Below, piece after piece: positions 1 to 64,000 of a DNA stretch of 64,000 nucleotides. The position numbers and the translations under genes were made by a program. The notes under the pieces were generated by a model, which saw nothing but the letters and a program-made list of their open reading frames with translations, had not been told where the DNA came from and did not search any database. How positions within the stretch are numbered: the first letter of the stretch is position 1; each line of letters opens with the position of its first letter. Source of the stretch: a virus. The DNA lies in the IMG/VR virus record IMGVR_UViG_3300009512_000010, positions 95,935-159,934 of that record; one strand, 5' to 3'.

Positions 1-1209
1 AACCATGCCGTAGCGTGTTTTGAAACCGATTTTTGGTTGGAAGTTATCTTCACCAACAGCCCGCATCATTGTAAGCGGTACGTATGGGCAATAGAATACA
101 CCAGCATCGTATGGGTTTGTGCCTTTATAGCCTACAGTTACGTAGTCTACTGTTGCATATGGATCGATGTACACTTTTGTACGTCCGTTAAGAACACCAG
201 CAAACAAGTTACCTGTGTCATCTACGTTCAAGTTAGCCGCAATAGCTGGAGCGTAATCCAACATGCCAGCCGCCGCTAGTGCAGAAGCAACATCAGAAGA
301 ACACATAACTACGTTACCTTTTCCTCTACGTGTTTCTTTAGCAATTGCGTTTGCTTCACGTTCGATTTGTACCATCAAACCTTTAAACTTCTCAGCAGAC
401 CAACGACCATCAGCATCTGTGCTCATGTTGAAGATACCACGTACTGCAACGTTAGACTGTTGTGCACCTGATTTAGCTTGTGAGTTGATTGTACGGATTA
501 CTTCACGGTTCATTTCGCTCAAGATTTCAGTTGACAAGATGTTTGCCAATTCTGTTTCAGCATCCAAACCATGGATTGCTTTCAAGTCTTGTGCTAGTTC
601 TAGTGAGTACTCAGCTTTCAAAGCACGTGATTTTGCAGTCACTGTTGCTTTTTCGATTGAGAAGCCCATTTCAGCAAAAGCGTTACCAGCGGCATCGCCA
701 AGTGCTTCAGCAGAGTCTGTATCCATTCCGCCACCTGCAAGTGCAGTCAAACGGTCTGAGTCAATTGTTTTCACATCGTTTGCGTTTGCAACGTCAAGAC
801 CTGATGGGCTTGATGGTTGTGCGGCAGAGTTCTGTGTACCTGAGAAGCGTGTATCTGCTTCGTTGAACAAAGCTTCTGTACCACCTTGTGATGTGTACTT
901 TGACTTCATTGCGAAGATCAAGCCTGTTGGACCTGACATTGGCTGAACACCAGCAAGGTCATATGCCAACATGTTTGGAGCGGCACGACGAACTAGTGAG
1001 ATCAAGATTGGATCCCAGTTTGCTACGTTTGAGCCTGTTGCGTTAGTCGGTGCGGCTTCAGTCAACTGACGCTCTTCAAGAAGAGCCTTTTCAGTGTTTT
1101 CCAAAAGAGCGGCAGTTACCGAGCGTTTGTGTGAGTCTGTAATGGAACCAGCAGTTTCTTCGTTAAGAACTGGTGACCATTTTTCGACTAGGTTGTCGTA
1201 TGTATTCAT
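1..1209 (-). CDS. gp23: Major capsid protein gp23 (C-terminus cut by window edge)
   Basis: This is the T4-like major capsid protein, which forms the hexamers of the prohead shell. The first 403 codons are present, reading leftward from an ATG at 1209 preceded by AAGGGAA; T4 gp23 is 521 residues, so the C-terminus lies outside the window. The N-terminus (MNTYDNLVEKWSPVL) and the stretch NMLAYDLAGVQPMSGPTGL near residue 80 are typical of the family. A plausible gp21 cleavage site of the (L/I)xE type is LTE at residues 49-51, removing a pro-peptide as in T4. It follows gp22 by 15 bases, as in T4. Family assignment is secure; the cleavage site is inferred. Confidence 0.96.
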   Translation of the reverse strand, partial: MNTYDNLVEKWSPVLNEETAGSITDSHKRSVTAALLENTEKALLEERQLTEAAPTNATGSNVANWDPILISLVRRAAPNMLAYDLAGVQPMSGPTGLIFAMKSKYTSQGGTEALFNEADTRFSGTQNSAAQPSSPSGLDVANANDVKTIDSDRLTALAGGGMDTDSAEALGDAAGNAFAEMGFSIEKATVTAKSRALKAEYSLELAQDLKAIHGLDAETELANILSTEILSEMNREVIRTINSQAKSGAQQSNVAVRGIFNMSTDADGRWSAEKFKGLMVQIEREANAIAKETRRGKGNVVMCSSDVASALAAAGMLDYAPAIAANLNVDDTGNLFAGVLNGRTKVYIDPYATVDYVTVGYKGTNPYDAGVFYCPYVPLTMMRAVGEDNFQPKIGFKTRYGMV

Positions 1210-1224
1210 TGGAATAATTCCCTT

Positions 1225-2238
1225 TTACTTTTGAGATTTTCTGATTGCAGAAAGGTAGGTTTGCATCACGTCTGAAGTTGCTTCGGAGATTGCATCAGAT
1301 GCATCGTCTACAGTTTCTTCTGCGATAGTGGATTCAATTGCTTCTGGTTTGAAATTTGCTTCCTTCACGATTGCAACTTTTTCTGCAAACGATTCAGCAT
1401 CATGGAATTCAAAACCTTCAACTAATTTGGTTAGTTTTTCAACTTGGGTATCTGCCAAACCTTTAGATGCTTCAGCAATAACTGCTTCACGTCTAAATGT
1501 GTCTAGCTCTACAGACAATGACATTGCTTCTTCAGTGCGCTCGTTAATTGCTGTTTCCAGTTCTTTAACTTGCTCAGATAGATCGTCAACTAGGTCGAGT
1601 TTCTCATCTGGTACTGCAATGTAAGATTCGGTGAATACGTCTTTCAACTTCTCCATGAATCCTTCTGCGATTTCTGTGCGAAGTCCTGATTGAATGGCAA
1701 CTTTGTTGTCCTCAACCCATGACTCAACTACATAGTTTAGGTAGCTATCAACTTGTTCAGCCAATTCAGCTTTCTGTGTAGAAAGTTCTTCAGCTAATTC
1801 AGTTGCATAAGTTTCTTCCAGACGATCAATTTCCTCTGTAAGCTTGGCTTTAATAGCAGATTCAAAGATAATGCTGGTTTTAGTCTTGAACTCTTCGGAA
1901 AGAGTTGCTTCAGACTCAACTAATGCATCAAGCTCGTTAGTATAGTTGAATTCTACTGCACTAGCTTCTGCTACTGCGGTTCCTTCAGCGTCTACTTCTT
2001 CGCCCATCATTTTACTGTAAGACGCTTGAAGATCTGTTTTCTTCATCTTCGAAATCTTACCGTACATTGCATTAATCATTCCAGCTTTGGTCTTTGGTGC
2101 CGCCGCCTGTGTTGTTGCTTTTGCGGCTTTATCGACAGAGTCGACAGAGTTCGCTTCAGCGTTTTTTGGATCATGAGCTTCTTCCACAACGTTCTCGTCA
2201 TGGAGTTCTGCATCGATGATCTGAGTTTCTTCAGACAT
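1225..2238 (-). CDS. gp22: Prohead core scaffolding protein gp22
   Basis: This is the probable internal scaffold of the prohead, degraded by gp21 during maturation. It has 337 residues and is very rich in Glu, Ala, Lys and Ser, with long predicted helices and coiled coil (about residues 100-270) and no Cys, as expected of this family. The stretch KAGMINAMYGKISKMKKTDL near residue 52 resembles the conserved core of T4-like gp22. It lies between gp21 and gp23, the invariant T4 order, with an AAGGAG-type site just before the start. The sequence is poorly conserved in the family, so position contributes to the call. Confidence 0.88.
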   Translation of the reverse strand: MSEETQIIDAELHDENVVEEAHDPKNAEANSVDSVDKAAKATTQAAAPKTKAGMINAMYGKISKMKKTDLQASYSKMMGEEVDAEGTAVAEASAVEFNYTNELDALVESEATLSEEFKTKTSIIFESAIKAKLTEEIDRLEETYATELAEELSTQKAELAEQVDSYLNYVVESWVEDNKVAIQSGLRTEIAEGFMEKLKDVFTESYIAVPDEKLDLVDDLSEQVKELETAINERTEEAMSLSVELDTFRREAVIAEASKGLADTQVEKLTKLVEGFEFHDAESFAEKVAIVKEANFKPEAIESTIAEETVDDASDAISEATSDVMQTYLSAIRKSQK

Positions 2239-2249
2239 GCTGTACTCCT

Positions 2250-2912
2250 TTACATGCTTTTTGTTTTGAGTAACGAGAGGAAATTCTTAAACTCACGTGT
2301 TTGAGCCTCATAGAGGTCAGCACGTGGAGCCTTCTTAATCTCAGTCTCCATTCTTTCAATTTCTCTTGCTTCGATTACGCCGTTATTCCAAACCCAGTCC
2401 ACACCTTCCATTATTCCATTTACGAAAGCTTGCGGGGCGGATGGATCTTGTACAATATCAACTGTATTTAGAATGAAATCGTCTTTGACCATTGTTACGC
2501 CGTTTCTCTGTTCGAGACTACCCATACCACGAGTTGACACACCTAGTTGAACACCACCATCCAGCAGACCTTTTACAATCTTACCCATAGGTGTATCCAA
2601 TATTTGCGCCTTACCCATCACATTATCACCAGCCCATTCGAGCTTGGTGATTAGATGGGATACCTTGTCTAAGTTAACAGTTGGACCTTCGGGGTGATTT
2701 AACTCACCAACTGCTCTCTTAGTCATTACTTGATCCGTAACGTATTTATCTACTGCCTTCTCCATTATGGCTTTAGGGTAGATACGCCCATTACGGTTTT
2801 TTGATTCAGCCATTGCAAAGATACCTTCGATAACATACGATTTCTCGCCTTTATCGTTAGCCTCGACTATGCATTGCACATCGGTCTCAGTATACTCTGT
2901 AATTAGCTTCAT
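2250..2912 (-). CDS. gp21: Prohead core serine protease gp21
   Basis: This is the maturation protease that cleaves the scaffold and the gp23 pro-peptide inside the prohead. The 220 residues cover the whole T4 gp21-like domain (family S77). Candidate catalytic residues are His73 in ELNHPEGP and Ser126 in LGVSTRGMGS; the downstream QDPSAPQAFV is also a family signature. Two tandem TATAAATA late promoters lie 21-38 bases upstream, so this gene probably starts the 21-22-23 late transcript. Assignment is secure. Confidence 0.95.
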   Translation of the reverse strand: MKLITEYTETDVQCIVEANDKGEKSYVIEGIFAMAESKNRNGRIYPKAIMEKAVDKYVTDQVMTKRAVGELNHPEGPTVNLDKVSHLITKLEWAGDNVMGKAQILDTPMGKIVKGLLDGGVQLGVSTRGMGSLEQRNGVTMVKDDFILNTVDIVQDPSAPQAFVNGIMEGVDWVWNNGVIEAREIERMETEIKKAPRADLYEAQTREFKNFLSLLKTKSM

Positions 2913-2932
2913 GTTCTTGTGTCCTAATGTTC

Positions 2933-2950
2933 TATTTATACTATTTATAC
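2933..2950 (-). promoter_or_regulatory. Two tandem T4-type late promoters before gp21
   Basis: On the minus strand TATAAATA occurs twice (2950-2943 and 2940-2933), each in the context GTATAAATAG or similar. This is the T4 late promoter sequence read by the gp55 sigma factor with gp33 and gp45. A third match at 2987-2980 overlaps the stop of the upstream gene. Confidence 0.8.
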
Positions 2951-2982
2951 ATTTTAGAACTTGTAGTTATATATAACTTTAT

Positions 2983-3375
2983 TTATAACCAAATTCTTTG
3001 TGGGGCAGAAGGTGTCACGCCATGTGACGTGTCCAATGCTTCCACTGCTTCTCTAACTTCATCACCCACTAAACGGATATTCACGTGCCAACCATCTAAG
3101 GCTTGTATCTCAGGATACTCCATGTCATTATCATCTGTCAGTGTATTGCCTGTAGGTTCGCTTAGTGTTCCCACAACATCAATAGCATAGTTAGATGTGT
3201 TTGACACTAGGTAAGGATCGCCTACGTTTGTAGTGGTCTCCTCGCCTGTATCCTCGTTTACTGTAGTTTCAGTGTCTTGTGTATAGAAGTCTGATAATAC
3301 TGTAGTCATTGCGGCTTCGTTAGCTAACTTTAAATAAAAGTCAATCTTTATTGTTTCTAATTCTTCAATGCTCAT
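2983..3375 (-). CDS. Hypothetical protein, probable virion-associated
   Basis: The product has 130 residues, is acidic and has no membrane segment or Cys. I do not recognise a family. The N-terminus (MSIEELETIKIDFYLKLANEAA) looks helical and is followed by a Thr-rich turn region and then beta-like sequence with ALDGWHVNIRL. It overlaps the 3' end of the upstream adhesin gene by four bases (ATGA coupling). Its operon position suggests a small partner or assembly factor for the adhesins; that is inference. Confidence 0.75.
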   Translation of the reverse strand: MSIEELETIKIDFYLKLANEAAMTTVLSDFYTQDTETTVNEDTGEETTTNVGDPYLVSNTSNYAIDVVGTLSEPTGNTLTDDNDMEYPEIQALDGWHVNIRLVGDEVREAVEALDTSHGVTPSAPQRIWL

Positions 3376-4976
3376 GTTGTTAGCTCCTGTAGCTGTGTGT
3401 CTGATAATCTACGTGGGTAGTATTTGACTGACTTGATGTGTCCTAGTTGATCGCCAGCAAGTTGATAGTCTACGTCAGTATAGCCGGCTACTGTGGCAGT
3501 ATGTATGGTGGTATTAGAAAGAACCGAGTTTTGACCAATCGAACCACCATCTACACAAACAGATATATACTCGCCATTTTTAACCACAACCGCAATTTTA
3601 GATGTTTGGTTAGCTGTTATAGGGAAATTGGGACTAGAGGCACTATTCATAAACTGAGCAGTCATGGTACCCGAATATGTTGACCAAATGCTGAAATCAT
3701 AACCAGCCCCATATCTAGTTAGTAGCACCTGATTAGTATCAACAGATGGAAATGTTGGGGTAAACTCAACTACCCAAGTAGAAGCCTCGTTGTTATGTCC
3801 AAAACTTGACCTTGGGATGATAGCATCATCTGCCGCCCTAGTAACGGTGACACTAAATCCTGTTGGGATGTAGGACGAAGGGAAAGCGCCAGCTTCGAAT
3901 TGTGCGCCCCATAAGAACACACTATCTCCAATCGCATTAGTGACATTACTCCAAGGGTCGCCATTGCCCTCTGTTGGCTTTGGAGAGAACAACACACGAT
4001 TCCAGCCAGTAGTTATGCCCCATGCTTGGCAAAGATACCAACCATTAGGGTAAGCGGTTATTTTGGTGTGACCAATAGTAGTGGACTTGTTCCCTGTAAC
4101 GCCATTTGCAAGGTCAAAGTACGCCCAGCAATCCCCAGCTTGTCCGAAACCAAGCCAATCAACTGTGTCAGCTTTAGCGAAGACACTAACGCAACCACCA
4201 GTAGGCACATCTTCATTTGTAAAAGCTCCATTGTTTGCGGACGCATTCTTAGCGGCAATTCTGTCGGCTGTTAAATTGCCATCAGGTGCAACTGCTACAT
4301 TACCTGTTGTTGTTACTGCATTATATGCCTTCCAGTACGAATTCGTGAAATCCTCAGAATACCTCGCAATGTTAGTCCGAGCTTCCTCAATCAGTAAACC
4401 TTTGACTGCACCAGTAGCATCGTACTCAATGCGAGGGATGTTATTTGCATGGTTCCAAAGTTGAAGTGTGCCATCAGCTTGATCGAAGAGGACTTCTTCA
4501 ATGGATACGTTGTCAATAAACTTGTCAAAGCTATTAGAGATTACGTTATCAAAGGCCATATAGCCGTTTGCTGTTGGAGATATAAGAAGCTCGTTTGAGC
4601 CAGTGTTTATATAGCTTCCATTGTAGATAAATGTACCTGTTCCGTTATCATTACCCCAAATCCGAAGTTTCATGCTTGTGTTCACTGGAGTACCAACAGA
4701 TGTTGAAGCATCAAATCTAACTCTATATGTTTTTCCTACCTTTACATAAGCTTTAGTAGATGAAAGGCTTTGGTTAGGTTCACTATTAGCCAGAAGTGCC
4801 GCTTTGCCATTGCTGTAAGTCCAACTACTCTCAGCGTTCCAACCAGATAAATCAGTATCAAACGTGCCATTCGTAACCAAATTGTTGCCATAGCTAATCT
4901 TGCGTAGTGCTGTACCCCCACTTGCACGGGAGAATGTAAGTATATCAGTTGCACTGTCGTATTGTTTAGTACCCAT
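3372..4976 (-). CDS. Large adhesin with carbohydrate-binding-like modules (1)
   Basis: This is a beta-rich structural or adhesin protein of about 534 residues. Near residue 35 it has NLVTNGTFDTDLSGW, the typical opening of a CBM4/9-like jelly roll. A second module starts at EARTNIARYSEDFTNSYW (about residue 200), and the C-terminal part, with STWVVEFTP and later SVKYYPRRLSDTQLQ, resembles a LamG/concanavalin fold. The ATG at 4976 is preferred because GGAG lies nine bases before it; the ATG at 4982 is too close. Coupled to the upstream 839-residue gene. Probably exposed on the virion surface and sugar-binding, but the location (capsid or tail) is not shown. Confidence 0.85.
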   Translation of the reverse strand: MGTKQYDSATDILTFSRASGGTALRKISYGNNLVTNGTFDTDLSGWNAESSWTYSNGKAALLANSEPNQSLSSTKAYVKVGKTYRVRFDASTSVGTPVNTSMKLRIWGNDNGTGTFIYNGSYINTGSNELLISPTANGYMAFDNVISNSFDKFIDNVSIEEVLFDQADGTLQLWNHANNIPRIEYDATGAVKGLLIEEARTNIARYSEDFTNSYWKAYNAVTTTGNVAVAPDGNLTADRIAAKNASANNGAFTNEDVPTGGCVSVFAKADTVDWLGFGQAGDCWAYFDLANGVTGNKSTTIGHTKITAYPNGWYLCQAWGITTGWNRVLFSPKPTEGNGDPWSNVTNAIGDSVFLWGAQFEAGAFPSSYIPTGFSVTVTRAADDAIIPRSSFGHNNEASTWVVEFTPTFPSVDTNQVLLTRYGAGYDFSIWSTYSGTMTAQFMNSASSPNFPITANQTSKIAVVVKNGEYISVCVDGGSIGQNSVLSNTTIHTATVAGYTDVDYQLAGDQLGHIKSVKYYPRRLSDTQLQELTT

Positions 4977-4978
4977 GA

Positions 4979-7498
4979 TCATTCACTCCAATCTAGTACG
5001 GTAAAGCTGGTTTCACTGCCGTCGAAGGTCAGGCTCAGAGATGGTTCAGTTGATGGTAGAGTTGCTTCAACTATACCTGCGTCTGTTAAGTCTTCATTCC
5101 ACACTCTGAATTGAGCTATTGTACCCATGAAGTCATAGCCTAAGTTTAGGTCTGTGGTTGACAGATCAGGTAAAGCTACAGGTGTTGTGTTGGCTGTTAG
5201 TGCTGTACCATCGGTAGCTCCGTTGATAAACGTAGAGCCTTGGCGAGAACTCAGGTTAAACGGAACAAGAATGCCTTCATTGTATACAACTCCAGTAGCA
5301 ATAGTGTCATTAACACCACCCGCAACCTGTTGAAACAAAACTCTAAGACCATCGCCTGTATTAGTCCCACCTACTATTGAGATATTGTCACTACCATTTG
5401 CTCTCCAACGCATAAATTGGTGAGCACTAAACTCATCCTGATCAGCATAAGTTATCTTACCGTCCATCTGTATTGACACAGAGAGAGGGTTGATTTCTTT
5501 TACTGAGATGTTGTCGAAAGCTGATACGTTACCTCCATTACCCATTACGATTGCGGAAATATAAGACGTTGTTGCTGTTGCCTTAAAAGTAAGACCTAAC
5601 GGCGCATCAGTGGCAGTATAGTTTATGATACCACCCTTAATCGTACCGCCACCACTATTTGTAAGGTAAAGTGTCGCCCCTGGTCCACCATTACCAGATA
5701 TGGCTCGACCAACGCCACTGACCTGATAAAACCTTCCAACGATAGTGGGAACACCTGTTACAACTCTACCATTGGCTGGCCCAGCAGTGAGATGCATTTC
5801 ACCACTAACAGCGGCAGAGGTTGCGGAGGAGCTACCAGCCACCCAACCAGATACATCCGTATCAAATGTACCATTAGTAACCAACTCAGTGCCTGTAGTC
5901 TCAACAGGAGTAGGATAAGTCAGGTTAGCGGCAGGGACTGTTAGTGTCTCAGCCGCCCTAGTAACGGCGACATTATCTGCCGAGATGTAGCTTGATGGGG
6001 TTGCGCCTTCTTCCATTTGTGCGCCATAAACAAAGATAGTACCAGCCTGTGTTGCTAAAATTCTAGCTCTAACTTGGTCAGGTGTTCCCGAAGCGAGAGT
6101 CGACGTAACGGTAAACCGTTGCCATTCATTAGTAAGGGTATGAGTTACTGCGGTGTAACCAAGTCCACCACCACTAAATAGCAGAACAGTGCTTACTTCA
6201 CTAGCAGTCCCTGCCTTTATCCAGACAGAGAACGTATAGGTCTGACCAACACTAGGAACATGACCAGATATCTTTCTAGTGTAGCCATTAGAAGCCATGT
6301 CAAACTTTGTAGCATTTGTTGTGCCATCAGGGGAAATTGCAGAGTTTGGGGTAACAGTGATGTTTGATGGAAGCCATTTAAGATATGCCACATTACCAAA
6401 GTCGTTAGAGTATGTGCATATGTTAGTCCGAGCTTCACTCTCGTGGAGGATGCCTTCGTTAACCCAAGCATCACCATTGTAGATGTGATGACCACGACGA
6501 GAAAGGTAGGCAGGAGTAGTTGTCGTTGGAACGTAGCTGTCACCACGGTCAGGGTTGTTTACCATGCCACCGAGGTCACTGCGGAATGTGTGTGCGCCCC
6601 AGACATAGATGCCCGAAGTTCCATCTCCTACAAGTGCAGGGCTTGGGTTAACAGGATTACCAGACTGGTTAAAAGGCATGATAGCCGCCCAAGGAGATGA
6701 GCCTGTCTGTGTTGTAATATCAACAGCGCACAAATACCATCCGTCTCCAACAGAAGTAATAGTGGGATTACCAACATAACCAACAGTACCGTATTGTACC
6801 CCACCAGCGAGTGTTCCTGATGTTAAGTTGAAAGTAGCAACTGACCAGTAACCTGAACCATTTGTAACAGCTAATGCAACATGGTCCCATTCTGCGGCTT
6901 TAGCATAAACAGCTATTGTTCTTCCCGCTACTGCCACACTCTGTTGAGACCTACCCCTTGTATCTCCAGAACCTTCGATTATCTTATCGGCAGTTAATGT
7001 ACCATCTGGTGCAGTAGTAGCGTTTGCAACAGATGTTAAGTTCGTTACCCAATTTGAATTAGTGAAGTCTTGACTATAGGTCATCAAGTTATGCGGACGC
7101 CACTTCAGCAAGCCATCACTGTCTGTCATGGTCGCATTAGAGGAAGCTGAGTGAGTTATAGATGCATCAAAGGTACTAGCAGTGCCATTCGTGTCAAAGA
7201 CACTCTCCTTGAAGTCGAGAATGAGCTTTGGTTCAAGAGCAAGTACTCCATACGAAGACACCGACGATCTCAAATCCCAATAGGATTTACTGATCTCGCC
7301 ATGAACATGGGGATCATTAGGATCAGCTTCATTACTTCCTACTCTGTGACAGCGCACATAGGTTGATTGACCGTGCTCAGTTCTTATACCATTTTCTGAT
7401 TTCTGCCATAGCGCACGTAGGGGGTGCCCGACACCTGGATCAGGAGGGGATTGGTCGTACTGATACTGAGAGTTTCCTGGTATATGCCTAAATGCCAT
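4979..7498 (-). CDS. Large adhesin with carbohydrate-binding-like modules (2)
   Basis: This 839-residue structural protein is related in modules to the next gene. The N-terminal 100 residues (MAFRHIPGNSQYQYDQ) look like a virion-attachment domain. There follow two copies of a jelly-roll module beginning NLMTYSQDFTNSNW and NICTYSNDFGN, one CBM4/9-like module (ELVTNGTFDTDVSGW), and a C-terminal LamG-like domain (IAQFRVWNEDLTDAGI). The EARTNI-x-YS-x-DF signature is shared with the neighbour, indicating module duplication. It lies inside the capsid operon, an unusual place for a fibre. Probable host-surface glycan binding, inferred from folds. Confidence 0.85.
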   Translation of the reverse strand: MAFRHIPGNSQYQYDQSPPDPGVGHPLRALWQKSENGIRTEHGQSTYVRCHRVGSNEADPNDPHVHGEISKSYWDLRSSVSSYGVLALEPKLILDFKESVFDTNGTASTFDASITHSASSNATMTDSDGLLKWRPHNLMTYSQDFTNSNWVTNLTSVANATTAPDGTLTADKIIEGSGDTRGRSQQSVAVAGRTIAVYAKAAEWDHVALAVTNGSGYWSVATFNLTSGTLAGGVQYGTVGYVGNPTITSVGDGWYLCAVDITTQTGSSPWAAIMPFNQSGNPVNPSPALVGDGTSGIYVWGAHTFRSDLGGMVNNPDRGDSYVPTTTTPAYLSRRGHHIYNGDAWVNEGILHESEARTNICTYSNDFGNVAYLKWLPSNITVTPNSAISPDGTTNATKFDMASNGYTRKISGHVPSVGQTYTFSVWIKAGTASEVSTVLLFSGGGLGYTAVTHTLTNEWQRFTVTSTLASGTPDQVRARILATQAGTIFVYGAQMEEGATPSSYISADNVAVTRAAETLTVPAANLTYPTPVETTGTELVTNGTFDTDVSGWVAGSSSATSAAVSGEMHLTAGPANGRVVTGVPTIVGRFYQVSGVGRAISGNGGPGATLYLTNSGGGTIKGGIINYTATDAPLGLTFKATATTSYISAIVMGNGGNVSAFDNISVKEINPLSVSIQMDGKITYADQDEFSAHQFMRWRANGSDNISIVGGTNTGDGLRVLFQQVAGGVNDTIATGVVYNEGILVPFNLSSRQGSTFINGATDGTALTANTTPVALPDLSTTDLNLGYDFMGTIAQFRVWNEDLTDAGIVEATLPSTEPSLSLTFDGSETSFTVLDWSE

Positions 7499-7500
7499 TG

Positions 7501-7713
7501 TTAAGCCTTATATTGCTTGACGAATTCCGCCCCAGCCTTTTTTGCTGTGTTTAAGTCACGGAATGTGTCCAACTTGTCGTTGTCAACGTAGGTAACAAAC
7601 TTGTTTTTTATCTTGTGAACCATTACACTAATACCAGAAATTTTGGTATCGAAGACATGTTCGCCCGGAGGCATCTTCTTTTTAGCTTCACGTATCTCTG
7701 AGAACTTCTTCAT
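7501..7713 (-). CDS. Small prohead-region protein
   Basis: The product is a 70-residue basic protein (MKKFSEIREAKKKMPPGEHV), probably helix then beta strands, with KNKFVTYVDNDKLDTFRD and a helical end. T4-like phages carry small core genes (67, 68) between 20 and 21, and this occupies that position, but the sequence alone does not identify it. The late promoter TATAAATA sits 26 bases upstream. AAGGTAACATC precedes the ATG as a ribosome site. Confidence 0.75.
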   Translation of the reverse strand: MKKFSEIREAKKKMPPGEHVFDTKISGISVMVHKIKNKFVTYVDNDKLDTFRDLNTAKKAGAEFVKQYKA

Positions 7714-7738
7714 TGATGTTACCTTTTGTTTCAGCTAT

Positions 7739-7746
7739 TATTTATA
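7739..7746 (-). promoter_or_regulatory. T4-type late promoter
   Basis: TATAAATA on the minus strand, 26 bases before the 70-residue gene and just after the gp67-like gene. It would drive the adhesin genes. Confidence 0.7.
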
Positions 7747-7762
7747 ACAATTAGCCTTGCTA

Positions 7763-7996
7763 TTATGCGGCAGTTTCTTCTACTTCTGGTACATCAATTT
7801 CGACCTCAGTAGCGTCATTATCAACTACAGCATCTTCACCACCATTGTGGATGATATTAGCAACCGCAATCTTCTCAGCATCTAATGCGTCACCAATCTT
7901 TGCGGTCATCATATCTTGGAACGTTGGTTCCGCTTTCGCAAAGTCTTTGACTGCTACTTGATCAATGAAGTTTGTTAGTGTATCGTTCATTTCCAT
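7763..7996 (-). CDS. Prohead core protein, gp67-like
   Basis: The product is a 77-residue acidic protein with a helical first half (NDTLTNFIDQVAVKDFAKAE) and an acidic tail (EVEIDVPEVEETAA). T4 gp67 is 80 residues, acidic and lies directly after gene 20, as here; it is a core component shaping the prohead. The start overlaps the gp20 stop (shared A), so translation is coupled. The call rests on size, composition and position. Confidence 0.7.
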   Translation of the reverse strand: MEMNDTLTNFIDQVAVKDFAKAEPTFQDMMTAKIGDALDAEKIAVANIIHNGGEDAVVDNDATEVEIDVPEVEETAA

Positions 7997-9654
7997 TATT
8001 TATCATCTTTCTTTTGTTTAGGATCCTTGGGATCTTTCTTAGGCTTGTCAGTGTCTACCCTTGGTTTCTCTTCGGGTTCGTCTGGCACTACCTTGACTTC
8101 AACTGGTGCAGGTTTGGGTTCGTTATACTCTTCATCCCCACCTTCATCTGGCATAGTCTCGCCATCAGCTTCTTCCTGCTTCATTTGTTTCTTCATCTCT
8201 TCCATCTCTTCATCAGATAGGTTCAAGACGTTCTTAAATACCCATTCCTTAGAATAGAACTCGCCAACGTACTGTTGTGTCATATCTAGGGTCTGTAGTC
8301 TTTCTCTGACCAATTCTGCATTGCGAAGTTCTGCAAAATGGTTATCAGACACATAGTCAACAACCATCTCGTTACGCCATGCTTCCCAATCTTCATTAGT
8401 AATAGTTCCTTTCAGAACAAGTTGCTTTCTAAGGATCTCTAGGAATAGTCCAGAGAAGCGGCGACGAAGTCTATCGACGAACTTCTGAAATTTAAGTTCG
8501 TCACGGTTGATCTCTGTGGATCTACCTAATAGCCCACTCTGTTGCTCTCCCTCTAGTCTTGAGGCAGGGACATTCAATGATCTATATAGACGTTTCTGGA
8601 AGTAGATAATATCGTCAATCTGTCCAAGGTTCTCTCCACCCGGAAGTGTAGAGATTTCTGTACCACGACCACCTTCACGTCTTGGTAGCCAAAAGTCTTC
8701 CAACATAGACATGTGCTTGCGGTCATCTTTAAGCTTACCTGTATTAGCATCGTATACCAACTTATTGCGGTACTTAGTCATAATGCCCTTCATGTACTCT
8801 TCTGACTTACCACGTGGCATGTTGCCTACGTCAATGTAGAAGATCCTACGTTCTGGTGCACGTGCTAAACGATAGATGACCAAACTGTCTTCCATCATAC
8901 GCAATTGGTTAATTGGTTTTAGAGCTTTATGTAGATATGAAACAACCTTCTTACGGCTCTCATCTAATAGACCAGATGTCACATAACTCACACTGTCTGG
9001 TGTTAACTTAATACCGTTGACTGTTTCTCCAGGTTTATCCTGATAGATGAAGTGTTCGTCAACTTTCTCGACGATCTTTGCACCTGTTAGTGGATCTTTC
9101 TTAGTCCTTACTTCCTTAACCTTACGGATCTTGGTAGCATCGATAGCACGTACTTCTTGAATACCTGCTTTTAGATTTGATTCATTTACAACTAGGTGGT
9201 GATACATCCGCCCATCGATATAAAAGCGTCTGAAGATGTCATGTCCAAGATCGTTGAACTTAAGCATAACCAATACGTTATCAAACTCTAGTTGGATCTC
9301 TTTCTTAATTTTATCTGAAGCTTCGACATCATCAAGAACAAGCTTGACTGATAGTCCCTTATCCTCAATGGTAACTGCTTCGTTTACAATATCTTCGATA
9401 GCCGCATCGACTTCGGGATGCATAGCAACCCCACGATACTGCCTAATTAGTTCTACGTTGTCTTTGGATTCATCACCGTCTAGGTTTACATATTGACCGA
9501 AGTGAGAACCAGATGCAGTAACGTATCCTGCTCCATCATCATCCGTTGGTGGTACAATGGAATCAAGTTGATTCTTAGCCGCCGCTTTACGTGCGCCAGC
9601 TCTACGAATCTCGAAGCCGAATAATTTAATGCCTTGATTACTGTTGTCTGCCAT
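7996..9654 (-). CDS. gp20: Portal vertex protein gp20
   Basis: This is the dodecameric portal at the head-tail vertex, through which DNA is packaged. Its 552 residues match T4 gp20 (524) over the whole length; recognisable stretches include RQYRGVAMHPEVDAAIEDIV (about residue 68), YRLARAPERRIFYIDVGNMP (about 258) and LPGGENLGQIDDI (about 340). The C-terminal 80 residues are acidic, then Lys- and Pro-rich and low-complexity, longer than in T4. The leader contains a late promoter and a perfect 10-bp stem-loop. Confidence 0.96.
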   Translation of the reverse strand: MADNSNQGIKLFGFEIRRAGARKAAAKNQLDSIVPPTDDDGAGYVTASGSHFGQYVNLDGDESKDNVELIRQYRGVAMHPEVDAAIEDIVNEAVTIEDKGLSVKLVLDDVEASDKIKKEIQLEFDNVLVMLKFNDLGHDIFRRFYIDGRMYHHLVVNESNLKAGIQEVRAIDATKIRKVKEVRTKKDPLTGAKIVEKVDEHFIYQDKPGETVNGIKLTPDSVSYVTSGLLDESRKKVVSYLHKALKPINQLRMMEDSLVIYRLARAPERRIFYIDVGNMPRGKSEEYMKGIMTKYRNKLVYDANTGKLKDDRKHMSMLEDFWLPRREGGRGTEISTLPGGENLGQIDDIIYFQKRLYRSLNVPASRLEGEQQSGLLGRSTEINRDELKFQKFVDRLRRRFSGLFLEILRKQLVLKGTITNEDWEAWRNEMVVDYVSDNHFAELRNAELVRERLQTLDMTQQYVGEFYSKEWVFKNVLNLSDEEMEEMKKQMKQEEADGETMPDEGGDEEYNEPKPAPVEVKVVPDEPEEKPRVDTDKPKKDPKDPKQKKDDK

Positions 9655-9675
9655 AGTTTCTTTCCATTTAAAAGT

Positions 9676-9703
9676 AAGGTAGAGGAGTTTCCCCCTCTAC
9701 CTT
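9676..9703 (-). other. Perfect 10-bp stem-loop in the gp20 leader
   Basis: AAGGTAGAGG at 9676-9685 pairs exactly with CCTCTACCTT at 9694-9703, around an 8-base loop. On the minus strand the stem is followed by ACTTTT. It lies just downstream of the late promoter at 9706-9713, so a late transcript would begin at or within the stem. It may be a 5' stability hairpin of the gp20 mRNA, a terminator for the 18-19 transcript, or both. Confidence 0.6.
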
Positions 9704-9705
9704 GT

Positions 9706-9713
9706 TATTTATA
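9706..9713 (-). promoter_or_regulatory. T4-type late promoter before gp20
   Basis: TATAAATA in the context AGTATAAATAAC on the minus strand, 52 bases before the gp20 start and in the gap after gp19. Confidence 0.75.
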
Positions 9714-9719
9714 CTACTA

Positions 9720-10247
9720 TTAAGTAGTGGTATTTGATTCCCAGTATTGGATTTGGAATTCAACAGGGAACTCCTCAATCGCACCAGTTGTATCATAATT
9801 CAGATCAATAGCACCTACATTGGTTGGGAAACAACCACGGAAAGTGTATGATTTGAGTACTGTTTCGTCACGATCCAATTGCTCAACAATAAGATCAGAC
9901 TGATAGTCAGCAGGGTTAACAATACCAGTGTTAGTTGTGTGACCGTTAATACCGTTCATCCAACGTTCCATACTGTCACGAACACCGAAGTCCGTATCGT
10001 TAATGATTGTTACAGTCCATGGTTCAAATGTTCTGTCGCCAGCAATTTGCAATTGTCTACCTCTGAATGATACAGGGATAGGTGCAATCACAGATGCAGG
10101 TAACTGAGCACCCTTACACATGAATGATGTTTGTTCGACGTTGCCACCAGCATAAGCAGGGAAGTTGACTGTTACCTTAAATAGGTTAGGTCTAGCTCCA
10201 CCACCAGCGAGTTTGGCTTTAAAATCGTCTACTCCAAGAATAGCCAT
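9720..10247 (-). CDS. gp19: Tail tube protein gp19
   Basis: This is the subunit of the inner tail tube. The 175 residues match T4 gp19 (163). The beginning MAILGVDDFKAKLAGGGARPN and the stretch LPASVIAPIPVSFRGRQLQI at about residue 49 are family signatures, as is FPVEFQIQYWES at the end. It follows the sheath gene by 23 bases and is translated from a good AAGGAA site. Confidence 0.95.
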   Translation of the reverse strand: MAILGVDDFKAKLAGGGARPNLFKVTVNFPAYAGGNVEQTSFMCKGAQLPASVIAPIPVSFRGRQLQIAGDRTFEPWTVTIINDTDFGVRDSMERWMNGINGHTTNTGIVNPADYQSDLIVEQLDRDETVLKSYTFRGCFPTNVGAIDLNYDTTGAIEEFPVEFQIQYWESNTTT

Positions 10248-10267
10248 TTAAATGTTCCTTTCTACTC

Positions 10268-10275
10268 TACTTATA
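10268..10275 (-). promoter_or_regulatory. Weak late-promoter-like site before gp19
   Basis: TATAAGTA on the minus strand, one base off the TATAAATA consensus, overlapping the gp18 stop and 21 bases before gp19. The position fits a separate gp19 promoter, but one mismatch lowers certainty. Confidence 0.35.
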
Positions 10276-11998
10276 CCGTGCCTACAACTTCTTCAAACTC
10301 TACGCCGCTACGTACTGCAACGAAGTTAAGGGTGATGAAGTTGATGGAACGTGCTGGTTTGATGAAAATGTTAGCGATAAATTCGTTACGATCAATAACA
10401 GACGATGTGTTATTTGTTTCGTCACAAACTACCTTAAAGTCTGTAATGCCACGGCGACCTTTGATTTCTCTTAGGACTGGCTCTACGATGTTAACAAATT
10501 CTGCACGAGTGAACTCATCATTAAGTTCAAACATTACGTTTTTAGCCGCTTCGCCAATGGCTCTCTCAACTACGAGGAACAATCTGCGAACATTGATACG
10601 ATCAAATGCGGATGGTCTACTCATGTGTGTCTTATCACCAAAGAGTAAAACACCTTGACCTGGAATATTGCCAACAGGGTTAATGCCTGCTTTATACAAT
10701 GTATCACGTTGCGTTTTAGTTGGATTGTAAACAGTAGATGTAACACCTAAGTATTGACCACGTCTTCCACCAGCTGGTGAGATCCATGGTGCACCGTTTG
10801 CATCAGATGCAGACATAATGCCCGCTGTAGATGAAGCGGCAGGGATGCTAACATACTTATCGTTGTACTTGTCATACACTTTCAGCCAGTTACAATCGAC
10901 AAACAATGTGCTGTCGTATGTAAATGTGTCGGCTGTAGCAGTAACATTTGTTGTGATTGTAGTTGAGTTGTTTACGCCAATGATGTCACTACTAGCAGGA
11001 CCTGCAACCACTACGCAATCTTTACGTAATTTTGCTGTTGCAACAAGATCGTTAACGACTGTTGTTTGGTCTGCACGACTTGTCATACCCGGAGCAATCA
11101 AGAAGTCTACTGTAACCGTATCAACGTCTTCGTATAGATCGAAGCTTGATGTGATATCTCCAGCAGTGAAGCCACTTGATGTTACGCCACCTGATAGGTT
11201 ATATGTCTTAACAGCAGGTGCTGATAGGATGAAATCTTCTCCACTATCTGCTAGTGTGCCTGCACCTACATCTGTAAATGCTGTTTCAAATCCAGCCATC
11301 CAAACATAGTTTGAACCTGTGTTGACGATGTCTTTAACGTAGTTGGTTGAGCCATCTGCGTTCTTAGCACCAAGTGCCAAAGATACGAATGGGTAAGTTT
11401 CAAGAACTGCACCCTTTGATCCAAAGTTACCATCTTTATCGATAACCGCAATGTGAACCTCATCGTTCAAAGCGTTTTTGTCTGCCGCATGTGCGGATGT
11501 TCCGGGTTGACCATCAAAGCTAGGTTTATAAGCCCAATTTGTGAATGATGCTGTGTGTGCAGGACATACTTGAATTTCTAATGCATCCCCAAGCTCACCT
11601 GGGTATTTTGCAATGAATGTGTGACCGTCTGAGTCACGGCTTGCGATTTGGGTGTCCCAATCGTCTGCGTTTTTGATTACTGGGTTGTCTGTAGTGGCGT
11701 TAACATTATCGTGTGCATTTCTTGCATTTGATGTGATAGAACGTGTTACAAACAAGTCTGAGCTATAACGTAAGTAGTATGCCGCAGTGTGAAAGTCTGA
11801 ACTGAAAGCATCGTTAGGTGTGCCAAATGTAGCCGCAAGTTCGGTCTCGTTAGAGATACGCTGTCTTGTTTCTACTGGACCCCAACGGAAGCCGCCAACT
11901 ATTGCACCAGTTGTAGATTGTACGTTAGGCACTGTGCCTGACAGATCTACTTCTTTGATAACAATCGCTGGACTTTGGGATGGTGTTCCAATTGCCAT
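10271..11998 (-). CDS. gp18: Contractile tail sheath protein gp18
   Basis: This is the tail sheath subunit that contracts to drive the tube through the host envelope. It has 575 residues (T4 659). The N-terminus (SPAIVIKEVDLSGTVPNVQS, then GAIVGGFRWGPV) and the C-terminal region (RAIGEAAKNVMFELND, then VCDETNN and FIKPARSINFI) are the conserved sheath handshake regions. The variable middle is shorter than in T4. A late promoter lies 64-71 bases upstream. Confidence 0.96.
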   Translation of the reverse strand: MAIGTPSQSPAIVIKEVDLSGTVPNVQSTTGAIVGGFRWGPVETRQRISNETELAATFGTPNDAFSSDFHTAAYYLRYSSDLFVTRSITSNARNAHDNVNATTDNPVIKNADDWDTQIASRDSDGHTFIAKYPGELGDALEIQVCPAHTASFTNWAYKPSFDGQPGTSAHAADKNALNDEVHIAVIDKDGNFGSKGAVLETYPFVSLALGAKNADGSTNYVKDIVNTGSNYVWMAGFETAFTDVGAGTLADSGEDFILSAPAVKTYNLSGGVTSSGFTAGDITSSFDLYEDVDTVTVDFLIAPGMTSRADQTTVVNDLVATAKLRKDCVVVAGPASSDIIGVNNSTTITTNVTATADTFTYDSTLFVDCNWLKVYDKYNDKYVSIPAASSTAGIMSASDANGAPWISPAGGRRGQYLGVTSTVYNPTKTQRDTLYKAGINPVGNIPGQGVLLFGDKTHMSRPSAFDRINVRRLFLVVERAIGEAAKNVMFELNDEFTRAEFVNIVEPVLREIKGRRGITDFKVVCDETNNTSSVIDRNEFIANIFIKPARSINFITLNFVAVRSGVEFEEVVGTV

Positions 11999-12061
11999 GG
12001 TTATTTTCCTTTTGAAATGATAAGTAATACATAATGCGGTGGGATTTCAAGGTTACGCTGT

Positions 12062-12069
12062 TATTTATA
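12062..12069 (-). promoter_or_regulatory. T4-type late promoter before gp18
   Basis: TATAAATA on the minus strand in the 83-base gap between the gp17 stop and the gp18 start. Confidence 0.75.
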
Positions 12070-12081
12070 AGAAAACTATTC

Positions 12082-13683
12082 CTAGCTTAAGTCCCACTTA
12101 TCACTTACCGTTATCCCCCAACCGAATCTTTCGTGATCTACTGGTGGTGGTTGATCCCCCACACCATCATCCACAAACCCAAATGGTAAAACGTCCGCTT
12201 CAATATCAGCCATTCGTTGTTGAAACAACATGTCTTTGAGATTGATATCCGTCATATCACCAAAGAATGCACTAGAAGCAAAATATCCAAACATAACAAA
12301 GTTCATCACAAGATCGTCATGGTTGCCGTTAGATGCTTCAAAAGAGTTGCCTCTAGCCTCAAATGTGGAGATCTCAATGATGGTCTGTTCGTCCACAATA
12401 TCGAGTTTGTGGTTCTCAAGGATGTCTTTAAAACCAGAACAACCAATACGTTTAATCTTTCTGTTCATCTCAATGCCGATACCACTACTCTTTGTAGCAC
12501 TTTCGACGTGCATATTCTCATACTCTAGATCTTGGTATAACCCTTGACACACCAAAGACCCCTGATCATTACTCTCTACTATCACGTATGCGTTGTTATA
12601 TGCTGTGGCGAACTTAAAGATAATGTCTGGAAACAGAATAGGTGAGATCCTATTATTTCTATAGACAGCCACTTGTCTGAATGGTACTGTACTAATATCG
12701 ATCATATTGAATGTCGAGTAGTCTTGACCTCTGCCTTTAGCCACGTCAACACAACAAATGTATTCGTGGTTCTTTACTGTTTCTTCATAGATTAGACAAT
12801 CCCCATTAACTCTAATGGGGTTCTTGGCTCTCAACTTCATCAGTGTTTCAGCATCGATTAATGTATCACCTGTACCAAAGAACGTATTACCGTACTCTTG
12901 GTCAAACTGTAATTGGCTTGTGTTGTTGATCGTCTCTTGTTTCCACGCATCATCACGACCCGGAACATCCCACCAATCAACTCTGAACGGTATGAATGTA
13001 TTGGTTTGTTGTTGAGCACCTTCCCAAATCTTATGGAATACATTACCAATGCCGTTAGCAGTGGATGTAATGATAACCTTGGTGTCCTTACCAGATGACA
13101 CAACAGGATATGTTGATGTGTAGAATTGAGCATCGTTCTCAACGAATGCAAACTCGTCAAGGAACAGTAGGTTGATAGATAGACCACGAATAGAAGATCC
13201 GCTTGTAGCAGACGCAAGGATCTTAGAGTTGTTACTGAATTCTATTGAACCTTTGTTAAGTGCTTTAGTTCCTGGTTGTAGGAAGTATGGTAGGTTCTCT
13301 AACATAAGAGTAACACGTGCCAACATCTCCCTAGCAGTAGCACCTTTGTTTGCTAGGATAGCAACGTTCTTCTCTGTGTGGAAGATAGCATACCATAGAA
13401 TGTACGCAACGGATGAGATAGATTTACCAGATTGCCGACAGGCCAACACAATAGAGAAACGATTATTGTTGAAGTGGTCAAACATCGTCTCTTGATATGG
13501 ATACAGATCGAAGTTAACTAAGCCTCTGTCAAGGTGAATAACCTTACAGTAGTTCTTAGCAAAATACTTAGGATCTTCCATACACTTTTTGTACTCAAGG
13601 ATCGTTTCCTGAGACCATGGAGCTATTACCCCATCCTTCTTGACGTTATTATTGCCAAGGTAGCCTTGTTCTTTATTCACCAT
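12082..13683 (-). CDS. gp17: Terminase large subunit gp17
   Basis: This is the DNA packaging motor ATPase and headful nuclease. Numbered from the ATG at 13683, Walker A is CRQSGKS at about residues 82-88 and Walker B with its catalytic Glu is LLFLDE at about 172-177, followed by a TSTANG coupling motif. The RNase H-like nuclease begins at CCVDVAKGRGQDYST (about 310) and has VIVESNDQ and HDD further on. A TTG at 13698 would add five residues. The start overlaps the end of gp16. Length 533 versus 610 in T4. Confidence 0.96.
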   Translation of the reverse strand: MVNKEQGYLGNNNVKKDGVIAPWSQETILEYKKCMEDPKYFAKNYCKVIHLDRGLVNFDLYPYQETMFDHFNNNRFSIVLACRQSGKSISSVAYILWYAIFHTEKNVAILANKGATAREMLARVTLMLENLPYFLQPGTKALNKGSIEFSNNSKILASATSGSSIRGLSINLLFLDEFAFVENDAQFYTSTYPVVSSGKDTKVIITSTANGIGNVFHKIWEGAQQQTNTFIPFRVDWWDVPGRDDAWKQETINNTSQLQFDQEYGNTFFGTGDTLIDAETLMKLRAKNPIRVNGDCLIYEETVKNHEYICCVDVAKGRGQDYSTFNMIDISTVPFRQVAVYRNNRISPILFPDIIFKFATAYNNAYVIVESNDQGSLVCQGLYQDLEYENMHVESATKSSGIGIEMNRKIKRIGCSGFKDILENHKLDIVDEQTIIEISTFEARGNSFEASNGNHDDLVMNFVMFGYFASSAFFGDMTDINLKDMLFQQRMADIEADVLPFGFVDDGVGDQPPPVDHERFGWGITVSDKWDLS

Positions 13684-14035
13684 CAGGCGTAATGTCAATC
13701 ACTTCTGTGGGTAATTCTTTGACATCCTGTAACATACGTTGAAGATCTGTACTAGATCCGATAAAGACATTGTTATTGGTTGTTCCAGCACTTTCAATAG
13801 CTGGAGCATCACTCTTCTGAATATCTTTATTCTTCTTATTAAGATCCATAAGCTTGTCGTTAACATCAGCAACGTTCTTGATCATACCAGACAACACCTC
13901 ATAGGCACGTGGATGTTCACTTTCTCGTGCAACTTCCATCATCATGCTTAAGGCATCTTGTCCCTTTTCGATCAGATCGTAATATGTCTCTCGTGACTTA
14001 TCATAATCACTCTTGATATTAGTCTCATCCGTCAT
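13673..14035 (-). CDS. gp16: Terminase small subunit gp16
   Basis: This is the DNA-recognition subunit that regulates gp17. It is 120 residues (T4 164), mostly helical with a central coiled-coil region (MIKNVADVNDKLMDLNKKNK, about residues 50-70). NNNVFIGSSTDLQRMLQ near the C-terminus is a conserved T4-like gp16 stretch. It overlaps gp15 upstream and gp17 downstream by about 11 bases each, implying coupled translation. Confidence 0.9.
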   Translation of the reverse strand: MTDETNIKSDYDKSRETYYDLIEKGQDALSMMMEVARESEHPRAYEVLSGMIKNVADVNDKLMDLNKKNKDIQKSDAPAIESAGTTNNNVFIGSSTDLQRMLQDVKELPTEVIDITPDGE

Positions 14036-14801
14036 CGCTCGTTATTTCCTCATAATTATAAGTCTTAGTAAATCCGTAGTCAGAATCATACATTGGTATT
14101 ATTGTGGGGGTTGTCGTTGTCGTAAGTACCTTAGTACCCTTTTCGAGTTCGTATTCCATGATAGACTTAGTAATGACTTCGCCATCATCGATTGCACCTG
14201 TGAAGCTAGTCTTAACTTCAAAGTCCATTACATATTGTACTGACTGTCTTTGTTCTTGTTGACCCTCACCCTCATTGACAAACGCCACTGATTGTAGTGT
14301 AATTGGAACATCTTCTTTGATATCTGGATAGTCTTTGTACGGTCTCATAGTCACAGTGTATTGTGGTGCAAAGGTTGGTATGATCTGTTCTACAATTTGT
14401 AGAGCATCATCCTGATTATTTGCATAGATCCCAAGAGAAAATGTTACAATGTAGGGAACTGATTGTTTTACTTTGGCACGTTTACTGTTGTCGTTTACTG
14501 TCGCTTGTTGAAGTCTAGCGTTAGTCTTAGACAACTGTCGTGTCGCATCATATGCCATTGAAGTCATCTCAAAGGTCATGCGTGGCAACTTTATAGCAAC
14601 TGAATCGTCAACACCAAATTCGCCCACCTGTTGTAACCTAAGAAGAAACTTAGATCTAGGAGAGTATGCCAAAGGAACACGAATTGTGCTTAACACTTTG
14701 CCGTTCTTGTCCGTTCTCATTACATGGATCTTTGTAAAGAGCGAACCGAATATAGCTACTGTTTTACGTAGTCTCTCGTGATAAAAGTAATCATTAAACA
14801 T
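14025..14801 (-). CDS. gp15: Tail sheath stabiliser and completion protein gp15
   Basis: This protein caps the tail and joins it to the neck. The 258 residues are close to T4 gp15 (272). The opening MFNDYFYHERLRKTVAIFGS and the stretch VPLAYSPRSKFLLRL (about residue 43) are clear family signatures. It starts at the last base of the preceding 270-residue gene's stop codon and overlaps gp16 downstream. Confidence 0.94.
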   Translation of the reverse strand: MFNDYFYHERLRKTVAIFGSLFTKIHVMRTDKNGKVLSTIRVPLAYSPRSKFLLRLQQVGEFGVDDSVAIKLPRMTFEMTSMAYDATRQLSKTNARLQQATVNDNSKRAKVKQSVPYIVTFSLGIYANNQDDALQIVEQIIPTFAPQYTVTMRPYKDYPDIKEDVPITLQSVAFVNEGEGQQEQRQSVQYVMDFEVKTSFTGAIDDGEVITKSIMEYELEKGTKVLTTTTTPTIIPMYDSDYGFTKTYNYEEITSDDG

Positions 14802-15613
14802 TAGCTTGAAAGTCCTGTGCTTTTACTGATTTCGCCAAATGGATTGCCTTCACTAAAGTCTAGGAAGTCCTCTATCTCAGTAGCAAATTCGAAGTTCTGT
14901 TGATCTACAGTATCTTTCTGCGTAGAGCTAACAATCTTAGCAGTAGCACCTGAGTTTTGCCCAGTGAGATACTTGCCAGTCGATGGTAGTGCGAATGATC
15001 CCAAGTTGTTTGCCGAACCAACATGAATAAGCGATAAGATTTCGCTACTATCATTGTATGCCGCAACTTCGGCTGTCAAAACACCACCGTCTGATGCGCT
15101 GTCTTGGTTAACATATTCGCCAACAAGAAACGGTTGGAATAGCTGTGGATCTGATATTAGAATAGATGGTGGGGAAGTATAGAAATCTCCACTGTCCACA
15201 ATTGTTATTGAAGTAAGTTTACTAGTAGCACTGTCTAGATTTGGGTATCCAACTGCAATAAAGTCAGTCGCATTCTTACTTGGACCTAAAATCGTAACAG
15301 CAGGTACAGATTGATATCCTTGACCACTATCCGTTAGAGTAACCGAGTTAACTCTTCCGTTTAGAACTGTTGCAGTTGCAGTTGCCGTAGTGCCAACACT
15401 AGATGCAATTGTAATAGTAGGAGTAGATCCATCCTCATAGTAGCTTCCGCCACTATCGATGTTAATTTGGTTAAGACTGCCACTATTCAAAATAGCGATT
15501 AGTCTTGCTGGTTTCTTGGCTGTTGTGGGTGCCGAAAAGGTTATGGAAGGAACTGTTGTGTATAGATCACCACTGTCAGTAAGAGTAATGCTTGTGATAC
15601 CTTGTAATGACAT
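14801..15613 (-). CDS. Beta-repeat structural protein coupled to gp14
   Basis: This 270-residue protein is built largely of about four repeats, 35-45 residues each, of the form I-x-DSG-x-Y-x-P-x-I: LTDSGDLYTTVPSITF (about residue 10), IDSGGSYYEDGSTPTITI (about 51), LTDSGQGYQSVPAVTILGP (about 93) and IVDSGDFYTSPPSILI (about 136). The C-terminal 80 residues are not repeated. Its ATG overlaps the gp14 stop (TAATG). T4 has no gene here; T4 gp14 is one protein of 256 residues. It may be a detached or added neck domain, for example a collar or whisker element. Confidence 0.85.
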   Translation of the reverse strand: MSLQGITSITLTDSGDLYTTVPSITFSAPTTAKKPARLIAILNSGSLNQINIDSGGSYYEDGSTPTITIASSVGTTATATATVLNGRVNSVTLTDSGQGYQSVPAVTILGPSKNATDFIAVGYPNLDSATSKLTSITIVDSGDFYTSPPSILISDPQLFQPFLVGEYVNQDSASDGGVLTAEVAAYNDSSEILSLIHVGSANNLGSFALPSTGKYLTGQNSGATAKIVSSTQKDTVDQQNFEFATEIEDFLDFSEGNPFGEISKSTGLSS

Positions 15614-16206
15614 TATGAAATACTCGCTGTTGCTGTTGCGGTCTTACCACGATTAACTTTAATGTCATATCTATAGGCATTATCAATCTCAATTTGATCG
15701 ATATTCGCATTACCTGTATCAATATCTTCGTCATTGTATTCAAACAATTCACAACGGATCTTATATGTTGGTAGGTTGTTTAGCTGATAGAAAGGCTGTT
15801 CGTGCTCAACGTGCACGATCTGAAACAGTTTGCCTGCAAATGGGGTGTAAATAAGATCGCCTTCTGCTGGCCTATCTGTCTTAATCTCGTTATCAAACTT
15901 ACGTACTGTTTGGTTCCAACGCCTTTTGGCTACGACAAGTGTTACACTGTCTCTGATCTCTACACCAAACTTACTGAATAAGTCGCCTTCACCGTCAAAC
16001 CCATCATTGTTCTCCACATACATCTCAAGTCTGTAACTAGAGTTGAATGAGGATACTGGATCTTCTTTAAACACATCATCTACGTTCACTAGATCACGTG
16101 GCATGTAATACATGTCCTGACCATAGATCCGCAATGCTTCGATTGTTAGATCTTCGTAAAGAAGTTGTTCTGACTTATGACCATCTGAAAAGTATAAATT
16201 GCGCAT
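15613..16206 (-). CDS. gp14: Neck protein gp14
   Basis: This is the head completion and neck protein. The 197 residues include MRNLYFSDGHKSEQLLYEDL at the start, IYGQDMYYMPRD (about 29) and FGVEIRDSVTLVVAKRRW (about 82), which identify the family. T4 gp14 is longer (256), and the missing C-terminal part may be represented by the next, coupled gene. It lies one base after the gp13 stop. Confidence 0.92.
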   Translation of the reverse strand: MRNLYFSDGHKSEQLLYEDLTIEALRIYGQDMYYMPRDLVNVDDVFKEDPVSSFNSSYRLEMYVENNDGFDGEGDLFSKFGVEIRDSVTLVVAKRRWNQTVRKFDNEIKTDRPAEGDLIYTPFAGKLFQIVHVEHEQPFYQLNNLPTYKIRCELFEYNDEDIDTGNANIDQIEIDNAYRYDIKVNRGKTATATASIS

Positions 16207-16207
16207 A

Positions 16208-16960
16208 TTAACCTACAAAGAATTCTACAGGGAGTTCATGCTCTAGTCTCATATCCTCTTCGAGTTTCAATACTTCTGCGTTTGCGGCCTCTAGTATAGC
16301 CAAGCCATTCATCGTCACACCACCAGGCAATTGCATACCTTCAAACTTACTAAGGTTTTGCCCCCATTGTTGCTTGACCAATGCAGTAAAGTATGCCTTA
16401 ACAAACCTGTCGTTATACACTGATGTGTTTGCTACAGGATCTACAAGTTGAGTGCCTTCTACAATAATGTATTGGCCTTCTTTAATATCTTGTGTTTCAA
16501 ACTCGCCATGAATGTATAGCTTACTTTCGTATTGAGAGTAATTAACCTGTGGCATTCCGTTTAGTGTTTGGTCAATCATAGCAATGTGCTGTTGCATCAT
16601 TGTATAATATGCCATGTCTCCCATGAACTTACCCATGACTGCAAGATCGTTCAACCTAAGCTGATAGCCCAAAGAGAACATTCCGCTAGAAGAAGCCCCA
16701 CCATTGATTGGAAGGACTCTTTTCACAAATAGATAGTCGGATGGGATAGGGATATATTTGTTAGTGACATCATCTGCCGTAATAAGATACTTTAGATAGA
16801 CTGTCTTAGTCGCATCAGAATGGTACTCTTGAAAGTATTCAAGAGCTTCGTCCAATCTGTCTTCTACTTGATCCTCATCAACATTAATTTCGAGAACAGG
16901 CTCACCCAATCTTCGCTTTGCATAGTCAATTAATGTCGATCTTGAATTCGGTTTTGCCAT
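16208..16960 (-). CDS. gp13: Neck protein gp13
   Basis: This head completion protein forms the neck ring with gp14. Its 250 residues (T4 309) begin MAKPNSRSTLIDYAKRRLGE, with VDEDQVEDRLDEALEYFQEY at about residue 25, both conserved in the family. A TATAAATA late promoter lies 32 bases upstream, so this is probably the first gene of the 13-14-15-16-17 transcript. Confidence 0.94.
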   Translation of the reverse strand: MAKPNSRSTLIDYAKRRLGEPVLEINVDEDQVEDRLDEALEYFQEYHSDATKTVYLKYLITADDVTNKYIPIPSDYLFVKRVLPINGGASSSGMFSLGYQLRLNDLAVMGKFMGDMAYYTMMQQHIAMIDQTLNGMPQVNYSQYESKLYIHGEFETQDIKEGQYIIVEGTQLVDPVANTSVYNDRFVKAYFTALVKQQWGQNLSKFEGMQLPGGVTMNGLAILEAANAEVLKLEEDMRLEHELPVEFFVG

Positions 16961-16991
16961 CTAACTCGTCCCATGTGTAATCCGTTACTTC

Positions 16992-16999
16992 TATTTATA
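16992..16999 (-). promoter_or_regulatory. T4-type late promoter before gp13
   Basis: TATAAATA in the context GTATAAATAGAAG on the minus strand, 32 bases before gp13. The same 13 bases recur at both late promoters in 43144-43212. Confidence 0.8.
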
Positions 17000-18928
17000 C
17001 TAATTTATATCCCCAGGGTAGCGTTGTGTCCACATTGTAAAGCTATATTTCGTTCCCGAAACAAGTTCTGTACACTCATGACCGTGTGTGACCATGCCCG
17101 GAAACAGAATCATCTTACCACAAGGCACATCATCGTTGTTAACACCCTGTCTTGGGTAGATCAAAGACGCACCTTTATAGTCATCATTGAGCTTAACGGA
17201 TCCTGTAACAAGAGAGGCATCATTGTGCAAAGGCAAACTCTTTTGAGTGTCCACCGAATATCGCATAACGAATGCATCACGCATACCATACATTTCAATA
17301 GGGTGCCAAAGCTTCTCTACGATTGGTACGATATGTTCTTTCCAATGGGTTTCTAGCTCATTCCACAATCCTAGTTCTTTGACACGGATCTCATATGCTG
17401 GAAACTTATCTTCTGGCATAGGTGCCCACTTGCCGTGGTTATCACCCATTTCAATCAAACGATCACACTGGCTTTGTGTCATGAAGTCCACAACCATCAT
17501 GTCCTTTTCAAGCATGTCAACCTTACCGTGATGGGGGATGAACATCGGAGACTGTGGAGTTGTTCCTAAAGCGGTTTTAGGTTTAGGCAATGCCTTTGTG
17601 TATTTGGTGTGCACTTGGCTCCATAGGTTATCAAACTTTACTTTAGCCTCAAACCCACCGTTACCATGATATAGACAAGGAACAGTATTCGTGATTGGGT
17701 TCCATAGCTCATTACCTACGTCTACTTCTGGCTCGTGCGTTTGGAAGATATATTGTTCATAGTCCAACCCTACAGAGAATTTAGTAGTATCGTTTAGCCA
17801 GACACGTTGCATGTATAGCTGATCGTCATCATCATCGTTAAGTCGTTCTCCAAAGAAGTCTTTTAATGCACCAACCCTACCAATGTATTGTCCACTGTTG
17901 AGGTATTTGTAATGAAAGAGGTTGGGTTCTGGATGTAGGCTTTGCATGCTCTCGTCAGGCCAACAGCTTGCTTCTGCCCCGAATAGGATCTCTACAGAAG
18001 CGTCCATATACCGTTTAACGATTTCTTGTAGATTATTTGTAAAGAATACGTCATATGCATCTGTGAATAGAAGAATATCGTTTTCGGGCAAGGTGTCGAG
18101 ATAGTCTCGCACCAAGTTAACTTTATGTCCACCACCAGGGCCTTGCATGTCTGTACCAGCCCAATCGACATTAGTGCCCAAGTTCTTAACATCAAATCCC
18201 ATTAGTGCCGCACTGTCATTCAATGCTACACACTTAGATCTATCCGTACCAACCGTAACCGCATGAACATTGAAGTTTTGGAACCAATCGTCATGGCTTT
18301 GTGGCTCAATGTCAGATCCAAGAGCTTCTCTACTAATCTGTGTCGCAATCTCTACTTTGAGTGCTTGTACGTTATGTGTCTTTACCTTCTGAGCCAAGAC
18401 CTCATCTACAGGGATGATCTTTCTGTGGAAACCACTATTAATAAGATCATGCGCCATTTTAACAGTTAGCATATATGCATGACCATTGTATGGATAGCAA
18501 GGCTTAACTAGGTGTTGATTGCCACCTTCTGTGACACCAGTTTCGTTATTCTCGTTGTGACCCAAATATAGTAGATCGATATTATGCTCATCCATCCACT
18601 CGTGGTATTCGTTCTCTTTCCACTTAAATCTGTCGATCTTAACATCATCTTCGAAGATGATTGTAGTCTCGTTTAGTTCAACTACTTTCTGCCACGCCTG
18701 ATAGTGTGATAGGAAGCAACCAACCTCACCCTTTGTAATTCTACGGTTCTTGAATGGATCACGCCATTTGTGATTAACACCAAATTCATTGTCTACCATA
18801 CGTTGGTGATCAATGTCATGACCATCAATAGCAAATACGAATTGATAATCTTCCAACCAACCACATTCACCCATAAAGGATCTTTTTCTGTCAGTTCTTC
18901 GATTTAGATTAATAACTAGCTTGTGCAT
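17000..18928 (-). CDS. PLOD/LH3-like lysyl hydroxylase-glycosyltransferase fusion
   Basis: This 642-residue protein has three parts. Residues 1-210 form a GT25-like glycosyltransferase (LVINLNRRTDRK; FEDD at 92-95). Residues 215-430 form the PLOD-type glycosyltransferase: DxxD in FTDAYDVFF (D290, D293), AEASCWPDE at about 318, LNSGQYIG at about 343, poly-Asp at 365-369 followed by QLYMQ, and a later HGNG. Residues 480-642 form the Fe(II)/2-oxoglutarate hydroxylase: HxD at H568/D570 and distal His at 615 or 617. Metazoan LH3 and mimivirus L230 hydroxylate and glycosylate collagen Lys. This genome encodes two Lys-rich collagen-like proteins, the likely substrates. Where an Arg usually binds 2-oxoglutarate there is Lys627 (SGTKYSF). 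Unlike LH3, a GT25-like domain leads the protein. Confidence 0.9.
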   Translation of the reverse strand: MHKLVINLNRRTDRKRSFMGECGWLEDYQFVFAIDGHDIDHQRMVDNEFGVNHKWRDPFKNRRITKGEVGCFLSHYQAWQKVVELNETTIIFEDDVKIDRFKWKENEYHEWMDEHNIDLLYLGHNENNETGVTEGGNQHLVKPCYPYNGHAYMLTVKMAHDLINSGFHRKIIPVDEVLAQKVKTHNVQALKVEIATQISREALGSDIEPQSHDDWFQNFNVHAVTVGTDRSKCVALNDSAALMGFDVKNLGTNVDWAGTDMQGPGGGHKVNLVRDYLDTLPENDILLFTDAYDVFFTNNLQEIVKRYMDASVEILFGAEASCWPDESMQSLHPEPNLFHYKYLNSGQYIGRVGALKDFFGERLNDDDDDQLYMQRVWLNDTTKFSVGLDYEQYIFQTHEPEVDVGNELWNPITNTVPCLYHGNGGFEAKVKFDNLWSQVHTKYTKALPKPKTALGTTPQSPMFIPHHGKVDMLEKDMMVVDFMTQSQCDRLIEMGDNHGKWAPMPEDKFPAYEIRVKELGLWNELETHWKEHIVPIVEKLWHPIEMYGMRDAFVMRYSVDTQKSLPLHNDASLVTGSVKLNDDYKGASLIYPRQGVNNDDVPCGKMILFPGMVTHGHECTELVSGTKYSFTMWTQRYPGDIN

Positions 18929-18953
18929 AATGATTCCTTTTCAGTGTTATATA

Positions 18954-19514
18954 TTAGTCTCTGTAGAGATACAAATCAACAGGGACGCAGATCCGTAGTT
19001 CGGAGTAGTAAGGGTTGACGTGGTGATAAGCGAAACTTGGGAAGATCAAGAAGTCTCCTGTCTCAGGTTGATGATGATGTCTGTTAAACATTGGATTGAA
19101 ATATTCGTCATACCCCCGATTGGCATTAGATCTAGGATCGTGTAGCACCAAGTCGCCGCCCGAATTTTGATCTTCTGCTAGTATATAGAACACGCCAGAT
19201 AAGTGTGCTCCCGAATGATTGTGAATAGTCATTGAATAGTCTTTACCGTGACCAGTGATCCAACCCTTTAGCTTGTAGTTGTCCCAATCCTCAATAGAGC
19301 AATCAATAGTACTCTTTAGGTAGTCATTAAAAGCACTCTTAACAGTACTATTAAAGGCACTCATAACAGCACTCTTATCATCCAATATGTTATATCCACC
19401 CAAATCGCTAGGTGGTTCGTTTAGATTGTATGTGCTAAATATATGTTCCACTAAACCAGTGGTGTCGAACTTTCCTTGACCCATCTGTGTAGGCCATAGA
19501 TTATGGATATCCAT
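18954..19514 (-). CDS. 2-oxoglutarate/Fe(II) oxygenase-like protein
   Basis: The 186-residue protein resembles the TIGR02466-type oxygenases common in marine phages. HNHSGAHLSGVFYILAE (about residues 97-113) supplies the first metal ligands, with LVLHDPRS following; FLIFPSFAYHHVNPY has the distal His and LRICVPVDL the Arg expected to bind 2-oxoglutarate. The substrate is unknown. It is upstream of, and co-directional with, the PLOD-like gene with a 25-base gap, so it may act on the same target. Confidence 0.8.
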   Translation of the reverse strand: MDIHNLWPTQMGQGKFDTTGLVEHIFSTYNLNEPPSDLGGYNILDDKSAVMSAFNSTVKSAFNDYLKSTIDCSIEDWDNYKLKGWITGHGKDYSMTIHNHSGAHLSGVFYILAEDQNSGGDLVLHDPRSNANRGYDEYFNPMFNRHHHQPETGDFLIFPSFAYHHVNPYYSELRICVPVDLYLYRD

Positions 19515-19544
19515 CTCACTTCTTTCATCATGTTAATATACATC

Positions 19545-19552
19545 TATATATA
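19545..19552 (-). promoter_or_regulatory. Late-promoter-like site upstream of the oxygenase gene
   Basis: TATATATA in the context GTATATATAGATG on the minus strand, one base off GTATAAATAG, 31 bases before the start at 19514. The 92-base divergent gap 19515-19606 holds this and the plus-strand site. Confidence 0.4.
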
Positions 19553-19565
19553 CTAGTAATAACAC

Positions 19566-19594
19566 TTGACTCTATGTTTCGGGTATGCTAGAAA
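19566..19594 (+). promoter_or_regulatory. Sigma-70-like promoter
   Basis: TTGACT, 17 bases, TAGAAA, followed by the start of the small plus-strand gene about 30 bases later. Both boxes are imperfect (five and four matches out of six). It would drive the plus-strand radical SAM operon with host RNA polymerase. Confidence 0.45.
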
Positions 19595-19624
19595 TAGGTA
19601 TAACAAATGAAAAGAGAGAATCAC

Positions 19625-19909
19625 ATGACTATGATGAACACAGTACTTGACCAAATCAATCGTATGGACGCTTCAGAAATCAACCGTGTAGTTGAAGCGA
19701 TCAAATCTCGCCGCAACTCACTGTCTTATGCCACAAACGCTACCTTGCGTGTTGGCGATATTGTCTCTTGGATGCGCCGTGATGGAAGCACTGTAACAGG
19801 ATCTGTTAAGAAAGTTAATCAGAAAACAGTTATAGTAAATGAACGTAATAACCCCAATGTTTGGAAAGTATCTTCAAGCATGCTTACTCCACTGTCTATA
19901 GGTGGATAA
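19625..19909 (+). CDS. Small phage protein of unknown function
   Basis: The product has 94 residues. The ATG at 19625 is chosen because AGAGAGAA precedes it by a normal distance; an earlier in-frame ATG at 19607 has no such site. The first 35 residues are helical and basic (IDQINRM-type amphipathic helix, VVEAIKSRRN). The second half looks like a small beta-barrel of SH3/KOW type (LRVGDIVSWMRRDGSTVTGS, then KVNQKTVIVNERN). This could bind nucleic acid or a ribosome component. It leads the plus-strand operon and its stop overlaps the next start (TAATG). Confidence 0.75.
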   Translation: MTMMNTVLDQINRMDASEINRVVEAIKSRRNSLSYATNATLRVGDIVSWMRRDGSTVTGSVKKVNQKTVIVNERNNPNVWKVSSSMLTPLSIGG

Positions 19910-20373
19910 TGACATTTGACGAATTCTTCGACTTCTTGATGAGTGAAGAATGTTTTAATGACTGTTCGGTCTCCTTTATTAACAATAGAGGAGAACAACA
20001 GTACATAGAGCATGACGATTTATTTGCATATAGGGGCAAGGTGGTTGATCTTTGGTTTAGTGGAGATGATACGATTAAGGTAGAGGGATATGAACGTATC
20101 CAACCTTATGATGGGACTATCCATATATTCTATGCTCCTACAAATGCTCCTTCATTTCCTGTACATACAGATCCTATAGATATCTATATCGAATGCCTTG
20201 ATGGGCGTAAGATAATGGAAATTGACGACCAATACGTGATGATAGAAAAGGGAACGAAGATCTTTATTCCCGCAGACACACCACACGTTGCGCTCAACTC
20301 AGAGAAAGCATTGACATTAAGCTATGGCATTAACGACACAAACACATTCGGTAATCTACGTAAAGACTACTGA
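19909..20373 (+). CDS. Cupin-like protein, possible Fe(II) oxygenase
   Basis: The 154 residues start at the ATG overlapping the previous stop. A helical N-terminus (MTFDEFFDFLMSEECF) precedes a double-stranded beta-helix region: FPVHTDPIDIYIECLDGRKI carries His and Asp where cupins bind metal, and IPADTPHVALNS carries the distal His. This pattern also fits a small JmjC-like oxygenase. It is the first enzyme-like gene before four radical SAM genes. Substrate unknown. Confidence 0.7.
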   Translation: MTFDEFFDFLMSEECFNDCSVSFINNRGEQQYIEHDDLFAYRGKVVDLWFSGDDTIKVEGYERIQPYDGTIHIFYAPTNAPSFPVHTDPIDIYIECLDGRKIMEIDDQYVMIEKGTKIFIPADTPHVALNSEKALTLSYGINDTNTFGNLRKDY

Positions 20374-21355
20374 AACTTGTAATCTTAATTGCAGTCACTG
20401 TTTTACTTCTGGTATGAATGGGCGTAAGATCTATTTTGATCACGTGAAGACCGCAAATTGGTGTAACGAACTCGACACTGGCTCTAACCAGATCCATTTA
20501 GAGTACCATGGTGGTGAGCCTATGCTTGCGCCCATGGCACACCTACGAGAATTCCATGACATCACTAAAGCTCAATGGGGTGATCGTGCAACTCATGGTA
20601 TCACAACAAATCTTGTGTTTAAGCTTACCGAAGAGAAACTTGCATTCTTTAGTGAAATCATTACAGGTGGTAACATCGGCACCTCATGGGATCCTAATAT
20701 TCGTTTTACTAACGAACATCAAAGGAAGATGTGGGAAAATAATGTTAAGCAGTTGACAGGACTTGGGCATAGTGTCAAGTGCTTTATCTCTGTATCTAAG
20801 GATGTTATTAAACTACAACCGTTGGAGATTGCTGATTATATGGAGTCTCTTGGTGTTGCTGAGATCTCTTATGAACGACTTACCCATGATGGTAATGCCA
20901 CAATCAATACGGACATCTTTCCTCATAACTCTGAACTAGATGCTTGGTGGATGCTGATGCATGAACAAACTCAAGATCACCCTGTAGAAAACGGCTTTAT
21001 GGGATCCATCTACGACAAGTTCAACAAAGGGCAGTTCCAGATCGGCACATTCTGTCGTGATTGCGAACAAAAGATCCACACTATTAATGCAGACGGTACT
21101 GTCGCAGGCTGTCCTAACACCGCACCAACCATGCATTATGGTCATATAGATACACCAGCAAAGGAAGTAAGATTAAGTCCTAAGCGTATGGAGATCATAT
21201 CTTGTGAACAGCATGAACGTGATGAACGGTGTTACAAATGTCCAGTCTTTATGTATTGCCATTCTGACTGTCATCAGTTACAATGGATGGATGATGTGTG
21301 CCCTGCGCCTAAAACATTGATGATGAAGTTAGCGAAAGAGAAGAAATGGATTTAA
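20324..21355 (+). CDS. Radical SAM protein with SPASM domain (1)
   Basis: The 343-residue protein has the 4Fe-4S/SAM motif CNLNCSHC (C19, C23, C26) and the SAM-binding GGEP at 63-66. A Cys-rich C-terminal third (CRDCEQ, VAGCPN, CEQHERDERCYKCPVFMYC) is a SPASM-type auxiliary cluster domain, typical of peptide-modifying enzymes such as PqqE and anSME. The start overlaps the cupin gene by 50 bases and has only a weak ribosome site, so a slightly later non-ATG start is possible. Confidence 0.9.
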   Translation: MALTTQTHSVIYVKTTETCNLNCSHCFTSGMNGRKIYFDHVKTANWCNELDTGSNQIHLEYHGGEPMLAPMAHLREFHDITKAQWGDRATHGITTNLVFKLTEEKLAFFSEIITGGNIGTSWDPNIRFTNEHQRKMWENNVKQLTGLGHSVKCFISVSKDVIKLQPLEIADYMESLGVAEISYERLTHDGNATINTDIFPHNSELDAWWMLMHEQTQDHPVENGFMGSIYDKFNKGQFQIGTFCRDCEQKIHTINADGTVAGCPNTAPTMHYGHIDTPAKEVRLSPKRMEIISCEQHERDERCYKCPVFMYCHSDCHQLQWMDDVCPAPKTLMMKLAKEKKWI

Positions 21356-22383
21356 TCGTAAAGCCAACCGAAGCGTGTAACTTCAAGTGTACATTTTGCT
21401 CGTCAACAGATATCGATCCCAATGAGGTTGGTCTGTTAGACTTGAGCTATATCTATAGGTTCTTAGAAAGGTTTCCAGAGACTAACACAATTATTGTTAA
21501 TGGTGGTGACCCTCTTATGGTCAAGCCACAGTATTATCAAGATCTAATTGACCACCTTAATGAGCATGATTACCCAGCAAGCATTAGCTTTACGTCCAAC
21601 CTTTGGCCTTTCCTAATGAAACCTAAGAAGTGGTTACCCATCTTTCAGAACGAACGATTTGGTTGTGCCACATCATTTCAGTATGGTGGCGGTAGACTAA
21701 AAGGCGATTATTCAGAGTTCACAGAGGCAGACTTTTGGATGGTGTCTAATGCCATGTTGAAGCATACAGGTGAACGTCCAGATTTTATCGCAGTTATTAC
21801 AGAAGAGAATGAGCATCTCGCCATTAAGAATGTAGAACTAGCAAAAGAGATGGGCGTCGAGTGTAAGTTGAACTATGCTATGGCTTCTGGTGTACAGGGA
21901 TCTACGTATCAATTAAGCAAGATCTACGAAACATATCTTGAGATTTATGACCGTGGTCTAGCCGATCATGAGTTCAACACTAAGCAAATGATGAAACGTC
22001 TTGGGGGATCTTCTACATCATGCCCACAGAATAGAGCGTGTGATGAAGGTATCCGTGCATTTAACCCAGGAGGTGATTACTACTCTTGTGGTTCATTTGC
22101 AGATGATATGGATTATCCTATCGACTTCGAAACTGAGATGGCAGGAAAGTTGCAAACACCACTGCAACACGACCCCAACATTCAGACAATGAAGATGGCT
22201 TGTTACACATGCCCTATGTTTGAAATCTGCAATGGTTGTAAGAAAACTGTGCGTGATATGAAACGTGAAGGTACTGTTGAAGGTCATTGTAGGCAGATGA
22301 AAGCATTGGCACCTCGTATCCTTGCTACCAATAATATGAGTCCTGATGGAGTGACGCCCTATGTCGATGAATCTATCAATTAA
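21346..22383 (+). CDS. Radical SAM protein with SPASM domain (2)
   Basis: This is a 345-residue radical SAM enzyme: CNFKCTFC at C11, C15, C18; GGDP at 53-56; SPASM-like Cys in CPQNRACDEG, YYSCGSF and CYTCPMFEICNGC, plus a last Cys in GHCRQ. It overlaps the previous gene by 10 bases behind a GAAAGAGAAG site. It probably works on a peptide, from the SPASM architecture; the target is unknown. Confidence 0.9.
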   Translation: MDLIVKPTEACNFKCTFCSSTDIDPNEVGLLDLSYIYRFLERFPETNTIIVNGGDPLMVKPQYYQDLIDHLNEHDYPASISFTSNLWPFLMKPKKWLPIFQNERFGCATSFQYGGGRLKGDYSEFTEADFWMVSNAMLKHTGERPDFIAVITEENEHLAIKNVELAKEMGVECKLNYAMASGVQGSTYQLSKIYETYLEIYDRGLADHEFNTKQMMKRLGGSSTSCPQNRACDEGIRAFNPGGDYYSCGSFADDMDYPIDFETEMAGKLQTPLQHDPNIQTMKMACYTCPMFEICNGCKKTVRDMKREGTVEGHCRQMKALAPRILATNNMSPDGVTPYVDESIN

Positions 22384-23290
22384 CCCAACTTACTATTGTA
22401 ACTTCTCTTGCGACTTTTGTTACTTGACAAAGCAACAGTTAAATGATAGACACAAGATAAACCCAATGTGGTTACAACATTCTATGGGTCAAATAACAGA
22501 TCCTATAACTCATGTTGATTTATATGGCGGTGAGATTGGATTACTAACACCAGAGTATTATTATTCGATCAAAGAGGTGATTAGGAGATACTATGGTGGT
22601 AGTATCCACATCAACACAAATCTGTCAGCATTTCCAGACTTCTTCCGTGATGATGATGTTACCCTATCGGTATCTTATGACTTCCACGCAAGAGAGAAAG
22701 AACAGTTTGTTCTAAATAACATGATGAATGCTAATAAGGATCTTGCTGTCCTTATCCTTGCATCGCCTAAAGTATTGAAGATGGATGTGGAGTTTATGAT
22801 CTTCACTCTTAACATGGTTTCTAATGTCAAGTCGGTAGAGATCAAGCCTTACTCTATCAACCAAGCCAATGCATTTGATGTTACTCATAAAGACTTTGAG
22901 GACTTCGTTATTAGGTTTGATGAGGCTAAGACTAAGAAGAACTTTGACTTCCAAAACATACACAACATTTATAGAAGTATAGATAAAGAGTACAATGCCT
23001 TTTCCAATGACCACGTCTATATCACACCATCTGGTAAGTTTGGCGTATTGGAGTTTGATAAGCATGATAAAGAGTACTTCAAGGAGTATAGCACATATTA
23101 TGAATATAAACAATGGGCAGATAACGAAGCTGTTGATAATCTTAGCGACATTTGTCGTAGCTGTACCTATTTCGGTACATGTCTTACCGAGCACTATCGG
23201 TACGTATTGGATTTAGACAACAGTTGCAATGGATATAAAGGATTACTAGATTACTATGGAAAATTGGAAAGCGAGACAGAAGGCGTATAA
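22361..23290 (+). CDS. Radical SAM protein (3)
   Basis: This is a 309-residue enzyme with CNFSCDFC at C13, C17, C20, and YGGE at 55-58. The C-terminus has a shorter set of Cys (CRSCTYFGTC, then NSCNGYKG), resembling a twitch or reduced SPASM domain. It overlaps the previous gene by 23 bases, so the operon is tightly coupled. Confidence 0.88.
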   Translation: MSMNLSINPTYYCNFSCDFCYLTKQQLNDRHKINPMWLQHSMGQITDPITHVDLYGGEIGLLTPEYYYSIKEVIRRYYGGSIHINTNLSAFPDFFRDDDVTLSVSYDFHAREKEQFVLNNMMNANKDLAVLILASPKVLKMDVEFMIFTLNMVSNVKSVEIKPYSINQANAFDVTHKDFEDFVIRFDEAKTKKNFDFQNIHNIYRSIDKEYNAFSNDHVYITPSGKFGVLEFDKHDKEYFKEYSTYYEYKQWADNEAVDNLSDICRSCTYFGTCLTEHYRYVLDLDNSCNGYKGLLDYYGKLESETEGV

Positions 23291-23294
23291 TCAT

Positions 23295-23654
23295 ATGACA
23301 ACAAACCACCGTGACGATTTGACGGATGTTGATGTATTGAATAGGCCAGAATTTATTGTAGAAGATGCTTTGATGCACTTCGATAAGAGAGTGGATCAGT
23401 GGATCTACCCAGCGAAGTCGTTCTTCGTTGCAATCTGCTATGCCAATTGGATAGCCGAAGACTTTGGTGAGCAGTTCTATGATGTACTAAACTATAACGA
23501 ATTACTACCAGACGATCCACACTTCCTACCATATGAGAGAAGTAAAGAGATCTATGATGAGATCCTTTCTAAAGTTAATTTTGATAATACTAATGGTATG
23601 GTTCCAGATGTCTATGAGTATTACCAAGAGGAATTCATGATTGGACAACTTTGA
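23295..23654 (+). CDS. Hypothetical protein inside the radical SAM operon
   Basis: The product has 119 residues from the ATG at 23295, five bases after the previous stop; an ATG at 23256 in the same frame would add 13 residues. It is acidic with many aromatic residues (WIYPAKSFFVAICYANWIAE; PDDPHFLPYERSKEIYDEIL) and looks helical. No known family. It is sandwiched between radical SAM genes and could be a partner or substrate-recognition protein; there is no Cys-rich core region that would make it an obvious substrate. Confidence 0.7.
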   Translation: MTTNHRDDLTDVDVLNRPEFIVEDALMHFDKRVDQWIYPAKSFFVAICYANWIAEDFGEQFYDVLNYNELLPDDPHFLPYERSKEIYDEILSKVNFDNTNGMVPDVYEYYQEEFMIGQL

Positions 23655-24723
23655 CTTCACCAAACAGCTACTGGAATCTAAACGTCCAGACATAGCCGAG
23701 ATTGAGATGACACTCTTTGAGAACTGTCACCTCAACTGTTCTTTTTGTCACCACGACAAGAAGTCTACAGTAGGCTTGTCTCGTGAAGAGATCTTCTCCA
23801 AGATCCCTCTAGTAGAAGAGCATGTTATTAAGATGAAGAACCGTGCAGACGTTATTCAGATCAATATGCTTGGTGGAGAATTGTTTCAAGACCGAATATC
23901 TGAGTGGGCTTATGAGGTCTACTACGACTTCTTAGTTGAGATTAAGAAGATCTATGATGAACATAAGCAGAACATTAAAGTAGTTTGGGTAACATCCTTT
24001 CAGTTTAGTAAACGTGAGAGAGTTCAAAAACTACTTGATGATTTGAATGCAATAGACATTCCATCCTATATTATCTGTTCTTATGACTTTGATGGTAGAC
24101 CTGTCAAAGGACCTTATGGCAAGAACATAGAATACTTTGCTGATTATATCACATCTATTAATATGGTTGCAACCACTATTTCTATTAAAAAGTTTATGGC
24201 AGATGAGGACGAGTACTTTCACTATCTGTATAATAAGTTTGATAACTTCTACTTTGATGATTACATTCCTGATCGTGGTTATGACTATATGATCCCATCA
24301 GATAGTGAGTATCTTGAGTTCCTAAAGTTTGTGTATCATAACTATCCAGACATCAATCCTATCAAGGATCTGATCTATAACGAAACAAATCATATGCATT
24401 GCTTGGCTCTTAACAAGGTTACAATCTTTCCTGATAACTCTACATCAAACTGTAGATGGGATAGATATGACCAACGTGACTTCAACACGAAGTATGAGCC
24501 TAAAGATAATGCTGGTATGATGCAAGCTTATATGGATGAGAATGGTTGCTTGTCATGTAAGTGGTACAACAAGTGTGGCTTTAGATGTTATACACAATGG
24601 GATTGGAAGAACCGTGAACGAGATCTGCCCGACTGTATAATGCGCATGTGGTTTAACTACATGGACAAGACAGGACAAAACCAAATCACAGGATTTGATT
24701 ACGTGGGAACAAACACTCCGTAA
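23641..24723 (+). CDS. Radical SAM protein with SPASM domain (4)
   Basis: The 360-residue enzyme starts at a TTG behind AAGAGGAA; no ATG precedes the first Cys by a sensible distance except one at residue 23. The motif is CHLNCSFC (C29, C33, C36), with LGGE at 77-80. C-terminal Cys (CLALN, NCRWD, CLSCKWYNKCGFRCY, DCIMR) form a SPASM-like domain. It ends the plus-strand operon and its 3' end overlaps the opposing radical SAM gene by 38 bases. Confidence 0.88.
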   Translation: MDNFDFTKQLLESKRPDIAEIEMTLFENCHLNCSFCHHDKKSTVGLSREEIFSKIPLVEEHVIKMKNRADVIQINMLGGELFQDRISEWAYEVYYDFLVEIKKIYDEHKQNIKVVWVTSFQFSKRERVQKLLDDLNAIDIPSYIICSYDFDGRPVKGPYGKNIEYFADYITSINMVATTISIKKFMADEDEYFHYLYNKFDNFYFDDYIPDRGYDYMIPSDSEYLEFLKFVYHNYPDINPIKDLIYNETNHMHCLALNKVTIFPDNSTSNCRWDRYDQRDFNTKYEPKDNAGMMQAYMDENGCLSCKWYNKCGFRCYTQWDWKNRERDLPDCIMRMWFNYMDKTGQNQITGFDYVGTNTP

Positions 24724-25708
24724 CACCGTGATGCTCCATGTAGGATTGCACACCCTTATCGATACACGTCATCATATGAGCACATCCAGAACAACTATCT
24801 GTATTGGCAGTGTATGCTAATTGCGACCCAAAGTTGTCGCTTTTGGCACTTATCCAAGATTCAATATCATTCTCATCATGTACTTTAAACTTGTCTGTGC
24901 CTATCTTAACAATATCGTAGACGAATGGTGTCCAGAAGAAGTTGCCATTACAGTATGTGTAGTTAAGTTCTAAGGATCCGCCCTGTGCTTGATCGATGAT
25001 AGTAGAGGGAAAAGCGTCTTCTGCCCAATCATCTAGCTTCTTCCACTTGTCTATTAGATGTTTCTGTACCTTAAACTTATCCGCTCTAAGAAACGATGGG
25101 TTAAGAGTTAAGATCGTGTCAAACTCATCGTCAGCAATATCTGAGAACTCTATGACTTTGGCATTGGTCTTATCGTCATTACCCATATTCATTACAAGAT
25201 AGTAATTCAGATCGTCATCGAATAGGTTTAGCTTATCGATCATATCTTTGTATCCATGGGGGAACTTTTTAGGATCGATTGCTATGTTAGCATCGTACAT
25301 GAACCCATCTATTTTGGGTATGCTGTTAAGTAATTCGATAACCTCCGTTGAGATGTTGGTTAGAGTCGTCACGAATTGTATAGTAGAAACCTTACTCAAA
25401 CACTCTCGAAATGTTTCATCTCGCAATAACTCTATGACGTTGTTGTTGCCGAATAGATCAGTTGGTCCGATATTGATAGTGGAAACCCTATACCCATTAT
25501 TATTGAACAAGTCAATAGCATTGTTTAATCTTTCGTAGGATCCCATGTTAGTGCCTAGTTTGTTTACAAAACAACCCACACACTTGAACTCACATCCTGA
25601 CAGAACTTCAGCATTGAATATAACCTTGATCTCGTGTCCTTCGTTAAAGGATAGATCAAAGTCTGCATCAGCCTGAGCTTCTTTCTTGTTGTTAGTAACT
25701 ATTCCCAT
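24686..25708 (-). CDS. Radical SAM paralogue A of the IGPTD family
   Basis: The 340 residues start at the ATG preceded by AACGAGGA; upstream in-frame Met codons lie within the neighbour. The cluster motif is CEFKCVGC (C39, C43, C46). Where most radical SAM proteins have GGE, it has NIGPTDLFG (about 79-87), a motif shared by the five minus-strand paralogues. The C-terminal Cys set CSGCAHMMTC followed by ECLFPR suggests one auxiliary Fe-S cluster. It is the last gene of the minus-strand operon that begins in the fibre genes. Confidence 0.88.
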   Translation of the reverse strand: MGIVTNNKKEAQADADFDLSFNEGHEIKVIFNAEVLSGCEFKCVGCFVNKLGTNMGSYERLNNAIDLFNNNGYRVSTINIGPTDLFGNNNVIELLRDETFRECLSKVSTIQFVTTLTNISTEVIELLNSIPKIDGFMYDANIAIDPKKFPHGYKDMIDKLNLFDDDLNYYLVMNMGNDDKTNAKVIEFSDIADDEFDTILTLNPSFLRADKFKVQKHLIDKWKKLDDWAEDAFPSTIIDQAQGGSLELNYTYCNGNFFWTPFVYDIVKIGTDKFKVHDENDIESWISAKSDNFGSQLAYTANTDSCSGCAHMMTCIDKGVQSYMEHHGVTECLFPRNQIL

Positions 25709-26825
25709 GGTAATCCTCGTTATCGAATAGAGCAATAACATCTTTGTTTAATATACATTCAGATCTTCCCTCAAACATCGTATCCATAACTTTGGGTATC
25801 AATCTGTTGGAGCACACGTTGAGGTACTTACACGTTCCGCATTCTTTATTAGAACTATTTATTATCTGATCTGTAACGACTTGGTGTTTGTAATTTAAGA
25901 TACCTTCTACTGTATGTGTAGTGATCTCGAAGTCATCTTTATAGATCTGAGCATTCTCATAGATGAATGGTGACGCATATAGTTTGCCGTTGTGGATGTT
26001 CACCACCGCATAGTGAAATGCTTTGTGAGATAGATCCCCCTGTAAGAAGTGAAACTTGTTCTTAAAACGATTGACATCACTAGACAAGTTTGTCAACATA
26101 TCATTCCAAGCGAATAGTTTGTCTCCATGCTTGGTAGAATGGTTAAAGGATCTGACAACAGAGGGTAAGATTTCAATGACCGTGTCGTAGGTTTCACGTA
26201 TGTAGTCGATAGCTTCGTATAGCCTGTCTTCGATACCCTCTACAATGTTAGTTGCCATAGAGATCTCAAAGTCCAACGAACTCTCTTTGAAGTTCATCAC
26301 TCTGTTTCTCAATGCTTTCCTGTATCTTTTATCATCCAATACACGCACAAGATCTAAAGCAATCTGCACATCCCAAGACTCAACAACCTTACCAAGAGGA
26401 GACTTTTCGATAGCCTTGATCTTACCTAGAATATCATCTTCCGATAGAGACCCCATGATAGAACAGTTATGTTGAATGTTTCTATTACCTTCTGGTATCA
26501 TAGAGATGGCATCAGATAATCTGGCATTGTGTATGATTTCTTCTAGGTTTTCTGCACCATAGAAGTCTGTAGGTCCGATAACAATATCGTCTAACACGAC
26601 ATCAGTTCTACCATGTAATTCGTATGCCAGATTGTGAAACATCTTAATTGACTTGGGATTCCAATTACCTCTACGTTTAACAAAACAACCAGGACACATG
26701 TAAGAGCACCCTTCAAGTAATTCTAAAGTAACTTGGATCTTGTACTGCGTCATTGAGGATACTGAAGTAAACTCTTCTCCCACACCACCGTGCTTAACAA
26801 TGTCTTTCCAACTATTATTTAACAT
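25692..26825 (-). CDS. Radical SAM paralogue B of the IGPTD family
   Basis: The 377-residue protein has CSYMCPGC at C40, C44, C47, VIGPTDFYG at 82-90, and the C-terminal set CGTCKYLNVC, then ECILNKD. The start follows AAGGA by eight bases. It overlaps both neighbours by 11-17 bases. Residues after the first cluster read FVKRRGN, very like paralogue C, so B and C are probably the closest pair. Confidence 0.88.
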   Translation of the reverse strand: MLNNSWKDIVKHGGVGEEFTSVSSMTQYKIQVTLELLEGCSYMCPGCFVKRRGNWNPKSIKMFHNLAYELHGRTDVVLDDIVIGPTDFYGAENLEEIIHNARLSDAISMIPEGNRNIQHNCSIMGSLSEDDILGKIKAIEKSPLGKVVESWDVQIALDLVRVLDDKRYRKALRNRVMNFKESSLDFEISMATNIVEGIEDRLYEAIDYIRETYDTVIEILPSVVRSFNHSTKHGDKLFAWNDMLTNLSSDVNRFKNKFHFLQGDLSHKAFHYAVVNIHNGKLYASPFIYENAQIYKDDFEITTHTVEGILNYKHQVVTDQIINSSNKECGTCKYLNVCSNRLIPKVMDTMFEGRSECILNKDVIALFDNEDYHGNSY

Positions 26826-27978
26826 AGGAGATGTCCTTAATTCGTTCTAGTTCTGGATCGTCATCTGTTGTAACAAGAAACCTCTTACGATAACCCTTCT
26901 TATCGTTTTCAACAGAATAGTCATCCCACTGATACATCTTCTGAGCAGGTGCATTATAGTTATGTATATGTTCCATCATATTCTGCTTAGGAGCAATACA
27001 ACGATCAACTCCAAGGTAATCTCTGAGTAGAATAATCTTTCTATTGTAACAAGACATCATCAAGGGACAAGTTTCGCACTCTGTGCCCTTGACCCTTTCC
27101 AACTGAGATTGTACAATAGGAAGCACATCGTCAAAGTTATCCACTTTAAACATCTCATGGTACAATGCCATGTTTTCGTACATAAACGGCGAAATGAACC
27201 ATTCGCCCTTTTTATAGTTTAGTACGGTATAGTTCATGCCACCGTGTGAGTGGTCTACCATTATGTTATTTAATTCTGTTTCTTTATAAGCACTTAGCTC
27301 GTTAAAGAAGTCATTAAACTTGTCTAATGTATCTAATATTAGTTTAGGCTTGTGAGAACGTGAAACAGACGGTACAAAGTCTAATATCGTTTTAAAGCGT
27401 TCTATTGCACTTTTATGCAGTTTAACGTAGTCTAGGCCATAATCACGTATATTGACCACAAACGTATATGTCACTTCATGTTCTAGGTTTTTATCAATGT
27501 ACTCCAACATCTTGTGAATATGCTGTACATAATCCTCATCAAAGAACTTGTTAACATTCGTTGCGATACCAATTTCAATCTCAGTATCTATGTTAATATT
27601 ATTTGTTATGAAAGCAACCCATCGTGGAAGATCCCCATCAATCAGTGTGCTGACAAATGCAAGAATGGGTGAGTTCTCATTAATGATATCGACTAGAGAT
27701 GGCATGACCTCATAGAAGTTTTCGGACGCAAGAAAGTCTGTAGGTCCGATAAGGATCTCGTCAACCAAGATGCCTCTATCAGTTATGTCTCGTATGAAGT
27801 CTTTGGCTTTATGGATCTGATGTTCATCACTAGCATTACCTCTGCGATGCACAAAACATCCCGGACATTTGTGATGACAACCATCTAGGATATCAAGCTG
27901 AAGTTTAACCGCCGAGACTGGTTTAGTTTGCGTCTCTGTGGTTAGCTCGTAATATAAGTTGTTCTTAATTAACGGCAT
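26815..27978 (-). CDS. Radical SAM paralogue C of the IGPTD family
   Basis: The 387-residue protein has CHHKCPGC at C34, C38, C41, LIGPTDFL at 76-83, and the C-terminal set CETCPLMMSC and RCIAPKQ. It carries an extra 40-residue basic tail after the auxiliary cluster (QKMYQWDDYSVENDKKGYRK) that the paralogues lack. It overlaps paralogue D by 14 bases. Confidence 0.88.
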   Translation of the reverse strand: MPLIKNNLYYELTTETQTKPVSAVKLQLDILDGCHHKCPGCFVHRRGNASDEHQIHKAKDFIRDITDRGILVDEILIGPTDFLASENFYEVMPSLVDIINENSPILAFVSTLIDGDLPRWVAFITNNINIDTEIEIGIATNVNKFFDEDYVQHIHKMLEYIDKNLEHEVTYTFVVNIRDYGLDYVKLHKSAIERFKTILDFVPSVSRSHKPKLILDTLDKFNDFFNELSAYKETELNNIMVDHSHGGMNYTVLNYKKGEWFISPFMYENMALYHEMFKVDNFDDVLPIVQSQLERVKGTECETCPLMMSCYNRKIILLRDYLGVDRCIAPKQNMMEHIHNYNAPAQKMYQWDDYSVENDKKGYRKRFLVTTDDDPELERIKDISYVK

Positions 27979-28990
27979 GCATATATTCTTTCAAGGCAAC
28001 ACAAGTGTTCAACTTCCTTGACTTCATATACACGTGTATGTTTCTTTCTGCGCAACTCATTAGGTATTCGCATGTGTTACAATCGTCTACTGTCTTTGCA
28101 TACTCTAGGTTAGTGCCCAACCATTCCTGATCCATTGTAGTTTGAAACTCAGGTGTTCTCTGAATGATTGCGTCATATAAAAATGGATTGATGTATAATT
28201 TGCCGTTGTAGAAACTATAGTTCTGACAGCCATATCCATTAAACCTAGCATCAAAGAATGTGTATAAGTTCCTCCACTCATCATTTATCTTCTGCTTACG
28301 CAGATCTGCCCTAAACATATCAAGAAACTTATTGACCTTACCACGTGCATTCTTGTCTGTCAAGAAAGAAGGTGCGATGACTATGGGTGCGTTAAAGTCT
28401 TCCTTGACTTTGGCACACAGATCATTATATCCTATTCTGTCAAACAAATCAGGAGTGTAGTTAACTCTGAACTGAACAGATCCAATGGTAAACATCTTTA
28501 TGTTTTCAAGGAAGTTGGGGTCAAGGTCATCATCAAGATACGCCTCAACATCTAACACAATCTTAAAGTCGATATCTGGAATTCTATTGATGTTACGATA
28601 GATCTGCCAAATCATATCAAGTTTAGGCTTGACAACCTTTGGGTCTTGTAATAGTGTAGATGTAAATCCGACACCACTTATAGCATACAGGTCTGTCATC
28701 GATGGGTGTGTCATCACCTCATCAAAGTTCTGAGCATCAAAGATGTCAGTTGGACCTATAGTAATTTCATCTGGATAGAACTGTCCCTTACACAACTCAT
28801 CGTATAGAGTAGCCATGTGATCAGGTGATGTCAAGTTCTTTCTTGGGATAAAGCATCCGGGACACATCTGATCACAACCATGGAGAATATCCAAGTTGAT
28901 CTCTGTGCGTAGGAAATCGGTATTAACAGGGCTTATGCCATGAACGTAACGATAGTACCCTGCTTCTGTTGCATTAAGCTTTGTTATCAT
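27965..28990 (-). CDS. Radical SAM paralogue D of the IGPTD family
   Basis: The 341-residue protein has CDQMCPGC at C39, C43, C46, TIGPTDIFD at 77-85, and the C-terminal set CNTCEYLMSC and TCVALKEY. Start and end overlap the neighbours by 17 and 14 bases. The ribosome site is weak, consistent with coupled translation from the preceding gene. Confidence 0.88.
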   Translation of the reverse strand: MITKLNATEAGYYRYVHGISPVNTDFLRTEINLDILHGCDQMCPGCFIPRKNLTSPDHMATLYDELCKGQFYPDEITIGPTDIFDAQNFDEVMTHPSMTDLYAISGVGFTSTLLQDPKVVKPKLDMIWQIYRNINRIPDIDFKIVLDVEAYLDDDLDPNFLENIKMFTIGSVQFRVNYTPDLFDRIGYNDLCAKVKEDFNAPIVIAPSFLTDKNARGKVNKFLDMFRADLRKQKINDEWRNLYTFFDARFNGYGCQNYSFYNGKLYINPFLYDAIIQRTPEFQTTMDQEWLGTNLEYAKTVDDCNTCEYLMSCAERNIHVYMKSRKLNTCVALKEYMHAVN

Positions 28991-29732
28991 CTAGAATCAA
29001 CATGAAATCGTCGGGAAAGAATGATACGATCTGATCCGTAATCTTAGTCTCACACATAATATGATAGAGATCTTTGCCGAAATATTTGGGGGAGTCGTTA
29101 AACACTTGTTTATTATATTCAATCGACAATCCGTTTTTACTCAAGATTAGTAGAAGCGCATCATAGCCTGTAGTGAGAAGTCTGGCAATATTAGGTCCAC
29201 ACGTAGCTGGTTTATCAACTACCTTGATGTCTTCAACCAGTTCTTTTAGATTTTTTTCGGTTAGCTTCATATCATCGTCAAGCCCATCGTATAGTTTAGT
29301 TAGGGCAAATGGTACTGAAGATGCAACTGTGGCGATTAAATCGTCAACCAATTGTTCATTATCTTCAATAAACTTATCGATAAGTTTTGGTGGGAACAGA
29401 TATAATAGTTGGCTCTCTTGTTCACCAATGTCATGTCTATATTTGAACTTAATAATAAGAACAATGATCCTAGCCAATAGAGGACAGTCAACCATAAAGT
29501 CTGATTTGATATACGCTTTAATCAAGTCTTCGTCAATAGAAGAGAACGTTGTCTTAAAGTTAGTGTTAGCCAAATAGATGATAATGTGCTGTGCAGACAA
29601 CTTCTCTTTACTCTTAGCATAATCAACCCAAAGAACGTATTCTTCAAGTTCACTCTTGTCTTTATAGATCTGTACTAAGTGTTGAGGAGATAGTGGTAAC
29701 TCATAACACGTACTCTCGTCTGGAGTTGTCAT
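28974..29732 (-). CDS. Helical protein of unknown function in the radical SAM operon
   Basis: The 252 residues start at the ATG behind AAGGAA at a good distance (29732); in-frame codons further upstream lie within the neighbour. Sequence is mostly helical (LARIIVLIIKFKYRH; FPPKLIDKFIEDNEQLVDDL) with no membrane signal and few Cys. No family recognised. It lies between radical SAM paralogues D and E, so it may be a scaffold or substrate-binding partner, comparable in role to RiPP recognition proteins; that is inference. Confidence 0.75.
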   Translation of the reverse strand: MTTPDESTCYELPLSPQHLVQIYKDKSELEEYVLWVDYAKSKEKLSAQHIIIYLANTNFKTTFSSIDEDLIKAYIKSDFMVDCPLLARIIVLIIKFKYRHDIGEQESQLLYLFPPKLIDKFIEDNEQLVDDLIATVASSVPFALTKLYDGLDDDMKLTEKNLKELVEDIKVVDKPATCGPNIARLLTTGYDALLLILSKNGLSIEYNKQVFNDSPKYFGKDLYHIMCETKITDQIVSFFPDDFMLILDDNKA

Positions 29733-29745
29733 AATATAGTATTCC

Positions 29746-30849
29746 TTACAATGGGTACTTGTGGATAAGATATGGAATGCGGTTTTGTCTCTTAGAGAAG
29801 AACTGCACATCTGTATTTATCAGCTTCAAATCTGCGGTTAGATTGTCCATGTCAAAGTCATTCTGCAATACCTTGCGCACGATAGGAAACACATTCTTAA
29901 ACTCTGTGTATAGATCCATATATTCCCAACCATCTGCGTCACTATCTGCCTTAGATTGGTGAGCCGCAAGGAATGCAGTATCGTCTTTAACCAAGTTCCA
30001 CAACTCTTCTAGTTGATAGAAAGCGGCAGTATAGTTTCCAGCATTAGCCTTAGTAACATAACAGGATCTGATCCACGTAGTCTTGTTGGTTGCATATTCT
30101 GCATTACGTGATACATTGGCATTCATCCAATCGATGACTGCTAAAATATAAGCCAAGTAGTGGCGTCTTGATGTAAAGTGTTCCATCACATCTTGTGCCA
30201 TTGTGGATTGGTGTACTGTAAACTTCTCTTTGATTAGTAGTTGTACTGAATTATTTGTATAGTAATCGTTTAAGAAGAACAGTAGGTCATAACTGAAGTT
30301 CTTGCCATTCTGATAGATCACCGTATAAGGAGTTACTGCCCCACCACCTGAGTCTGTGGAGAATAGTGTGTCTACATGATTTGATACATCTAAAATAGTT
30401 TCATTGTCAAGCACCATAGTGAGCATAACATCCATAGAGAAGATCTTCTCAAGGAATGCTCCAACCATTGCATTAACGTTAGTAGACGAGTCATAGAAAC
30501 CAGATGCCGTAATAAGACCTGATGTGTAACGTGCAAAAACTGTGATCATATCTTCAACAGTAGAAAATAGAATGATAACCTTATCACTGTTTTGAATATA
30601 GTCGATATCATCTACATCAGCGTAATCCATATAACTAATCAAATCGTTAGCATTTGCTCTAATCGTATTAGCAATAGACTCATACTGAGCCGCCAATAAT
30701 TGATCACCATTAGATCGGTGTACAATCACGATGTTACGTGGGGTTGCTGTGTGATAATACGAGTTTAACTCGAAACACACTGTTCCCAAGTTGTTAATAG
30801 TTGAGATATACTTTGAGTTGTTTAAGTAATAGAGATTTTGACCGATCAT
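29746..30849 (-). CDS. Hypothetical protein in the radical SAM operon
   Basis: The 367-residue protein has a good GGAG site at seven bases. It starts with beta-like sequence (MIGQNLYYLNNSKYISTI) and continues helical, with many Tyr, Asn and Asp. The middle contains TDSGGGAVTPYTVIYQNG. No motif or family is recognised. It begins two bases after the stop of paralogue E, so it is certainly co-translated with it. Confidence 0.75.
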   Translation of the reverse strand: MIGQNLYYLNNSKYISTINNLGTVCFELNSYYHTATPRNIVIVHRSNGDQLLAAQYESIANTIRANANDLISYMDYADVDDIDYIQNSDKVIILFSTVEDMITVFARYTSGLITASGFYDSSTNVNAMVGAFLEKIFSMDVMLTMVLDNETILDVSNHVDTLFSTDSGGGAVTPYTVIYQNGKNFSYDLLFFLNDYYTNNSVQLLIKEKFTVHQSTMAQDVMEHFTSRRHYLAYILAVIDWMNANVSRNAEYATNKTTWIRSCYVTKANAGNYTAAFYQLEELWNLVKDDTAFLAAHQSKADSDADGWEYMDLYTEFKNVFPIVRKVLQNDFDMDNLTADLKLINTDVQFFSKRQNRIPYLIHKYPL

Positions 30850-30851
30850 GG

Positions 30852-32030
30852 TTACGCTCCGTCTTTCATTTTGTATTTAGTTGCATCATCATTCCATGTA
30901 AAGTCGAATGGATTATAGTGTTTCAATGTTTCTTTAGGTAATACACACCCATCAATATTGAGACTATCTTGAGCCTCGAATACCAATCTACTTGCACAAG
31001 CCATAGCAAACTGACAGTCTGCACAATCTTTTACCTTACTAGACTTATTTATACCCTTTGTAATCAGTTCGTTCTTACGTTGTAAGATCTCTTCGAATGT
31101 AAGTCCTGTTACGTCTAGGTTCTTATTAGTTATAAAGAACGCTTGTTCGTGAAGCATTACATTCAAGTGTGTCGTAGGTCCGTTCTCTCCTGGAACAATA
31201 GTAATGCCCACAAAGTTGATTGAGTTACAGTAGAGATTAGCCATAGACATAACAGTCTCACTAGCATTGTTCTCATCAATAACCGACTCAAGGAACTTAT
31301 TCCACGCAAACAAGTTGTTACGTTGAATGATTTGATTAGGTGCCCTAGCGAATGCAGGGTTCATTTCCATAATAGTGCCGAAGTCGTTTACAGAACGATC
31401 AATCAGCCTATTGTATTTCTCTTTGTCAATCTGCTTACCGACAACGTTAGAAGCCTGTAATGTCCAAGACCAATCCATCATCTTTGGAGTTTCGTTCTTA
31501 AAGAACTCTATTTTCTCCATAACTCTGTTATAGTAATCGTCATCATCCAACATCTCGTTAATACGACCAATCGGCATAATGAATTCGATAACCATGTCAC
31601 GTCTATACGCATCTAGGTCATCCAGAATAGCAAAGATCTCTCTGACCTTTTCCATTGAAGCATTGTCGAACTTAGCTGGAGACGCAATACGTGCATTAGT
31701 GTGTTCTCTCATTATAGCTTGAACAGTTGGGTTTGTCAATACTTCTTTTGTATTCTTAGCAGAAAATAGATCTGTAGGTCCGATAACAAACTCTCTTAGG
31801 TTACCACCCACACGTAATACACCATCAGCAAGTTCCTTAGCACGATCAATGATCTGTTGATTGCTTACAGGATCAATTGCTTTGTCAACGAAACATCCAA
31901 GACAGCCCTGTTCACATCCAGCCAGAACTTCCATCTGAATAAGAACATCGAACTTTGTTGCATCAGATGGTGCCAGACTTTCGGGTCCTGAGTATCTCAT
32001 CTGCTTACAATATGATTGTTGCATTGTCAT
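30852..32030 (-). CDS. Radical SAM paralogue E of the IGPTD family
   Basis: The 392 residues start at the ATG one base after the stop of the Cys-tail gene, with GAGGAAG before it. The motif is CEQGCLGC (C39, C43, C46), with FVIGPTDLFS at 81-90 and a C-terminal set CADCQFAMAC, then GCVLPKE. It is the paralogue directly coupled to the two candidate substrate genes, which makes it the first choice for the enzyme acting on their tails. Confidence 0.9.
   Translation of the reverse strand: MTMQQSYCKQMRYSGPESLAPSDATKFDVLIQMEVLAGCEQGCLGCFVDKAIDPVSNQQIIDRAKELADGVLRVGGNLREFVIGPTDLFSAKNTKEVLTNPTVQAIMREHTNARIASPAKFDNASMEKVREIFAILDDLDAYRRDMVIEFIMPIGRINEMLDDDDYYNRVMEKIEFFKNETPKMMDWSWTLQASNVVGKQIDKEKYNRLIDRSVNDFGTIMEMNPAFARAPNQIIQRNNLFAWNKFLESVIDENNASETVMSMANLYCNSINFVGITIVPGENGPTTHLNVMLHEQAFFITNKNLDVTGLTFEEILQRKNELITKGINKSSKVKDCADCQFAMACASRLVFEAQDSLNIDGCVLPKETLKHYNPFDFTWNDDATKYKMKDGA
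31046..31053 (-). promoter_or_regulatory. Possible internal late promoter
   Basis: TATAAATA in the context GGTATAAATAAG on the minus strand, inside radical SAM paralogue E and about 200 bases before the 367-residue gene. The sequence matches the consensus, but a chance match within coding DNA cannot be excluded. Confidence 0.35.
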
Positions 32031-32031
32031 G

Positions 32032-32418
32032 TTATCGTCTTCCTCTTGATGTATGACAGCTGGTGTGACAGCTTGAATGGCATAATACTGCTGAGATAGA
32101 TCTGTTAGTAAGTCTATCTTCAATGAGGTCTACGGTTCTTCGCACTCCGTCCTCTAATGTGTCTACGATGTCTTGTGAATATATCCTACTACCTGCGGAG
32201 ACTCCAGCATCAATATAGTTATCAAATAGAGAGTCAGCCGCACCTGTATATTCGAACCTATGTGTCGTAGTATTAGATCCTGTTCCACCCATAGCAGTGG
32301 GATTGTTATTCTGATATGCTGTAGTTGTTATAGTAATAGTTTTGTCAAACGTTCTTAACTTACCACCTGCGTAAGTTTGCATGTAGCTATCTATACTATC
32401 TCTGGTTAAATTGCCCAT
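32032..32418 (-). CDS. Cys-tail protein 2, candidate modified virion peptide
   Basis: The 128-residue protein is paralogous to the upstream gene. Shared blocks: LRTFDKTITITTTAY (about residues 21-35), RFEYTGAADS (about 53-62), AGSRIYSQDIVDT (about 75-87), and the C-terminus CHSSCHTSCHTSRGRR (113-128). The body looks like a small beta fibre protein with a helical stretch. The tail has three Cys, each followed by His and each His followed by Xaa-Ser, then a basic end. Its start overlaps the previous stop (TAATG) and one base separates it from radical SAM paralogue E. It may be a substrate of that enzyme or a metal-binding tip. Confidence 0.85.
   Translation of the reverse strand: MGNLTRDSIDSYMQTYAGGKLRTFDKTITITTTAYQNNNPTAMGGTGSNTTTHRFEYTGAADSLFDNYIDAGVSAGSRIYSQDIVDTLEDGVRRTVDLIEDRLTNRSISAVLCHSSCHTSCHTSRGRR
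32035..32082 (-). repeat. Cys-His-Xaa-Ser tail coding region, copy 2
   Basis: This encodes CHSSCHTSCHTSRGRR. The same 16 residues are encoded at 32421-32468 with different codons at nine positions and no amino acid change. Confidence 0.9.
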
Positions 32419-32804
32419 TATCTACGACCTCTTGATGTGTGACAACTAGTGTGACAAGAGCTATGACATAACAATGCTGAAATGGATCTGTCAGTGATAC
32501 GAGATTCAACCTGATCTACTGTTCTTTGCATAACACTATTAATTGAGTCGATAACATCTTGACTGTACATTCGACTTCCTGTGTATATTCCACCATCCAA
32601 ATCGTTATTATAAGTTGAGTCAGCCGCACCTGTATATTCAAAGCGTTGGTTAAAGCCAGCCGAGCTTTGCGGTCCCGCTTGAGTCTGCGACACTGTTTGT
32701 AATGTATATGCAGTTACAGTAAACGTCATCGTTTTATCAAACGTCCTTAACTGGCTTCCAGCCTGTGCCTGTAAACTAGTGTTATTTTGTGCATAGGTTG
32801 GCAT
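32418..32804 (-). CDS. Cys-tail protein 1, candidate modified virion peptide
   Basis: The 128 residues include LRTFDKTMTFTVTAY, RFEYTGAADS, GSRMYSQDVIDS and the same C-terminus CHSSCHTSCHTSRGRR, about half identical to its neighbour overall. There is no signal peptide or membrane segment and no Cys outside the tail. The ATG directly follows the stop of the collagen-like fibre gene (TAAATG), and its own stop overlaps the start of copy 2. It is therefore co-translated with fibre genes on one side and radical SAM genes on the other. Confidence 0.85.
   Translation of the reverse strand: MPTYAQNNTSLQAQAGSQLRTFDKTMTFTVTAYTLQTVSQTQAGPQSSAGFNQRFEYTGAADSTYNNDLDGGIYTGSRMYSQDVIDSINSVMQRTVDQVESRITDRSISALLCHSSCHTSCHTSRGRR
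32421..32468 (-). repeat. Cys-His-Xaa-Ser tail coding region, copy 1
   Basis: This encodes CHSSCHTSCHTSRGRR, identical in protein to 32035-32082 but different at many third and Ser/Arg codon positions. Confidence 0.9.
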
Positions 32805-33878
32805 TTATACTTTAACCTCAACTAGCCCTTCACCATCCTCTAGTGCCACACCCACAAAGTTCAAGAAGTTCATGCGCATTGCGGCAGTCGTATCAGCTGG
32901 AAGTGCTTTACATTTACCATTATCATCTGCTACTATATAGTCGCCTTTTTGAGCAGTACCATTTATCTTACAAGGGATACGTCCTTTAAGCGCAATGAAA
33001 GGCCATAGAGGATCCTCCATGTTATCTTCATTAACGTTCATTCGAACACCCGGACGTGTAGAGATAATGCCAGCGATAGCCATACCCTTTTTGTATAGAG
33101 TTACCTCTTTTTCGCCACCAACAGCCAACAGATCTCCATGTTCATATCCTCTATCGGCTAAATATTTCTCCGCTAAATCCGACCAGTTTGCAGACGTTGC
33201 TGTACCATTAAATGTACCATCATTAGCAATATATGATGTATCTGTACCATTTCTTCTAAACTGAACAATTCTGTCTGATGATTCGTCTGCAACAATATAC
33301 CATCTATTTGAGTGGTACTGAATTTTACCTTTTGTGCCCGGATCACCTGTCCAGTTAGATGACGCATTGGAGAAAAGACCACCGTTGGTGATATCAAGGT
33401 TACCACCACCGAACTGACCAATCTCACCTTTTTGTCCTTTAGATCCTGTGGCTCCAACTTCTCCCTTTTGTCCTTTTGCTCCAGTTACACCAACTTCGCC
33501 TTTTTGACCTTTTGCTCCAGTTACACCAACTTCGCCTTTTTGACCTTTTTGACCTTTTTCACCAGTAAGTCCAACTTCGCCCTTTTGTCCTTTTTGACCC
33601 TTATCTCCAGTAAGTCCAACTTCACCTTTTTGACCCTTTTGACCTTTAACGCCAACTTCGCCTTTTTGTCCGATCTCGCCTTTTTGACCTTTTGCGCCAG
33701 TGTCTCCAGTCTGTCCTTTTTGTCCTTTTTCGCCCTTTTGTCCCTTTGGGCCAGTTGGAGCATCGGTAAAGGTAGTGGCTCTCCACACACCTTTTGCACT
33801 TTCAAATGTCCACGTGACATTGTTAGCGGTGTGGGTTGCGCCATTCGATGGCGATGATGGGAAATTAATTGCCGCCAT
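32805..33878 (-). CDS. Collagen-like fibre protein (1)
   Basis: This is a 357-residue fibre. Residues 1-42 form a globular start (FPSSPSNGATHTANNVTWTF). Residues 43-156 are 38 uninterrupted Gly-X-Y triplets (GQK, GEK, GQK, GEV and similar) of which 22 have Lys at Y, always followed by Gly. The C-terminal 200 residues contain SDLAEKYLADRGYEHGD and GIISTRPGVRMN, a domain frequent in marine T4-like phage fibres. With almost no Pro in the triplets, stability would have to come from Lys chemistry or from modification, and X-Lys-Gly is the known lysyl hydroxylase target. The PLOD-like enzyme at 17000-18928 is the likely modifier. Confidence 0.92.
   Translation of the reverse strand: MAAINFPSSPSNGATHTANNVTWTFESAKGVWRATTFTDAPTGPKGQKGEKGQKGQTGDTGAKGQKGEIGQKGEVGVKGQKGQKGEVGLTGDKGQKGQKGEVGLTGEKGQKGQKGEVGVTGAKGQKGEVGVTGAKGQKGEVGATGSKGQKGEIGQFGGGNLDITNGGLFSNASSNWTGDPGTKGKIQYHSNRWYIVADESSDRIVQFRRNGTDTSYIANDGTFNGTATSANWSDLAEKYLADRGYEHGDLLAVGGEKEVTLYKKGMAIAGIISTRPGVRMNVNEDNMEDPLWPFIALKGRIPCKINGTAQKGDYIVADDNGKCKALPADTTAAMRMNFLNFVGVALEDGEGLVEVKV
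33411..33752 (-). repeat. Gly-X-Y coding repeat in collagen-like gene 1
   Basis: This holds 38 triplet codons dominated by GGx-CAA-AAA-type units, with near-identical 18-36-base blocks repeated several times. Such runs are prone to slippage and recombination, so length is likely to vary between relatives. Confidence 0.85.
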
Positions 33879-33881
33879 GGA

Positions 33882-35582
33882 TTATGCGCCTCCTGCGCCA
33901 TATAGAGTTTTCAATGCAGTTCCACCTGAGTTGTAAATAACAAAGGATACGACAGATTTTAATTCATTTGAGCCAACAGCATCATCTGCAAGCTTATCTT
34001 GTATTACGGAATTATTTGCTAAATGTTCTGAATCTATGGAATACGCCGCATAGTGTTCGGAGTTAATTGTATCATCAGCAATCTTAGCACCAGTTACGGC
34101 ATCATTAGCAAGTTTAGCTGTAGAAATAGCACCATCAGAAACAACCGAATTATTAAATTGCACCCATTGACTAGATGTACCATCATCGTAGTAGATATAT
34201 AGGGATCCTGTTTCATCGTCCCACCACAAGTCACCGTCTACTGCACTACCTGGTGCTGTGGTGTTTGTAATGGCTTCGTTGCCTTCACCCTTTTGGCCTT
34301 GAGTACCAGTTCCACCCTTTTGACCAACTTCACCCTTTTGGCCTTTGTCACCAGTTTGACCCTTTTGGCCCTTAGTACCAGACGCACCGTTACCATCAGC
34401 ACCAATCTCGCCTTTTTGACCCTTTTGACCCTTGCTTCCAGTTTCGCCCTTTTGACCCTTAGCTCCGTTAGTTCCAGCTTCGCCTTTTTGACCCTTGTCT
34501 CCAGCACCACCAGTAGAACCCTTTACGCCAACTTCACCTTTTTGGCCTTTTGATCCGTTAGCTCCACCTTCGCCTTTTTGACCCTTGGCTCCATCACCAC
34601 CTGCACCACCAGTCTGTCCCTTTTGGCCTTTTTGACCTGCGAGACCTGCGTTGGTAATAGTATGCTTTTCCCATGTGCCAGCGGACACATCGAATACAGG
34701 AATAATATCAGTTCCTACCGCATCAGTACCTGTTGTGAATGCTGTTAAAGCAGATCCAACATTAGCCGCATCTGTGACATCGGCATTAGCTTCCACATTG
34801 TCTAGCTTACCACCGTCCGTCGAAACATCTCTTCCATCAACAGTACCTGTTACAGTAATGTTTCTAATGCCAGAAATGTCACCGCTATCATCTTTCGAGA
34901 TAACCGTACCAGATGTTGGCAAAGTAAGTGCAGTTGTTCCGCCTGTAGTAAGTGTCGTTGCATACGCACCTGATGTCGTAAACGAACCACCGAATGCTAG
35001 GTTGCCCAATGCACTTAATGTTCTATTGGCATTGCCAACATCGAAAGTTAGTGTTCTATCAGCACTTGCATTTACAGAACTGTTAGCGGCAAGTATTAGT
35101 TCATATGAAGCAACAGTATTATCTCTAAGAGAGAATGTGCTAATATCTGTAATAGATCCGCCAATTGCACCAACACCAGTAATGCTTGGTGTTGTAAGTG
35201 TCTTGTTAGTAAAAGTTTCTGTACCAGTAAGTGTTGCAAAGGAATTGCCGCCACTGAGTGCGGCGTTCCACTGACCAATAGTACCAGTCAGTGAGTTGTT
35301 TGTTAGGTTAATACTTTTGTTAGTAAGAGTTTGAGTGCCACTTAATGTAGCCGCAACTGCCGAGTCTAATCTTAGTAAGACATCAGCATCGTTAGTTCCT
35401 GAGTTAAGTACAGTAATGCCAGCATTAGACCCTTTGGGGCCAATGGTGCCAACGAAGTCACCCATCGTGCCAGAGTCCATAGCAATGTTAGTGTCTCTGA
35501 TAATAGCAGTAACTGCCGCAGAGTCAACGAGTGCCTGTAGACCTAGACTGATGTTTAGATGATCACTTAGTTTAACAACCAT
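33882..35582 (-). CDS. Collagen-like fibre protein (2)
   Basis: This is a 566-residue fibre. Residues 1-312 are a beta-repeat shaft with phage-fibre signatures (TLTNKSINLTNN, ETFTNKTLTTPSITGVG). Residues 313-435 are Gly-X-Y triplets with one interruption near residue 399, with Lys again mainly at Y. The C-terminal part has DGDLWWDDETGSLYIYYDDG, then LANDAVTGAKIADDTI-type repeats, ending ELKSVVSFVIYNSGGTALKT and LYGAGGA, an end shared with the fibre at 60020-61441. The probable trimeric tail fibre is a second candidate substrate for the PLOD-like enzyme. Confidence 0.92.
   Translation of the reverse strand: MVVKLSDHLNISLGLQALVDSAAVTAIIRDTNIAMDSGTMGDFVGTIGPKGSNAGITVLNSGTNDADVLLRLDSAVAATLSGTQTLTNKSINLTNNSLTGTIGQWNAALSGGNSFATLTGTETFTNKTLTTPSITGVGAIGGSITDISTFSLRDNTVASYELILAANSSVNASADRTLTFDVGNANRTLSALGNLAFGGSFTTSGAYATTLTTGGTTALTLPTSGTVISKDDSGDISGIRNITVTGTVDGRDVSTDGGKLDNVEANADVTDAANVGSALTAFTTGTDAVGTDIIPVFDVSAGTWEKHTITNAGLAGQKGQKGQTGGAGGDGAKGQKGEGGANGSKGQKGEVGVKGSTGGAGDKGQKGEAGTNGAKGQKGETGSKGQKGQKGEIGADGNGASGTKGQKGQTGDKGQKGEVGQKGGTGTQGQKGEGNEAITNTTAPGSAVDGDLWWDDETGSLYIYYDDGTSSQWVQFNNSVVSDGAISTAKLANDAVTGAKIADDTINSEHYAAYSIDSEHLANNSVIQDKLADDAVGSNELKSVVSFVIYNSGGTALKTLYGAGGA
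34278..34646 (-). repeat. Gly-X-Y coding repeat in collagen-like gene 2
   Basis: About 41 triplets, residues 313-435, with repeated GQK-GEx units. It is similar in codon pattern to the first run but less regular. Confidence 0.85.
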
Positions 35583-35599
35583 TAGTTCTTATTCCCTTA

Positions 35600-38548
35600 T
35601 TAAGCCTGTGCTTCTGACCAGCGAAGCTGAATAGACGCTTTAACATCACCCGATAGACAGAAAGCATTAACTGCTAGAATGTCAGGACCATCAGGGAATT
35701 TATAGTCTCCCCCAAGAGGAGCACCCGATAGTTCTTTCAAGTCTCCAAGTTCTAGTGTTGACACAACTGAATCTGATCTTGATGTACCAGCAACGAATGA
35801 GAAAACACGTTCTCCTGGTAGCGCATAAGATCCAGTAGACCATGTGATAGTACCTTTGTTTGCAACTTGAGCAAAGCTAGGCTGTCCACCCTCTGCCGAT
35901 CCTGATAGACCTTTCCATGTAGCGTCCGAGAAGTTCTTAGGATTAATGATCCCTTGAATATGAACCTCACCCGAAGAAGATGACCCACGACCACACACAA
36001 CAGAACATTGCTTGAGGAGTAGCTGTGATCTATTGAGAAGATCCTTAGCCCCAAGTCTGCCCACTGAGGAGTTAGACACAGAAGGTGCAAGTCTAATTAC
36101 AAACGATGTAATTGGAGTTGTCTGAATTTGGTCTGAACCAGAGTTATGTGAGTTAGAGTAGTTAAAGATATAACCACGGTCAAAGTCAAAGTCTCCATCA
36201 ATAACTAGGGCAGAACCCCAGTGAGATAGAGTTGGCGAACAAGTGTTTGAGATCTCAATAATACCTGTCTTGTTAGCATGAGTAGCCGCCGAACCAGCAG
36301 TAAGGTTATTCGTTGTACCTTGCTGATATTGTGTTAGTGTTGCGGATCTTGTACACCCTGTAAAGTTTCCAGGACCTGTTGTCACTGATCTACCTGTATA
36401 GTTGATAATCTCGTTATCAATCATAATAGTACCAGAATCATCAAACTCGCCAAGTTCTAAAGCCCCAATGGTAGTGGTAGAGGCGTTGATCGTAGCAGTC
36501 AAGCTAGTGGTAGGCGAGTCATTCTCAATAGAATATCTCACTGGAAGGTTACCAGATCTCATAAATGCTTCGTTATTGACGTTGTTGTTCTTCATTCTAT
36601 GAACCATAGTCCAATGACCATCAGGTCCTCTGATCATGAAGTCGATGAATCCAGCACCATACCATGAGTATTGGAAACCAACCATCTGCATCTTATTAAC
36701 ATCTAGAGTGTGTAGTGATGGGTTGTGGATACCTGTTCCATTCATTCGATCCAAGTTCCAACGGTTTTGCGGAACTTTGTGATCAGTAATCATATTACCC
36801 TTAATACCCCCAGCAGTGATGCCACGATAATCGGGAGTAATATACATAGTAGTATCAGAGGTAACTTGAGTAACAAAGTGGATCATACCACGAATAGCGA
36901 TCCTGTCGCCAGCTTTACACTGTTCTGTAAGTCTTGTGCTTAAACCTGTAACTTCACTGTTGTTGTTCGTCACACTAATCGTACCAGTGATCTGTTGGGT
37001 TGATGTGCGCTTACAACAGTAAACTTGTTTACCATCAAACTCATAGAAAATTCCGTTAACATCATCAAACATACCTGCACGAACCGCAGATCCACGCCAC
37101 TCAGTAACATACATTGTACATACACGTTTAAGAACTGGATCTGTAGCACCTAATGTTTGAGTAGCCGCAACTCTATAGACATAGTCATCTACGATAGAGT
37201 CAACTACATATGTTCCTTCATATCCAGATGTCTCAATACCCTCAAGACGAACCTTAGCTCCGGGCTGTAGTCCATGGTCAATCTCATCAGTACCGATTGT
37301 AATCAATGACCCTACTGTAGTACCAGCCGCAGAAATGCTTCTTACGTCATAGTTTGGTGCTAAGAGAGTACCTGTTGAGAACAAGAAGCCCTTACCAGAC
37401 TGATAGCGGAAATAACGTTTACTAACACGAACAACCGAAGCCGCATATGTCGGTGTCTTAGTCTGTAGAATAACACCACCATCTGATGGTCTGTGTAGAA
37501 TTGTAGCGTTAGAAAGAGCATACAGTGTAATGTTTGATGGGTTTGCAACAACTGCCCCAGTACGTGCAGTGTATGTTATTGAAGTAAGACTTGGGGTTGA
37601 CTTGATAAAGAACGGACCAGAAGCCTCTTCTTTATTAGTACCACTTGCCGCAATAGCGTGAATATTTGTTCCTGGAATAAGTCCGTGTGGATTGGCAAAG
37701 TTTAGAGTTATAATACTTGGGTTTGCGCCATTTGATGATGCCGAAGTAACTGGAATAGATGCACCTGCGTAAATACCACCAACTCTTGTTAATGTTTCTT
37801 CTGTGTGTAACGATTGACCGTTTGATGTACCAACAATACCACGTGCATAGTATTTAAGCTTTGTACTGTTAACAATTGTTTCCACAATGAATGAACCATC
37901 ACCACGAGAGAAACCAGCCACCGCAGAATTTAAGCCAGTTACGTTAACAACACTACCAACAGCAAGTTCGTGAGCGGATCCAAAGGTAACTGTAATTAAC
38001 GAGTTCGAAGACGAACCTGTATTATAGTCTGTCGTAACTGCCGTTGTTGCAATATCAATACCTTCGTTCTGATACACAGAAGGATACCCCTTAACAGTAC
38101 CATATCCAGCCCATTTAGTAGGCTGTAGTCCGTACTCAAAGTCGGCATCAATCATTGATTCTGGAAGAGATACACGCATACGTTCGATAGCGTCTGTGCC
38201 AAATGCATACGGTCTTACGACCACATCACCCTGTGGATCTTCTACAAAGATTTGTAGCGCATCCGTTGCCGCCATACCCGCACTACTTTTGGCTAAAGTA
38301 ATGACTGTATAGCCATTCTCTCTTTCCATGATGTGGGGCCAATGTCCAGAAGCCCCTGTGTTCTGCGAGTTGATCGTGGTTGTTGTTCCTGCATAGTCTG
38401 TGCTTGCGAAGTTGTAAAGAACTACGTTGTCTGTGACGTTTGTGATAATTAGAATTTGATCTAAAGCGTATGTACCCGCAATTTCGACGGTGCCTGCACC
38501 ACCATTGCCTGGAGTAAATACATAATCACGTATAAGTTGTTTTCCCAT
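35600..38548 (-). CDS. Large virion structural protein
   Basis: The 982-residue protein is beta-rich with few Cys. The start (MGKQLIRDYVFTPGNGGAGT) and the stretch VVRPYAFGTDAIERMRVSLP (about residue 134) match a structural protein widespread in marine T4-like phages, to my recollection annotated simply as virion structural protein. The middle contains repeated modules with ITLNFANPHGLIPGTNIHAI and VTFGSAHELAVGSVVNV, which look like repeated beta domains. Probably a baseplate or long-fibre component. Confidence 0.82.
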   Translation of the reverse strand: MGKQLIRDYVFTPGNGGAGTVEIAGTYALDQILIITNVTDNVVLYNFASTDYAGTTTTINSQNTGASGHWPHIMERENGYTVITLAKSSAGMAATDALQIFVEDPQGDVVVRPYAFGTDAIERMRVSLPESMIDADFEYGLQPTKWAGYGTVKGYPSVYQNEGIDIATTAVTTDYNTGSSSNSLITVTFGSAHELAVGSVVNVTGLNSAVAGFSRGDGSFIVETIVNSTKLKYYARGIVGTSNGQSLHTEETLTRVGGIYAGASIPVTSASSNGANPSIITLNFANPHGLIPGTNIHAIAASGTNKEEASGPFFIKSTPSLTSITYTARTGAVVANPSNITLYALSNATILHRPSDGGVILQTKTPTYAASVVRVSKRYFRYQSGKGFLFSTGTLLAPNYDVRSISAAGTTVGSLITIGTDEIDHGLQPGAKVRLEGIETSGYEGTYVVDSIVDDYVYRVAATQTLGATDPVLKRVCTMYVTEWRGSAVRAGMFDDVNGIFYEFDGKQVYCCKRTSTQQITGTISVTNNNSEVTGLSTRLTEQCKAGDRIAIRGMIHFVTQVTSDTTMYITPDYRGITAGGIKGNMITDHKVPQNRWNLDRMNGTGIHNPSLHTLDVNKMQMVGFQYSWYGAGFIDFMIRGPDGHWTMVHRMKNNNVNNEAFMRSGNLPVRYSIENDSPTTSLTATINASTTTIGALELGEFDDSGTIMIDNEIINYTGRSVTTGPGNFTGCTRSATLTQYQQGTTNNLTAGSAATHANKTGIIEISNTCSPTLSHWGSALVIDGDFDFDRGYIFNYSNSHNSGSDQIQTTPITSFVIRLAPSVSNSSVGRLGAKDLLNRSQLLLKQCSVVCGRGSSSSGEVHIQGIINPKNFSDATWKGLSGSAEGGQPSFAQVANKGTITWSTGSYALPGERVFSFVAGTSRSDSVVSTLELGDLKELSGAPLGGDYKFPDGPDILAVNAFCLSGDVKASIQLRWSEAQA

Positions 38549-38559
38549 TGTCTATCCTA

Positions 38560-40878
38560 TTATCCTAAAGCAATTGCATATGCTATGGCGTTACTGTTAA
38601 GTGTGTCTGAATCTGCGTTAACACCTGCGGCACCAGTAAATCCCTGTTCGCCACGCTGTCCGATTGCCGCATATACGTTCCATGTGTTATTTATGAAGAT
38701 AAAATCAACCGTATTTTGACCAAGATCTAATCTAAAATTATCTGCCACGCCCTCAATAGTATTACCATTTCTGGCAACGTCTAAGTAAAGTGTCGCATTC
38801 CAATTAGCTATATCTATAAATCTAATAGTGTTCCCTGTTACAGGGTTAGAAGGAAGTGTTACCGTAAACGCACCACCTGATGTATCAATTGCTAGTCTAT
38901 CTCCAGCAACTGCCGTATAGTTTCCAGTCTTAACACTGTAATTACTTTGGAATGCTGAGAAGTCCGAGTCAAATCCTAGATAAGATCCACGAAGCGCACC
39001 GAAGTTCCACGTTCCTAGTTCCCAACCAGTTCCGTTAACATTGATAGTCTGATCAGCTACTGATGAATCTAATCCATCTTGTACCAACCCTTGGAAAGCG
39101 TAGAACTCACCATTAGATGCATCTCTAACAAAGCCTGCTCTTCTTAATGTAGAGCCACCATCATCAGAGTATCTACCAACAAGACCAATATCAACAGCAT
39201 CTGTAGTATTGGAGTCAGCAAGTTTGATCATTGCGTTGGTAACACGAAGATCTGTTACCTGATTGCTAATTTGATCACCACCAACAACAAGGTCACCCGA
39301 AACGTTCAAGTTACCAGAGATTGTTGATCCACCAGCGAATGTAACTACTGATGATGTACTAACATCCTGACCAATTGAGATTACGCCGTTTGAAGAATTA
39401 AGTGTGACACCTGTGCCACCTGAGAAGTGTGCTCTAGCATCTGCCGCAACAGGACCTTGATAAGTGACAACACCTGTGGTATTGTTATAAGATAATGAAC
39501 CATCCCCACCAGCGTCCGTTACTGATACAGATCTTTTAGCATCTGAGTCTGCACGTGCTGTTGTGTAGTATAGATTACCACCTTCGCTCAGATCACCTGT
39601 GTTTCTTGCATCAAATGCTGAGTCTATATCTGAGTCGGCTCTTGATTTCAAGTAGTATTTGTTACTACCTTCGCTCAAATCGCCTGTGTTGTGGTTTGAT
39701 ATATCCGTTACTTGACCAGTAAGGTTACCAATGAAATTACCTTGGGATTGTATGTTACCAGATGCGATAATCTCAGAACCACGAAGATCTCCCGATACAC
39801 CAACACCACCTGTAATAACCAAAGCACCACTAGTCTTATTAGTAGAAGCTTGATTTGATGGGATAAGTACACGACCTTCTGAGTCGATAGAGAACATATC
39901 CGTACCAGTAGATAGATCGTAGTTGGCACCTACATCCTTTTTGATCTTAAAGTTTGTAGCATTACCCTCAAAGCCAATAACAAAGTCATTAGCATTCTGT
40001 ACACCAGTTACACCAATACCATGATTGAACTGATCGTTCTTACCAAGAGATATGACTGTGTCTCTTGACGAGTCGCCACCAAAGTGATATACAGTATGGT
40101 TTGAGTCGCCAAAGTTTGCACCAGTATTAAAAGAAATACCACTGTATGCATGAGTATGTACTGTAGACTGATCCCCTGCACTATCACGCAATATGATTGA
40201 TTGTAGGATAGGAGCGGTTAATGTTTTGTTGGTGAGGGTTTGTGTAGCAGTCTTAGTGACATAAGCTTTAGCAAGTAGATCAAGTTGATCACTATCCATA
40301 ACAGCAATAACACGTGCATCTGCACGAGCATTTGTATAGTATAGGTTTGACCCTTCGGCAAGATTTGAAGTTGTTTTGATAGCAAGTCTTGTATCAAAGT
40401 CGCTGTCTACTCTTGCTTCTGTATAGTATAGGTTTGACCCTTCGGCAACGTTAGTAGTACTCTTTGTATCCAAACGTGTATCAAAGTCAGCATCTTTATA
40501 TGTTGTTACACTAAACTGGCCTGTGGTACTGTTGAAGGATAAGTCTCCTCCAGCAGACAGGTGTGCGAGAACATCTGCCTTAGCAGGTCCAACATAAGTA
40601 ATTACACCTGTTGCTTCCGTGTAGGTAAGAGATCCATCACCACCGTTATCTGTGACAGAAATAGATCCTCTTGCACCAGGAATTAGGGCAGACGTGATCT
40701 TACTATTAATAAGAGCTTCTGTAACAGCCGAGTCAAGTACCCTATTAACATCATTGTTAGATGCTTTGTAGTACAAATACCCATCTGCGTAGTTTACGGC
40801 TAATTCGCCGTATTCCAAATCAGAACTATCGGGAATTCTGCCACTAACAGAACTCTTCTTATGTATAAGTTTGACCAT
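38560..40878 (-). CDS. Tail fibre protein with NLYYT-A-AD repeats
   Basis: The 772-residue fibre starts MVKLIHKKSSVSGRIPDSSD followed by LEYGELAVNYADG, a fibre N-terminal motif of T4-like phages. Repeats of EGSNLYYTEARVDSDFDTRL type occur at least five times, with SVTDNGGDGSLTYTEATGVI blocks between them. It ends SDTLNSNAIAYAIALG. Probable receptor-binding or shaft fibre on the late fibre operon. Confidence 0.88.
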   Translation of the reverse strand: MVKLIHKKSSVSGRIPDSSDLEYGELAVNYADGYLYYKASNNDVNRVLDSAVTEALINSKITSALIPGARGSISVTDNGGDGSLTYTEATGVITYVGPAKADVLAHLSAGGDLSFNSTTGQFSVTTYKDADFDTRLDTKSTTNVAEGSNLYYTEARVDSDFDTRLAIKTTSNLAEGSNLYYTNARADARVIAVMDSDQLDLLAKAYVTKTATQTLTNKTLTAPILQSIILRDSAGDQSTVHTHAYSGISFNTGANFGDSNHTVYHFGGDSSRDTVISLGKNDQFNHGIGVTGVQNANDFVIGFEGNATNFKIKKDVGANYDLSTGTDMFSIDSEGRVLIPSNQASTNKTSGALVITGGVGVSGDLRGSEIIASGNIQSQGNFIGNLTGQVTDISNHNTGDLSEGSNKYYLKSRADSDIDSAFDARNTGDLSEGGNLYYTTARADSDAKRSVSVTDAGGDGSLSYNNTTGVVTYQGPVAADARAHFSGGTGVTLNSSNGVISIGQDVSTSSVVTFAGGSTISGNLNVSGDLVVGGDQISNQVTDLRVTNAMIKLADSNTTDAVDIGLVGRYSDDGGSTLRRAGFVRDASNGEFYAFQGLVQDGLDSSVADQTINVNGTGWELGTWNFGALRGSYLGFDSDFSAFQSNYSVKTGNYTAVAGDRLAIDTSGGAFTVTLPSNPVTGNTIRFIDIANWNATLYLDVARNGNTIEGVADNFRLDLGQNTVDFIFINNTWNVYAAIGQRGEQGFTGAAGVNADSDTLNSNAIAYAIALG

Positions 40879-40945
40879 TATGACCCTTAAGAAAGCTTAA
40901 ACCGAACTAAAAAGCCCAGCGTATTGTATTACATCATAGTGCTAT

Positions 40946-42490
40946 TTAGTACGTCCCACCATTGACCTCATGGATGATAACATCACCAGCGCCAGATACA
41001 GTAAAGTAATCTGTATTAAACTTAGCAACACCTAGATTAGACGAACTTGCTATTTCAGCCGTAACAGTTAATGTACCTGCACCATCATTGTAAGTAAGGT
41101 CAATAGCCTCACCTGCAAGAAGCAAGTTATTCATTCTGTCATCTATACGTTCATCGAACCCAATGCCATCAATTTTAAAGTCATTACCAGTTAAAAGGTT
41201 TACATGTCTATTAAAGTCCCAAGCGGCAGTAGATGAGTTGTATTTGATAGATGCACCTGCGGTATCAACTTGGATACCAGCACCAGTTGCCGCCGCACTA
41301 TCGGCAGAGCCTTGGGCAACAATAACAAGTTTGTCTGTGATAGACAGGTCTGTTGAGTTGATTATTGTTTGCGTACCATCAACCTGTAGGTCACCACGAA
41401 TGATAACTTTACCAGTGACTTCCATGTTATTACCTGGATCGATCCACATATAACCATTAGCAGAGTCAGTCGTTGATATGACATTACCATTTACACGGAC
41501 ATTGTCAACATCTAATTGTGTAAGACCTGCTAGATCTGTAACTGTTGCACCCGGATTTAAGTTAGTTGAACCAAGTGTGGATGCCGCAACTGTGATAGCA
41601 CCGTTGCTATTACCGAAGTCTGTAGCATCAAACCTAGCAACACCAAGGTTTGTATCAGTAGCAACTTCTGCGCCGACTGTAACAATACCACCAGAAGTAG
41701 TAATGTCAATACCCTCCATACCTTTAAAGGCAAGAGTTCCAGATCCAAGAGCAACTGAACCAGAGGAAGCACTGTCGCCAGTGAGGTTAAGAGTTGTAGA
41801 GATATTGTTAGTGCCAGCAGAAGTCAAACGACCTTGATCGTCAACCGTGAACACTGGAATAGCTGTTGCGCTACCATATGAACCTGCTGTAACCGCAGTA
41901 TTGTCTAGAGCAATGGAAACTTGGTTGTTAGTAACCGAAGATGTTAATCCAATTCCGCCTACGACAGCAAGAGTGTCAGTAGCAATTAGAACTAGGTCTG
42001 AGTCAGCACCATCTGAAATTCTAAGACCAGTTGCGGCGTTATACGAATCTACATAGCCCTTAGTCGCCGCATCAGCCGAATCTACCGGGGTAGCAAGGTC
42101 TTCGATCTTATTAAAGTTAAGAACAACAGATCCTGTACCATTTGGTTCTAGGAAGATGTCGCCATTCGTATCTGTAGCAGTGATGGTATTACCATCAATT
42201 GTCAGATTGTCAACAAGTAATTCGTTGATCTTTTTGTTTGCGTCTACAAGTAATGCAGAGGACGCTGTTAGAGTACCTTTAGCATGATCTAATTGATCGG
42301 TAAAATACTTACCACCAATGATTTCATGATTTGCGGCATCTCCGTCTGTTTCTGTTCCATGACCAAAATAGAGACGATCACCACCGTTGGAACCGTTATC
42401 TGCTAAGGATGAGTATGCTAATTCGCCAGCCGCCAACGTGGTAGGGTTACCTGATGTCGCACTGCGTTTAATTCTAATTATTGATGCCAT
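40946..42490 (-). CDS. Tail fibre protein
   Basis: The 514-residue protein starts MASIIRIKRSATSGNPTTLA with LAAGELAYSSLAD, the common fibre N-terminus of marine T4-like phages. The shaft has NLTIDGNTITATDTNGDIFL and AATKGYVDS, typical beta-helical fibre sequence. It overlaps the 85-residue gene upstream by one base. The same A-G-E-L-A motif occurs in the next fibre, pointing to a shared attachment site on the baseplate. Confidence 0.87.
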   Translation of the reverse strand: MASIIRIKRSATSGNPTTLAAGELAYSSLADNGSNGGDRLYFGHGTETDGDAANHEIIGGKYFTDQLDHAKGTLTASSALLVDANKKINELLVDNLTIDGNTITATDTNGDIFLEPNGTGSVVLNFNKIEDLATPVDSADAATKGYVDSYNAATGLRISDGADSDLVLIATDTLAVVGGIGLTSSVTNNQVSIALDNTAVTAGSYGSATAIPVFTVDDQGRLTSAGTNNISTTLNLTGDSASSGSVALGSGTLAFKGMEGIDITTSGGIVTVGAEVATDTNLGVARFDATDFGNSNGAITVAASTLGSTNLNPGATVTDLAGLTQLDVDNVRVNGNVISTTDSANGYMWIDPGNNMEVTGKVIIRGDLQVDGTQTIINSTDLSITDKLVIVAQGSADSAAATGAGIQVDTAGASIKYNSSTAAWDFNRHVNLLTGNDFKIDGIGFDERIDDRMNNLLLAGEAIDLTYNDGAGTLTVTAEIASSSNLGVAKFNTDYFTVSGAGDVIIHEVNGGTY

Positions 42491-42747
42491 CAGTATTGGC
42501 CTCCGTTAAAGTTTGTATCTGTTAAGTCTAGTTGGGCAACGAACTTACCCACCTGTTCATCATAAACTAAAACAGAACCTGTAACGGCCCCGGTGGTATC
42601 AACTCCACCCAAATTTGATACGTTAAAGGCACCAGAAGTAACTCTCTTTACAGGAGTTCCTACGACAACTTTAGCAACTTGTACTCCACTTGAGCCAAGT
42701 TTAATTTTAGCAACTCGTACTCCACTCACACCAACTTGAATAGACAT
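42490..42747 (-). CDS. Small fibre-associated protein
   Basis: The 85-residue protein has an N-terminal tandem repeat of about 12 residues (GVSGVRVAKIKLG, GSSGVQVAKVVVG). The second half has GSVLVYDEQVGKFVAQLDL, a motif also found in longer phage fibres. Coupled to the next fibre gene. Perhaps a fibre connector; function inferred from position. Confidence 0.75.
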   Translation of the reverse strand: MSIQVGVSGVRVAKIKLGSSGVQVAKVVVGTPVKRVTSGAFNVSNLGGVDTTGAVTGSVLVYDEQVGKFVAQLDLTDTNFNGGQY

Positions 42748-42753
42748 TATTTT

Positions 42754-43107
42754 CTACCTTGTTACTGATGGAGATACGACAATACGTCCTTCAAGGACAC
42801 GTTCTATAATGGCATTGGAGTCGCTATCTGTAAAGCTTATCTCAACATCATATACATACTTACCTGCTCTTAGAGAATCTGTCTGCGCATTCGTTAAAGA
42901 TAACGTAATTATACCATCCGTAGCTGGTGTTGCTATAATTGAATTGAAAATTTGAGTGTCTGCACTATCGGAGTTAAAGTTCTTCTTCATCTTGGCGTTT
43001 ATAGTGTGGTTATTCAGATCCTTGGCACCGCCTGTAGGATCAATCAGGTGAAGCTCAATAGCCACATCAGCACCCTGATCAATTGTAAATGTTTCTTCTT
43101 GTGCCAT
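42754..43107 (-). CDS. Ig-like or BppU-type baseplate/fibre attachment protein
   Basis: The 117 residues form a predicted beta-sandwich: FTIDQGADVAIELHLIDPTG, then AKMKKNFNSDS, ITLSLTNAQTDSLRAGKYVY and RVLEGRIVVSPSVTR. This layout resembles BppU N-terminal domains of phage baseplate proteins. It is the first gene of the long fibre operon, behind two late promoters. Confidence 0.75.
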   Translation of the reverse strand: MAQEETFTIDQGADVAIELHLIDPTGGAKDLNNHTINAKMKKNFNSDSADTQIFNSIIATPATDGIITLSLTNAQTDSLRAGKYVYDVEISFTDSDSNAIIERVLEGRIVVSPSVTR

Positions 43108-43143
43108 GCATCGTACCCATAAATTGCTATGTTTTGTTACTTC

Positions 43144-43151
43144 TATTTATA
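43144..43151 (-). promoter_or_regulatory. T4-type late promoter, fibre operon (proximal)
   Basis: GTATAAATAGAAG on the minus strand, 37 bases before the first fibre-operon gene. Confidence 0.8.
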
Positions 43152-43204
43152 CAGATTATATCGTGAGAGTTTCATTAACACTGCATAAATCATAACGTTT
43201 CTTC

Positions 43205-43212
43205 TATTTATA
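43205..43212 (-). promoter_or_regulatory. T4-type late promoter, fibre operon (distal)
   Basis: A second GTATAAATAGAAG, 61 bases further upstream. The 13 bases are identical to the proximal copy and to the site before gp13. Confidence 0.75.
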
Positions 43213-43224
43213 CATTTTAGGGAC

Positions 43225-43253
43225 TTGACAAAAATGACGAATCTGGGTATAAT
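43225..43253 (+). promoter_or_regulatory. Consensus sigma-70 promoter on the plus strand
   Basis: TTGACA at 43225-43230, a 17-base spacer, and TATAAT at 43248-43253. Both boxes and the spacing are ideal. Downstream there is a GGGGAGAGAG Shine-Dalgarno-like run, but only a five-codon frame from GTG at 43284. The next plus-strand gene starts at 45687, so transcription would run antisense to three minus-strand genes. Confidence 0.75.
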
Positions 43254-43286
43254 AAAGGATCAGCTTCGAGAATAGGGGAGAGAGTG

Positions 43287-44237
43287 TTAATCATCTATTG
43301 AATAATAGTGGTTATCAACTTCCATGGCAAAACCATTTAGGTAACTTCTTAGTTCCGTAGGTGATGTTGCATGACGCAAGTATCTTTGGGGGTGTTCCGT
43401 TACGCTATTTGTTTTGAAATCAAACTGAGACACCTTAGTGGGCGTATTACCATTACCAGTATTCCAACTAGTATGCTGAACACTTACTGATATCTCAGAA
43501 CCCTTATCTTTCTGGTGCTTGAAGTAGAAACCGTCATGATAATGGTCACCCGATATAAATGATCCAAAGCATACTGTGGGTAGGTTTATAATAGCCGCAC
43601 CATAATAACTACCACCATGTAAAGTGAAATGCATTTTGCTGTGTTTCAATAGGGTGAAGATCTGCTCCTCTCCCATTGTATAATCGACACGCTTCACTGG
43701 TAGCTTACATATGTTATCTATATCATCAATAACATCTAGTTGTCCAGAATGTCTAGCAATTTCATACTTGGCAGATCCTTTTAGATCATCTTGAAAGTCG
43801 TGGAGTGTAATGTAATCTCCATCACGTTTAGCTTGCCAACTTTCATTCAAAGGCCATATGGAAGATGATGCCCATCTTTCTTGGATTGTATTAGCGTAAA
43901 CATCTTCATATTCGTATATGGTGAATATCACACCATTAGTGGGTGGGTGGTAGTTTTCCAGAAGCCATATGATGGTCTCCATGACTGTCCAACTATTACT
44001 GTCCTTAACCTTCTTACCATTACACCATTCAGTGTCTATCATGATACATACTTTGTATGGTTCTTTGACAATCCCACTGTCATTCATGACTTGTATTCTA
44101 TAGAGCAATGGGGCGAACTGTGAAGTCAATGCCGCATATGCTCTACAGTTACCATCATCAAGTTTTACGATGTGGTTTTCTGGTGTAGCTCTTTCGTTGC
44201 TTTTACACCCTAATGCAATGGTCTTTATATGCTTCAT
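43287..44237 (-). CDS. Probable glycosyltransferase
   Basis: The 316 residues start at the ATG six bases after AAGGA; an in-frame TTG lies two codons earlier. The C-terminal half has LLKHSKMHFTLHGGSYYGAA followed by NLPTVCFGSF, similar to the donor-binding end of GT-B enzymes (GT9-like). The N-terminal half is a Rossmann-like mix. No catalytic residue can be assigned with confidence. It overlaps the oxygenase gene and ends the three-gene minus-strand set. Confidence 0.5.
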   Translation of the reverse strand: MKHIKTIALGCKSNERATPENHIVKLDDGNCRAYAALTSQFAPLLYRIQVMNDSGIVKEPYKVCIMIDTEWCNGKKVKDSNSWTVMETIIWLLENYHPPTNGVIFTIYEYEDVYANTIQERWASSSIWPLNESWQAKRDGDYITLHDFQDDLKGSAKYEIARHSGQLDVIDDIDNICKLPVKRVDYTMGEEQIFTLLKHSKMHFTLHGGSYYGAAIINLPTVCFGSFISGDHYHDGFYFKHQKDKGSEISVSVQHTSWNTGNGNTPTKVSQFDFKTNSVTEHPQRYLRHATSPTELRSYLNGFAMEVDNHYYSIDD

Positions 44238-44700
44238 TTTCAATCCTTGTTGGGTCTACTAGAAAGTAGTTATATGTATATCTTGTTTCGTCGCTAGACT
44301 TATAATCATGCCACGTCACACCTGTTTCTCCACAGAATATCATTAGACGATTAGGTTTCCATTCAATGGTCTCTTGTTTGCCATCGATATAAAATGTCGT
44401 TCCATGGTTTTTCTCTGGACTGAGATATATGATTGCTGACATGATCTTAAACTCTGCTTCATCATGCATCTTGTGGGTAAAGTTTGGGACTGTGGTTGCG
44501 GTGTGTATAAACCTAGCCAATTCTCTATAACCACGTTTCTTACCAAAGTAATTTGCAAACTGCGCAATCTCTGGTGTTGGATCATAGTCGTACCAATGCC
44601 TACTAACACTACCGTCTTGCTTGGTAGATCTTGCATCAAAGAGTATAGCATTGTATGTTTCTTCTGATAAGAAGTTATCTCTTATAAGTATTTTTGTCAT
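44203..44700 (-). CDS. 2-oxoglutarate/Fe(II) oxygenase-like protein
   Basis: This 165-residue enzyme resembles prolyl 4-hydroxylase-type oxygenases. HKMHDEAEFKIMSAIIYLS (about 76-94) carries the HxE/D ligands and the first core strand; LMIFCGETGVTWHDY has the distal His; ETRYTYNYFLV has the Arg for 2-oxoglutarate. It overlaps the upstream radical SAM gene by four bases. The substrate may be a peptide or a sugar; not determined. Confidence 0.8.
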   Translation of the reverse strand: MTKILIRDNFLSEETYNAILFDARSTKQDGSVSRHWYDYDPTPEIAQFANYFGKKRGYRELARFIHTATTVPNFTHKMHDEAEFKIMSAIIYLSPEKNHGTTFYIDGKQETIEWKPNRLMIFCGETGVTWHDYKSSDETRYTYNYFLVDPTRIENEAYKDHCIRV

Positions 44701-45641
44701 ATTCTATATTTCTCCATTGTGAAAGTTGAGCCAGTTAGTGTATTGTAATCAGCATCAAAGTTAGACCACACCAAAGCATCAGGTGCATCATATAACATGT
44801 CACAGTTCTTACAGTATTCTATAGAGTCGAAGTCATGGAACTCGTGCGCTCTTCTTAATTCATTATACTTCTCTCCATGCCAAATATCCATGATAGACTC
44901 TTCGGATAGATGACCAAGAACCGCTTTACTATCTTGACCTAGAACCATACAACAAGGTACAACCGCACCTGTCTTTTTATCATTCCCCCCTGCTCTTACA
45001 ATGAGATCTGGCGAGAATGGTCTGCCACAACTGCGCTTCTTCTTACCCTCACGCCAATCAACACCCAACTGTCCCGACCAATTGTGCATCTTCCAAATCG
45101 ACGCTTTAATACCAGGAACGTGATTAATCCAATTCTCACGGTATTGACGTACTTCTTCTGCTATGTTATTGTTGTCTAGGATGAGTGAATAAGATCCAAG
45201 GTTTCCACCATATTCTATTGCGGCATTGGCATTGTCCATTACCTGATAGAAAGCATCTTTGCTCATATTCTCTTCGTAGGTTTTCTGATCGTAACCAGTG
45301 ACTGAGACACGTGCAAAGTGCATACCCGCATCAATAGTCTTTTTCATTAAATCGTTCTTAAACCAAAAGCCATTAGTGATGAACGACATCTTAAACCCAC
45401 GATCAGATCCAGCCTTAACAAAGTCTGGTAATCTTTTGTTCATGGTAGGTTCTCCCGAACCCTCAAGATAGATCTCCTCACACTCGCCAATATCAACCAA
45501 TTGATCTAAGGTATTAATGAACTGTTGATATGACATCATCCTTTTAAAGGACTTCTCTCTACCATCGTCAAAAGAGTGTGGGCAGAACGTACAACTGTAG
45601 TTGCACGAGCCACATATCTCTATCACTGCTTTTTTAATCAT
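44697..45641 (-). CDS. Radical SAM-SPASM protein (minus strand, island B)
   Basis: The 314-residue enzyme has CNYSCTFC at C13, C17, C20 and GSGEP at 61-65. A SPASM domain follows: CGRPFSP, VPCCMVLG, and EYCKNCDML. The order IVRAGGN..VVPCCMVLGQD..GHL is the usual SPASM layout. It is led by a late promoter at 45668-45675 and transcribed with the oxygenase and the glycosyltransferase. Confidence 0.92.
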   Translation of the reverse strand: MIKKAVIEICGSCNYSCTFCPHSFDDGREKSFKRMMSYQQFINTLDQLVDIGECEEIYLEGSGEPTMNKRLPDFVKAGSDRGFKMSFITNGFWFKNDLMKKTIDAGMHFARVSVTGYDQKTYEENMSKDAFYQVMDNANAAIEYGGNLGSYSLILDNNNIAEEVRQYRENWINHVPGIKASIWKMHNWSGQLGVDWREGKKKRSCGRPFSPDLIVRAGGNDKKTGAVVPCCMVLGQDSKAVLGHLSEESIMDIWHGEKYNELRRAHEFHDFDSIEYCKNCDMLYDAPDALVWSNFDADYNTLTGSTFTMEKYRI

Positions 45642-45643
45642 GT

Positions 45644-45651
45644 TATAAATA
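45644..45651 (+). promoter_or_regulatory. T4-type late promoter, plus-strand island B
   Basis: TATAAATA on the plus strand, 36 bases before the nitroreductase start. It indicates that the plus-strand sugar and radical SAM island is expressed late. Confidence 0.75.
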
Positions 45652-45667
45652 CCCCTGAATACTTCAC

Positions 45668-45675
45668 TATTTATA
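45668..45675 (-). promoter_or_regulatory. T4-type late promoter for the minus-strand radical SAM gene
   Basis: TATAAATA on the minus strand, 27 bases before the start at 45641. It faces the plus-strand late promoter, with start points predicted to overlap by a few bases. Confidence 0.7.
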
Positions 45676-45686
45676 GGGAAATTAAA

Positions 45687-46238
45687 ATGACTATAGAAGA
45701 ACTCTTTACAACAAGAAGGCAGATAAGATCCTTTGATAGTGAGAAGATCCCATCAAGAGAACTTATAGAAGATCTTTTGCACAAGACCTTTTCCTTGACG
45801 CCATCCAAACAGAACATCTTTCCATATTCTGTTCACGTTATAGGTCCTGAGCATTATGCCTTGAAGGATGAACTATATCTATTAAGTCAACACTTGGGTC
45901 AAACATCAAACACTCAATCACTTGCTCCATATAACCTATTATTCACTCCAAGACTTGCTAAACCGAATAGTTTTAGTAACGAAATAGCTCAAGTCAACAT
46001 TGAAGTGGGCATGTTCAGCGCAATACTTACTGGACTATGTGTTGAGCAAGGACTATCGGTTGGATATATGTTATGTTATAAAGATGATGTGAGCTATTGG
46101 ACTAACTTTCCTAATGATGGTTTGAGGGTCGAATTCACCATGCATATAGGTTATGCTGATGATGCTGTTAGACCGTTTATCTCAGAATCTAAACCAGAAT
46201 ATGATGAGGTAATAAATTGGTATAAGGCGATAAAATGA
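45687..46238 (+). CDS. Nitroreductase-family flavoprotein
   Basis: The 183 residues start at the ATG after AGGGAA. The opening MTIEELFTTRRQIRSFDSEK is the FMN phosphate-binding RRSxRxF-type motif of the family, and LTPSKQNIFPYSVHVI follows as the second flavin-binding segment; VNIEVGMFSAILTGLCVEQG is the dimer helix. The substrate could be a modified residue or a sugar intermediate. Its stop overlaps the next start (ATGA). Confidence 0.82.
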   Translation: MTIEELFTTRRQIRSFDSEKIPSRELIEDLLHKTFSLTPSKQNIFPYSVHVIGPEHYALKDELYLLSQHLGQTSNTQSLAPYNLLFTPRLAKPNSFSNEIAQVNIEVGMFSAILTGLCVEQGLSVGYMLCYKDDVSYWTNFPNDGLRVEFTMHIGYADDAVRPFISESKPEYDEVINWYKAIK

Positions 46239-46966
46239 GAATTACACATGCTAACCAGACGATAGAGTTTTTTACGGATTCGTCTCTTCCTAGTATTCCC
46301 AAACATATTGGATTGTCTGTATCTGGGGGTCTCGATTCGGCTTCCCTTTTATTCCTAATATGTAAACACTATCCACAGATTAAAGTGTCTCCTATGATCG
46401 GAATAGATGCTTATGCAAAGTTTGATGCTCTGTGTGCATTTGACATTATTGAGTGGATGAAAGATAGATTTCCTAATCATAACATACTAGACAATCAATC
46501 ATTTACCTTTGATCATTGGGATCCGTATTGGATAGAGAAAGCTCAAGATCTACACGATAGGGGTGTGGCGACAGCACTACAGGCTGAAGGAACCTCTAAG
46601 AACTTGCAAATGAGGAATGGACTACAGACGATCAAGGATGAGATAAAGTATGAATGGCATGTTACAGGAACAACTGCAAACCCCCCTGATGATTATATGA
46701 AGAAGCATGGGTTCTATCATAAGGCTGAACATGTCAGAGATGAACCGCATAATAGAAAGACTTTTGTGAGAGGTCTATATACTCCATACATAAATGTAAA
46801 CAAGAAATTTGTGGCTGGTGTGTACAAAGATAACGATTTAATGGATGAGTTATATCCATACACAAGCTCGTGTGTGGGGATGCCAGACAAGACAGACTAT
46901 GGAACTGTTGCTTGCGGAACTTGCTTCTGGTGTCATGAAAAGAAATGGGGATTTGAAGATGATTAA
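46235..46966 (+). CDS. PP-loop ATP pyrophosphatase, QueC-like (1)
   Basis: The 243-residue protein has the PP-loop SGGLDSAS at 30-37, which activates a carboxyl or carbonyl group with ATP. The C-terminus has CVGMPDK then CGTCFWCHEKKWGF, a zinc-knuckle pattern like QueC (7-cyano-7-deazaguanine synthase). No QueD or QueE is present in the window, so a role in 7-deazaguanine synthesis is not supported here; amide or nitrile formation in island B chemistry is equally possible. Confidence 0.8.
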   Translation: MRITHANQTIEFFTDSSLPSIPKHIGLSVSGGLDSASLLFLICKHYPQIKVSPMIGIDAYAKFDALCAFDIIEWMKDRFPNHNILDNQSFTFDHWDPYWIEKAQDLHDRGVATALQAEGTSKNLQMRNGLQTIKDEIKYEWHVTGTTANPPDDYMKKHGFYHKAEHVRDEPHNRKTFVRGLYTPYINVNKKFVAGVYKDNDLMDELYPYTSSCVGMPDKTDYGTVACGTCFWCHEKKWGFEDD

Positions 46967-47690
46967 ATACAACAATATAGAACTAGATCTATTCTCACGT
47001 GGAGTTCCAGACAAGGTTATGCTATCATTGTCTGGTGGACTTGACTCGGCGTCCTTACTTTATATCATATGTAAGGAGTATCCCCAAATGGAAATCATTC
47101 CATACACTGGTAAGGATAAATATGCTCCATTTGATTTCTTATCCGCAACTATGGTCATTCAGTGGATGCAAGATAAGTTTCCCGATAACAATATTAAGGA
47201 ACACGAATGGTTTGAATTTGATGTTCAAGATCCTGTTCAGCGTAAAAGAGCGGAAGACGAGTGGGAGAATGAAAAGGTATTGGTTGGTGGTAAAAGAGTT
47301 GAAAGGTGTAGCACAATAAATGGTCTAGCCAAGATCCTAATGATTAGAGAGTTTACTCATTCTGTTTGGGATAAGCACAAAAACCCTATGATTGTGACTG
47401 GTATGACTGGCAACCCATCAGTTGAGGAAATGAAGAAACATGGGTTCTATGATGTTCGTGAGAAACGAAGGGATGATGGTAAGGTTGCTAAGGAATATGG
47501 ATTTAACTATCAACCATTTGTCAACGTAGACAAGAAGTTTGTTGCCGATATATATCGAAGTAATGATATCATGGATCTCTATGAAGTAACTTCATCGTGC
47601 ATTGGTAGTGCTAAAAATACTAATTTTCATACCGAACCGTGTGGCGTATGCTTCTGGTGTCATGAAAAGAAGTGGGCATTTGAGTGTTAA
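46959..47690 (+). CDS. PP-loop ATP pyrophosphatase, QueC-like (2)
   Basis: The 243-residue paralogue of the previous gene shares the PP-loop SGGLDSAS (25-32), KKHGFY in the middle, VNVDKKFVA, and CIGS...CGVCFWCHEKKWAF at the end. Both copies keep all motifs, so neither looks decayed. The ATG overlaps the previous stop. A tandem pair suggests two related substrates or a heterodimer. Confidence 0.8.
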   Translation: MIKYNNIELDLFSRGVPDKVMLSLSGGLDSASLLYIICKEYPQMEIIPYTGKDKYAPFDFLSATMVIQWMQDKFPDNNIKEHEWFEFDVQDPVQRKRAEDEWENEKVLVGGKRVERCSTINGLAKILMIREFTHSVWDKHKNPMIVTGMTGNPSVEEMKKHGFYDVREKRRDDGKVAKEYGFNYQPFVNVDKKFVADIYRSNDIMDLYEVTSSCIGSAKNTNFHTEPCGVCFWCHEKKWAFEC

Positions 47691-48556
47691 ACATTGTAGT
47701 AACAGGTAAACCATCTGATGGTCTATTCTTCTACAGTTGTGAACACTACTTCAAACTCTCATCTCTAGGAATTGATGTACAATTGATTGTCTTTAGGGCA
47801 GGGGGAGGAAATGGAACACATTTTCCTAAGAAGGAATATCTAAATTCGGTAAAAGAGAAATACACTAAAACCATACCAATTATATTCGATGATTACTTTC
47901 CAGAACCCAATGAAGTTAATCTAATTATGGGCAGAAGTATGCTTACTCTTGCTTATAAACAGAGAGGCGATCATGATGAAGATAAACAGTTTAGTATGTC
48001 TCTTCTATTTAAAAACCCATTGATATCTGTTTACTCGGAAAACCACCCTATAGAGTATGATGAGGCTGTTGACTTCTTTAAGCCCAAGAAGATTTATGAT
48101 TTGTGTGACCATGATGTATATCCTAATGGTGTAGGAGAACAGTTTGAGAAGTATATTCACTTTGATAACTATAAAGATCCTGTGGATGATATACAATTCA
48201 AGTATCTATTTCTTGGAACCACACCAGACTATTACAAATGGGCAGAAGAATCTATTGACAAATATCCTGATCATGGTATAATAGGTTACTGTCCACCAGA
48301 CTACGTTAATCTAAATCTCAATAACGTAAGAGCACCTGTTAAGAACTTAATGGGAATATTCGATACGTATGTTTACCTCAAGAAGACATTCGATCCTGCA
48401 CCTAGAATACTACAAGAGTGTTGGCACTATGGGAAGAACGTTGTAGTTGATAGACCAGACATGCACGATGGTGGATCTGTATATATAGAACGTGGTGCAA
48501 AAACGCCTAATGTTAACGCTATACTAAGGGCGTATGATGAAATACATAGTAGTTAG
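47684..48556 (+). CDS. Probable GT-B glycosyltransferase
   Basis: The 290 residues start at a GTG overlapping the previous stop. The C-terminus PAPRILQECWHYGKNVVVDR has the layout of the GT4/GT-B donor-binding loop. The N-terminus LNIVVTGKPSDGLFFYSCEH is Rossmann-like. No clear signature for a sugar. It is the first of several transferases in the island. Confidence 0.5.
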   Translation: MLNIVVTGKPSDGLFFYSCEHYFKLSSLGIDVQLIVFRAGGGNGTHFPKKEYLNSVKEKYTKTIPIIFDDYFPEPNEVNLIMGRSMLTLAYKQRGDHDEDKQFSMSLLFKNPLISVYSENHPIEYDEAVDFFKPKKIYDLCDHDVYPNGVGEQFEKYIHFDNYKDPVDDIQFKYLFLGTTPDYYKWAEESIDKYPDHGIIGYCPPDYVNLNLNNVRAPVKNLMGIFDTYVYLKKTFDPAPRILQECWHYGKNVVVDRPDMHDGGSVYIERGAKTPNVNAILRAYDEIHSS

Positions 48557-49316
48557 TGGTTGTAGTTGGACATCTCCATACAGACCCAAATACGATAGAG
48601 GTGGAACAAGTTATGACTTTGTTAAATGGCCTGACCATCTGAGAAACATGATAGACTGTGATGCCGAAGTAATCAATTTTGGTCGGAGTGGTATGGGTAA
48701 TGAATTTATATACACAACTCTAAAGGATACTATATTAGAAATTGATCCAAAGGATATATTGTTAGTCGTAGCCGCATGGAGTGGATGTAGGCGTGAAGAT
48801 TGGATTACACATGATCCAAGCCTAAGAGACAAACAATGGCAAAGTGTCATACCAAGGCACGAAGGGTACACAAGATACTCTAAGGATCTCGACTTTATGG
48901 TTGCAAAATCTAACAATTGGAGATGGTCTCTGGGGAGTTTATGTAAACAATTGGGTGTTAGACTTGTAGACTTTAATATGCTTTGTGCTTCTAGTGAAGA
49001 AAGTCATGGAAAAGATCCAATGTTTGACCTAATTGACCCACGACAGTCACTATCGCAACAAAAAGCAGAAAGATTAGGGCTTCCATCTACAACATCAGTA
49101 GGAGAACTGCTCTTTTGCAATAGGGAAGCAATTTATAATTATTATTGGGGCAGAGCTAAACGATTAACTTCATACAATGCTCTTCCAGAAGTTCAGTATG
49201 AGGTATGCATTGATCCGAAATATAGAATAGAAATTGACGACTCTCACCCAAACGCCCAAGGGCACAAACAGATAGCAGAATGGATATATGATGAAATACA
49301 ACGGTTGGGACATTGA
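48534..49316 (+). CDS. SGNH/GDSL hydrolase-like protein (1)
   Basis: The 260-residue protein has block I VSGCSW with Ser11 as nucleophile, NFGRSGMGNEFI (block II Gly/Asn), and DDSHPNAQGHKQIAEW with the Asp-x-x-His pair near the C-terminus. The family adds or removes acyl groups on sugars. Starts at ATGATG after AAGGG; the second ATG (48537) is better spaced. Overlaps the previous gene. Confidence 0.78.
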   Translation: MMKYIVVSGCSWTSPYRPKYDRGGTSYDFVKWPDHLRNMIDCDAEVINFGRSGMGNEFIYTTLKDTILEIDPKDILLVVAAWSGCRREDWITHDPSLRDKQWQSVIPRHEGYTRYSKDLDFMVAKSNNWRWSLGSLCKQLGVRLVDFNMLCASSEESHGKDPMFDLIDPRQSLSQQKAERLGLPSTTSVGELLFCNREAIYNYYWGRAKRLTSYNALPEVQYEVCIDPKYRIEIDDSHPNAQGHKQIAEWIYDEIQRLGH

Positions 49317-50364
49317 ATACTTAGAGAGCATTGACGATTATACGGCAGTGTTTGATTTGATGATGGCTAAGGATCCCGAAGGACAGACTGAGAACCTTGA
49401 GAATGCCATTGCTGAATATACTGGTAGAAAGCATTGTGTCAGTATGGCAAATGCAACGGACGCTCTTAGGTTTTCCCTTATGGGAATTTGGGAAGGTGAT
49501 GAGGTACTTGTCACAGACTTCTCTTGGATCTCTACATCCTCTTGCATCTCACACGTAGGAGCAACACCTGTCTTCTGTGACATCGATCCAGATAGCTACC
49601 ACATATCCATTGAAAGCATTAAACGGATGAAATCGGATAAGACCAAGGCTCTTATCTACACACATCTCTATGGTAACATGACAGACACTACTGAGATCGA
49701 AAATTGGTGTGATAGTAACGGCATTCGTTTCATTGAGGATAGTGCTCAATCATTTGGATCTTCTTTGAATGGACGCAAAGCAGGTACTATCGGACATGTT
49801 AGCTCATATAGCTTTAACGCCAATAAGGTTATTGCTGGGCTGTGTGGCGGTGGTGTGTTGATGACTGATGACGATGCTCTAGGCGATTATGCTAAACTGA
49901 TGAGACGCCATGGTAAGAACAAAGACTTCTCTATGTTGGGTTACAACTCTAAGATGTACACAGGCAATGCTGATGTCATTCTTATGCGTATGAGAAGCAT
50001 GGAGACATGGCAGAAAAGGCGTAATGAGATTGCTTGGATCTACCACGAGATGTTGAGTGATGAATTCCGTTGCCAAATTGTATCCGAAGGACTTGAGCAC
50101 AACTTCCATAAATATGTCATTGGCTTTGAAAGTAAGGATGAGCGTAAACGAGTAAAGAATGCAGTTAAGGCTCAGGGGCAAAACTTGTCCATTCACTACG
50201 AGAATACTCTATCTAACAATTCGCTATATAGTAACATAGAGTATAGAAAAGATGACTGCCACAACGCACAACATGCGGCAGACACTGTAATGTCATTGCC
50301 TATTCATGCATGGCTAATGGACGAAGAAGTAGAACGCTTATGCAATATGATACTGATGAGTTAA
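49288..50364 (+). CDS. DegT/DnrJ/EryC1/StrS aminotransferase
   Basis: The 358-residue PLP enzyme transfers an amino group to a nucleotide sugar. The PLP lysine is Lys180 in SYSFNANKVIAG; the DSAQSFGSSLNG stretch (151-162) and GDEVLVTDFSWISTS (about 70-84) are family signatures. It suggests that the island makes an amino sugar. Overlaps the SGNH gene by about 29 bases. Confidence 0.93.
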   Translation: MMKYNGWDIEYLESIDDYTAVFDLMMAKDPEGQTENLENAIAEYTGRKHCVSMANATDALRFSLMGIWEGDEVLVTDFSWISTSSCISHVGATPVFCDIDPDSYHISIESIKRMKSDKTKALIYTHLYGNMTDTTEIENWCDSNGIRFIEDSAQSFGSSLNGRKAGTIGHVSSYSFNANKVIAGLCGGGVLMTDDDALGDYAKLMRRHGKNKDFSMLGYNSKMYTGNADVILMRMRSMETWQKRRNEIAWIYHEMLSDEFRCQIVSEGLEHNFHKYVIGFESKDERKRVKNAVKAQGQNLSIHYENTLSNNSLYSNIEYRKDDCHNAQHAADTVMSLPIHAWLMDEEVERLCNMILMS

Positions 50365-50714
50365 ACTTAATTTGGGATAAAGACCTGTCTACGTTTTGTC
50401 TACTCGATTCCAATTACAACATGATACAAATGGATCTTGAAAAGGAAAACGTTCTGCACAAACTAATATCCAATCTAGTACAAGATGATATTATCGATCA
50501 CAGTCTTATAGGCGATGAGGTGGATGACATATACCTATTTCTAATAGAGAAGATATATGCGACAACCAACCCAACGAACCATAGTATATATAAATTTAGT
50601 AAGACTTTAAATCAAAAAACTAAGATGAAAATCATCACGGCATTCAATGTGTTTCTCAATGGTGTCATGCAAACCAAAACGAACTCAAGGATAGTGGCAC
50701 AATATGAGACCTGA
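50340..50714 (+). CDS. Hypothetical helical protein
   Basis: The 124 residues start at the ATG at 50340. It is acidic at the start and mainly helical (ENVLHKLISNLVQDDIIDHS; VDDIYLFLIEKIYATTN), with one Cys. No known family. Lies between the aminotransferase and a radical SAM gene, overlapping both. Confidence 0.65.
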   Translation: MQYDTDELNLIWDKDLSTFCLLDSNYNMIQMDLEKENVLHKLISNLVQDDIIDHSLIGDEVDDIYLFLIEKIYATTNPTNHSIYKFSKTLNQKTKMKIITAFNVFLNGVMQTKTNSRIVAQYET

Positions 50715-51384
50715 TCAGCACAGTATGTTTTCTAGAAAGAAGATGAATTTAGACATTACTCATAGGTGCCCCCTTGAGTGTCTTTGTTGTCAACGGTGGA
50801 GTTCATTTATCCGCCATGGAATAAAAGTTCCTGGCGAAGACATTTCGCTTGATAACTTTAAGAAGTTAGCTGATCACTTCCTACATCTGAACTTCTGTGG
50901 ACAGGTATCTGATCCAGTACATCACCCTAAATTTATTGAGATCCTTGAACATACTGCCGTTATGAAACGTAGTGTGAGTGTTCATCACGCATCGGGAGCA
51001 AAGCCTGAGAAATGGTATCCAAAGGCATTTGCCGCTAATCCCAAAGCTAGGTGGATATTTGGTATTGATGGATTGCCAGAAGAGAGTAATATGTATCGGA
51101 TCAATCAAGACGGTGAAAAGATATATAGGATGATGGAAGTTGCTAGAGGTATCTTGGTATCAAAACCAGTATGGCAGTACATCGTATTCAGTTATAACGA
51201 GAACCACATACAGGATGCTTTAAAAATGGCAAAGGCTATTGATGTAGAGTTTATGACTCTCATATCTTCACGGTGGAGAAGTCATGATGATCCGTTAAAG
51301 CCTAAGAACTCTGCTATGAGATTAGATTTGTATAGCGAAGACGTTAACAAAAAGAATGATAGGATTGTGAAAAATGAAAAATAA
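50704..51384 (+). CDS. Radical SAM core protein without its SPASM domain (split pair 1)
   Basis: The 226-residue protein has CPLECLCC (C22, C26, C29), then FCGQVSDPVHHPKFIEIL in the SAM-binding position instead of GGE, and WIFGIDGLPEESN. The core is complete, but the protein ends just where a SPASM domain would begin. That domain is on the next gene (51374-51730). The two frames overlap by 11 bases (ATGAAAAATAA). Confidence 0.85.
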   Translation: MRPDQHSMFSRKKMNLDITHRCPLECLCCQRWSSFIRHGIKVPGEDISLDNFKKLADHFLHLNFCGQVSDPVHHPKFIEILEHTAVMKRSVSVHHASGAKPEKWYPKAFAANPKARWIFGIDGLPEESNMYRINQDGEKIYRMMEVARGILVSKPVWQYIVFSYNENHIQDALKMAKAIDVEFMTLISSRWRSHDDPLKPKNSAMRLDLYSEDVNKKNDRIVKNEK

Positions 51385-51730
51385 AGATAATGTTGAAATA
51401 GATCCTAAGTGTATGAATGGTAAGCAAGAGGCTTTTGGCTTAACCAATAGGGGAGAAGTCATTCCATGCTGTTGGGCTGATACCGATAGAGTGAGGAGAG
51501 ATCCTGTCTATAAGAATCTAGTGGCTGTTTCTAACATTAATGATTACGATAGTGTTGAAGAAATCTTCCTACAAGACGAGTGGATTGAATTTGCAGAGAA
51601 CTTAGAAAAAGGCGATAATGTCTTTGATGTGTGTTATACTATATGTAAAAAGAGAGAATCTCCACAACATAAAGCAGAGTTGTTTATAGATACCGAAACT
51701 GGGGAAGTGAAAAAGGGTAAACACACCTAA
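51374..51730 (+). CDS. Stand-alone SPASM-like domain (split pair 1)
   Basis: The 118 residues begin near a weak AGGA site. CMNGKQEAFGLTNRGEVIPC (about residues 13-32), CCW and CYTICKKR are the Cys pattern of a SPASM domain, normally at the C-terminus of a radical SAM protein. The frame differs from the core gene, so either two polypeptides or a frameshift at AAAAATGAAAAATAAA. Confidence 0.8.
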   Translation: MKNKDNVEIDPKCMNGKQEAFGLTNRGEVIPCCWADTDRVRRDPVYKNLVAVSNINDYDSVEEIFLQDEWIEFAENLEKGDNVFDVCYTICKKRESPQHKAELFIDTETGEVKKGKHT

Positions 51731-52563
51731 TGAAATTAGGCACAAAGCATCTGTATGGTAGTAACTACAAGTCTGTGGATTTCTACCTAAGTAAGTCGTG
51801 TAACAAATCGTGCCATTATTGCACGGCGTGGACACTACAGATGCGCAATCTTCATGTTGATATGGAGTTCCTGAGAACATGTTTAGATGGCCTTGCTCCG
51901 TTTCCCACTAAGATAAATCTGTTGGGTGGTGAGCCCGGACTTATTAAGAACCTTGACGAAGTCATTGCAGAAATCCGTAAGTATCCTAACTTCATAATAT
52001 CAGTTCTATCAAACTCTTTAATTAGAAAGTTCTATCCACACATTCTTGAGGATCCAGATATCATTTACATGGAGCATCTAGTATTGGACTTTCATGAAGA
52101 TAGAATTGAAAAGCTAGGTAACTATCCTTTTATTCAGCCTAATGAATGCAACAACTACAATCTCGTAATTCAAACTCCCAACTACTTCAAGTATAGAGAG
52201 AACCACGATTTAACAGAGATTGATCACGCATCAACTATATTAAAACCGTTCAATTCAAGATCCCCCGACTATGATGCGACATCACAAGCCGCCGTTGAAG
52301 ACAGGAAGATGTGTTCTATGTTCCCATCAGTCCCTGTGATTGACTTTGAGATAAAGAAGATACGACACTGTAGTAAGAAGTTCATTAATGGGTCTAGGCA
52401 CTTTGATGTGACCGAGGATAACTTGCATAAGATGATGACGTTTAAGTTGTTTAAGTATGAAAAGTATTGCGTTAATTGTACCGAGCATTTGGGGGCAACA
52501 GGACATTATAGGGCAGTCAAGGTATTAGAAATGTTAAACGAATATGAGATGAGGAATGTATAA
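51730..52563 (+). CDS. Radical SAM protein (island B, middle)
   Basis: The 277-residue enzyme has CNKSCHYC at C24, C28, C31 and NLLGGEPG further on. C-terminal Cys (MCSMFP, RHCSKKF, YCVNCTEH) suggest an auxiliary cluster. Its ATG overlaps the previous stop (TAATG). Complete in one gene, unlike its two neighbours. Confidence 0.87.
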   Translation: MKLGTKHLYGSNYKSVDFYLSKSCNKSCHYCTAWTLQMRNLHVDMEFLRTCLDGLAPFPTKINLLGGEPGLIKNLDEVIAEIRKYPNFIISVLSNSLIRKFYPHILEDPDIIYMEHLVLDFHEDRIEKLGNYPFIQPNECNNYNLVIQTPNYFKYRENHDLTEIDHASTILKPFNSRSPDYDATSQAAVEDRKMCSMFPSVPVIDFEIKKIRHCSKKFINGSRHFDVTEDNLHKMMTFKLFKYEKYCVNCTEHLGATGHYRAVKVLEMLNEYEMRNV

Positions 52564-53233
52564 GTCCCATGGCCTTAGCGTATTCTTAGACATATCGACA
52601 TACTGCAATGCCGCCTGTCCTCAGTGTCATAGAACTGATCCTAACGGTCTAGGGAAAGTAAATTGGTTGCCTCTGATTCAATGGAATCTTGAAACCTTTA
52701 AGAAGGCTTATAATTTAGATAAACCTAGAGTTCGATATCACTCCTTTGAGTTCTGTGGAACTTGGGGCGATCCTGTAATGAATAGAGAACTGTTGGGCAT
52801 GGTACAATATATTATTGACAACAGCAATGCCACCATTAGCATAGACACTAACGGAAGTATAAGAGATGAAGAATGGTGGTGGAATTTAGGAATAATTGGT
52901 GGCAGAAGGCTACACGCAACCTTTGCTGTTGATGGCATAGACCAGAAGATGCATTCTCACTATAGAAGAAATACTGACCTTAAAAAGGTATTAGCTAATA
53001 TGGAATCTATATCACAAACACGATCTAAACCTAGAGTACGTACAATCGTATTTAAACACAACGAAGACTACCTTGAACAAATAGAAGAGTTGGTGCGTTC
53101 TCATGGAGCAAGCACAATTGAGTTTACTCCTTCGGATCGATGGGAAAAGGGCGCAGTATTTAACTTTACAGATGAATTGGGTAATGCTCAAAAGTTAGAA
53201 CAAAGTAGGATACTTGATGGTTATAAAGTGTAA
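52556..53233 (+). CDS. Radical SAM core protein without its SPASM domain (split pair 2)
   Basis: The 225-residue protein has CNAACPQC (C17, C21, C24), FEFCGTWGDPVMNRELLGMV in the SAM-binding position and FAVDGID further on. The domain ends at VFNFTDELGNAQKLE, where single-chain family members go on into SPASM. It overlaps the next gene by 17 bases. Confidence 0.85.
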   Translation: MYKSHGLSVFLDISTYCNAACPQCHRTDPNGLGKVNWLPLIQWNLETFKKAYNLDKPRVRYHSFEFCGTWGDPVMNRELLGMVQYIIDNSNATISIDTNGSIRDEEWWWNLGIIGGRRLHATFAVDGIDQKMHSHYRRNTDLKKVLANMESISQTRSKPRVRTIVFKHNEDYLEQIEELVRSHGASTIEFTPSDRWEKGAVFNFTDELGNAQKLEQSRILDGYKV

Positions 53234-53507
53234 GTGGTTAGAGGATAATAGAATACTTGTTAATCCAGATGGTCAAGTATTACCTTGTTGTTACCTTGCC
53301 AACAAAGATTGGCAACTAAAGCAAAAGGATAGAACCAACAACGAGGTGGTTATGCAAGAATATAATGATAACAAAGAAAAGTACAATATACATACCAATG
53401 ATATGAAAGATATCATTAATGGAGAATGGTTTACTAAAACCTTACCAGATTCATGGAAAGATGAAACCAAAACCATATCTCAATGTAAAATATGGTGTGG
53501 GGAATAG
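53217..53507 (+). CDS. Stand-alone SPASM-like domain (split pair 2)
   Basis: The 96 residues start at the ATG eight bases after AGTAGGA. CKWLEDNRILVNPDGQVLPC then CYLANKDW and CKIWCGE form the SPASM pattern, with the Gly-Gln-Val-Leu-Pro-Cys block typical of the first auxiliary cluster. A true ribosome site argues for a separate polypeptide rather than frameshifting. Confidence 0.82.
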   Translation: MVIKCKWLEDNRILVNPDGQVLPCCYLANKDWQLKQKDRTNNEVVMQEYNDNKEKYNIHTNDMKDIINGEWFTKTLPDSWKDETKTISQCKIWCGE

Positions 53508-53508
53508 A

Positions 53509-54051
53509 ATGCGTAAGAACTTATTGGTAAGTGGGTGTAGTTTTACTAATCACGACCCTGAGAGTGATGGTATAAATAGTCGTTGGTATCATTACATTGC
53601 CGATAAGTTGGATATGGATACCATAAACTTAGCACGTAATGGTTCTGGAAATGAACACATCTTCTCTAGCATATATGATTACCTTGCATCTGATGCCGTG
53701 AAGCCAGATATGATAATTGCCGCATGGTCTAAGTCCCAAAGGAGAGATTATCAAAATCATGGAAGATGGATGAACGATAGAGTGGATCTTCGTGGAGATA
53801 TCTCATATCATTTAAAAAGAACCGCTAGATATAAGCGTATGTTAGAGCTATTATGTAATCATTATGGTATAAGATATATATCGCTTCAAATGCTTGAATT
53901 GCTACATAAGGAAGAGCTTGGGGCAAGAATATCCGTGCAAGACAAAGTGCTTAGATGGAATACTAGTGATATGATAAGCAAGACTGATCACCATCCGTCT
54001 GAAATTGGTCATGAAAAAATAGGAAAATACGTCTATGAAAACTATCTTTAG
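53509..54051 (+). CDS. SGNH/GDSL hydrolase-like protein (2)
   Basis: The 180 residues start at the ATG after GGGGAA; earlier in-frame codons lie inside the SPASM gene. VSGCSFTNHDPES, then NLARNGSGNEHIFSS and DHHPSEIGHEKIGKY give the SGNH blocks. It resembles the protein at 48534-49316 and probably acts on the same class of acylated sugar. Confidence 0.78.
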   Translation: MRKNLLVSGCSFTNHDPESDGINSRWYHYIADKLDMDTINLARNGSGNEHIFSSIYDYLASDAVKPDMIIAAWSKSQRRDYQNHGRWMNDRVDLRGDISYHLKRTARYKRMLELLCNHYGIRYISLQMLELLHKEELGARISVQDKVLRWNTSDMISKTDHHPSEIGHEKIGKYVYENYL

Positions 54052-55546
54052 TGCATCTTATGGTCCTCACGATCACAATACGTATGATGGTGTGTGGCAC
54101 AATCAAGTAGAAAGATATAGTAGATTAAAGCACAATGTGCCTTGGCATTTCGATTCATACCCTCATCACACCACCGCAGATAAGATGAATCAAAACGATA
54201 ACAGTGCTGGGCAGAAGTTCTATGATGAGACATACAAACCTGATGAGCATGAGGTATTTGCTTTCACAACAACTATAGGTGGGTTGAAGCAGATTGATAA
54301 TGCCGCATTCCCTCAAAAGTTCTTAGACTTTACACCCACCAACCTGTGGGACTATTCTATGGAAGGTAATCAATATTACATTGATCATCACCAATCTCAT
54401 GCGGCATATGCATTTCTTCAATCTGGTTACAAAGAGAGTGATATCCTTGCTATTGATGGTAGGGGGTGGAAGTTCAATTGCATCTTCGTGAATAAGAACG
54501 GTGACATAACAGATCTGTCTGATGATATGAATATGGGAATCCTTTGGAACCATTTCGCAAAAGAATTAGGATTTGGTAATCTAGGTGCAAGCAAACTTAT
54601 GGGGTTAGCCGCTTATGGCGAATACTGTCATGAGATACATATGCATTTAGAAAGATATTGGGAATTCGGTAAGTTACCCGATAGCCGAATGTCTTGGGGA
54701 AAACTAAGATCACTACATCAACTTAGGCCAGAAAACATCGCCAAAACACTTCAAGTAGCAACTGAAGAACGTGTTAGAGACTATGTACTTGCTTTGAAAA
54801 CAAGTGATAACTTATGTGTATCTGGTGGAGTTGCATACAATGGCTACATGAATGAGATGCTAACCAAGACTTGGGATAACGTATATGTGCCACCTGCTCC
54901 TGGAGATGAAGGTCAGTCGATTGGTACTTACATGCATGCAGACTATATTCTAAACGATAATGTACATATACCAAGTGTATATTCTGGTGAAGATTATGAC
55001 TATGTTGGTGAAGAGAAAGTTAATATTAAAGAGGTAGCACAGGCTATAGCTGATGGTAAGATTGTTGGTTGGTTCCAAGGTAAGTCTGAGAGTGGTCATA
55101 GGGCATTGGGTAATCGCAGTATCCTTGCAGATCCACGAAACCCTGAGATCAAATCTATTATTAACAACACCATTAAGAATCGTGAAGACTTTAGACCATT
55201 TGCACCGTCTGTCCTTGTAGAGCATTACCAAGAATATTTTGATACTAATCAGCCTAGTCCGTACATGGCAAGGATCTGTCCTGTCAAATCTGATAAGGTT
55301 CCTGGTATTACACATCTAGATAACACTGCCAGAATACAAACTGTTAGTAAGGAAGACAACCCTAAGTATCATGAGTTGATTAGCGAATTCTACAAGATCA
55401 CTGGCATTCCTATGGTACTTAACACTAGCTTCAACTGTCAAGAGCCTATTGTAGAGACTCCTAAAGAAGCTCTATATACTTTTAATAAAACAAAAATGGA
55501 TATGGTGGTAATCAATGATTATATCGTGCGTAAAGTGGGGCGATAA
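54035..55546 (+). CDS. NodU/CmcH-family carbamoyltransferase
   Basis: The 503-residue enzyme transfers a carbamoyl group from carbamoyl phosphate to a hydroxyl, often on a sugar. IDHHQSHAAYAFLQSGY (about 117-133) has the metal-binding His pair, AIDGRGW and GLAAYGEY follow, and the C-terminal GWFQGKSESGHRALGNRSIL is the carbamoyltransferase C domain. Assignment is secure. It points to carbamoylated sugar products. Confidence 0.94.
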   Translation: MKTIFSASYGPHDHNTYDGVWHNQVERYSRLKHNVPWHFDSYPHHTTADKMNQNDNSAGQKFYDETYKPDEHEVFAFTTTIGGLKQIDNAAFPQKFLDFTPTNLWDYSMEGNQYYIDHHQSHAAYAFLQSGYKESDILAIDGRGWKFNCIFVNKNGDITDLSDDMNMGILWNHFAKELGFGNLGASKLMGLAAYGEYCHEIHMHLERYWEFGKLPDSRMSWGKLRSLHQLRPENIAKTLQVATEERVRDYVLALKTSDNLCVSGGVAYNGYMNEMLTKTWDNVYVPPAPGDEGQSIGTYMHADYILNDNVHIPSVYSGEDYDYVGEEKVNIKEVAQAIADGKIVGWFQGKSESGHRALGNRSILADPRNPEIKSIINNTIKNREDFRPFAPSVLVEHYQEYFDTNQPSPYMARICPVKSDKVPGITHLDNTARIQTVSKEDNPKYHELISEFYKITGIPMVLNTSFNCQEPIVETPKEALYTFNKTKMDMVVINDYIVRKVGR

Positions 55547-56255
55547 GTTTAGTCACGAGCATGTGAATAGACTATACAAGATGGTATGTAAGAACTTCCA
55601 TGAGGAGTTCACATTCGTGTGTCATACCGAAGATCCTACAAACATTCATCCCGACATTAAGATCATTCCTCTTGACTTGTCATTAGATCTTGAGGTGTGG
55701 TGGTGGAAGCTTGTCTTGTTCCAACAACCGACTGATGAAGTCAATATGTTCTTTGATCTCGACAATGTAATCCAAGGCGATATAACACACTACAAAGATT
55801 ACGTTGAAAAAGATAAACTAATGATGATCAAGGCGTATTGGAAACCTTGGTTGGAAGATATTGAGCCTATTGCTAAGAAGGGTTTCGACATGAATCTAAA
55901 CTCATCTGTCTTAGTTTGGAGCGGAGATCTTACTGAAATATGGAATACGTTTCACGCAGATATCGAATTCTATCTACTGAAATATAGAGGAATTGATTCG
56001 TATCTTAATTTCGATCATGGGGAAAAATTAACTTTCTTCCCAAGGGGAGAGATCTACTCAAGAGCATATGGTATAGATGAGAATGATTATTGGTACACAT
56101 ATGGTACTCCTGGCCCTGAGAAGTTGTACTACAGTGAAGACCATACGATATGTATCTTTAATGGGTGGAGACGAAAGCGTTGGAGCGATAAGGCTGAAAA
56201 CGATTATATATTAGACAATGAGGGTTACAATGGTTTCGAACATTACTGGAATTAA
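55515..56255 (+). CDS. GT-A glycosyltransferase
   Basis: The 246-residue protein has the DxD motif in MFFDLDNVIQGD (about residues 78-89) and a GT-A-like start (MIISCVKWGDKFSHEHVNRL), most like GT8-type enzymes. LEVWWWKLVLFQQ is just before DxD, as in related marine virus transferases. It overlaps the carbamoyltransferase gene. Confidence 0.75.
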   Translation: MIISCVKWGDKFSHEHVNRLYKMVCKNFHEEFTFVCHTEDPTNIHPDIKIIPLDLSLDLEVWWWKLVLFQQPTDEVNMFFDLDNVIQGDITHYKDYVEKDKLMMIKAYWKPWLEDIEPIAKKGFDMNLNSSVLVWSGDLTEIWNTFHADIEFYLLKYRGIDSYLNFDHGEKLTFFPRGEIYSRAYGIDENDYWYTYGTPGPEKLYYSEDHTICIFNGWRRKRWSDKAENDYILDNEGYNGFEHYWN

Positions 56256-57006
56256 TAGACATGCTTGGCATAGTATATGGAAGCTGAACGATGTTGTAGA
56301 TGATTTGGGCAAATCTATTCATGCCGTGAGAGATCTATTGCAACCTCATATGAGACCAGAACAGTTTAAAGCACTGATGTTTGCTATCAATAGGGACTAT
56401 GATATTCCTCACTTTTGGGACAGCATGTCACCCAATCAGAGTGTCAGCAAAACGTGGCTTAAAGAAGAGTTGAGTAAAGTTTCCGAATTCAAACAAGGGG
56501 GGAAATTGAAAGATGGCACATATCCAGTTGGAAAGAAAAGAATTCAATTAGTGGGTGGATGGTTTGGATTTCCATTAACCAACATTCTTCTGGATATCTT
56601 TAAAGGCGATCTGGACTTTATAGAAAATATCGACCTTGACGAAAATGCGATATCAGTATTTCATCAGATTGCTAACGAAAAGAAGCTAGATAAAGATGTT
56701 CGACTAATTGGCACTTGTGCAAATTTCTTGGATAATAATCCTAGATCTAATAGCATTGATGTCCTAATCAATACATCATCCGAACATATGCCACCACTAC
56801 CTCAACTGTTTAAGGATAAGAACCCAAAGCCAACATGTTTATATGTGCTACAAAGTAACAACATGACGCACCTTGAGGAGCATGTCAACTGCGTAAATAG
56901 TGAAGATGAGCTTGTCGAAACTTCTGAAATAACAGAGGTTGTATATAAAGGCAGTATGATGATGACTAATGGTTATAAAAGGTTTATGGTAATTGGCTAT
57001 CAGTAG
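56218..57006 (+). CDS. Probable SAM-dependent methyltransferase
   Basis: The 262-residue protein has a Rossmann-like centre: KKRIQLVGGWFGFPLTNILL (about 106-125) in the glycine-rich SAM site, IENIDLDENAISVFHQIA as the acidic strand 2, and VRLIGTCANFLDNN then VLINTSSEHMPP. This order is class I methyltransferase. The first 100 residues are helical. A start at the fifth codon is also possible. Confidence 0.6.
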   Translation: MRVTMVSNITGINRHAWHSIWKLNDVVDDLGKSIHAVRDLLQPHMRPEQFKALMFAINRDYDIPHFWDSMSPNQSVSKTWLKEELSKVSEFKQGGKLKDGTYPVGKKRIQLVGGWFGFPLTNILLDIFKGDLDFIENIDLDENAISVFHQIANEKKLDKDVRLIGTCANFLDNNPRSNSIDVLINTSSEHMPPLPQLFKDKNPKPTCLYVLQSNNMTHLEEHVNCVNSEDELVETSEITEVVYKGSMMMTNGYKRFMVIGYQ

Positions 57007-57847
57007 AGTTATATACAGTTTCTACATTGAAATTCCCACAGAATTATTGGTATCACACCACAGCTCCAAGGAGAAGTTTGCCGATAATTACGATTGGCTA
57101 TTGACAAGTCAGAAACATTATGCTAATAAGATAGGTGTAGAGTACAAACACTTCACTAAAGACGAAGCGTTTGATACATATGCTGAATGGTTTGAGGATA
57201 ACTATCCACAGATCTCTTACTATGATATCATCAACTTTTACAAGATCCGTCTAATGATGGACTTGTCTGAAGAGTATGATGAGGTTCTTTACCTAGACAT
57301 TGATGTCATACCAATGACAGATCTAAACTTCTTTGAGGAGATAGATCTGTCTAAAGGTATTGCTGTTATGACTGGTACTGCCAATGGACAAATGCCTGTC
57401 ACCAAGCAAGCAACCCTTTCATACACACATAGTGTGAGGTCTCCTATGGCTAAGATGTGGAACAGTAAATGTCTCATATCCGACTATGGTATGGGAGTAG
57501 ATCAACCTGATGTGTTCAACACTGCGATAGTGGGGGCAAAACGAGAACATCTAAAACAACTTAAATACTTCGATGATTTTGAGGAAACTCTTGACACGAT
57601 GGAAGGTATGATATGTGATGAGTTCTATCCCGATACCATCAGTTACATGTTTGGTTATGATAACGAAACTGTATGGGGGGTTAAGACATATCTAAACGAA
57701 GTTCCTTATCAGGAGTTAGGAGAATGGCACCACCTTATGGACAAGTGGAGCTATATAACTAAAGAAGCAAAGTTTGTACATTGTATTAGTAAGGACTTTG
57801 ACTATGTGAGGCAATGGTGTGAAAAGAATAATATTCAGTTTATATAG
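56993..57847 (+). CDS. GT8-like glycosyltransferase (1)
   Basis: The 284 residues start at a TTG after AAAAGG. DxD is in EVLYLDIDVIPMTDL (about 96-110), with NTAIVGAKREHL and VHCISKDF further on; this is the GT-A retaining type (GT8-like). It is related to the next gene (shared LYLDxDVIP). Confidence 0.82.
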   Translation: MAISRVIYSFYIEIPTELLVSHHSSKEKFADNYDWLLTSQKHYANKIGVEYKHFTKDEAFDTYAEWFEDNYPQISYYDIINFYKIRLMMDLSEEYDEVLYLDIDVIPMTDLNFFEEIDLSKGIAVMTGTANGQMPVTKQATLSYTHSVRSPMAKMWNSKCLISDYGMGVDQPDVFNTAIVGAKREHLKQLKYFDDFEETLDTMEGMICDEFYPDTISYMFGYDNETVWGVKTYLNEVPYQELGEWHHLMDKWSYITKEAKFVHCISKDFDYVRQWCEKNNIQFI

Positions 57848-58592
57848 AAATGATCTTGATGATCATGCTTCTGTGCCCGATATCAAACGACAACAGTTCG
57901 CTAAGTATGCGGATCAGTTAGAAAATAAGCAGAGAGAATATGCAGATCTGTGTGGCGCAGACTATAAGATATTCAAACCAAACTCAACAGACTACATTGA
58001 CGTACAATTCGAAAAGCTTAACATGTTTGAGGAGTTGAGACATAAGTACGATCAAGTAATGTACCTAGATTTTGATGTCATACCGAATACTACAGTGAAC
58101 ATCTTCGATAAGTTTGATCTAAACACCATATGCGCTTTTAACATAGATGTTGCTATGGATCCAGAAATTATCAAACATAGATTTAGAGATAATTTTGCTT
58201 GGGATGCCATGGACATGTATAGCAAAGCCCTTAACAAGAAGGCCATGCTTCTCTTACACGACATATATGGAAGTGAAAGTTGCATCAACACAGGTGTTCT
58301 ATTAATGAACTCTGATTGTATTGCTAACCTAAACTTTGCAGAGAGATCTGTAGAGGCTGTACTCACATTCGATGAGTCATTAGAAGATAGCCTATATATG
58401 CCCGAAATGACTAAGAGTTGGGAATTAAACAATGAAGTCATAATATCATATATTATAGAGAAAGATAACCTACCGTTTACTAATATTGGAATGTCTTGGA
58501 ACTTCATAGTAGATCATAATGAGCAACAGATTACATCTGCCGCACACTTTCTACACTTTGTTCATAAGAAGTTTGATCTATACTTCGGGTGA
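57819..58592 (+). CDS. GT8-like glycosyltransferase (2)
   Basis: The 257 residues start at a GTG. DxD is in QVMYLDFDVIPNTTV, with CINTGVLLMNSDCI and AAHFLHFVHKKFD following. It is the last gene of the plus-strand island; its 3' end overlaps the opposing structural gene by 15 bases. Confidence 0.82.
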   Translation: MKRIIFSLYRNDLDDHASVPDIKRQQFAKYADQLENKQREYADLCGADYKIFKPNSTDYIDVQFEKLNMFEELRHKYDQVMYLDFDVIPNTTVNIFDKFDLNTICAFNIDVAMDPEIIKHRFRDNFAWDAMDMYSKALNKKAMLLLHDIYGSESCINTGVLLMNSDCIANLNFAERSVEAVLTFDESLEDSLYMPEMTKSWELNNEVIISYIIEKDNLPFTNIGMSWNFIVDHNEQQITSAAHFLHFVHKKFDLYFG

Positions 58593-59087
58593 GAGGAGCA
58601 TTGTTGTATACTTCACAACGTCAATAAAGGTTTTAGCCTTTCTAAGCTTCGCCTTAGTCTCACGGTCTTTACTCGTTTTGATAATGTCCATTTCAAATAT
58701 TCTGAGCTTTGTTAGAAACAACTTTTCTTTCATATCATCATCGTCATATGGTTCAAATAGTGTATCCACCAACGCTTCGTGTAGGTTATTATCTACACCT
58801 TCGCCCTCATAAATAAGTTCCATCTCTTTGCCAGTGGCAATGATCATCTCTTTGAATGCTTCGTTCTCTCTACGGAACTTGTTGAAAGTGTTTTCGTGAA
58901 TGATGTCGATGTCGATCTTACTTGTCAACCACTCATAATCAGCATCTCCAGCCTTAGCTTCGATGTGAAAGGGAATAAGAACCACATGATCTTCAGTCGA
59001 TTCTTCAGCAAAAAGCATTGCCTCAATCTCGGTACGTTCATTGTTAGTGAAGTGTGCTGTGCTGATTTCTAAATTGTGTATTGTCAT
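58578..59087 (-). CDS. Hypothetical protein downstream of structural genes
   Basis: The 169 residues start at the ATG one base after the previous stop. The sequence is acidic and helical (EAFKEMIIATGKEMELIYEG; MKEKLFLTKLRIFEMDIIKT), with no Cys. Position at the end of the structural operon and composition would suit a fibre or tail assembly chaperone, but there is no family match I recognise. Confidence 0.7.
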   Translation of the reverse strand: MTIHNLEISTAHFTNNERTEIEAMLFAEESTEDHVVLIPFHIEAKAGDADYEWLTSKIDIDIIHENTFNKFRRENEAFKEMIIATGKEMELIYEGEGVDNNLHEALVDTLFEPYDDDDMKEKLFLTKLRIFEMDIIKTSKDRETKAKLRKAKTFIDVVKYTTMLLSPEV

Positions 59088-59088
59088 T

Positions 59089-60015
59089 TTACACCTGTTC
59101 CATTTTAAGTCTGTGGGTTGAAGCAGTAACGGCAGAACCGTTAGGGAATTCCTGTGCACGATAGTCATCAAGACCAACGTAACGTGTTTGGTGATCACCA
59201 TCGCCATTAAGGATAGTATCTGCCATACCAGATCCTAGATTAGTTCCAGTGCCATTAAGATTGTATGATATTTTACTCCCAACGATCTCTGATGCGGCAT
59301 GTTTCATACAGTTCTGTAGCCACGCATCCATCTCTGCCTGAGTATATTGTTCTATATTCTTATCTGCGTTTCTGATAAACAACATCTGTGACATAGAAGG
59401 AGCCGCAATGTTATCAGCCGCCAGAAGATAGTAGTTAGTAACTGTAGTAGGTTGGTCTAATGTCTCTTCTATTTCAGCCGCAGTATATAGAGTGGTATCT
59501 GCTCTTGTATCGGCATATACTATGTCTGTAGATACTGCACTATATCCACTTAATGTTGTGGCTGTATGAATGTAATATGTTCCTGGTTGTCCAGCGGCAC
59601 CTGTGATCGTATCAATAGAAGGGTAGATAAATGTATCATAAACATCAGTTAAAGTCATGGCTTGGATATCACCACTTGTCTGATAGACTGGAAATGCAAC
59701 ACTATTAGTATCTGCCGTAGCCGTTGTATCGGTTCTAGTTTCAGTAATATGAGCACGTTGGACTGTAACTGTAGATGGTTCCGCCGTGGTTGCTTCATCT
59801 GGTAATGCTGTTGTGCTTGTTGACACTGCACCAGCTTGTTTACGTGTATCAGAAAGATTACCCAACCCACCAGAAGACGCAACACGTGATAGTGTAACAG
59901 ATGGAGAGGCTCCATACAAATATCTACATCTATCTTTAACTGCGTCTATTTGAGCCGTTGTCATCTCTATGAGATTATTCGACCCATCTAGTATAAGAGG
60001 AGTTCTAACTGTCAT
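59089..60015 (-). CDS. Virion structural protein
   Basis: The 308-residue Thr/Ala-rich protein starts MTVRTPLILDGSNNLIEMTT, a form seen in marine T4-like phage structural proteins. VKDRCRYLYGASPSVTLS follows, then TDVYDTFIYPSIDTI and MLFIRNADKNIEQYTQAEMD. Lies four bases after the fibre gene at 60020. Probably a baseplate or fibre-connecting protein. Confidence 0.78.
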   Translation of the reverse strand: MTVRTPLILDGSNNLIEMTTAQIDAVKDRCRYLYGASPSVTLSRVASSGGLGNLSDTRKQAGAVSTSTTALPDEATTAEPSTVTVQRAHITETRTDTTATADTNSVAFPVYQTSGDIQAMTLTDVYDTFIYPSIDTITGAAGQPGTYYIHTATTLSGYSAVSTDIVYADTRADTTLYTAAEIEETLDQPTTVTNYYLLAADNIAAPSMSQMLFIRNADKNIEQYTQAEMDAWLQNCMKHAASEIVGSKISYNLNGTGTNLGSGMADTILNGDGDHQTRYVGLDDYRAQEFPNGSAVTASTHRLKMEQV

Positions 60016-60019
60016 CTAA

Positions 60020-61441
60020 TTAACTTCCTGCACCATATAGTGTCTTGACTGCCGTGCCATCAGAACTATATATCACGAATGTAACAACGTCTTTTAGTTC
60101 TGCTTGAGAAACGGCATCATCTCCAATTTCACTTTCGCCCACTGCACCTGCTGATATACCATCCGCAGTTACGGCATTTGTCGCAATGTGATCCGCAGTT
60201 ACCGCATCGTCAGAAATGTGTTCTGAAGCGATAGCATCGTCTGAAATCTTAGTTCCGTTAACAGCATCAGCACCAAGTAAGTCTGAAGTGATTAATAGCT
60301 CAGAAACAACACCGCCTGCTGATGTGGATCCTAATACTCTATTAGCCGTAACGACATTCTGCATCTTGGCATAAGTGATTGCATCATCTGCCACCTTACC
60401 TGTGGTCACATTTAAATCTGCGATCTTTGCAGTTGTCACCGCTAAAGCATTAATCTTTGTTGTTGTCACCGCCGAAGTATTGAGTTTATTGGTAATGACT
60501 GAGTTTGTTGCTAATTTAACCGCAGTGATAGATCCGTCTTCAATCAAAGAAGCATCTAATGAGCCTGACTTGATAGCAATGTGACCACTAGTTGCATCAA
60601 ATGATGCTGAGTCGAATGATGCAATGCCTTTGTTAGTTAATGAAGCATCCTCACCTGATATCACACCAGATGAAATGTCTATACCTTCGCCTGCTGAAAT
60701 AGCACTTCTAATATTAGTATTCGTTACTTTATTATATGTGTAGACACCATTGTTACCATATGCAAGAGAACCATATCCTGTACCACTATTTGCCGCACCG
60801 AATATTTCAATAACAACGTCTGAGTCAACACCAGCGATCTTAACTTCGTTAATAGCTCCAACAATACTATTTTTTGCTACTGTCAGTAGATCCCCAAGAG
60901 GACCCACAACTGTCGCCGCACTATCCACTTGTGCATGGATTTCGCCAATAGCCGCACCAACTGTGCTTGCTGTCGTACCCATAACACCAACTGAAATCGT
61001 ACCTAGAGATGTTTCTGCCGCATTCGCTTTTGTTAGTGCAGTTGAAGCATTAGCATCTACTTCGTTAATAGCAACAACAATGTTCTGATCAGCATCTGTA
61101 GTCAAGGAAGTTCTTGTACCTACGTCACTGTCAAGGTTATTGATTTGGACTTCGTGTTCGTTGATTGCGCCCTTAATAGTGGACGCACTAGTTGTTAGGG
61201 AAGCTGAACCAATCTCTGCATCTAGCTCGTTAATAGCCGATTTGATGCTAGACTTGTCTATTGTTGTGAGATTGGCAATTCCTCCAATGTCACTATCCAA
61301 ACTGTTAATGGCTTGTACAACGTCACTGTCTGCCCCCGAAGTGGACATCAGTGTGATATCACCGACATCATAAGAGATATCGTTGACTTTTGTTTTGAAA
61401 GCGGATACAGTATCCGTGAGTGTTACGTGCGTTCTAGCCAT
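60020..61441 (-). CDS. Tail fibre protein
   Basis: This is a 473-residue fibre with a helical coiled repeat half (SAINELDAEIGSASLTTSAS; INEHEVQINNLDSDVGT), then a beta region, then AVTTTKINALAVTTAKIADL repeats. The end ELKDVVTFVIYSSDGTAVKT with LYGAGS is shared with collagen-like fibre 2. A TATAAATA on the minus strand lies inside the upstream gene. Confidence 0.86.
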   Translation of the reverse strand: MARTHVTLTDTVSAFKTKVNDISYDVGDITLMSTSGADSDVVQAINSLDSDIGGIANLTTIDKSSIKSAINELDAEIGSASLTTSASTIKGAINEHEVQINNLDSDVGTRTSLTTDADQNIVVAINEVDANASTALTKANAAETSLGTISVGVMGTTASTVGAAIGEIHAQVDSAATVVGPLGDLLTVAKNSIVGAINEVKIAGVDSDVVIEIFGAANSGTGYGSLAYGNNGVYTYNKVTNTNIRSAISAGEGIDISSGVISGEDASLTNKGIASFDSASFDATSGHIAIKSGSLDASLIEDGSITAVKLATNSVITNKLNTSAVTTTKINALAVTTAKIADLNVTTGKVADDAITYAKMQNVVTANRVLGSTSAGGVVSELLITSDLLGADAVNGTKISDDAIASEHISDDAVTADHIATNAVTADGISAGAVGESEIGDDAVSQAELKDVVTFVIYSSDGTAVKTLYGAGS

Positions 61442-61660
61442 TTAAATTTTCTCTACAATTTGAGCCAACAGTTGTTTGATATCGCCTAATTCATTCTGTA
61501 GGTTTCGTACATCTGCTTTCAGTTGTTTATCTTCTCGGTCTTTTGTAGCTCGTGTCTTTTTACGTTCACGTGCTGTTGTGATCTCATCTCTATTTATATT
61601 GATTATAGCACCCGAATTTGGGTCTCTTACCAAATCCGAATGCCCACTTACTTTAATCAT
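61442..61660 (-). CDS. Small coiled-coil virion protein
   Basis: The 72-residue protein (MIKVSGHSDLVRDPNSGAII) is followed by ARERKKTRATKDREDKQL and a C-terminal coiled coil LKADVRNLQNELGDIKQLL. Similar small genes next to structural genes are common in marine T4-like phages, from memory; function unknown. Its ATG overlaps the previous gene's stop. Confidence 0.8.
   Translation of the reverse strand: MIKVSGHSDLVRDPNSGAIININRDEITTARERKKTRATKDREDKQLKADVRNLQNELGDIKQLLAQIVEKI
61591..61598 (-). promoter_or_regulatory. Possible internal late promoter
   Basis: TATAAATA on the minus strand inside the 72-residue gene, about 150 bases before the fibre gene. It may be a promoter or a chance match in coding sequence (IININ codons). 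Confidence 0.35.
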
Positions 61661-64000
61661 TATACACTCAACGCTATGATTCTTAGGTCTTTGATGACTG
61701 GTGGTGTTGATGTGTTACTAGATTTCAGCACAATCTTAAGTTGGAATTGTGAGAATGCTTCCATAGTGCCACCATCTCCACCTACAAGGTATCTATATTC
61801 TCTAAACACGTTAGGGTTTTCATCTGAAGGTATTTCAGTTTCTTTAGTGGCTAACACCCAAGTCGAGTCTAATAGGTTACCAACCGCATCCGTATCTGAG
61901 GCATTTGTTCTATAGTAAACATCAAAGTCTGCCGCAGAAGGTCTGTTTGCGCCAATTAGGATCTTAATTCCTACTGCACTTTCTTCTAAAGCAACTGGTT
62001 GTGTGATGTGCTTAGATAGACTTGAGCCACCTGTTGAGTTGGTTTCTGCAATGTATACGAGTGGAACGTTTTCATTACTTGCCGCACTACTGGCAACCTG
62101 TCTATCCACTAAGTTCTTGATACCAGTTACAGACGAGCGTTGTAGATCCACCACAGGACATACAAGATCAGTGTTAGTCTTTAGATTGATCTTGTGTGTA
62201 ATAGACTTAGCACCACTCATGTTTAGCGTCGAGTTCTCTGAAGAAGCAATCGTTCTAGTTGTTAAGAAGATATTGTTGTTTCTATTAGAGATGGGCGCAT
62301 AAACCGTATCTTTAGTGTACGCCGTTTCAGTTCCAGCCCAAGACTTACCTGATGTAAACTTAGCTGAGTGTGATATCAAGGTTGATGGTGGTGATAACGT
62401 TTCGAAGTAAGGAATTAGTGTGTCGATTTCAACGTTTCTCGTCATAGTCACGGCAGAACCACCGCCTGCTACAGTAGAAGACGCTACATCTGATGCACCT
62501 GCCGTAAATTCAAATCCATAGCCATCTACCTTAGTCACTGTTCTTTGACCATTGATGTTAGCCGCCGCAATACCACCGAATGTTACTGCGCCTGCAATTG
62601 TTGTCTTGTCATTAACTAATAGACCATGACCAATTGACAATACTTGAACAGTTCCTGATGAGTTTGTAACTCCCAATGGATTTGCTCCTAAAGCAACTAC
62701 TGGTACATTGGCATTCTCTAGAACCACATCACCTGTCGTATCAAACTTAGCACGATCAAGTGTAAATGTCAAGTCTCTCTCTTGATCTGCTGTCCAAGTT
62801 CTTGCGTTTTGAGACTTAAACAATGAACCCAATGTAGGTTGTTTAGTAACACGTTTCTCTGTAGATCCCACGATAAGATCCCCTGCCTTCGCAACGAATA
62901 CGTGATATCCAGTTGTGTCTGCTAGTAATACCATAGAGTATTCTGTATTACCGTTTAAGTATACAGGCTCTTCAAACTCAAAGTATGTTACCACAGTACC
63001 ATCTTCACTTGTACTAATAGCACTTGGTGATAATGATTTTACACCGTTAGGAACAATTTCATCTGCCGATGGTACACCATTAACTGTTGGTCTAATTTGA
63101 CAAATAACAGGAACAGTAGTATCCTTTGATTGAAACCTAACACCGATACGAGTTACGAACAGACCTTCAGTCTCATTGACCATAAATGTCTGAGCTAATG
63201 GATCCGATCTTCTGTTATTATTACGGTTAGTAGTTTGTTGTGGTTGAGTAACAGGGCGATTTGGTCTCGGTCTTGGAACAGTAGTCGTTGAACCACCGAT
63301 AGTAAGTACACGAGTAGATGTGAATGTCGCTTGTCTTGTTTCCAACACACCAGCCGATGTGAATGGAGACATCGCAACAGATGTTGCAAACTCTTCTTCT
63401 GGAACACTAATGTCTAGAATTTTGAATTCACGAGTACCTGTTCTAAATTTAGTTGCACCGTTTGGAATGAAGAACGAACCTTCAATACTACCTTCTGCAT
63501 CTGTGGTAAGTGTTGACTTTCCATTTGGATGCTCAACAGCATTAATATACTGGTTACCATAATCTTCAACAGTATTAGCAAATCTTGTAAACGATTCTGC
63601 TTTTACCCAATCTGCAATTGGCTTGTTATTAAAGAATGCATACACTTGAGTATTTGGTCTTAAACCAAATCCACGGAAGCTTACTTTCTTAGATCTCATG
63701 AATGGGATGAAAGCAACGTCTAGTACACGATCTTCAACAAACTCACGAACTGTCTCTGAAGCAACAACTCTATCGACTGATGTAGTTCTTCCCACTGTCG
63801 ATGATGCAAGTTGTGTTCCAACGTTTAGCTGATCCTCACGACCAACCCAATTCCATCTCCAATTGTTCCACAGTGTTGCAGTGCCGTTGTTACGTAGTCT
63901 TGTACCACCGTCTTCAACACGATCTGGTTTACGGTCAACGTCAACCCACTCATCTGAAGCGGGAGATAGCTCAATAAACCCTTGACCAATAATAACCGCA
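61660..64000 (-). CDS. Large virion structural protein (N-terminus cut by window edge)
   Basis: The frame is open to the right edge; a GTG at 63795 is internal, because the frame continues upstream with EWVDVDRKPDRVEDGGTRLR and WNNWRWNWVG. Then SFRGFGLRPNTQVYAFFNNK and DPLAQTFMVNETEGLFVTRI follow. This matches a very large structural protein of marine T4-like phages (DUF4815-type), often over 1000 residues. About 780 residues are visible. Probable baseplate or tail component. Confidence 0.85.
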   Translation of the reverse strand, partial: AVIIGQGFIELSPASDEWVDVDRKPDRVEDGGTRLRNNGTATLWNNWRWNWVGREDQLNVGTQLASSTVGRTTSVDRVVASETVREFVEDRVLDVAFIPFMRSKKVSFRGFGLRPNTQVYAFFNNKPIADWVKAESFTRFANTVEDYGNQYINAVEHPNGKSTLTTDAEGSIEGSFFIPNGATKFRTGTREFKILDISVPEEEFATSVAMSPFTSAGVLETRQATFTSTRVLTIGGSTTTVPRPRPNRPVTQPQQTTNRNNNRRSDPLAQTFMVNETEGLFVTRIGVRFQSKDTTVPVICQIRPTVNGVPSADEIVPNGVKSLSPSAISTSEDGTVVTYFEFEEPVYLNGNTEYSMVLLADTTGYHVFVAKAGDLIVGSTEKRVTKQPTLGSLFKSQNARTWTADQERDLTFTLDRAKFDTTGDVVLENANVPVVALGANPLGVTNSSGTVQVLSIGHGLLVNDKTTIAGAVTFGGIAAANINGQRTVTKVDGYGFEFTAGASDVASSTVAGGGSAVTMTRNVEIDTLIPYFETLSPPSTLISHSAKFTSGKSWAGTETAYTKDTVYAPISNRNNNIFLTTRTIASSENSTLNMSGAKSITHKINLKTNTDLVCPVVDLQRSSVTGIKNLVDRQVASSAASNENVPLVYIAETNSTGGSSLSKHITQPVALEESAVGIKILIGANRPSAADFDVYYRTNASDTDAVGNLLDSTWVLATKETEIPSDENPNVFREYRYLVGGDGGTMEAFSQFQLKIVLKSSNTSTPPVIKDLRIIALSV

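Follow-up and report, generated by a model that had tools for sequence, protein, structure and literature searches.

A constant Cys-His tail on phage fibre-locus proteins, genomically tied to radical-SAM/SPASM enzymes, as a probable RiPP-like core

Why should two neighbouring virus genes, whose products have diverged over most of their length, end in exactly the same residues? The question is raised by a window of 64,000 nucleotides (the whole stretch of DNA analysed, positions 95,935 to 159,934 of IMG/VR record IMGVR_UViG_3300009512_000010), in which the adjacent genes A and B both encode the C-terminus CHSSCHTSCHTSRGRR (Table 1). The initial annotation had described two paralogues with identical tails, silently different tail codons and bodies about half identical, and each of these observations was reproduced: the last 16 residues of A and B are the same (17 with the preceding Leu), nine of the 17 codons differ, all silently (including Ser TCA vs AGC and Arg AGA vs CGT), and the bodies show 49% identity over 110 aligned residues. 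The whole 159,934-base record contains four matches to the tail pattern, two per paralogue, and none elsewhere. The identity of the two tails is not chance; gene conversion was considered as its source and rejected. A sorting-signal reading was also set aside, since on inspection of the sequence the residues preceding the tail form no hydrophobic segment. An AlphaFold2 model of tail protein B (pLDDT 79; tail region of low confidence) gave no match to solved structures.

Purifying selection on the tail residues themselves, the explanation first offered, is borne out by the homologues. Pooled pN/pS over 42 aligned homologues is 0.65 in the body vs 0.19 in the tail, the residual tail value arising from the free x positions and from switching of Ser between AGY and TCN codons (scored partly as non-silent by the counting method). 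Thirteen Cys, His, Ser, Arg or Gly positions of the tail never change in the 42 homologues, although synonymous codons are in use; in an alignment of 43 homologues, invariant columns number 12 of 16 in the tail and only two (F22 and E100) outside it. Each of the 13 IMG/VR loci found in the search for relatives has this ending, mostly in adjacent pairs. Nor does the tail vary freely when sampled independently of its own sequence: in 70 tails collected through the neighbouring enzyme F3a (see below), Cys, His and RxRR are invariant, Ser, Asn or Ala occupies the third position of each unit, and the second position is variable, with Gly allowed. The Xaa-Ser pairs of the initial annotation are thus to be read as a constrained third position that is not strictly Ser, and its RGRR as RxRR: the Arg positions are fixed and the Gly is replaceable by Ser, Ala or Asn.

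Part of the constraint on RGRR is exerted at the level of DNA. An ATG lies within 12 nt of the tail stop codon for 165 of 175 tails, and in 122 of these 165 the RGRR codons read AGAGG just 5' of that start: in most loci the RGRR coding sequence is, in part, the ribosome-binding site of the next gene. Protein-level selection on the tail therefore stands, with the qualification that for RGRR it shares the ground with this second function. (In the window, the RGRR codons among the stop-proximal codons of A, 32032-32082, and B, 32418-32436, double as the Shine-Dalgarno sequence of the next gene.) Could conservation reflect DNA or RNA function of this kind, and not the protein at all? As the sole cause this is already largely refuted, and we give it next to no credence: silent codon changes are found throughout the tail, the Cys-His repeats are encoded 5' of the ribosome-binding site, RxRR is kept in five cases where no ATG occurs within 25 nt, and it is kept with CGN codons, so that selection on the protein remains.

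The initial annotation missed both a wider family and the radical-SAM operon to which it belongs. At least 119 stretches of IMG/VR matched the pattern CHxSCHxSCHxSRG (some contigs are included twice, and the loci are thus partly non-independent), and almost all of these stretches have (CHx[S/N/A])x3 plus RxRR as the exact C-terminus of a protein of roughly 120-310 residues. The tail is thus shared at the C-terminus by a large and apparently undescribed family of proteins encoded at fibre loci. Median identity between members is 0.28 for the bodies (shuffled baseline 0.22), 0.88 for the tails and 0.48 for the neighbouring F3a. About five genome-contig matches (L143, L144, L147, L151, L155) were discarded as chance reading frames. 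Agrobacterium phage Atu_ph07 (gp170), Burkholderia phage FLC6 (gp72), Sinorhizobium phage Phosso and Pseudomonas phage pPa_SNUABM_DT01 have the same operon and ending; these named phages were reached through the neighbouring enzyme, the tail protein itself having found no named phage by tblastn, probably because the repeats are masked. Another locus, L026 (3859-8266), has four tandem radical-SAM genes of CxGCF type and a tail protein unlike that of the window.

Clustering of the neighbouring genes reveals a recurring order: fibre, cupin, F3a (a radical-SAM/SPASM enzyme), tail protein, F2, F6, further radical-SAM genes and 2OG oxygenases. At 73 of 145 tail-bearing loci F3a is directly upstream of the tail gene; directly downstream is F2 (73 loci) or an F7a radical-SAM gene (43 loci). 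Every locus having at least 4.5 kb on both sides (31/31) has both F2 and a radical-SAM gene no more than 4.5 kb away, and F6 is present in 28 of the 31. Because these loci had been picked by their tail, a converse search was made by F3a alone. The tail is present in 75 of the 80 loci so picked (the best 80 of 375 relatives by score, a sample that excludes distant enzymes), including 41 of 46 contigs new to the tail search; at the five loci without a tail only 3-290 bases remain past the enzyme match. This converse test is decisive for the linkage of tail and enzyme. As to the accessory genes, F2 (approximately 235-250 residues) matches a protein of Ralstonia phage RSF1, and a model of an F2 relative (pLDDT 93) found no match among solved folds, matching only phage proteins of unknown function; F6 had no match among named phages.

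Radical-SAM clusters of marine phages have been reported as auxiliary metabolic genes (PMC5332604; PMC7150976), and the cluster seen here might likewise be a metabolic or Fe-S auxiliary gene set whose proximity to the tail protein is incidental. This we regard as very unlikely: diverse phages and the chromosomes of Bdellovibrionota keep a fixed operon order about the tail gene, and no complete genomes seen here have tail and cluster routinely unlinked. Peptides or proteins are, moreover, the usual substrates of SPASM enzymes. In the open-licence literature we found no description of the tail, nor of a radical-SAM cluster tied to a fibre protein.

The window itself has the order fibre, B, A and F7a, all four genes abutting with almost no gap. 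An F7 enzyme thus adjoins the tails in place of F3a; the F3-type enzymes and the cupin are on the opposite strand, 7-12 kb from the tails (F3a at 11 kb). Both fibre proteins (32805-35582) contain long collagen-like repeats. Inspection of the sequence also reveals a second unusual gene cluster at 43287-58592, with further radical-SAM genes at 44697, 50704, 51730 and 52556 and with ATP-pyrophosphatase-, aminotransferase-, carbamoyltransferase- and glycosyltransferase-like genes.

Table 1. Tail genes and surrounding genes, in positions of the window.
Feature	Position	Strand	Remarks
F11 family, probably 2OG-Fe(II) oxygenase	18954..19514	-	assigned via related family
Cupin-like protein F5	19909..20373	+	
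Radical-SAM/SPASM F3a	20324..21355	+	complete CX3CX2C and seven-Cys SPASM pattern
Radical-SAM/SPASM-type F3c	21346..22383	+	
Radical-SAM F3d	22361..23290	+	
Small companion protein	23256..23654	+	relative of phrog_20737
Radical-SAM/SPASM-type F3b	23641..24723	+	
Radical-SAM-like F7e	24686..25741	-	
Radical-SAM-like F7d	25692..26825	-	
Radical-SAM-like F7c	26815..27978	-	
Radical-SAM-like F7b	27965..28990	-	
F2, conserved accessory protein of ~250 aa	28974..29810	-	likely start 29732
F6, conserved accessory protein of ~370 aa	29746..30849	-	without known domain
Radical-SAM-like F7a	30852..32030	-	CX3CX2C motif GCEQGCLGCF; start directly follows A stop
Tail protein A, 128 aa	32032..32418	-	C-terminal tail at 32035-32082
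Tail protein B, 128 aa	32418..32804	-	identical tail at 32421-32468
Collagen-repeat fibre protein	32805..33878	-	carries C-terminal domain seen upstream of tail genes
Second collagen-repeat fibre-like protein	33882..35582	-	

What might the enzymes do to the tail? Phages and Bdellovibrionota alike conserve the CX3CX2C motif and the seven-Cys SPASM pattern of F3a. Most of the NCBIfam models nearest to this enzyme describe peptide-modifying enzymes (the SPASM domain model alone is matched above its cut-off), and its nearest solved chains are the radical-SAM domain of ChlB and an anaerobic sulfatase-maturating enzyme. Given a constant tail on variable bodies, inseparable from a radical-SAM enzyme of peptide type, the tail is likely the substrate; and, being invariant, Cys and His are likely the reacting residues. 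The reading that we favour, and consider reasonably probable, is that a fibre-associated virion protein carries the tail as a RiPP-like core, which a radical-SAM enzyme modifies at Cys and His. According to this proposal (Cys-His-x-[Ser/Asn/Ala])x3-Arg-x-Arg-Arg would be the modification site (core) of a phage-carried, RiPP-like maturation system. The tail protein would be made beside the tail fibre, and F3a – with F2, F6, the cupin and other radical-SAM and 2OG enzymes as helpers – would recognise the constant tail on its highly variable bodies and install bonds or oxidations at Cys and His. The choice of the acting enzyme, among the many in the system, is a guess from adjacency. The likeliest chemistry would be either thioether links from Cys, or ring closure at His-x-[Ser/Asn/Ala], the latter being proposed because the third residue always has a beta carbon and the second may be Gly. 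The modified tail could then sit on the tail or capsid fibre as a hardened or metal-binding end that aids contact with the host surface. A five-unit variant, CHTNCHSSCHSSCHSSCHGSSGGW, found at the C-terminus in a 504-kb contig (L058:560-1141), is without RGRR and keeps F3a-like and F2 neighbours, which supports the repeated units as the target sites.

Alternatively, the three Cys and three His of each chain may do no more than bind metal: on a trimeric fibre the tail might be an unmodified tip holding Zn or Fe, with the radical-SAM genes serving another purpose. Metal-bearing spike tips are known in phages, and it is Cys and His that are invariant. We nonetheless think this unlikely: tail and SPASM enzyme go together whichever of the two is used to pick the loci, and plain metal binding would have no need of such enzymes, nor would it account for the fixed RxRR or for a third residue confined to Ser, Asn or Ala.

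The proteins encoded next door suggest where a modified tail would be placed. A C-terminal fibre domain is encoded upstream of the tail gene at 62 of 85 loci and is absent upstream at 23. With fibre genes usually adjacent, and with RxRR resembling a basic docking end, the tail might be a mere recognition tag that docks its protein to the fibre or to the enzymes, the modified residues lying in the fibre or elsewhere. To us this seems quite unlikely: the tail is linked more tightly to the enzyme (75/75 informative loci) than to the fibre domain, three strictly repeated Cys-His pairs are not usually needed for docking, and the five-unit variant, whose Cys-His units and enzyme persist in the absence of RGRR, suits a core of repeated targets. 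For a modified core on the virion, Atu_ph07 offers a pointer: virion mass spectrometry of this phage is reported to place virion proteins in clusters that include CDS 170-215 (PMC6102473), and in matching numbering gp170 is the first gene of that cluster, a place at the boundary that makes it a candidate virion protein.

The locus is also bacterial. It is present in five genomes of Bdellovibrionota (3 of 129 genomes of one class), and at the three loci with longer flanks the operon lies among ordinary chromosomal genes, near pseudopilin-like genes and near a gene whose product weakly resembles the C-terminal domain of the phage fibres. Both pseudopilin-like genes scanned (2/2) contain Peptidase_S74, a fibre chaperone domain. 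L166, L168, L170 and L171 are such chromosomal copies near pseudopilin-like genes. It is possible, and we propose it tentatively, that a radical-SAM pathway common to phages and some Bdellovibrionota is dedicated to building a Cys-His tip, cross-linked or metal-binding, on a surface fibre.

The large radical-SAM/oxygenase clusters of marine and jumbo phages, hitherto called metabolic auxiliary genes, thereby gain a testable candidate substrate, and with cultured phages carrying the operon the reading can be tested now. If it is true, phages install radical-made amino-acid chemistry on a virion protein of the fibre locus; the host-recognition tip would be post-translationally modified, and host prediction from sequence would miss this layer of recognition. 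A dedicated pathway, if real, would to our knowledge be the first known to apply RiPP-type chemistry to a structural protein of the virion. Through the same operon, which in Bdellovibrionota adjoins pseudopilins with the fibre chaperone domain, phage fibres are linked to the surface appendages of that predatory group.

How does the system compare with those already described? Defence was considered and rejected: PADLOC families gave only weak radical-SAM-type viperin matches (≤34 bits), with no match for the tail protein, F2 or F6. We know of no described fibre tip that is matured by radical-SAM enzymes. As in phage tail-fibre adhesins and S74-type fibres, the tail genes adjoin fibre genes, and the bacterial copies near Peptidase_S74-fused pseudopilins recall S74-type fibres and the MAT fibres of Bdellovibrio, the paper on which makes no mention of radical-SAM enzymes (PMC10769870). 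Among enzymes, the anaerobic sulfatase-maturating enzyme is one of the nearest solved relatives of F3a and modifies Cys or Ser of a protein, but its substrate motif is another and the scores, 32-46, are far below the cut-off of 349. The Hxs system (HxsA-D) likewise joins radical-SAM genes to a neighbouring gene for a protein with His-x-Ser repeats at its C-terminus. The present tail differs in having a Cys before each His and RxRR at its end; the accompanying enzymes fall below the HxsB and HxsC equivalog cut-offs (29.4 bits vs 370, 30.1 vs 267.9), and the HxsA and HxsD models have no match in the tail proteins or other scanned genes of the window, nor in the L168 tail protein, F2 or F6/F16 relatives. 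With the radical-SAM/SPASM maturases of RiPPs (PapB for ranthipeptides, DynA for dynobactin, DarE for darobactin, FxsB/YhhB for cyclophanes) the enzymes share superfamily and SPASM domain, although they score below 50 bits against the NCBIfam cut-offs of 340-650 for these named subfamilies. Here, moreover, the precursor would be a 120-330-residue protein at a fibre locus, its body long for a RiPP leader, and each locus has many radical-SAM genes; unsystematic inspection of the operon turned up no cleavage protease or exporter. What is common to both is an arrangement typical of RiPP systems in the broad sense: the gene for a SPASM radical-SAM enzyme adjoins that for a putative precursor, in which the residues of a C-terminal core are conserved and the rest is variable.

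Follow-up and report, generated by a model that had tools for sequence, protein, structure and literature searches.

Two neighbouring tail fibre genes of a marine phage encode collagen runs in which Lys stands in the Y position of the Gly-X-Y triplets. The question raised by this locus is whether the lysines are placed there for modification of the fibre, for stability of the triple helix, or for both, as a preliminary description had suggested. The window analysed here is a stretch of 64,000 nt, comprising bases 95935-159934 of the IMG/VR virus record IMGVR_UViG_3300009512_000010 (159,934 bases). T4-type portal, sheath, tail tube, terminase and neck proteins are all coded in the window, and the closest named relative of the portal protein is found in Phage C48C1 (Kyanoviridae, 67.7% identity).

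Lysine placement in the collagen-like fibres

Fibre 1 (positions 32805 to 33878 of the window, minus strand) is a 357 aa protein consisting of an N-terminal part, a collagen run and a C-terminal domain. It matches PF01391 of Pfam (3.5e-19, 68.7 bits, cut-off 27.2) and tail fibre families of PHROG, with phrog_6320 as the top match (5e-26). Fibre 2 (33882 to 35582, minus strand, 566 aa) matches PF01391 as well (1.3e-11, 44.5 bits, cut-off 27.2), and the tail fibre family phrog_892 (2e-16). With scores above the Pfam cut-off and uninterrupted Gly-X-Y runs of 39, 29 and 11 triplets, both fibres are members of PF01391, and their shafts are predicted from the sequence to form a triple helix.

The collagen run of fibre 1 (33402 to 33752, minus strand) comprises 39 triplets, or 38 without the terminal GGG, 22 of which have Lys at Y and none at X. 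In fibre 2, Y-Lys is found in 14 of the 29 triplets of run a (34386 to 34646, minus strand) and in six of the 11 triplets of run b (34281 to 34379, minus strand), and X-Lys is likewise absent. The preliminary description had reported Lys at Y in 22 of 38 triplets of fibre 1, the same bias in fibre 2 and a near-absence of Pro; all three were confirmed, the single Pro among 79 triplets being located in the fibre 1 run. Pooled over both fibres, all 42 Lys of these 79 triplets are at Y. The Y residues of the fibre 1 run include Thr (7) and Val (6) besides Lys, and its X residues include Gln (15) and Glu (10), the two residues that dominate X over both fibres. Lys accounts for 16-19% of the residues within the runs compared to 3-5% elsewhere in the fibres. 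If X and Y were equally probable, 42 of 42 Lys at Y would have a probability of 2^-42, a value that overstates the bias because the repeats share their origin by duplication. A single DNA repeat was ruled out as the source of the bias, since the 25 GQK triplets are coded by six distinct nine-base words and therefore do not represent one recent DNA repeat.

Two further points of the preliminary description, X-Lys-Gly as the lysyl hydroxylase recognition unit of animals and stabilisation by charge pairs, need correction. Lys-Gly is present, but Y-Lys precedes Gly in any collagen, so that X-Lys-Gly carries no extra information. The residue following Y-Lys-Gly is Glu for 16 of the 42 Lys but Gln for 24 (Ser and Gly once each); charge pairs thus explain a minority of the lysines.

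The fused enzyme of the window

The PLOD-like gene that the preliminary description refers to is real and is located at 17000 to 18928 on the same (minus) strand as the fibre genes, approximately 14 kb downstream of and not adjacent to them. Its 642 aa product is a fusion of a GT25, a PLOD-type glucosyltransferase and a lysyl hydroxylase (LH)-type domain, as assigned by Pfam, PHROG and a structural model. The protein matches phrog_61 (3.4e-107), GT_PLOD (PF25342, 1.3e-45) and Glyco_transf_25 (PF01755, 1.2e-23), with a weak match to 2OG-Fe(II) oxygenases in Pfam. Among sequences of solved structures, human LH3 is the top match (3e-34, covering the glucosyltransferase and hydroxylase parts), and the GT25 part (aa 5-194) matches the C-terminal half of human COLGALT1 (E about 3e-18). 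An AlphaFold2 model (mean pLDDT 86.9; pTM 0.71, the relative placement of the domains being uncertain) superimposes on the LH3 glucosyltransferase with 2.2 Å over 228 columns, on COLGALT1 with 3.2 Å and on the mimivirus L230 hydroxylase with an rmsd of 1.9 Å over 172.

Catalytic residues were compared in an alignment of 19 relatives, which form 11 clusters at 60% identity. The GT25 (COLGALT-like) domain (approximately aa 1-205, 18314 to 18928, minus strand; Pfam and COLGALT1 match) has an acidic metal motif in E93 and D95, neither of which varies among the 19 sequences. By analogy with COLGALT1, whose fold it shares, this domain is predicted to transfer galactose from UDP-galactose to hydroxylysine. 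In the PLOD-type glucosyltransferase domain (approximately aa 215-446, 17591 to 18286, minus strand; Pfam and LH3 match), W256, K269, D290, Y292, D293, E319, W323, D368, D369 and N423 are invariant in all 19. In a sequence alignment with LH3, mapped by eye, they correspond one-to-one to W75, K89, D112, Y114, D115, E141, W145, D190, D191 and N255, D112 and D115 being those of the DxxD motif. Roles of W75, Y114, the DxxD motif, E141, W145, D190, D191 and N255 in LH3 are described in PMC10342707. The domain therefore combines the PF25342 match with the residues essential in LH3.

The C-terminal 2OG-Fe(II) domain (approximately aa 455-642, 17003 to 17566, minus strand; LH3 match and L230 fold) contains the HxD...H iron triad, with H568 and D570 in 19 of 19 sequences and H615 in all 18 that reach this region (L017 ends before it). 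In LH3, an Arg binds 2-oxoglutarate; Lys627 is found at the position taken to correspond to it in 18 of 18 rows, so that the Arg of a lysyl hydroxylase is missing there. Prolyl 4-hydroxylases use Lys for 2-oxoglutarate binding. In two other fusion types (GT4-LH and GT4-GT25-LH, see below), an Arg adjoins that Lys (GKRYI). The domain is predicted to be a lysyl hydroxylase.

Just upstream of the enzyme gene, a separate 2OG-Fe(II) oxygenase is encoded (18954 to 19514, minus strand; phrog_81 4e-27, PF13759 8e-15). In the phages S-CAM9, S-PRM1 and S-8S53, two such genes precede the enzyme gene.

Lysine position and KGQKG modules in viral collagens

Lysine position and enzyme content were surveyed in two samples of viral contigs. 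Sample A (at least 120 loci) was selected by 15 GG pairs at nine-base spacing, which fixes Gly only, and sample B (at least 120 loci, five of them common to A) by a run of eight triplets containing one GQK or more; together they comprise 235 distinct loci. GT_PLOD was matched at the contig level in one of 80 contigs tested in sample A and in 13 of 77 further contigs tested in B; of the other 40 contigs of A, L130 and L137 were tested together with B. Beyond L250, the contigs of sample B were scanned with phrog_61 only (most of them) or locally. Lys positions were counted in contigs with at least five scorable Lys, the downstream test used those loci in which 3 kb or more follow the collagen gene, and modules were counted in these loci and in any others that have an enzyme.

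Lys at Y is not restricted to enzyme-bearing phages. Among the 38 contigs of sample A with at least five Lys, 18 have at least 90% of their Lys at Y, four at X, and 16 are mixed. In 51 contigs with at least five Lys, fewer than three GQK and no enzyme seen, 75 Lys are at X compared to 503 at Y, and 29 of the contigs are free of X-Lys, which rules out Lys at Y as an enzyme marker. Enzyme-negative contigs are often fragments; with at least 3 kb downstream and no fused enzyme, 17 of 24 contigs were without X-Lys. The 25 contigs with a GT-LH enzyme have no Lys at X and 781 at Y. In 41 contigs with at least three GQK and no enzyme seen, a group in which collagen runs often touch contig ends, 20 Lys are at X and 2325 at Y. 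The median share of Lys in KGD or KGE is 0.89 in the 51 GQK-poor, enzyme-unseen contigs, 0.36 in the enzyme-positive ones and 31% in the latter 41. Lys at Y is widespread in enzyme-unseen phages and therefore no sign of modification by itself. The outcome that the preliminary description had named as refuting its reading, a common Y bias in phages without the enzyme, thus occurred in phages where no enzyme was seen, and the reading is supported in part: Lys at Y is an ordinary collagen preference, and the part linked to the enzyme is the module K-G-Q-K-G, in which successive triplets carry Lys and Gln occupies X. The alternatives of modification and stability separate along this line: where no enzyme was seen, most Y-Lys are in KGD or KGE, as charge pairing explains, and where a fused enzyme is present the Lys are in KGQK modules.

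Where 3 kb or more followed the collagen gene, 19 of 26 loci with five or more GQK had a fused enzyme 0.5-4.2 kb downstream in the same orientation, compared to only one of 65 with fewer (0 of 21 with one to four, one of 44 with none); the Fisher p of 6.6e-13 is too small, because the loci are related to each other. The first fraction becomes 20 of 26 if L188 is counted, the GT_PLOD gene of which is located elsewhere in the contig. In the residue-neutral sample A, GT_PLOD was seen in two of four contigs with at least five GQK and in none of the 116 others. Counted by modules, 24 of 33 loci with at least two KGQK (three by contig-level assignment) have a fused enzyme compared to one of 62 with fewer; of the 25 enzyme-positive contigs, 24 have two modules or more. 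Modules are present in 22 of 22 enzyme-positive and nine of 23 enzyme-negative loci that are rich in Lys (Y-Lys 15% or more). The modules and the collagen-lysine enzymes travel together across the sampled phages. No fused enzyme was found near seven of the 26 GQK-rich loci (six after L188), nor anywhere in the contigs of the GQK-rich L262 (35 kb) and L272 (38 kb). A match in Kaistia terrae has a collagen run 7 kb off with one GQK, and speaks neither for nor against the link.

In 33 hand-chosen enzyme-bearing loci, a Y-Lys triplet stands directly before 457 of the 567 GQK triplets, although Lys occupies only 28% of the Y positions; 73% of the Lys are within KGQK pairs, the next X being mostly Glu (265) or Gln (223). 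Two enzyme-positive loci, L274 and L111, were left out of these statistics. L274 has lysines of the KGD/KGE type and two GQK; in L111, a GT25-LH fusion is encoded beside a Pro/Ile-rich collagen with approximately 8 Lys in some 800 triplets.

The lysines could be placed by a triple-helix rule only, namely a Y preference with Glu or Asp of the neighbouring chain as partner, giving a helix that is stable without hydroxyproline, with the enzyme acting elsewhere. KGE and KGD pairs strongly raise the melting temperature (PMC7824840) and E. coli prophage collagens favour Lys or Arg at Y (PMC3368898), which together with the ten X-Glu of fibre 1 and the KGD/KGE share and common Lys at Y of the enzyme-unseen, GQK-poor contigs agrees with such a rule. 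It is nevertheless unlikely to be the whole cause: 24 of the 42 lysines in the window precede Gly-Gln, where no salt bridge is possible, the KGD/KGE share falls to 0.36 in enzyme-positive contigs, and GQK richness tracks the enzyme.

Alternatively, the enzyme might modify other fibre residues (Thr, Pro or Asp) or Lys outside the modules, with KGQKG serving as a motif for trimer assembly or register. The enzyme of L111 adjoins a Lys-poor collagen, and stand-alone 2OG oxygenases are encoded beside many of the enzymes; given that the domains match the lysine-specific LH3, COLGALT1, L230 and R699, and that Lys is what tracks the enzyme, this reading appears quite improbable.

Three enzyme architectures, assigned with Pfam, were found near GQK-containing collagens: GT25-GT_PLOD-LH, GT4-GT25-LH (739-754 aa, near the collagen gene in L382 and L381) and GT4-LH (565 aa, directly after the collagen gene in the 178-kb contig G148). 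G148 is GQK-rich and has no GT_PLOD, and was ruled out as a counterexample by its GT4-LH gene. GT_PLOD was discarded as sole marker, since several GQK-rich contigs without it have one of the other two fusions, and phrog_61 alone is of little use because its oxygenase part also matches other 2OG oxygenases in enzyme-less cyanophages. Different glycosyltransferases fused to LH beside one motif are the best evidence against mere lineage.

Among 50,697 phage records, 11 contain the fused enzyme: S-CAM9 (four records), S-PRM1 (two), S-8S53, S-8S55, S-8S56, CRP-6 and Marine virus AG-345-L05. The L200-type enzyme had no match among named phages at 1e-10. All four isolates examined (CRP-6, S-CAM9, S-PRM1 and S-8S53) encode a KGQKG collagen with 11-16 GQK and no X-Lys; its ORF, a tail fibre or unnamed, is located upstream of the enzyme at a distance of a few genes. 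All 26 Lys of the CRP-6 collagen are inside 13 KGQK pairs. As a small control, 12 portal relatives were hand-picked from 2,381 matches; none is among the enzyme records, and ten have no PF01391 match. ACG-2014f, in the portion analysed, has three Y-Lys in 119 triplets, MA10 has one in 39, and neither has a GQK. That a single marine tail-fibre cassette spread with both genes, the enzyme not acting on the KGQKG lysines, is very improbable, even though fibre and enzyme genes are neighbours, many of the sequences are homologous and the three large named enzyme-bearing genomes examined (S-CAM9, S-PRM1 and S-8S53) are all Kyanoviridae, since there are three distinct architectures and 11 enzyme clusters at 60%, CRP-6 infects Roseobacter, measures 45 kb and differs from the T4-like phages, and the filler between modules varies freely (NTGSTG, PTGPTG, ATGATG) while the modules stay constant.

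Proposed modification and known systems

The module goes past the Lys-at-Y rule, its first Lys is without an acidic partner, and it travels with the enzymes, which makes modification the best explanation. Together with the domains, the conserved catalytic residues and the proximity of the two genes in related phages, this suggests that the window enzyme probably hydroxylates and glycosylates the module lysines of the fibres. Counting against it are the GQK-rich loci near which no fused enzyme was found, the loci L274 and L111, the Lys in place of the 2OG Arg, and the 14 kb between enzyme and fibre genes in the window. Lys at Y inside KGQKG would be placed as substrate of the enzyme at 17000 to 18928, the C-terminal domain of which would convert it to hydroxylysine before the chain folds. 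A first sugar may then be attached by the GT25 domain, presumably galactose as with COLGALT1, and a second by the PLOD-type domain, presumably glucose as with LH3, after which the chains would trimerise to a sugar-coated fibre. The fibre might benefit through protection, hydration, stiffness or its interaction with the host surface. In broader terms, and with somewhat less confidence, it seems likely that tailed phages carry a self-contained system for hydroxylysine glycosylation of their own collagen fibres, with several independently assembled architectures and KGQKG as a modular modification tag, free to be positioned and repeated along the shaft, and that an animal-type modification thereby occurs in bacterial cells during assembly.

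If so, lysine hydroxylation and a two-sugar chemistry would be united in one tailed-phage protein with a readable target motif, offering a simple bacterial system to study or use collagen lysine glycosylation, and a part of phrog_61, known only as oxygenase, would be explained; the added fibre modification would likely be relevant to host recognition. S-CAM9, S-PRM1 and CRP-6 are cultured, so that the prediction is open to testing now.

Human LH3 (PLOD3), a lysyl hydroxylase and galactosylhydroxylysyl glucosyltransferase, resembles the phage enzyme in both domains by sequence (3e-34) and fold; the phage protein differs in its N-terminal GT25 domain, in having no recognised central accessory domain and in Lys for the 2OG Arg. 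COLGALT1, the GT25 collagen galactosyltransferase, resembles aa 5-194 in its C-terminal half by sequence and fold, but is a separate, longer human protein, while in the phage one GT25 domain is fused to the hydroxylase. Mimivirus L230 hydroxylates and glucosylates, and R699 glucosylates Gal-Hyl (PMC9546862). These two and R655 are viral collagen-lysine enzymes with fold matches to the phage enzyme; in this giant virus of amoebae the functions are distributed over several genes, whereas here three domains form one tailed-phage protein. The EPclP tail fibres of E. coli prophages share the collagen run and Y-Lys with the window fibres, but are Pro-rich at X with GPK as the commonest triplet, in contrast to the KGQKG modules and near-absence of Pro found here; the available part of PMC3368898 mentions no modifying enzyme for them. 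Prokaryotic collagens are mostly neither hydroxylated nor glycosylated according to a review (PMC8968730), and no work joining phages, collagen and lysyl hydroxylase was found in a search of partially accessible literature. The window enzyme is a member of phrog_61 ('2OG-Fe(II) oxygenase'), a label that names the oxygenase part only. A PLOD-like name already exists for a phage protein in UniProt ('procollagen-lysine 5-dioxygenase [uncultured Caudovirales phage]'), and in S-CAM9 and CRP-6 the enzyme gene is annotated as 'hypothetical protein'.

Enzyme relatives in L387, L386 and L111

Kaistia terrae encodes a protein with the PLOD glucosyltransferase (GT_PLOD) and lysyl hydroxylase (LH) domains of the fused enzyme, but without GT25 (L387 7917-9251). 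The corresponding gene is carried on a 1.13-Mb contig, and a collagen run is located approximately 7 kb from it. Both the enzyme and KGQKG collagen, the module with Gln at X and Lys at Y in consecutive triplets, are found in L386, a contig filed under a Neomarinimicrobiota MAG. One collagen run of L386 is almost the same as a run in the viral contig L130, and L386 is probably a phage contig binned into this MAG. In the contig L111, a GT25-LH fusion (3352-5736) is encoded immediately 3' of a collagen gene, the product of which is rich in Pro/Ile and almost devoid of Lys.

Radical-SAM genes and tandem ORFs

Approximately 11 radical-SAM or radical-SAM-like genes are encoded within this single phage window (20324-24723 (+), 26815-28990 (-), 30852-32123 (-), 44697-45641 (-) and 50704-53233 (+)), two of which were assigned solely by eye from a Cys motif. 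The RiPP maturases DynA and DarE are nearest to two of these approximately 11 genes, with scores far under the cut-offs. Radical-SAM-like genes adjoin two tandem 128-aa ORFs (32418-32804 and 32032-32418, both (-)), which had no matches in Pfam, NCBIfam or named phages. Their common C-terminus, ISA[LV]LCHSSCHTSCHTSRGRR, is unchanged in the relatives G008 and G021. These ORFs look like candidate peptide-modification substrates on a virion protein.

Putative modification gene block

A gene block at 45576-58592 (+) encodes nitroreductase-like and QueC-like proteins, a DegT aminotransferase, a carbamoyltransferase and a GT8 glycosyltransferase, and is perhaps involved in sugar or nucleotide modification.

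Follow-up and report, generated by a model that had tools for sequence, protein, structure and literature searches.

Radical SAM/SPASM enzymes encoded as two genes, and probably built of two subunits, in marine T4-like phages

Two radical SAM enzymes in a marine T4-like phage are each encoded as a pair of genes, a radical SAM core and a stand-alone SPASM/twitch-like protein (Table 1). It is almost certain that two separate genes exist in each pair. Each pair very probably constitutes a genuine two-gene radical SAM/twitch enzyme, whose two subunits would be joined non-covalently, in a phage biosynthetic cassette; this reading is based on gene conservation and on fused relatives. The split is family-wide in marine T4-like phages. 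It is kept in more than 100 viral sequences, some of which have the two genes in the opposite order, and thus it is real and the enzyme probably consists of two subunits. The sequence analyzed, called the window hereafter, spans 64 kb at the end of a virus record of 160 kb with T4-like structural genes. The terminase of this record matches that of Phage C48C1 at 72% and those of marine cyanomyoviruses at ~46%.

Table 1. Positions in the window of the two split pairs, the gene between them and the cassette that contains them.
Feature	Position	Strand	Evidence
A_N: radical SAM core, type A, 226 aa	50704..51384	+	Pfam Radical_SAM E 2.3e-4
CxxxCxxC of A_N	50767..50790	+	sequence
A_C: stand-alone SPASM/twitch-like, 118 aa	51374..51730	+	Pfam SPASM E 1.2e-3, ATG with TAGGA upstream
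Putative cluster Cys of A_C, C13-X13-G-X4-C32C33 ... C87-X3-C91	51410..51646	+	sequence; alignment columns invariant
I: intact single-chain radical SAM, 277 aa, between pairs A and B	51730..52563	+	Pfam, homologue Mosig_00088
B_N: radical SAM core, type B, 225 aa	52556..53233	+	Pfam Radical_SAM E 5.8e-6
CxxxCxxC (CNAACPQC) of B_N	52604..52627	+	sequence
B_C: stand-alone SPASM/twitch-like, 96 aa	53217..53507	+	Pfam SPASM E 3.6e-7; TTG alternative start 53214
Putative cluster Cys of B_C, C5-X13-G-X4-C24C25 ... C90-X3-C94	53229..53498	+	sequence; alignment columns invariant
Cassette containing the split pairs	45684..58592	+	Pfam, partial synteny with Mosig EXVC030M, neighbour counts

The sole Pfam match of A_N and of B_N is Radical_SAM (PF04055), in both cases under the gathering score. 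The first-pass annotation had placed the ends of both cores at the point where SPASM would begin, and the coordinates, the Pfam matches and ~140 distinct relatives, mostly split at that point, agree with it. For A_C and B_C, the best Pfam family is SPASM (PF13186), with A_C below and B_C above the gathering score. The assignment of a SPASM-like part to the next gene stands, but this part is probably a twitch-like version, without the CX2CX5CX3C motif. The overlap is 11 bp in pair A (51374-51384) and 17 bp in pair B (53217-53233), and in each pair the second gene is in the +1 frame. In pair B, the first Cys codon of B_C overlaps the B_N stop codon. The cluster motifs are intact in the window: CxxxCxxC in A_N and B_N, and CX13GX4CC ... 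CX3C in A_C and B_C. As had been noticed earlier, the arrangement occurs twice with an intact single-chain radical SAM gene in between. The product of this gene, radical SAM I, has its own C-terminal Cys pairs, which are twitch-like.

Scans of viral contigs yielded more than 230 loci, and the distinct core sequences were classified by a systematic parse. By this automatic split/fused parse, which includes a handful of rows with the first ATG far from the core stop codon, ~70 distinct type-A sequences comprise 66 that are split, 1 that is fused and 3 that have no SPASM gene downstream. Among near type-B relatives, 61 of ~72 distinct sequences are split, at the same boundary as in type A, and ~10 are fused. 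The search for fused homologues proposed in the first-pass annotation was thus productive for both types. A more distant group (~30-35% identity) is fused, with a length of ~360 aa. The CxxxCxxC motif is kept in all 102 cores of the tree set. A cultured pelagiphage, Mosig EXVC030M, also has pair A split. A further split pair, type-B-like, lies by thyX and uvsX/recA-like genes outside the cassette in L244 (1378-2311), L245 and L246.

The frame of the SPASM gene relative to the core is variable: 77 distinct sequences have +1, 47 have +2 and 3 have 0. The most frequent start positions produce ATGA-type or 8-17 bp overlaps. The closely related contig L004 is 92% (core) and 93% (SPASM gene) identical to pair A; it still has two genes, split via ATGA in a relative frame unlike that of pair A. 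In L031, a stop codon is followed by an ATG and the genes do not overlap. These variations bear on a programmed ribosomal frameshift at the overlap, which would generate one fused radical SAM/SPASM protein and had been offered as one of three readings. Both overlaps in the window are +1, A-rich runs (aaaaatgaaaaataaa) are present at the A overlap, and fused homologues exist, all consistent with a frameshift. Nevertheless, the relatives use all three frames, L004 switched frame and remained split, and frameshifting cannot yield the SPASM-before-core order seen in at least eight records. Because the frames vary and L004 has been reframed, the pattern is explained neither by a slippery site common to the relatives nor by an error at one locus. 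Frameshifting in the window is highly improbable, and as a family-wide mechanism it is refuted by the variable frames and the reversed order.

The SPASM genes have their own ribosome sites. The anti-SD duplex is -6.1 kcal/mol for TAGGA upstream of the ATG of A_C, and -4.0 kcal/mol for AGGA 6 nt upstream of the ATG of B_C. The mean duplex energy is -4.1 kcal/mol at SPASM starts (n=119) versus -1.8 kcal/mol at ATGs internal to core genes (n=1702), a difference whose p-value is overstated because the sequences are kin but counted as independent. The good ribosome site earlier seen before 53217 is therefore real by comparison with the mean at internal ATGs.

Both the core and the SPASM halves are under purifying selection. 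Of four pairs of relatives, three have dN/dS of 0.06-0.13 and the fourth has 0.29-0.37, with similar values for the two halves. Distances among cores and among SPASM genes are correlated (r = 0.88 for A, 62 pairs; r = 0.77 for B, 53 pairs), and none of 999 permutations was as high, although such co-divergence is also expected of linked genes. The purifying selection is difficult to reconcile with a sequencing or assembly error, or with two recent inactivating frameshifts that made pseudogenes. A small indel would produce overlapping frames like those of the halves, but all cluster ligands are retained and dN/dS is far under 1 in both halves. Moreover, the split is kept in distant viruses, in many samples and in one cultured phage, and L003, an 84.9-kb contig from a separate IMG/VR listing, has junctions 100% identical to those of the window. 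An error or pseudogenes are scarcely credible here; conservation, purifying selection and the identical junctions in L003 rule them out, and with them the two independent breaks that the first-pass annotation had considered. The genuine split, the remaining reading of the three, is supported by the variable frames, the reversed order, purifying selection and conservation.

The SPASM gene is located upstream of the core in at least eight viral records. This order is observed in L143, L160, L173, L265, L266, L267, L269 and L270, mostly with ATGA overlaps; for G004 it follows from where the two matches lie. In L265, one core is preceded by a tandem pair of SPASM genes, and L160 and L162 have additional SPASM genes. 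In L269, the next radical SAM gene directly follows the core, which thus has no downstream SPASM gene. The reversed order and the extra copies show that the SPASM part is encoded by a gene in its own right. The numbers of cores and SPASM genes match in most records examined. It is conceivable, but rather unlikely, that SPASM/twitch subunits are exchangeable cassettes that are separated, duplicated and reordered independently and pair with more than one core per phage. If so, exchangeable SPASM subunits would alter the reaction, leading to a combinatorial radical SAM system.

The family may have originated from a single split with later fusions or from several splits. The unconstrained tree needs at least four split/fused changes, yet the AU test does not reject a tree constrained to group all split rows (p 0.57), so the tree tests do not separate the two. 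The sole fused type-A sequence of ~70 (L128, 2995-3999, 335 aa) is nested among split relatives. It is likely to be a secondary fusion, judging from its position.

The fused relative L027 (359 aa) was modelled with AlphaFold2 from an alignment of fused and split homologues, and the model has a pLDDT of 93 and a pTM of 0.91. It matches SuiB, SkfB, BlsE, anSMEcpe and MoaA over nearly the whole length with Z of 17-20, and the SPASM/twitch radical SAM enzymes as a group with Z of 15-20. The (beta/alpha)6 partial TIM barrel is seen in this model and in the PDB matches over the barrel. Alignment of conserved motifs maps the boundary of pair B in the window at or just before the coil 233-256 of L027, which is a linker in the fused chain. 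The model of the stand-alone SPASM gene shows a modest pLDDT of 79, and Foldseek found no PDB match for the SPASM half modelled alone. The modest confidence of this fold fits the need for a partner, although it is no proof.

The motif CX9-15GX4C is found in both SPASM genes of the window and in 73 of 89 SPASM-only proteins, or 84 of 89 when a longer spacer is allowed. None of the 89 has the CX2CX5CX3C motif of the two-cluster SPASM; only the terminal CX3C is present. CC and CX3C occur in all SPASM-only proteins examined. The SPASM part has five conserved Cys (C, CC and CX3C), a number that fits one cluster. Because of these five Cys and the absence of CX2CX5CX3C, the SPASM part is probably twitch-like with one auxiliary cluster.

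In the proposed enzyme, the SAM-binding (beta/alpha)6 barrel and its CxxxCxxC cluster would come from the first gene. The second gene, read from its own overlapping ribosome site and probably translationally coupled, would provide the SPASM/twitch part, which most likely bears a single auxiliary iron-sulphur cluster. Non-covalent association of the two proteins would most likely give the equivalent of the single chain of other radical SAM/SPASM enzymes. The core would generate the 5'-deoxyadenosyl radical, while the SPASM partner would close the barrel and perhaps accept or donate an electron. The role of the auxiliary-cluster part in radical SAM/SPASM enzymes is still debated. In the two-gene version, the auxiliary-cluster subunit can be omitted, mutated, labelled or swapped. 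The barrel is left untouched, so the role of the auxiliary cluster is directly testable.

The SPASM-only protein could instead be a free iron-sulphur electron carrier, or a substrate-recognition partner, serving several phage radical SAM proteins, those with intact single chains among them. The duplication and relocation of SPASM genes apart from cores (L160, L162 and L265) and the many radical SAM proteins per genome are compatible with this, and intermolecular electron transfer via an auxiliary cluster has been proposed for PapB (PMC10470005). It is improbable, however, given the equal numbers of cores and SPASM genes in most records examined, the co-divergence of the halves, and the integration of the domain into the chain in fused relatives and PDB homologues. 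A dedicated partner within a two-subunit enzyme is the preferred reading.

The cassette begins with genes for a nitroreductase-like protein, two QueC-like ATP-PPases, u47684, an SGNH-like protein, a DegT aminotransferase and u50340. They are followed by pair A, radical SAM I, pair B, an SGNH/GDSL-like protein, a NodU-type carbamoyltransferase, GT8 and other glycosyltransferase-like proteins. Among 65 type-A loci, the neighbours include SGNH-like genes (44), u47684 (40), the DegT aminotransferase (40) and radical SAM I (28). Pair B is more often accompanied by glycosyltransferase-like genes (19/58). Because a NodU-type carbamoyltransferase and GT8 are present, our best guess is that the cassette probably serves to build or decorate a sugar or another small molecule. 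The two QueC/ExsB-like ATP-PPase genes adjoin each other (46235-47690), and their relatives are found in similar cassettes (L088, L160 and L162). In Mosig, the aminotransferase is a single chain with a C-terminal extension, and this extension is matched (30% over 77 aa; E 1e-7) by the product of the small gene 3' of the DegT aminotransferase gene (50310/50340-50714). By this similarity, there appears to be a second split/fused difference within the cassette.

The 64 kb contain ~13 radical SAM ORFs (20324-32123 and 44697-53233), and Pfam PF04055 detects 10 in the whole record. On the minus strand, 24686-32123 is a tandem series of related CxGCF-type radical SAM proteins. Two tandem genes on the same strand (32035-32418 and 32421-32804) encode 128-aa proteins with CHSSCHTSCHTSRGRR ends, and directly precede a radical SAM gene (30852-32123, minus strand) in the CPGCFV-type region. 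In 13 of 13 viral relatives found, the (CHxS)n-RGRR tail is retained and a radical SAM homologue follows. The 128-aa proteins belong to PHROG 35144; no relative was found in isolate phages and no match in NCBIfam. Together with the radical SAM gene, they look like a phage peptide-modification system (RiPP-like, His-Xaa-Ser-like) by collagen-like tail genes.

Family libraries do not name the reaction of the split enzymes, as no curated model came close to its cut-off. The best score against the NCBIfam radical SAM equivalogs (PqqE, MoaA, ScmF and others) was 40.9 bits versus a cut-off of 380. The PDB profile matches are remote (BlsE, Tes and SkfB), and type A has only one, marginal, match. Of the 132 SPASM matches in 31 archaeal genomes, 129 are in frames exceeding 150 aa. 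The other three comprise an orphan ORF, a fragment at a contig end and a degenerate match with internal stops, and no core/SPASM pair of the phage kind was found among the short frames examined. An archaeal SPASM frame of 182 aa is part of a radical SAM gene broken into two frames. When 84,980 species genomes were scanned for the SPASM pattern, one weak relative emerged, L086, an ordinary fused archaeal protein. No direct DNA relative of pair B was found in isolate phages.

Radical SAM-rich phage cassettes are already known, and the novelty lies in the split; no published description of a split radical SAM/SPASM enzyme was found in searches of open-access papers. Hypervariable regions of pelagimyophages carry radical SAM cassettes (PMC7029224), and Campylobacter phages have 11-12 radical SAM genes (PMC2853527). 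CP220 and CPt10 likewise have an exchangeable module rich in radical SAM genes with glycosyltransferase-like genes (PMC2853527). The CP220 relatives in that region are annotated as single chains of ~250-340 aa, and no adjacent SPASM gene of the split-pair family was found in the CP220/CPt10 region. In Pelagibacter phage Mosig EXVC030M, a type-A core (Mosig_00084) overlaps a separate SPASM-like gene (Mosig_00085); their cassette is similar, but the phage is without pair B. The core is annotated as a molybdenum cofactor enzyme and the SPASM-like gene as a hypothetical protein. This record illustrates a risk in annotation: the phage core resembles a one-cluster enzyme, and its partner a hypothetical protein.

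The phage pairs share with SuiB, SkfB, anSMEcpe, PqqE, MoaA, BtrN and BlsE the CxxxCxxC (beta/alpha)6 barrel and the SPASM/twitch part. The auxiliary-cluster part has been reviewed as a C-terminal extension of the chain (PMC9012708, PMC10470005). Fused phage relatives (L017, L026, L027, L206, L231, L242, L128 and others) have the same parts and Cys as the split pairs, but in one gene encoding one chain of ~335-390 aa, and are a minority of the clade. Whereas the auxiliary-cluster domain of described SPASM/twitch enzymes is C-terminal on the same chain, in the phage pairs it is a separate gene, sometimes upstream of the core.
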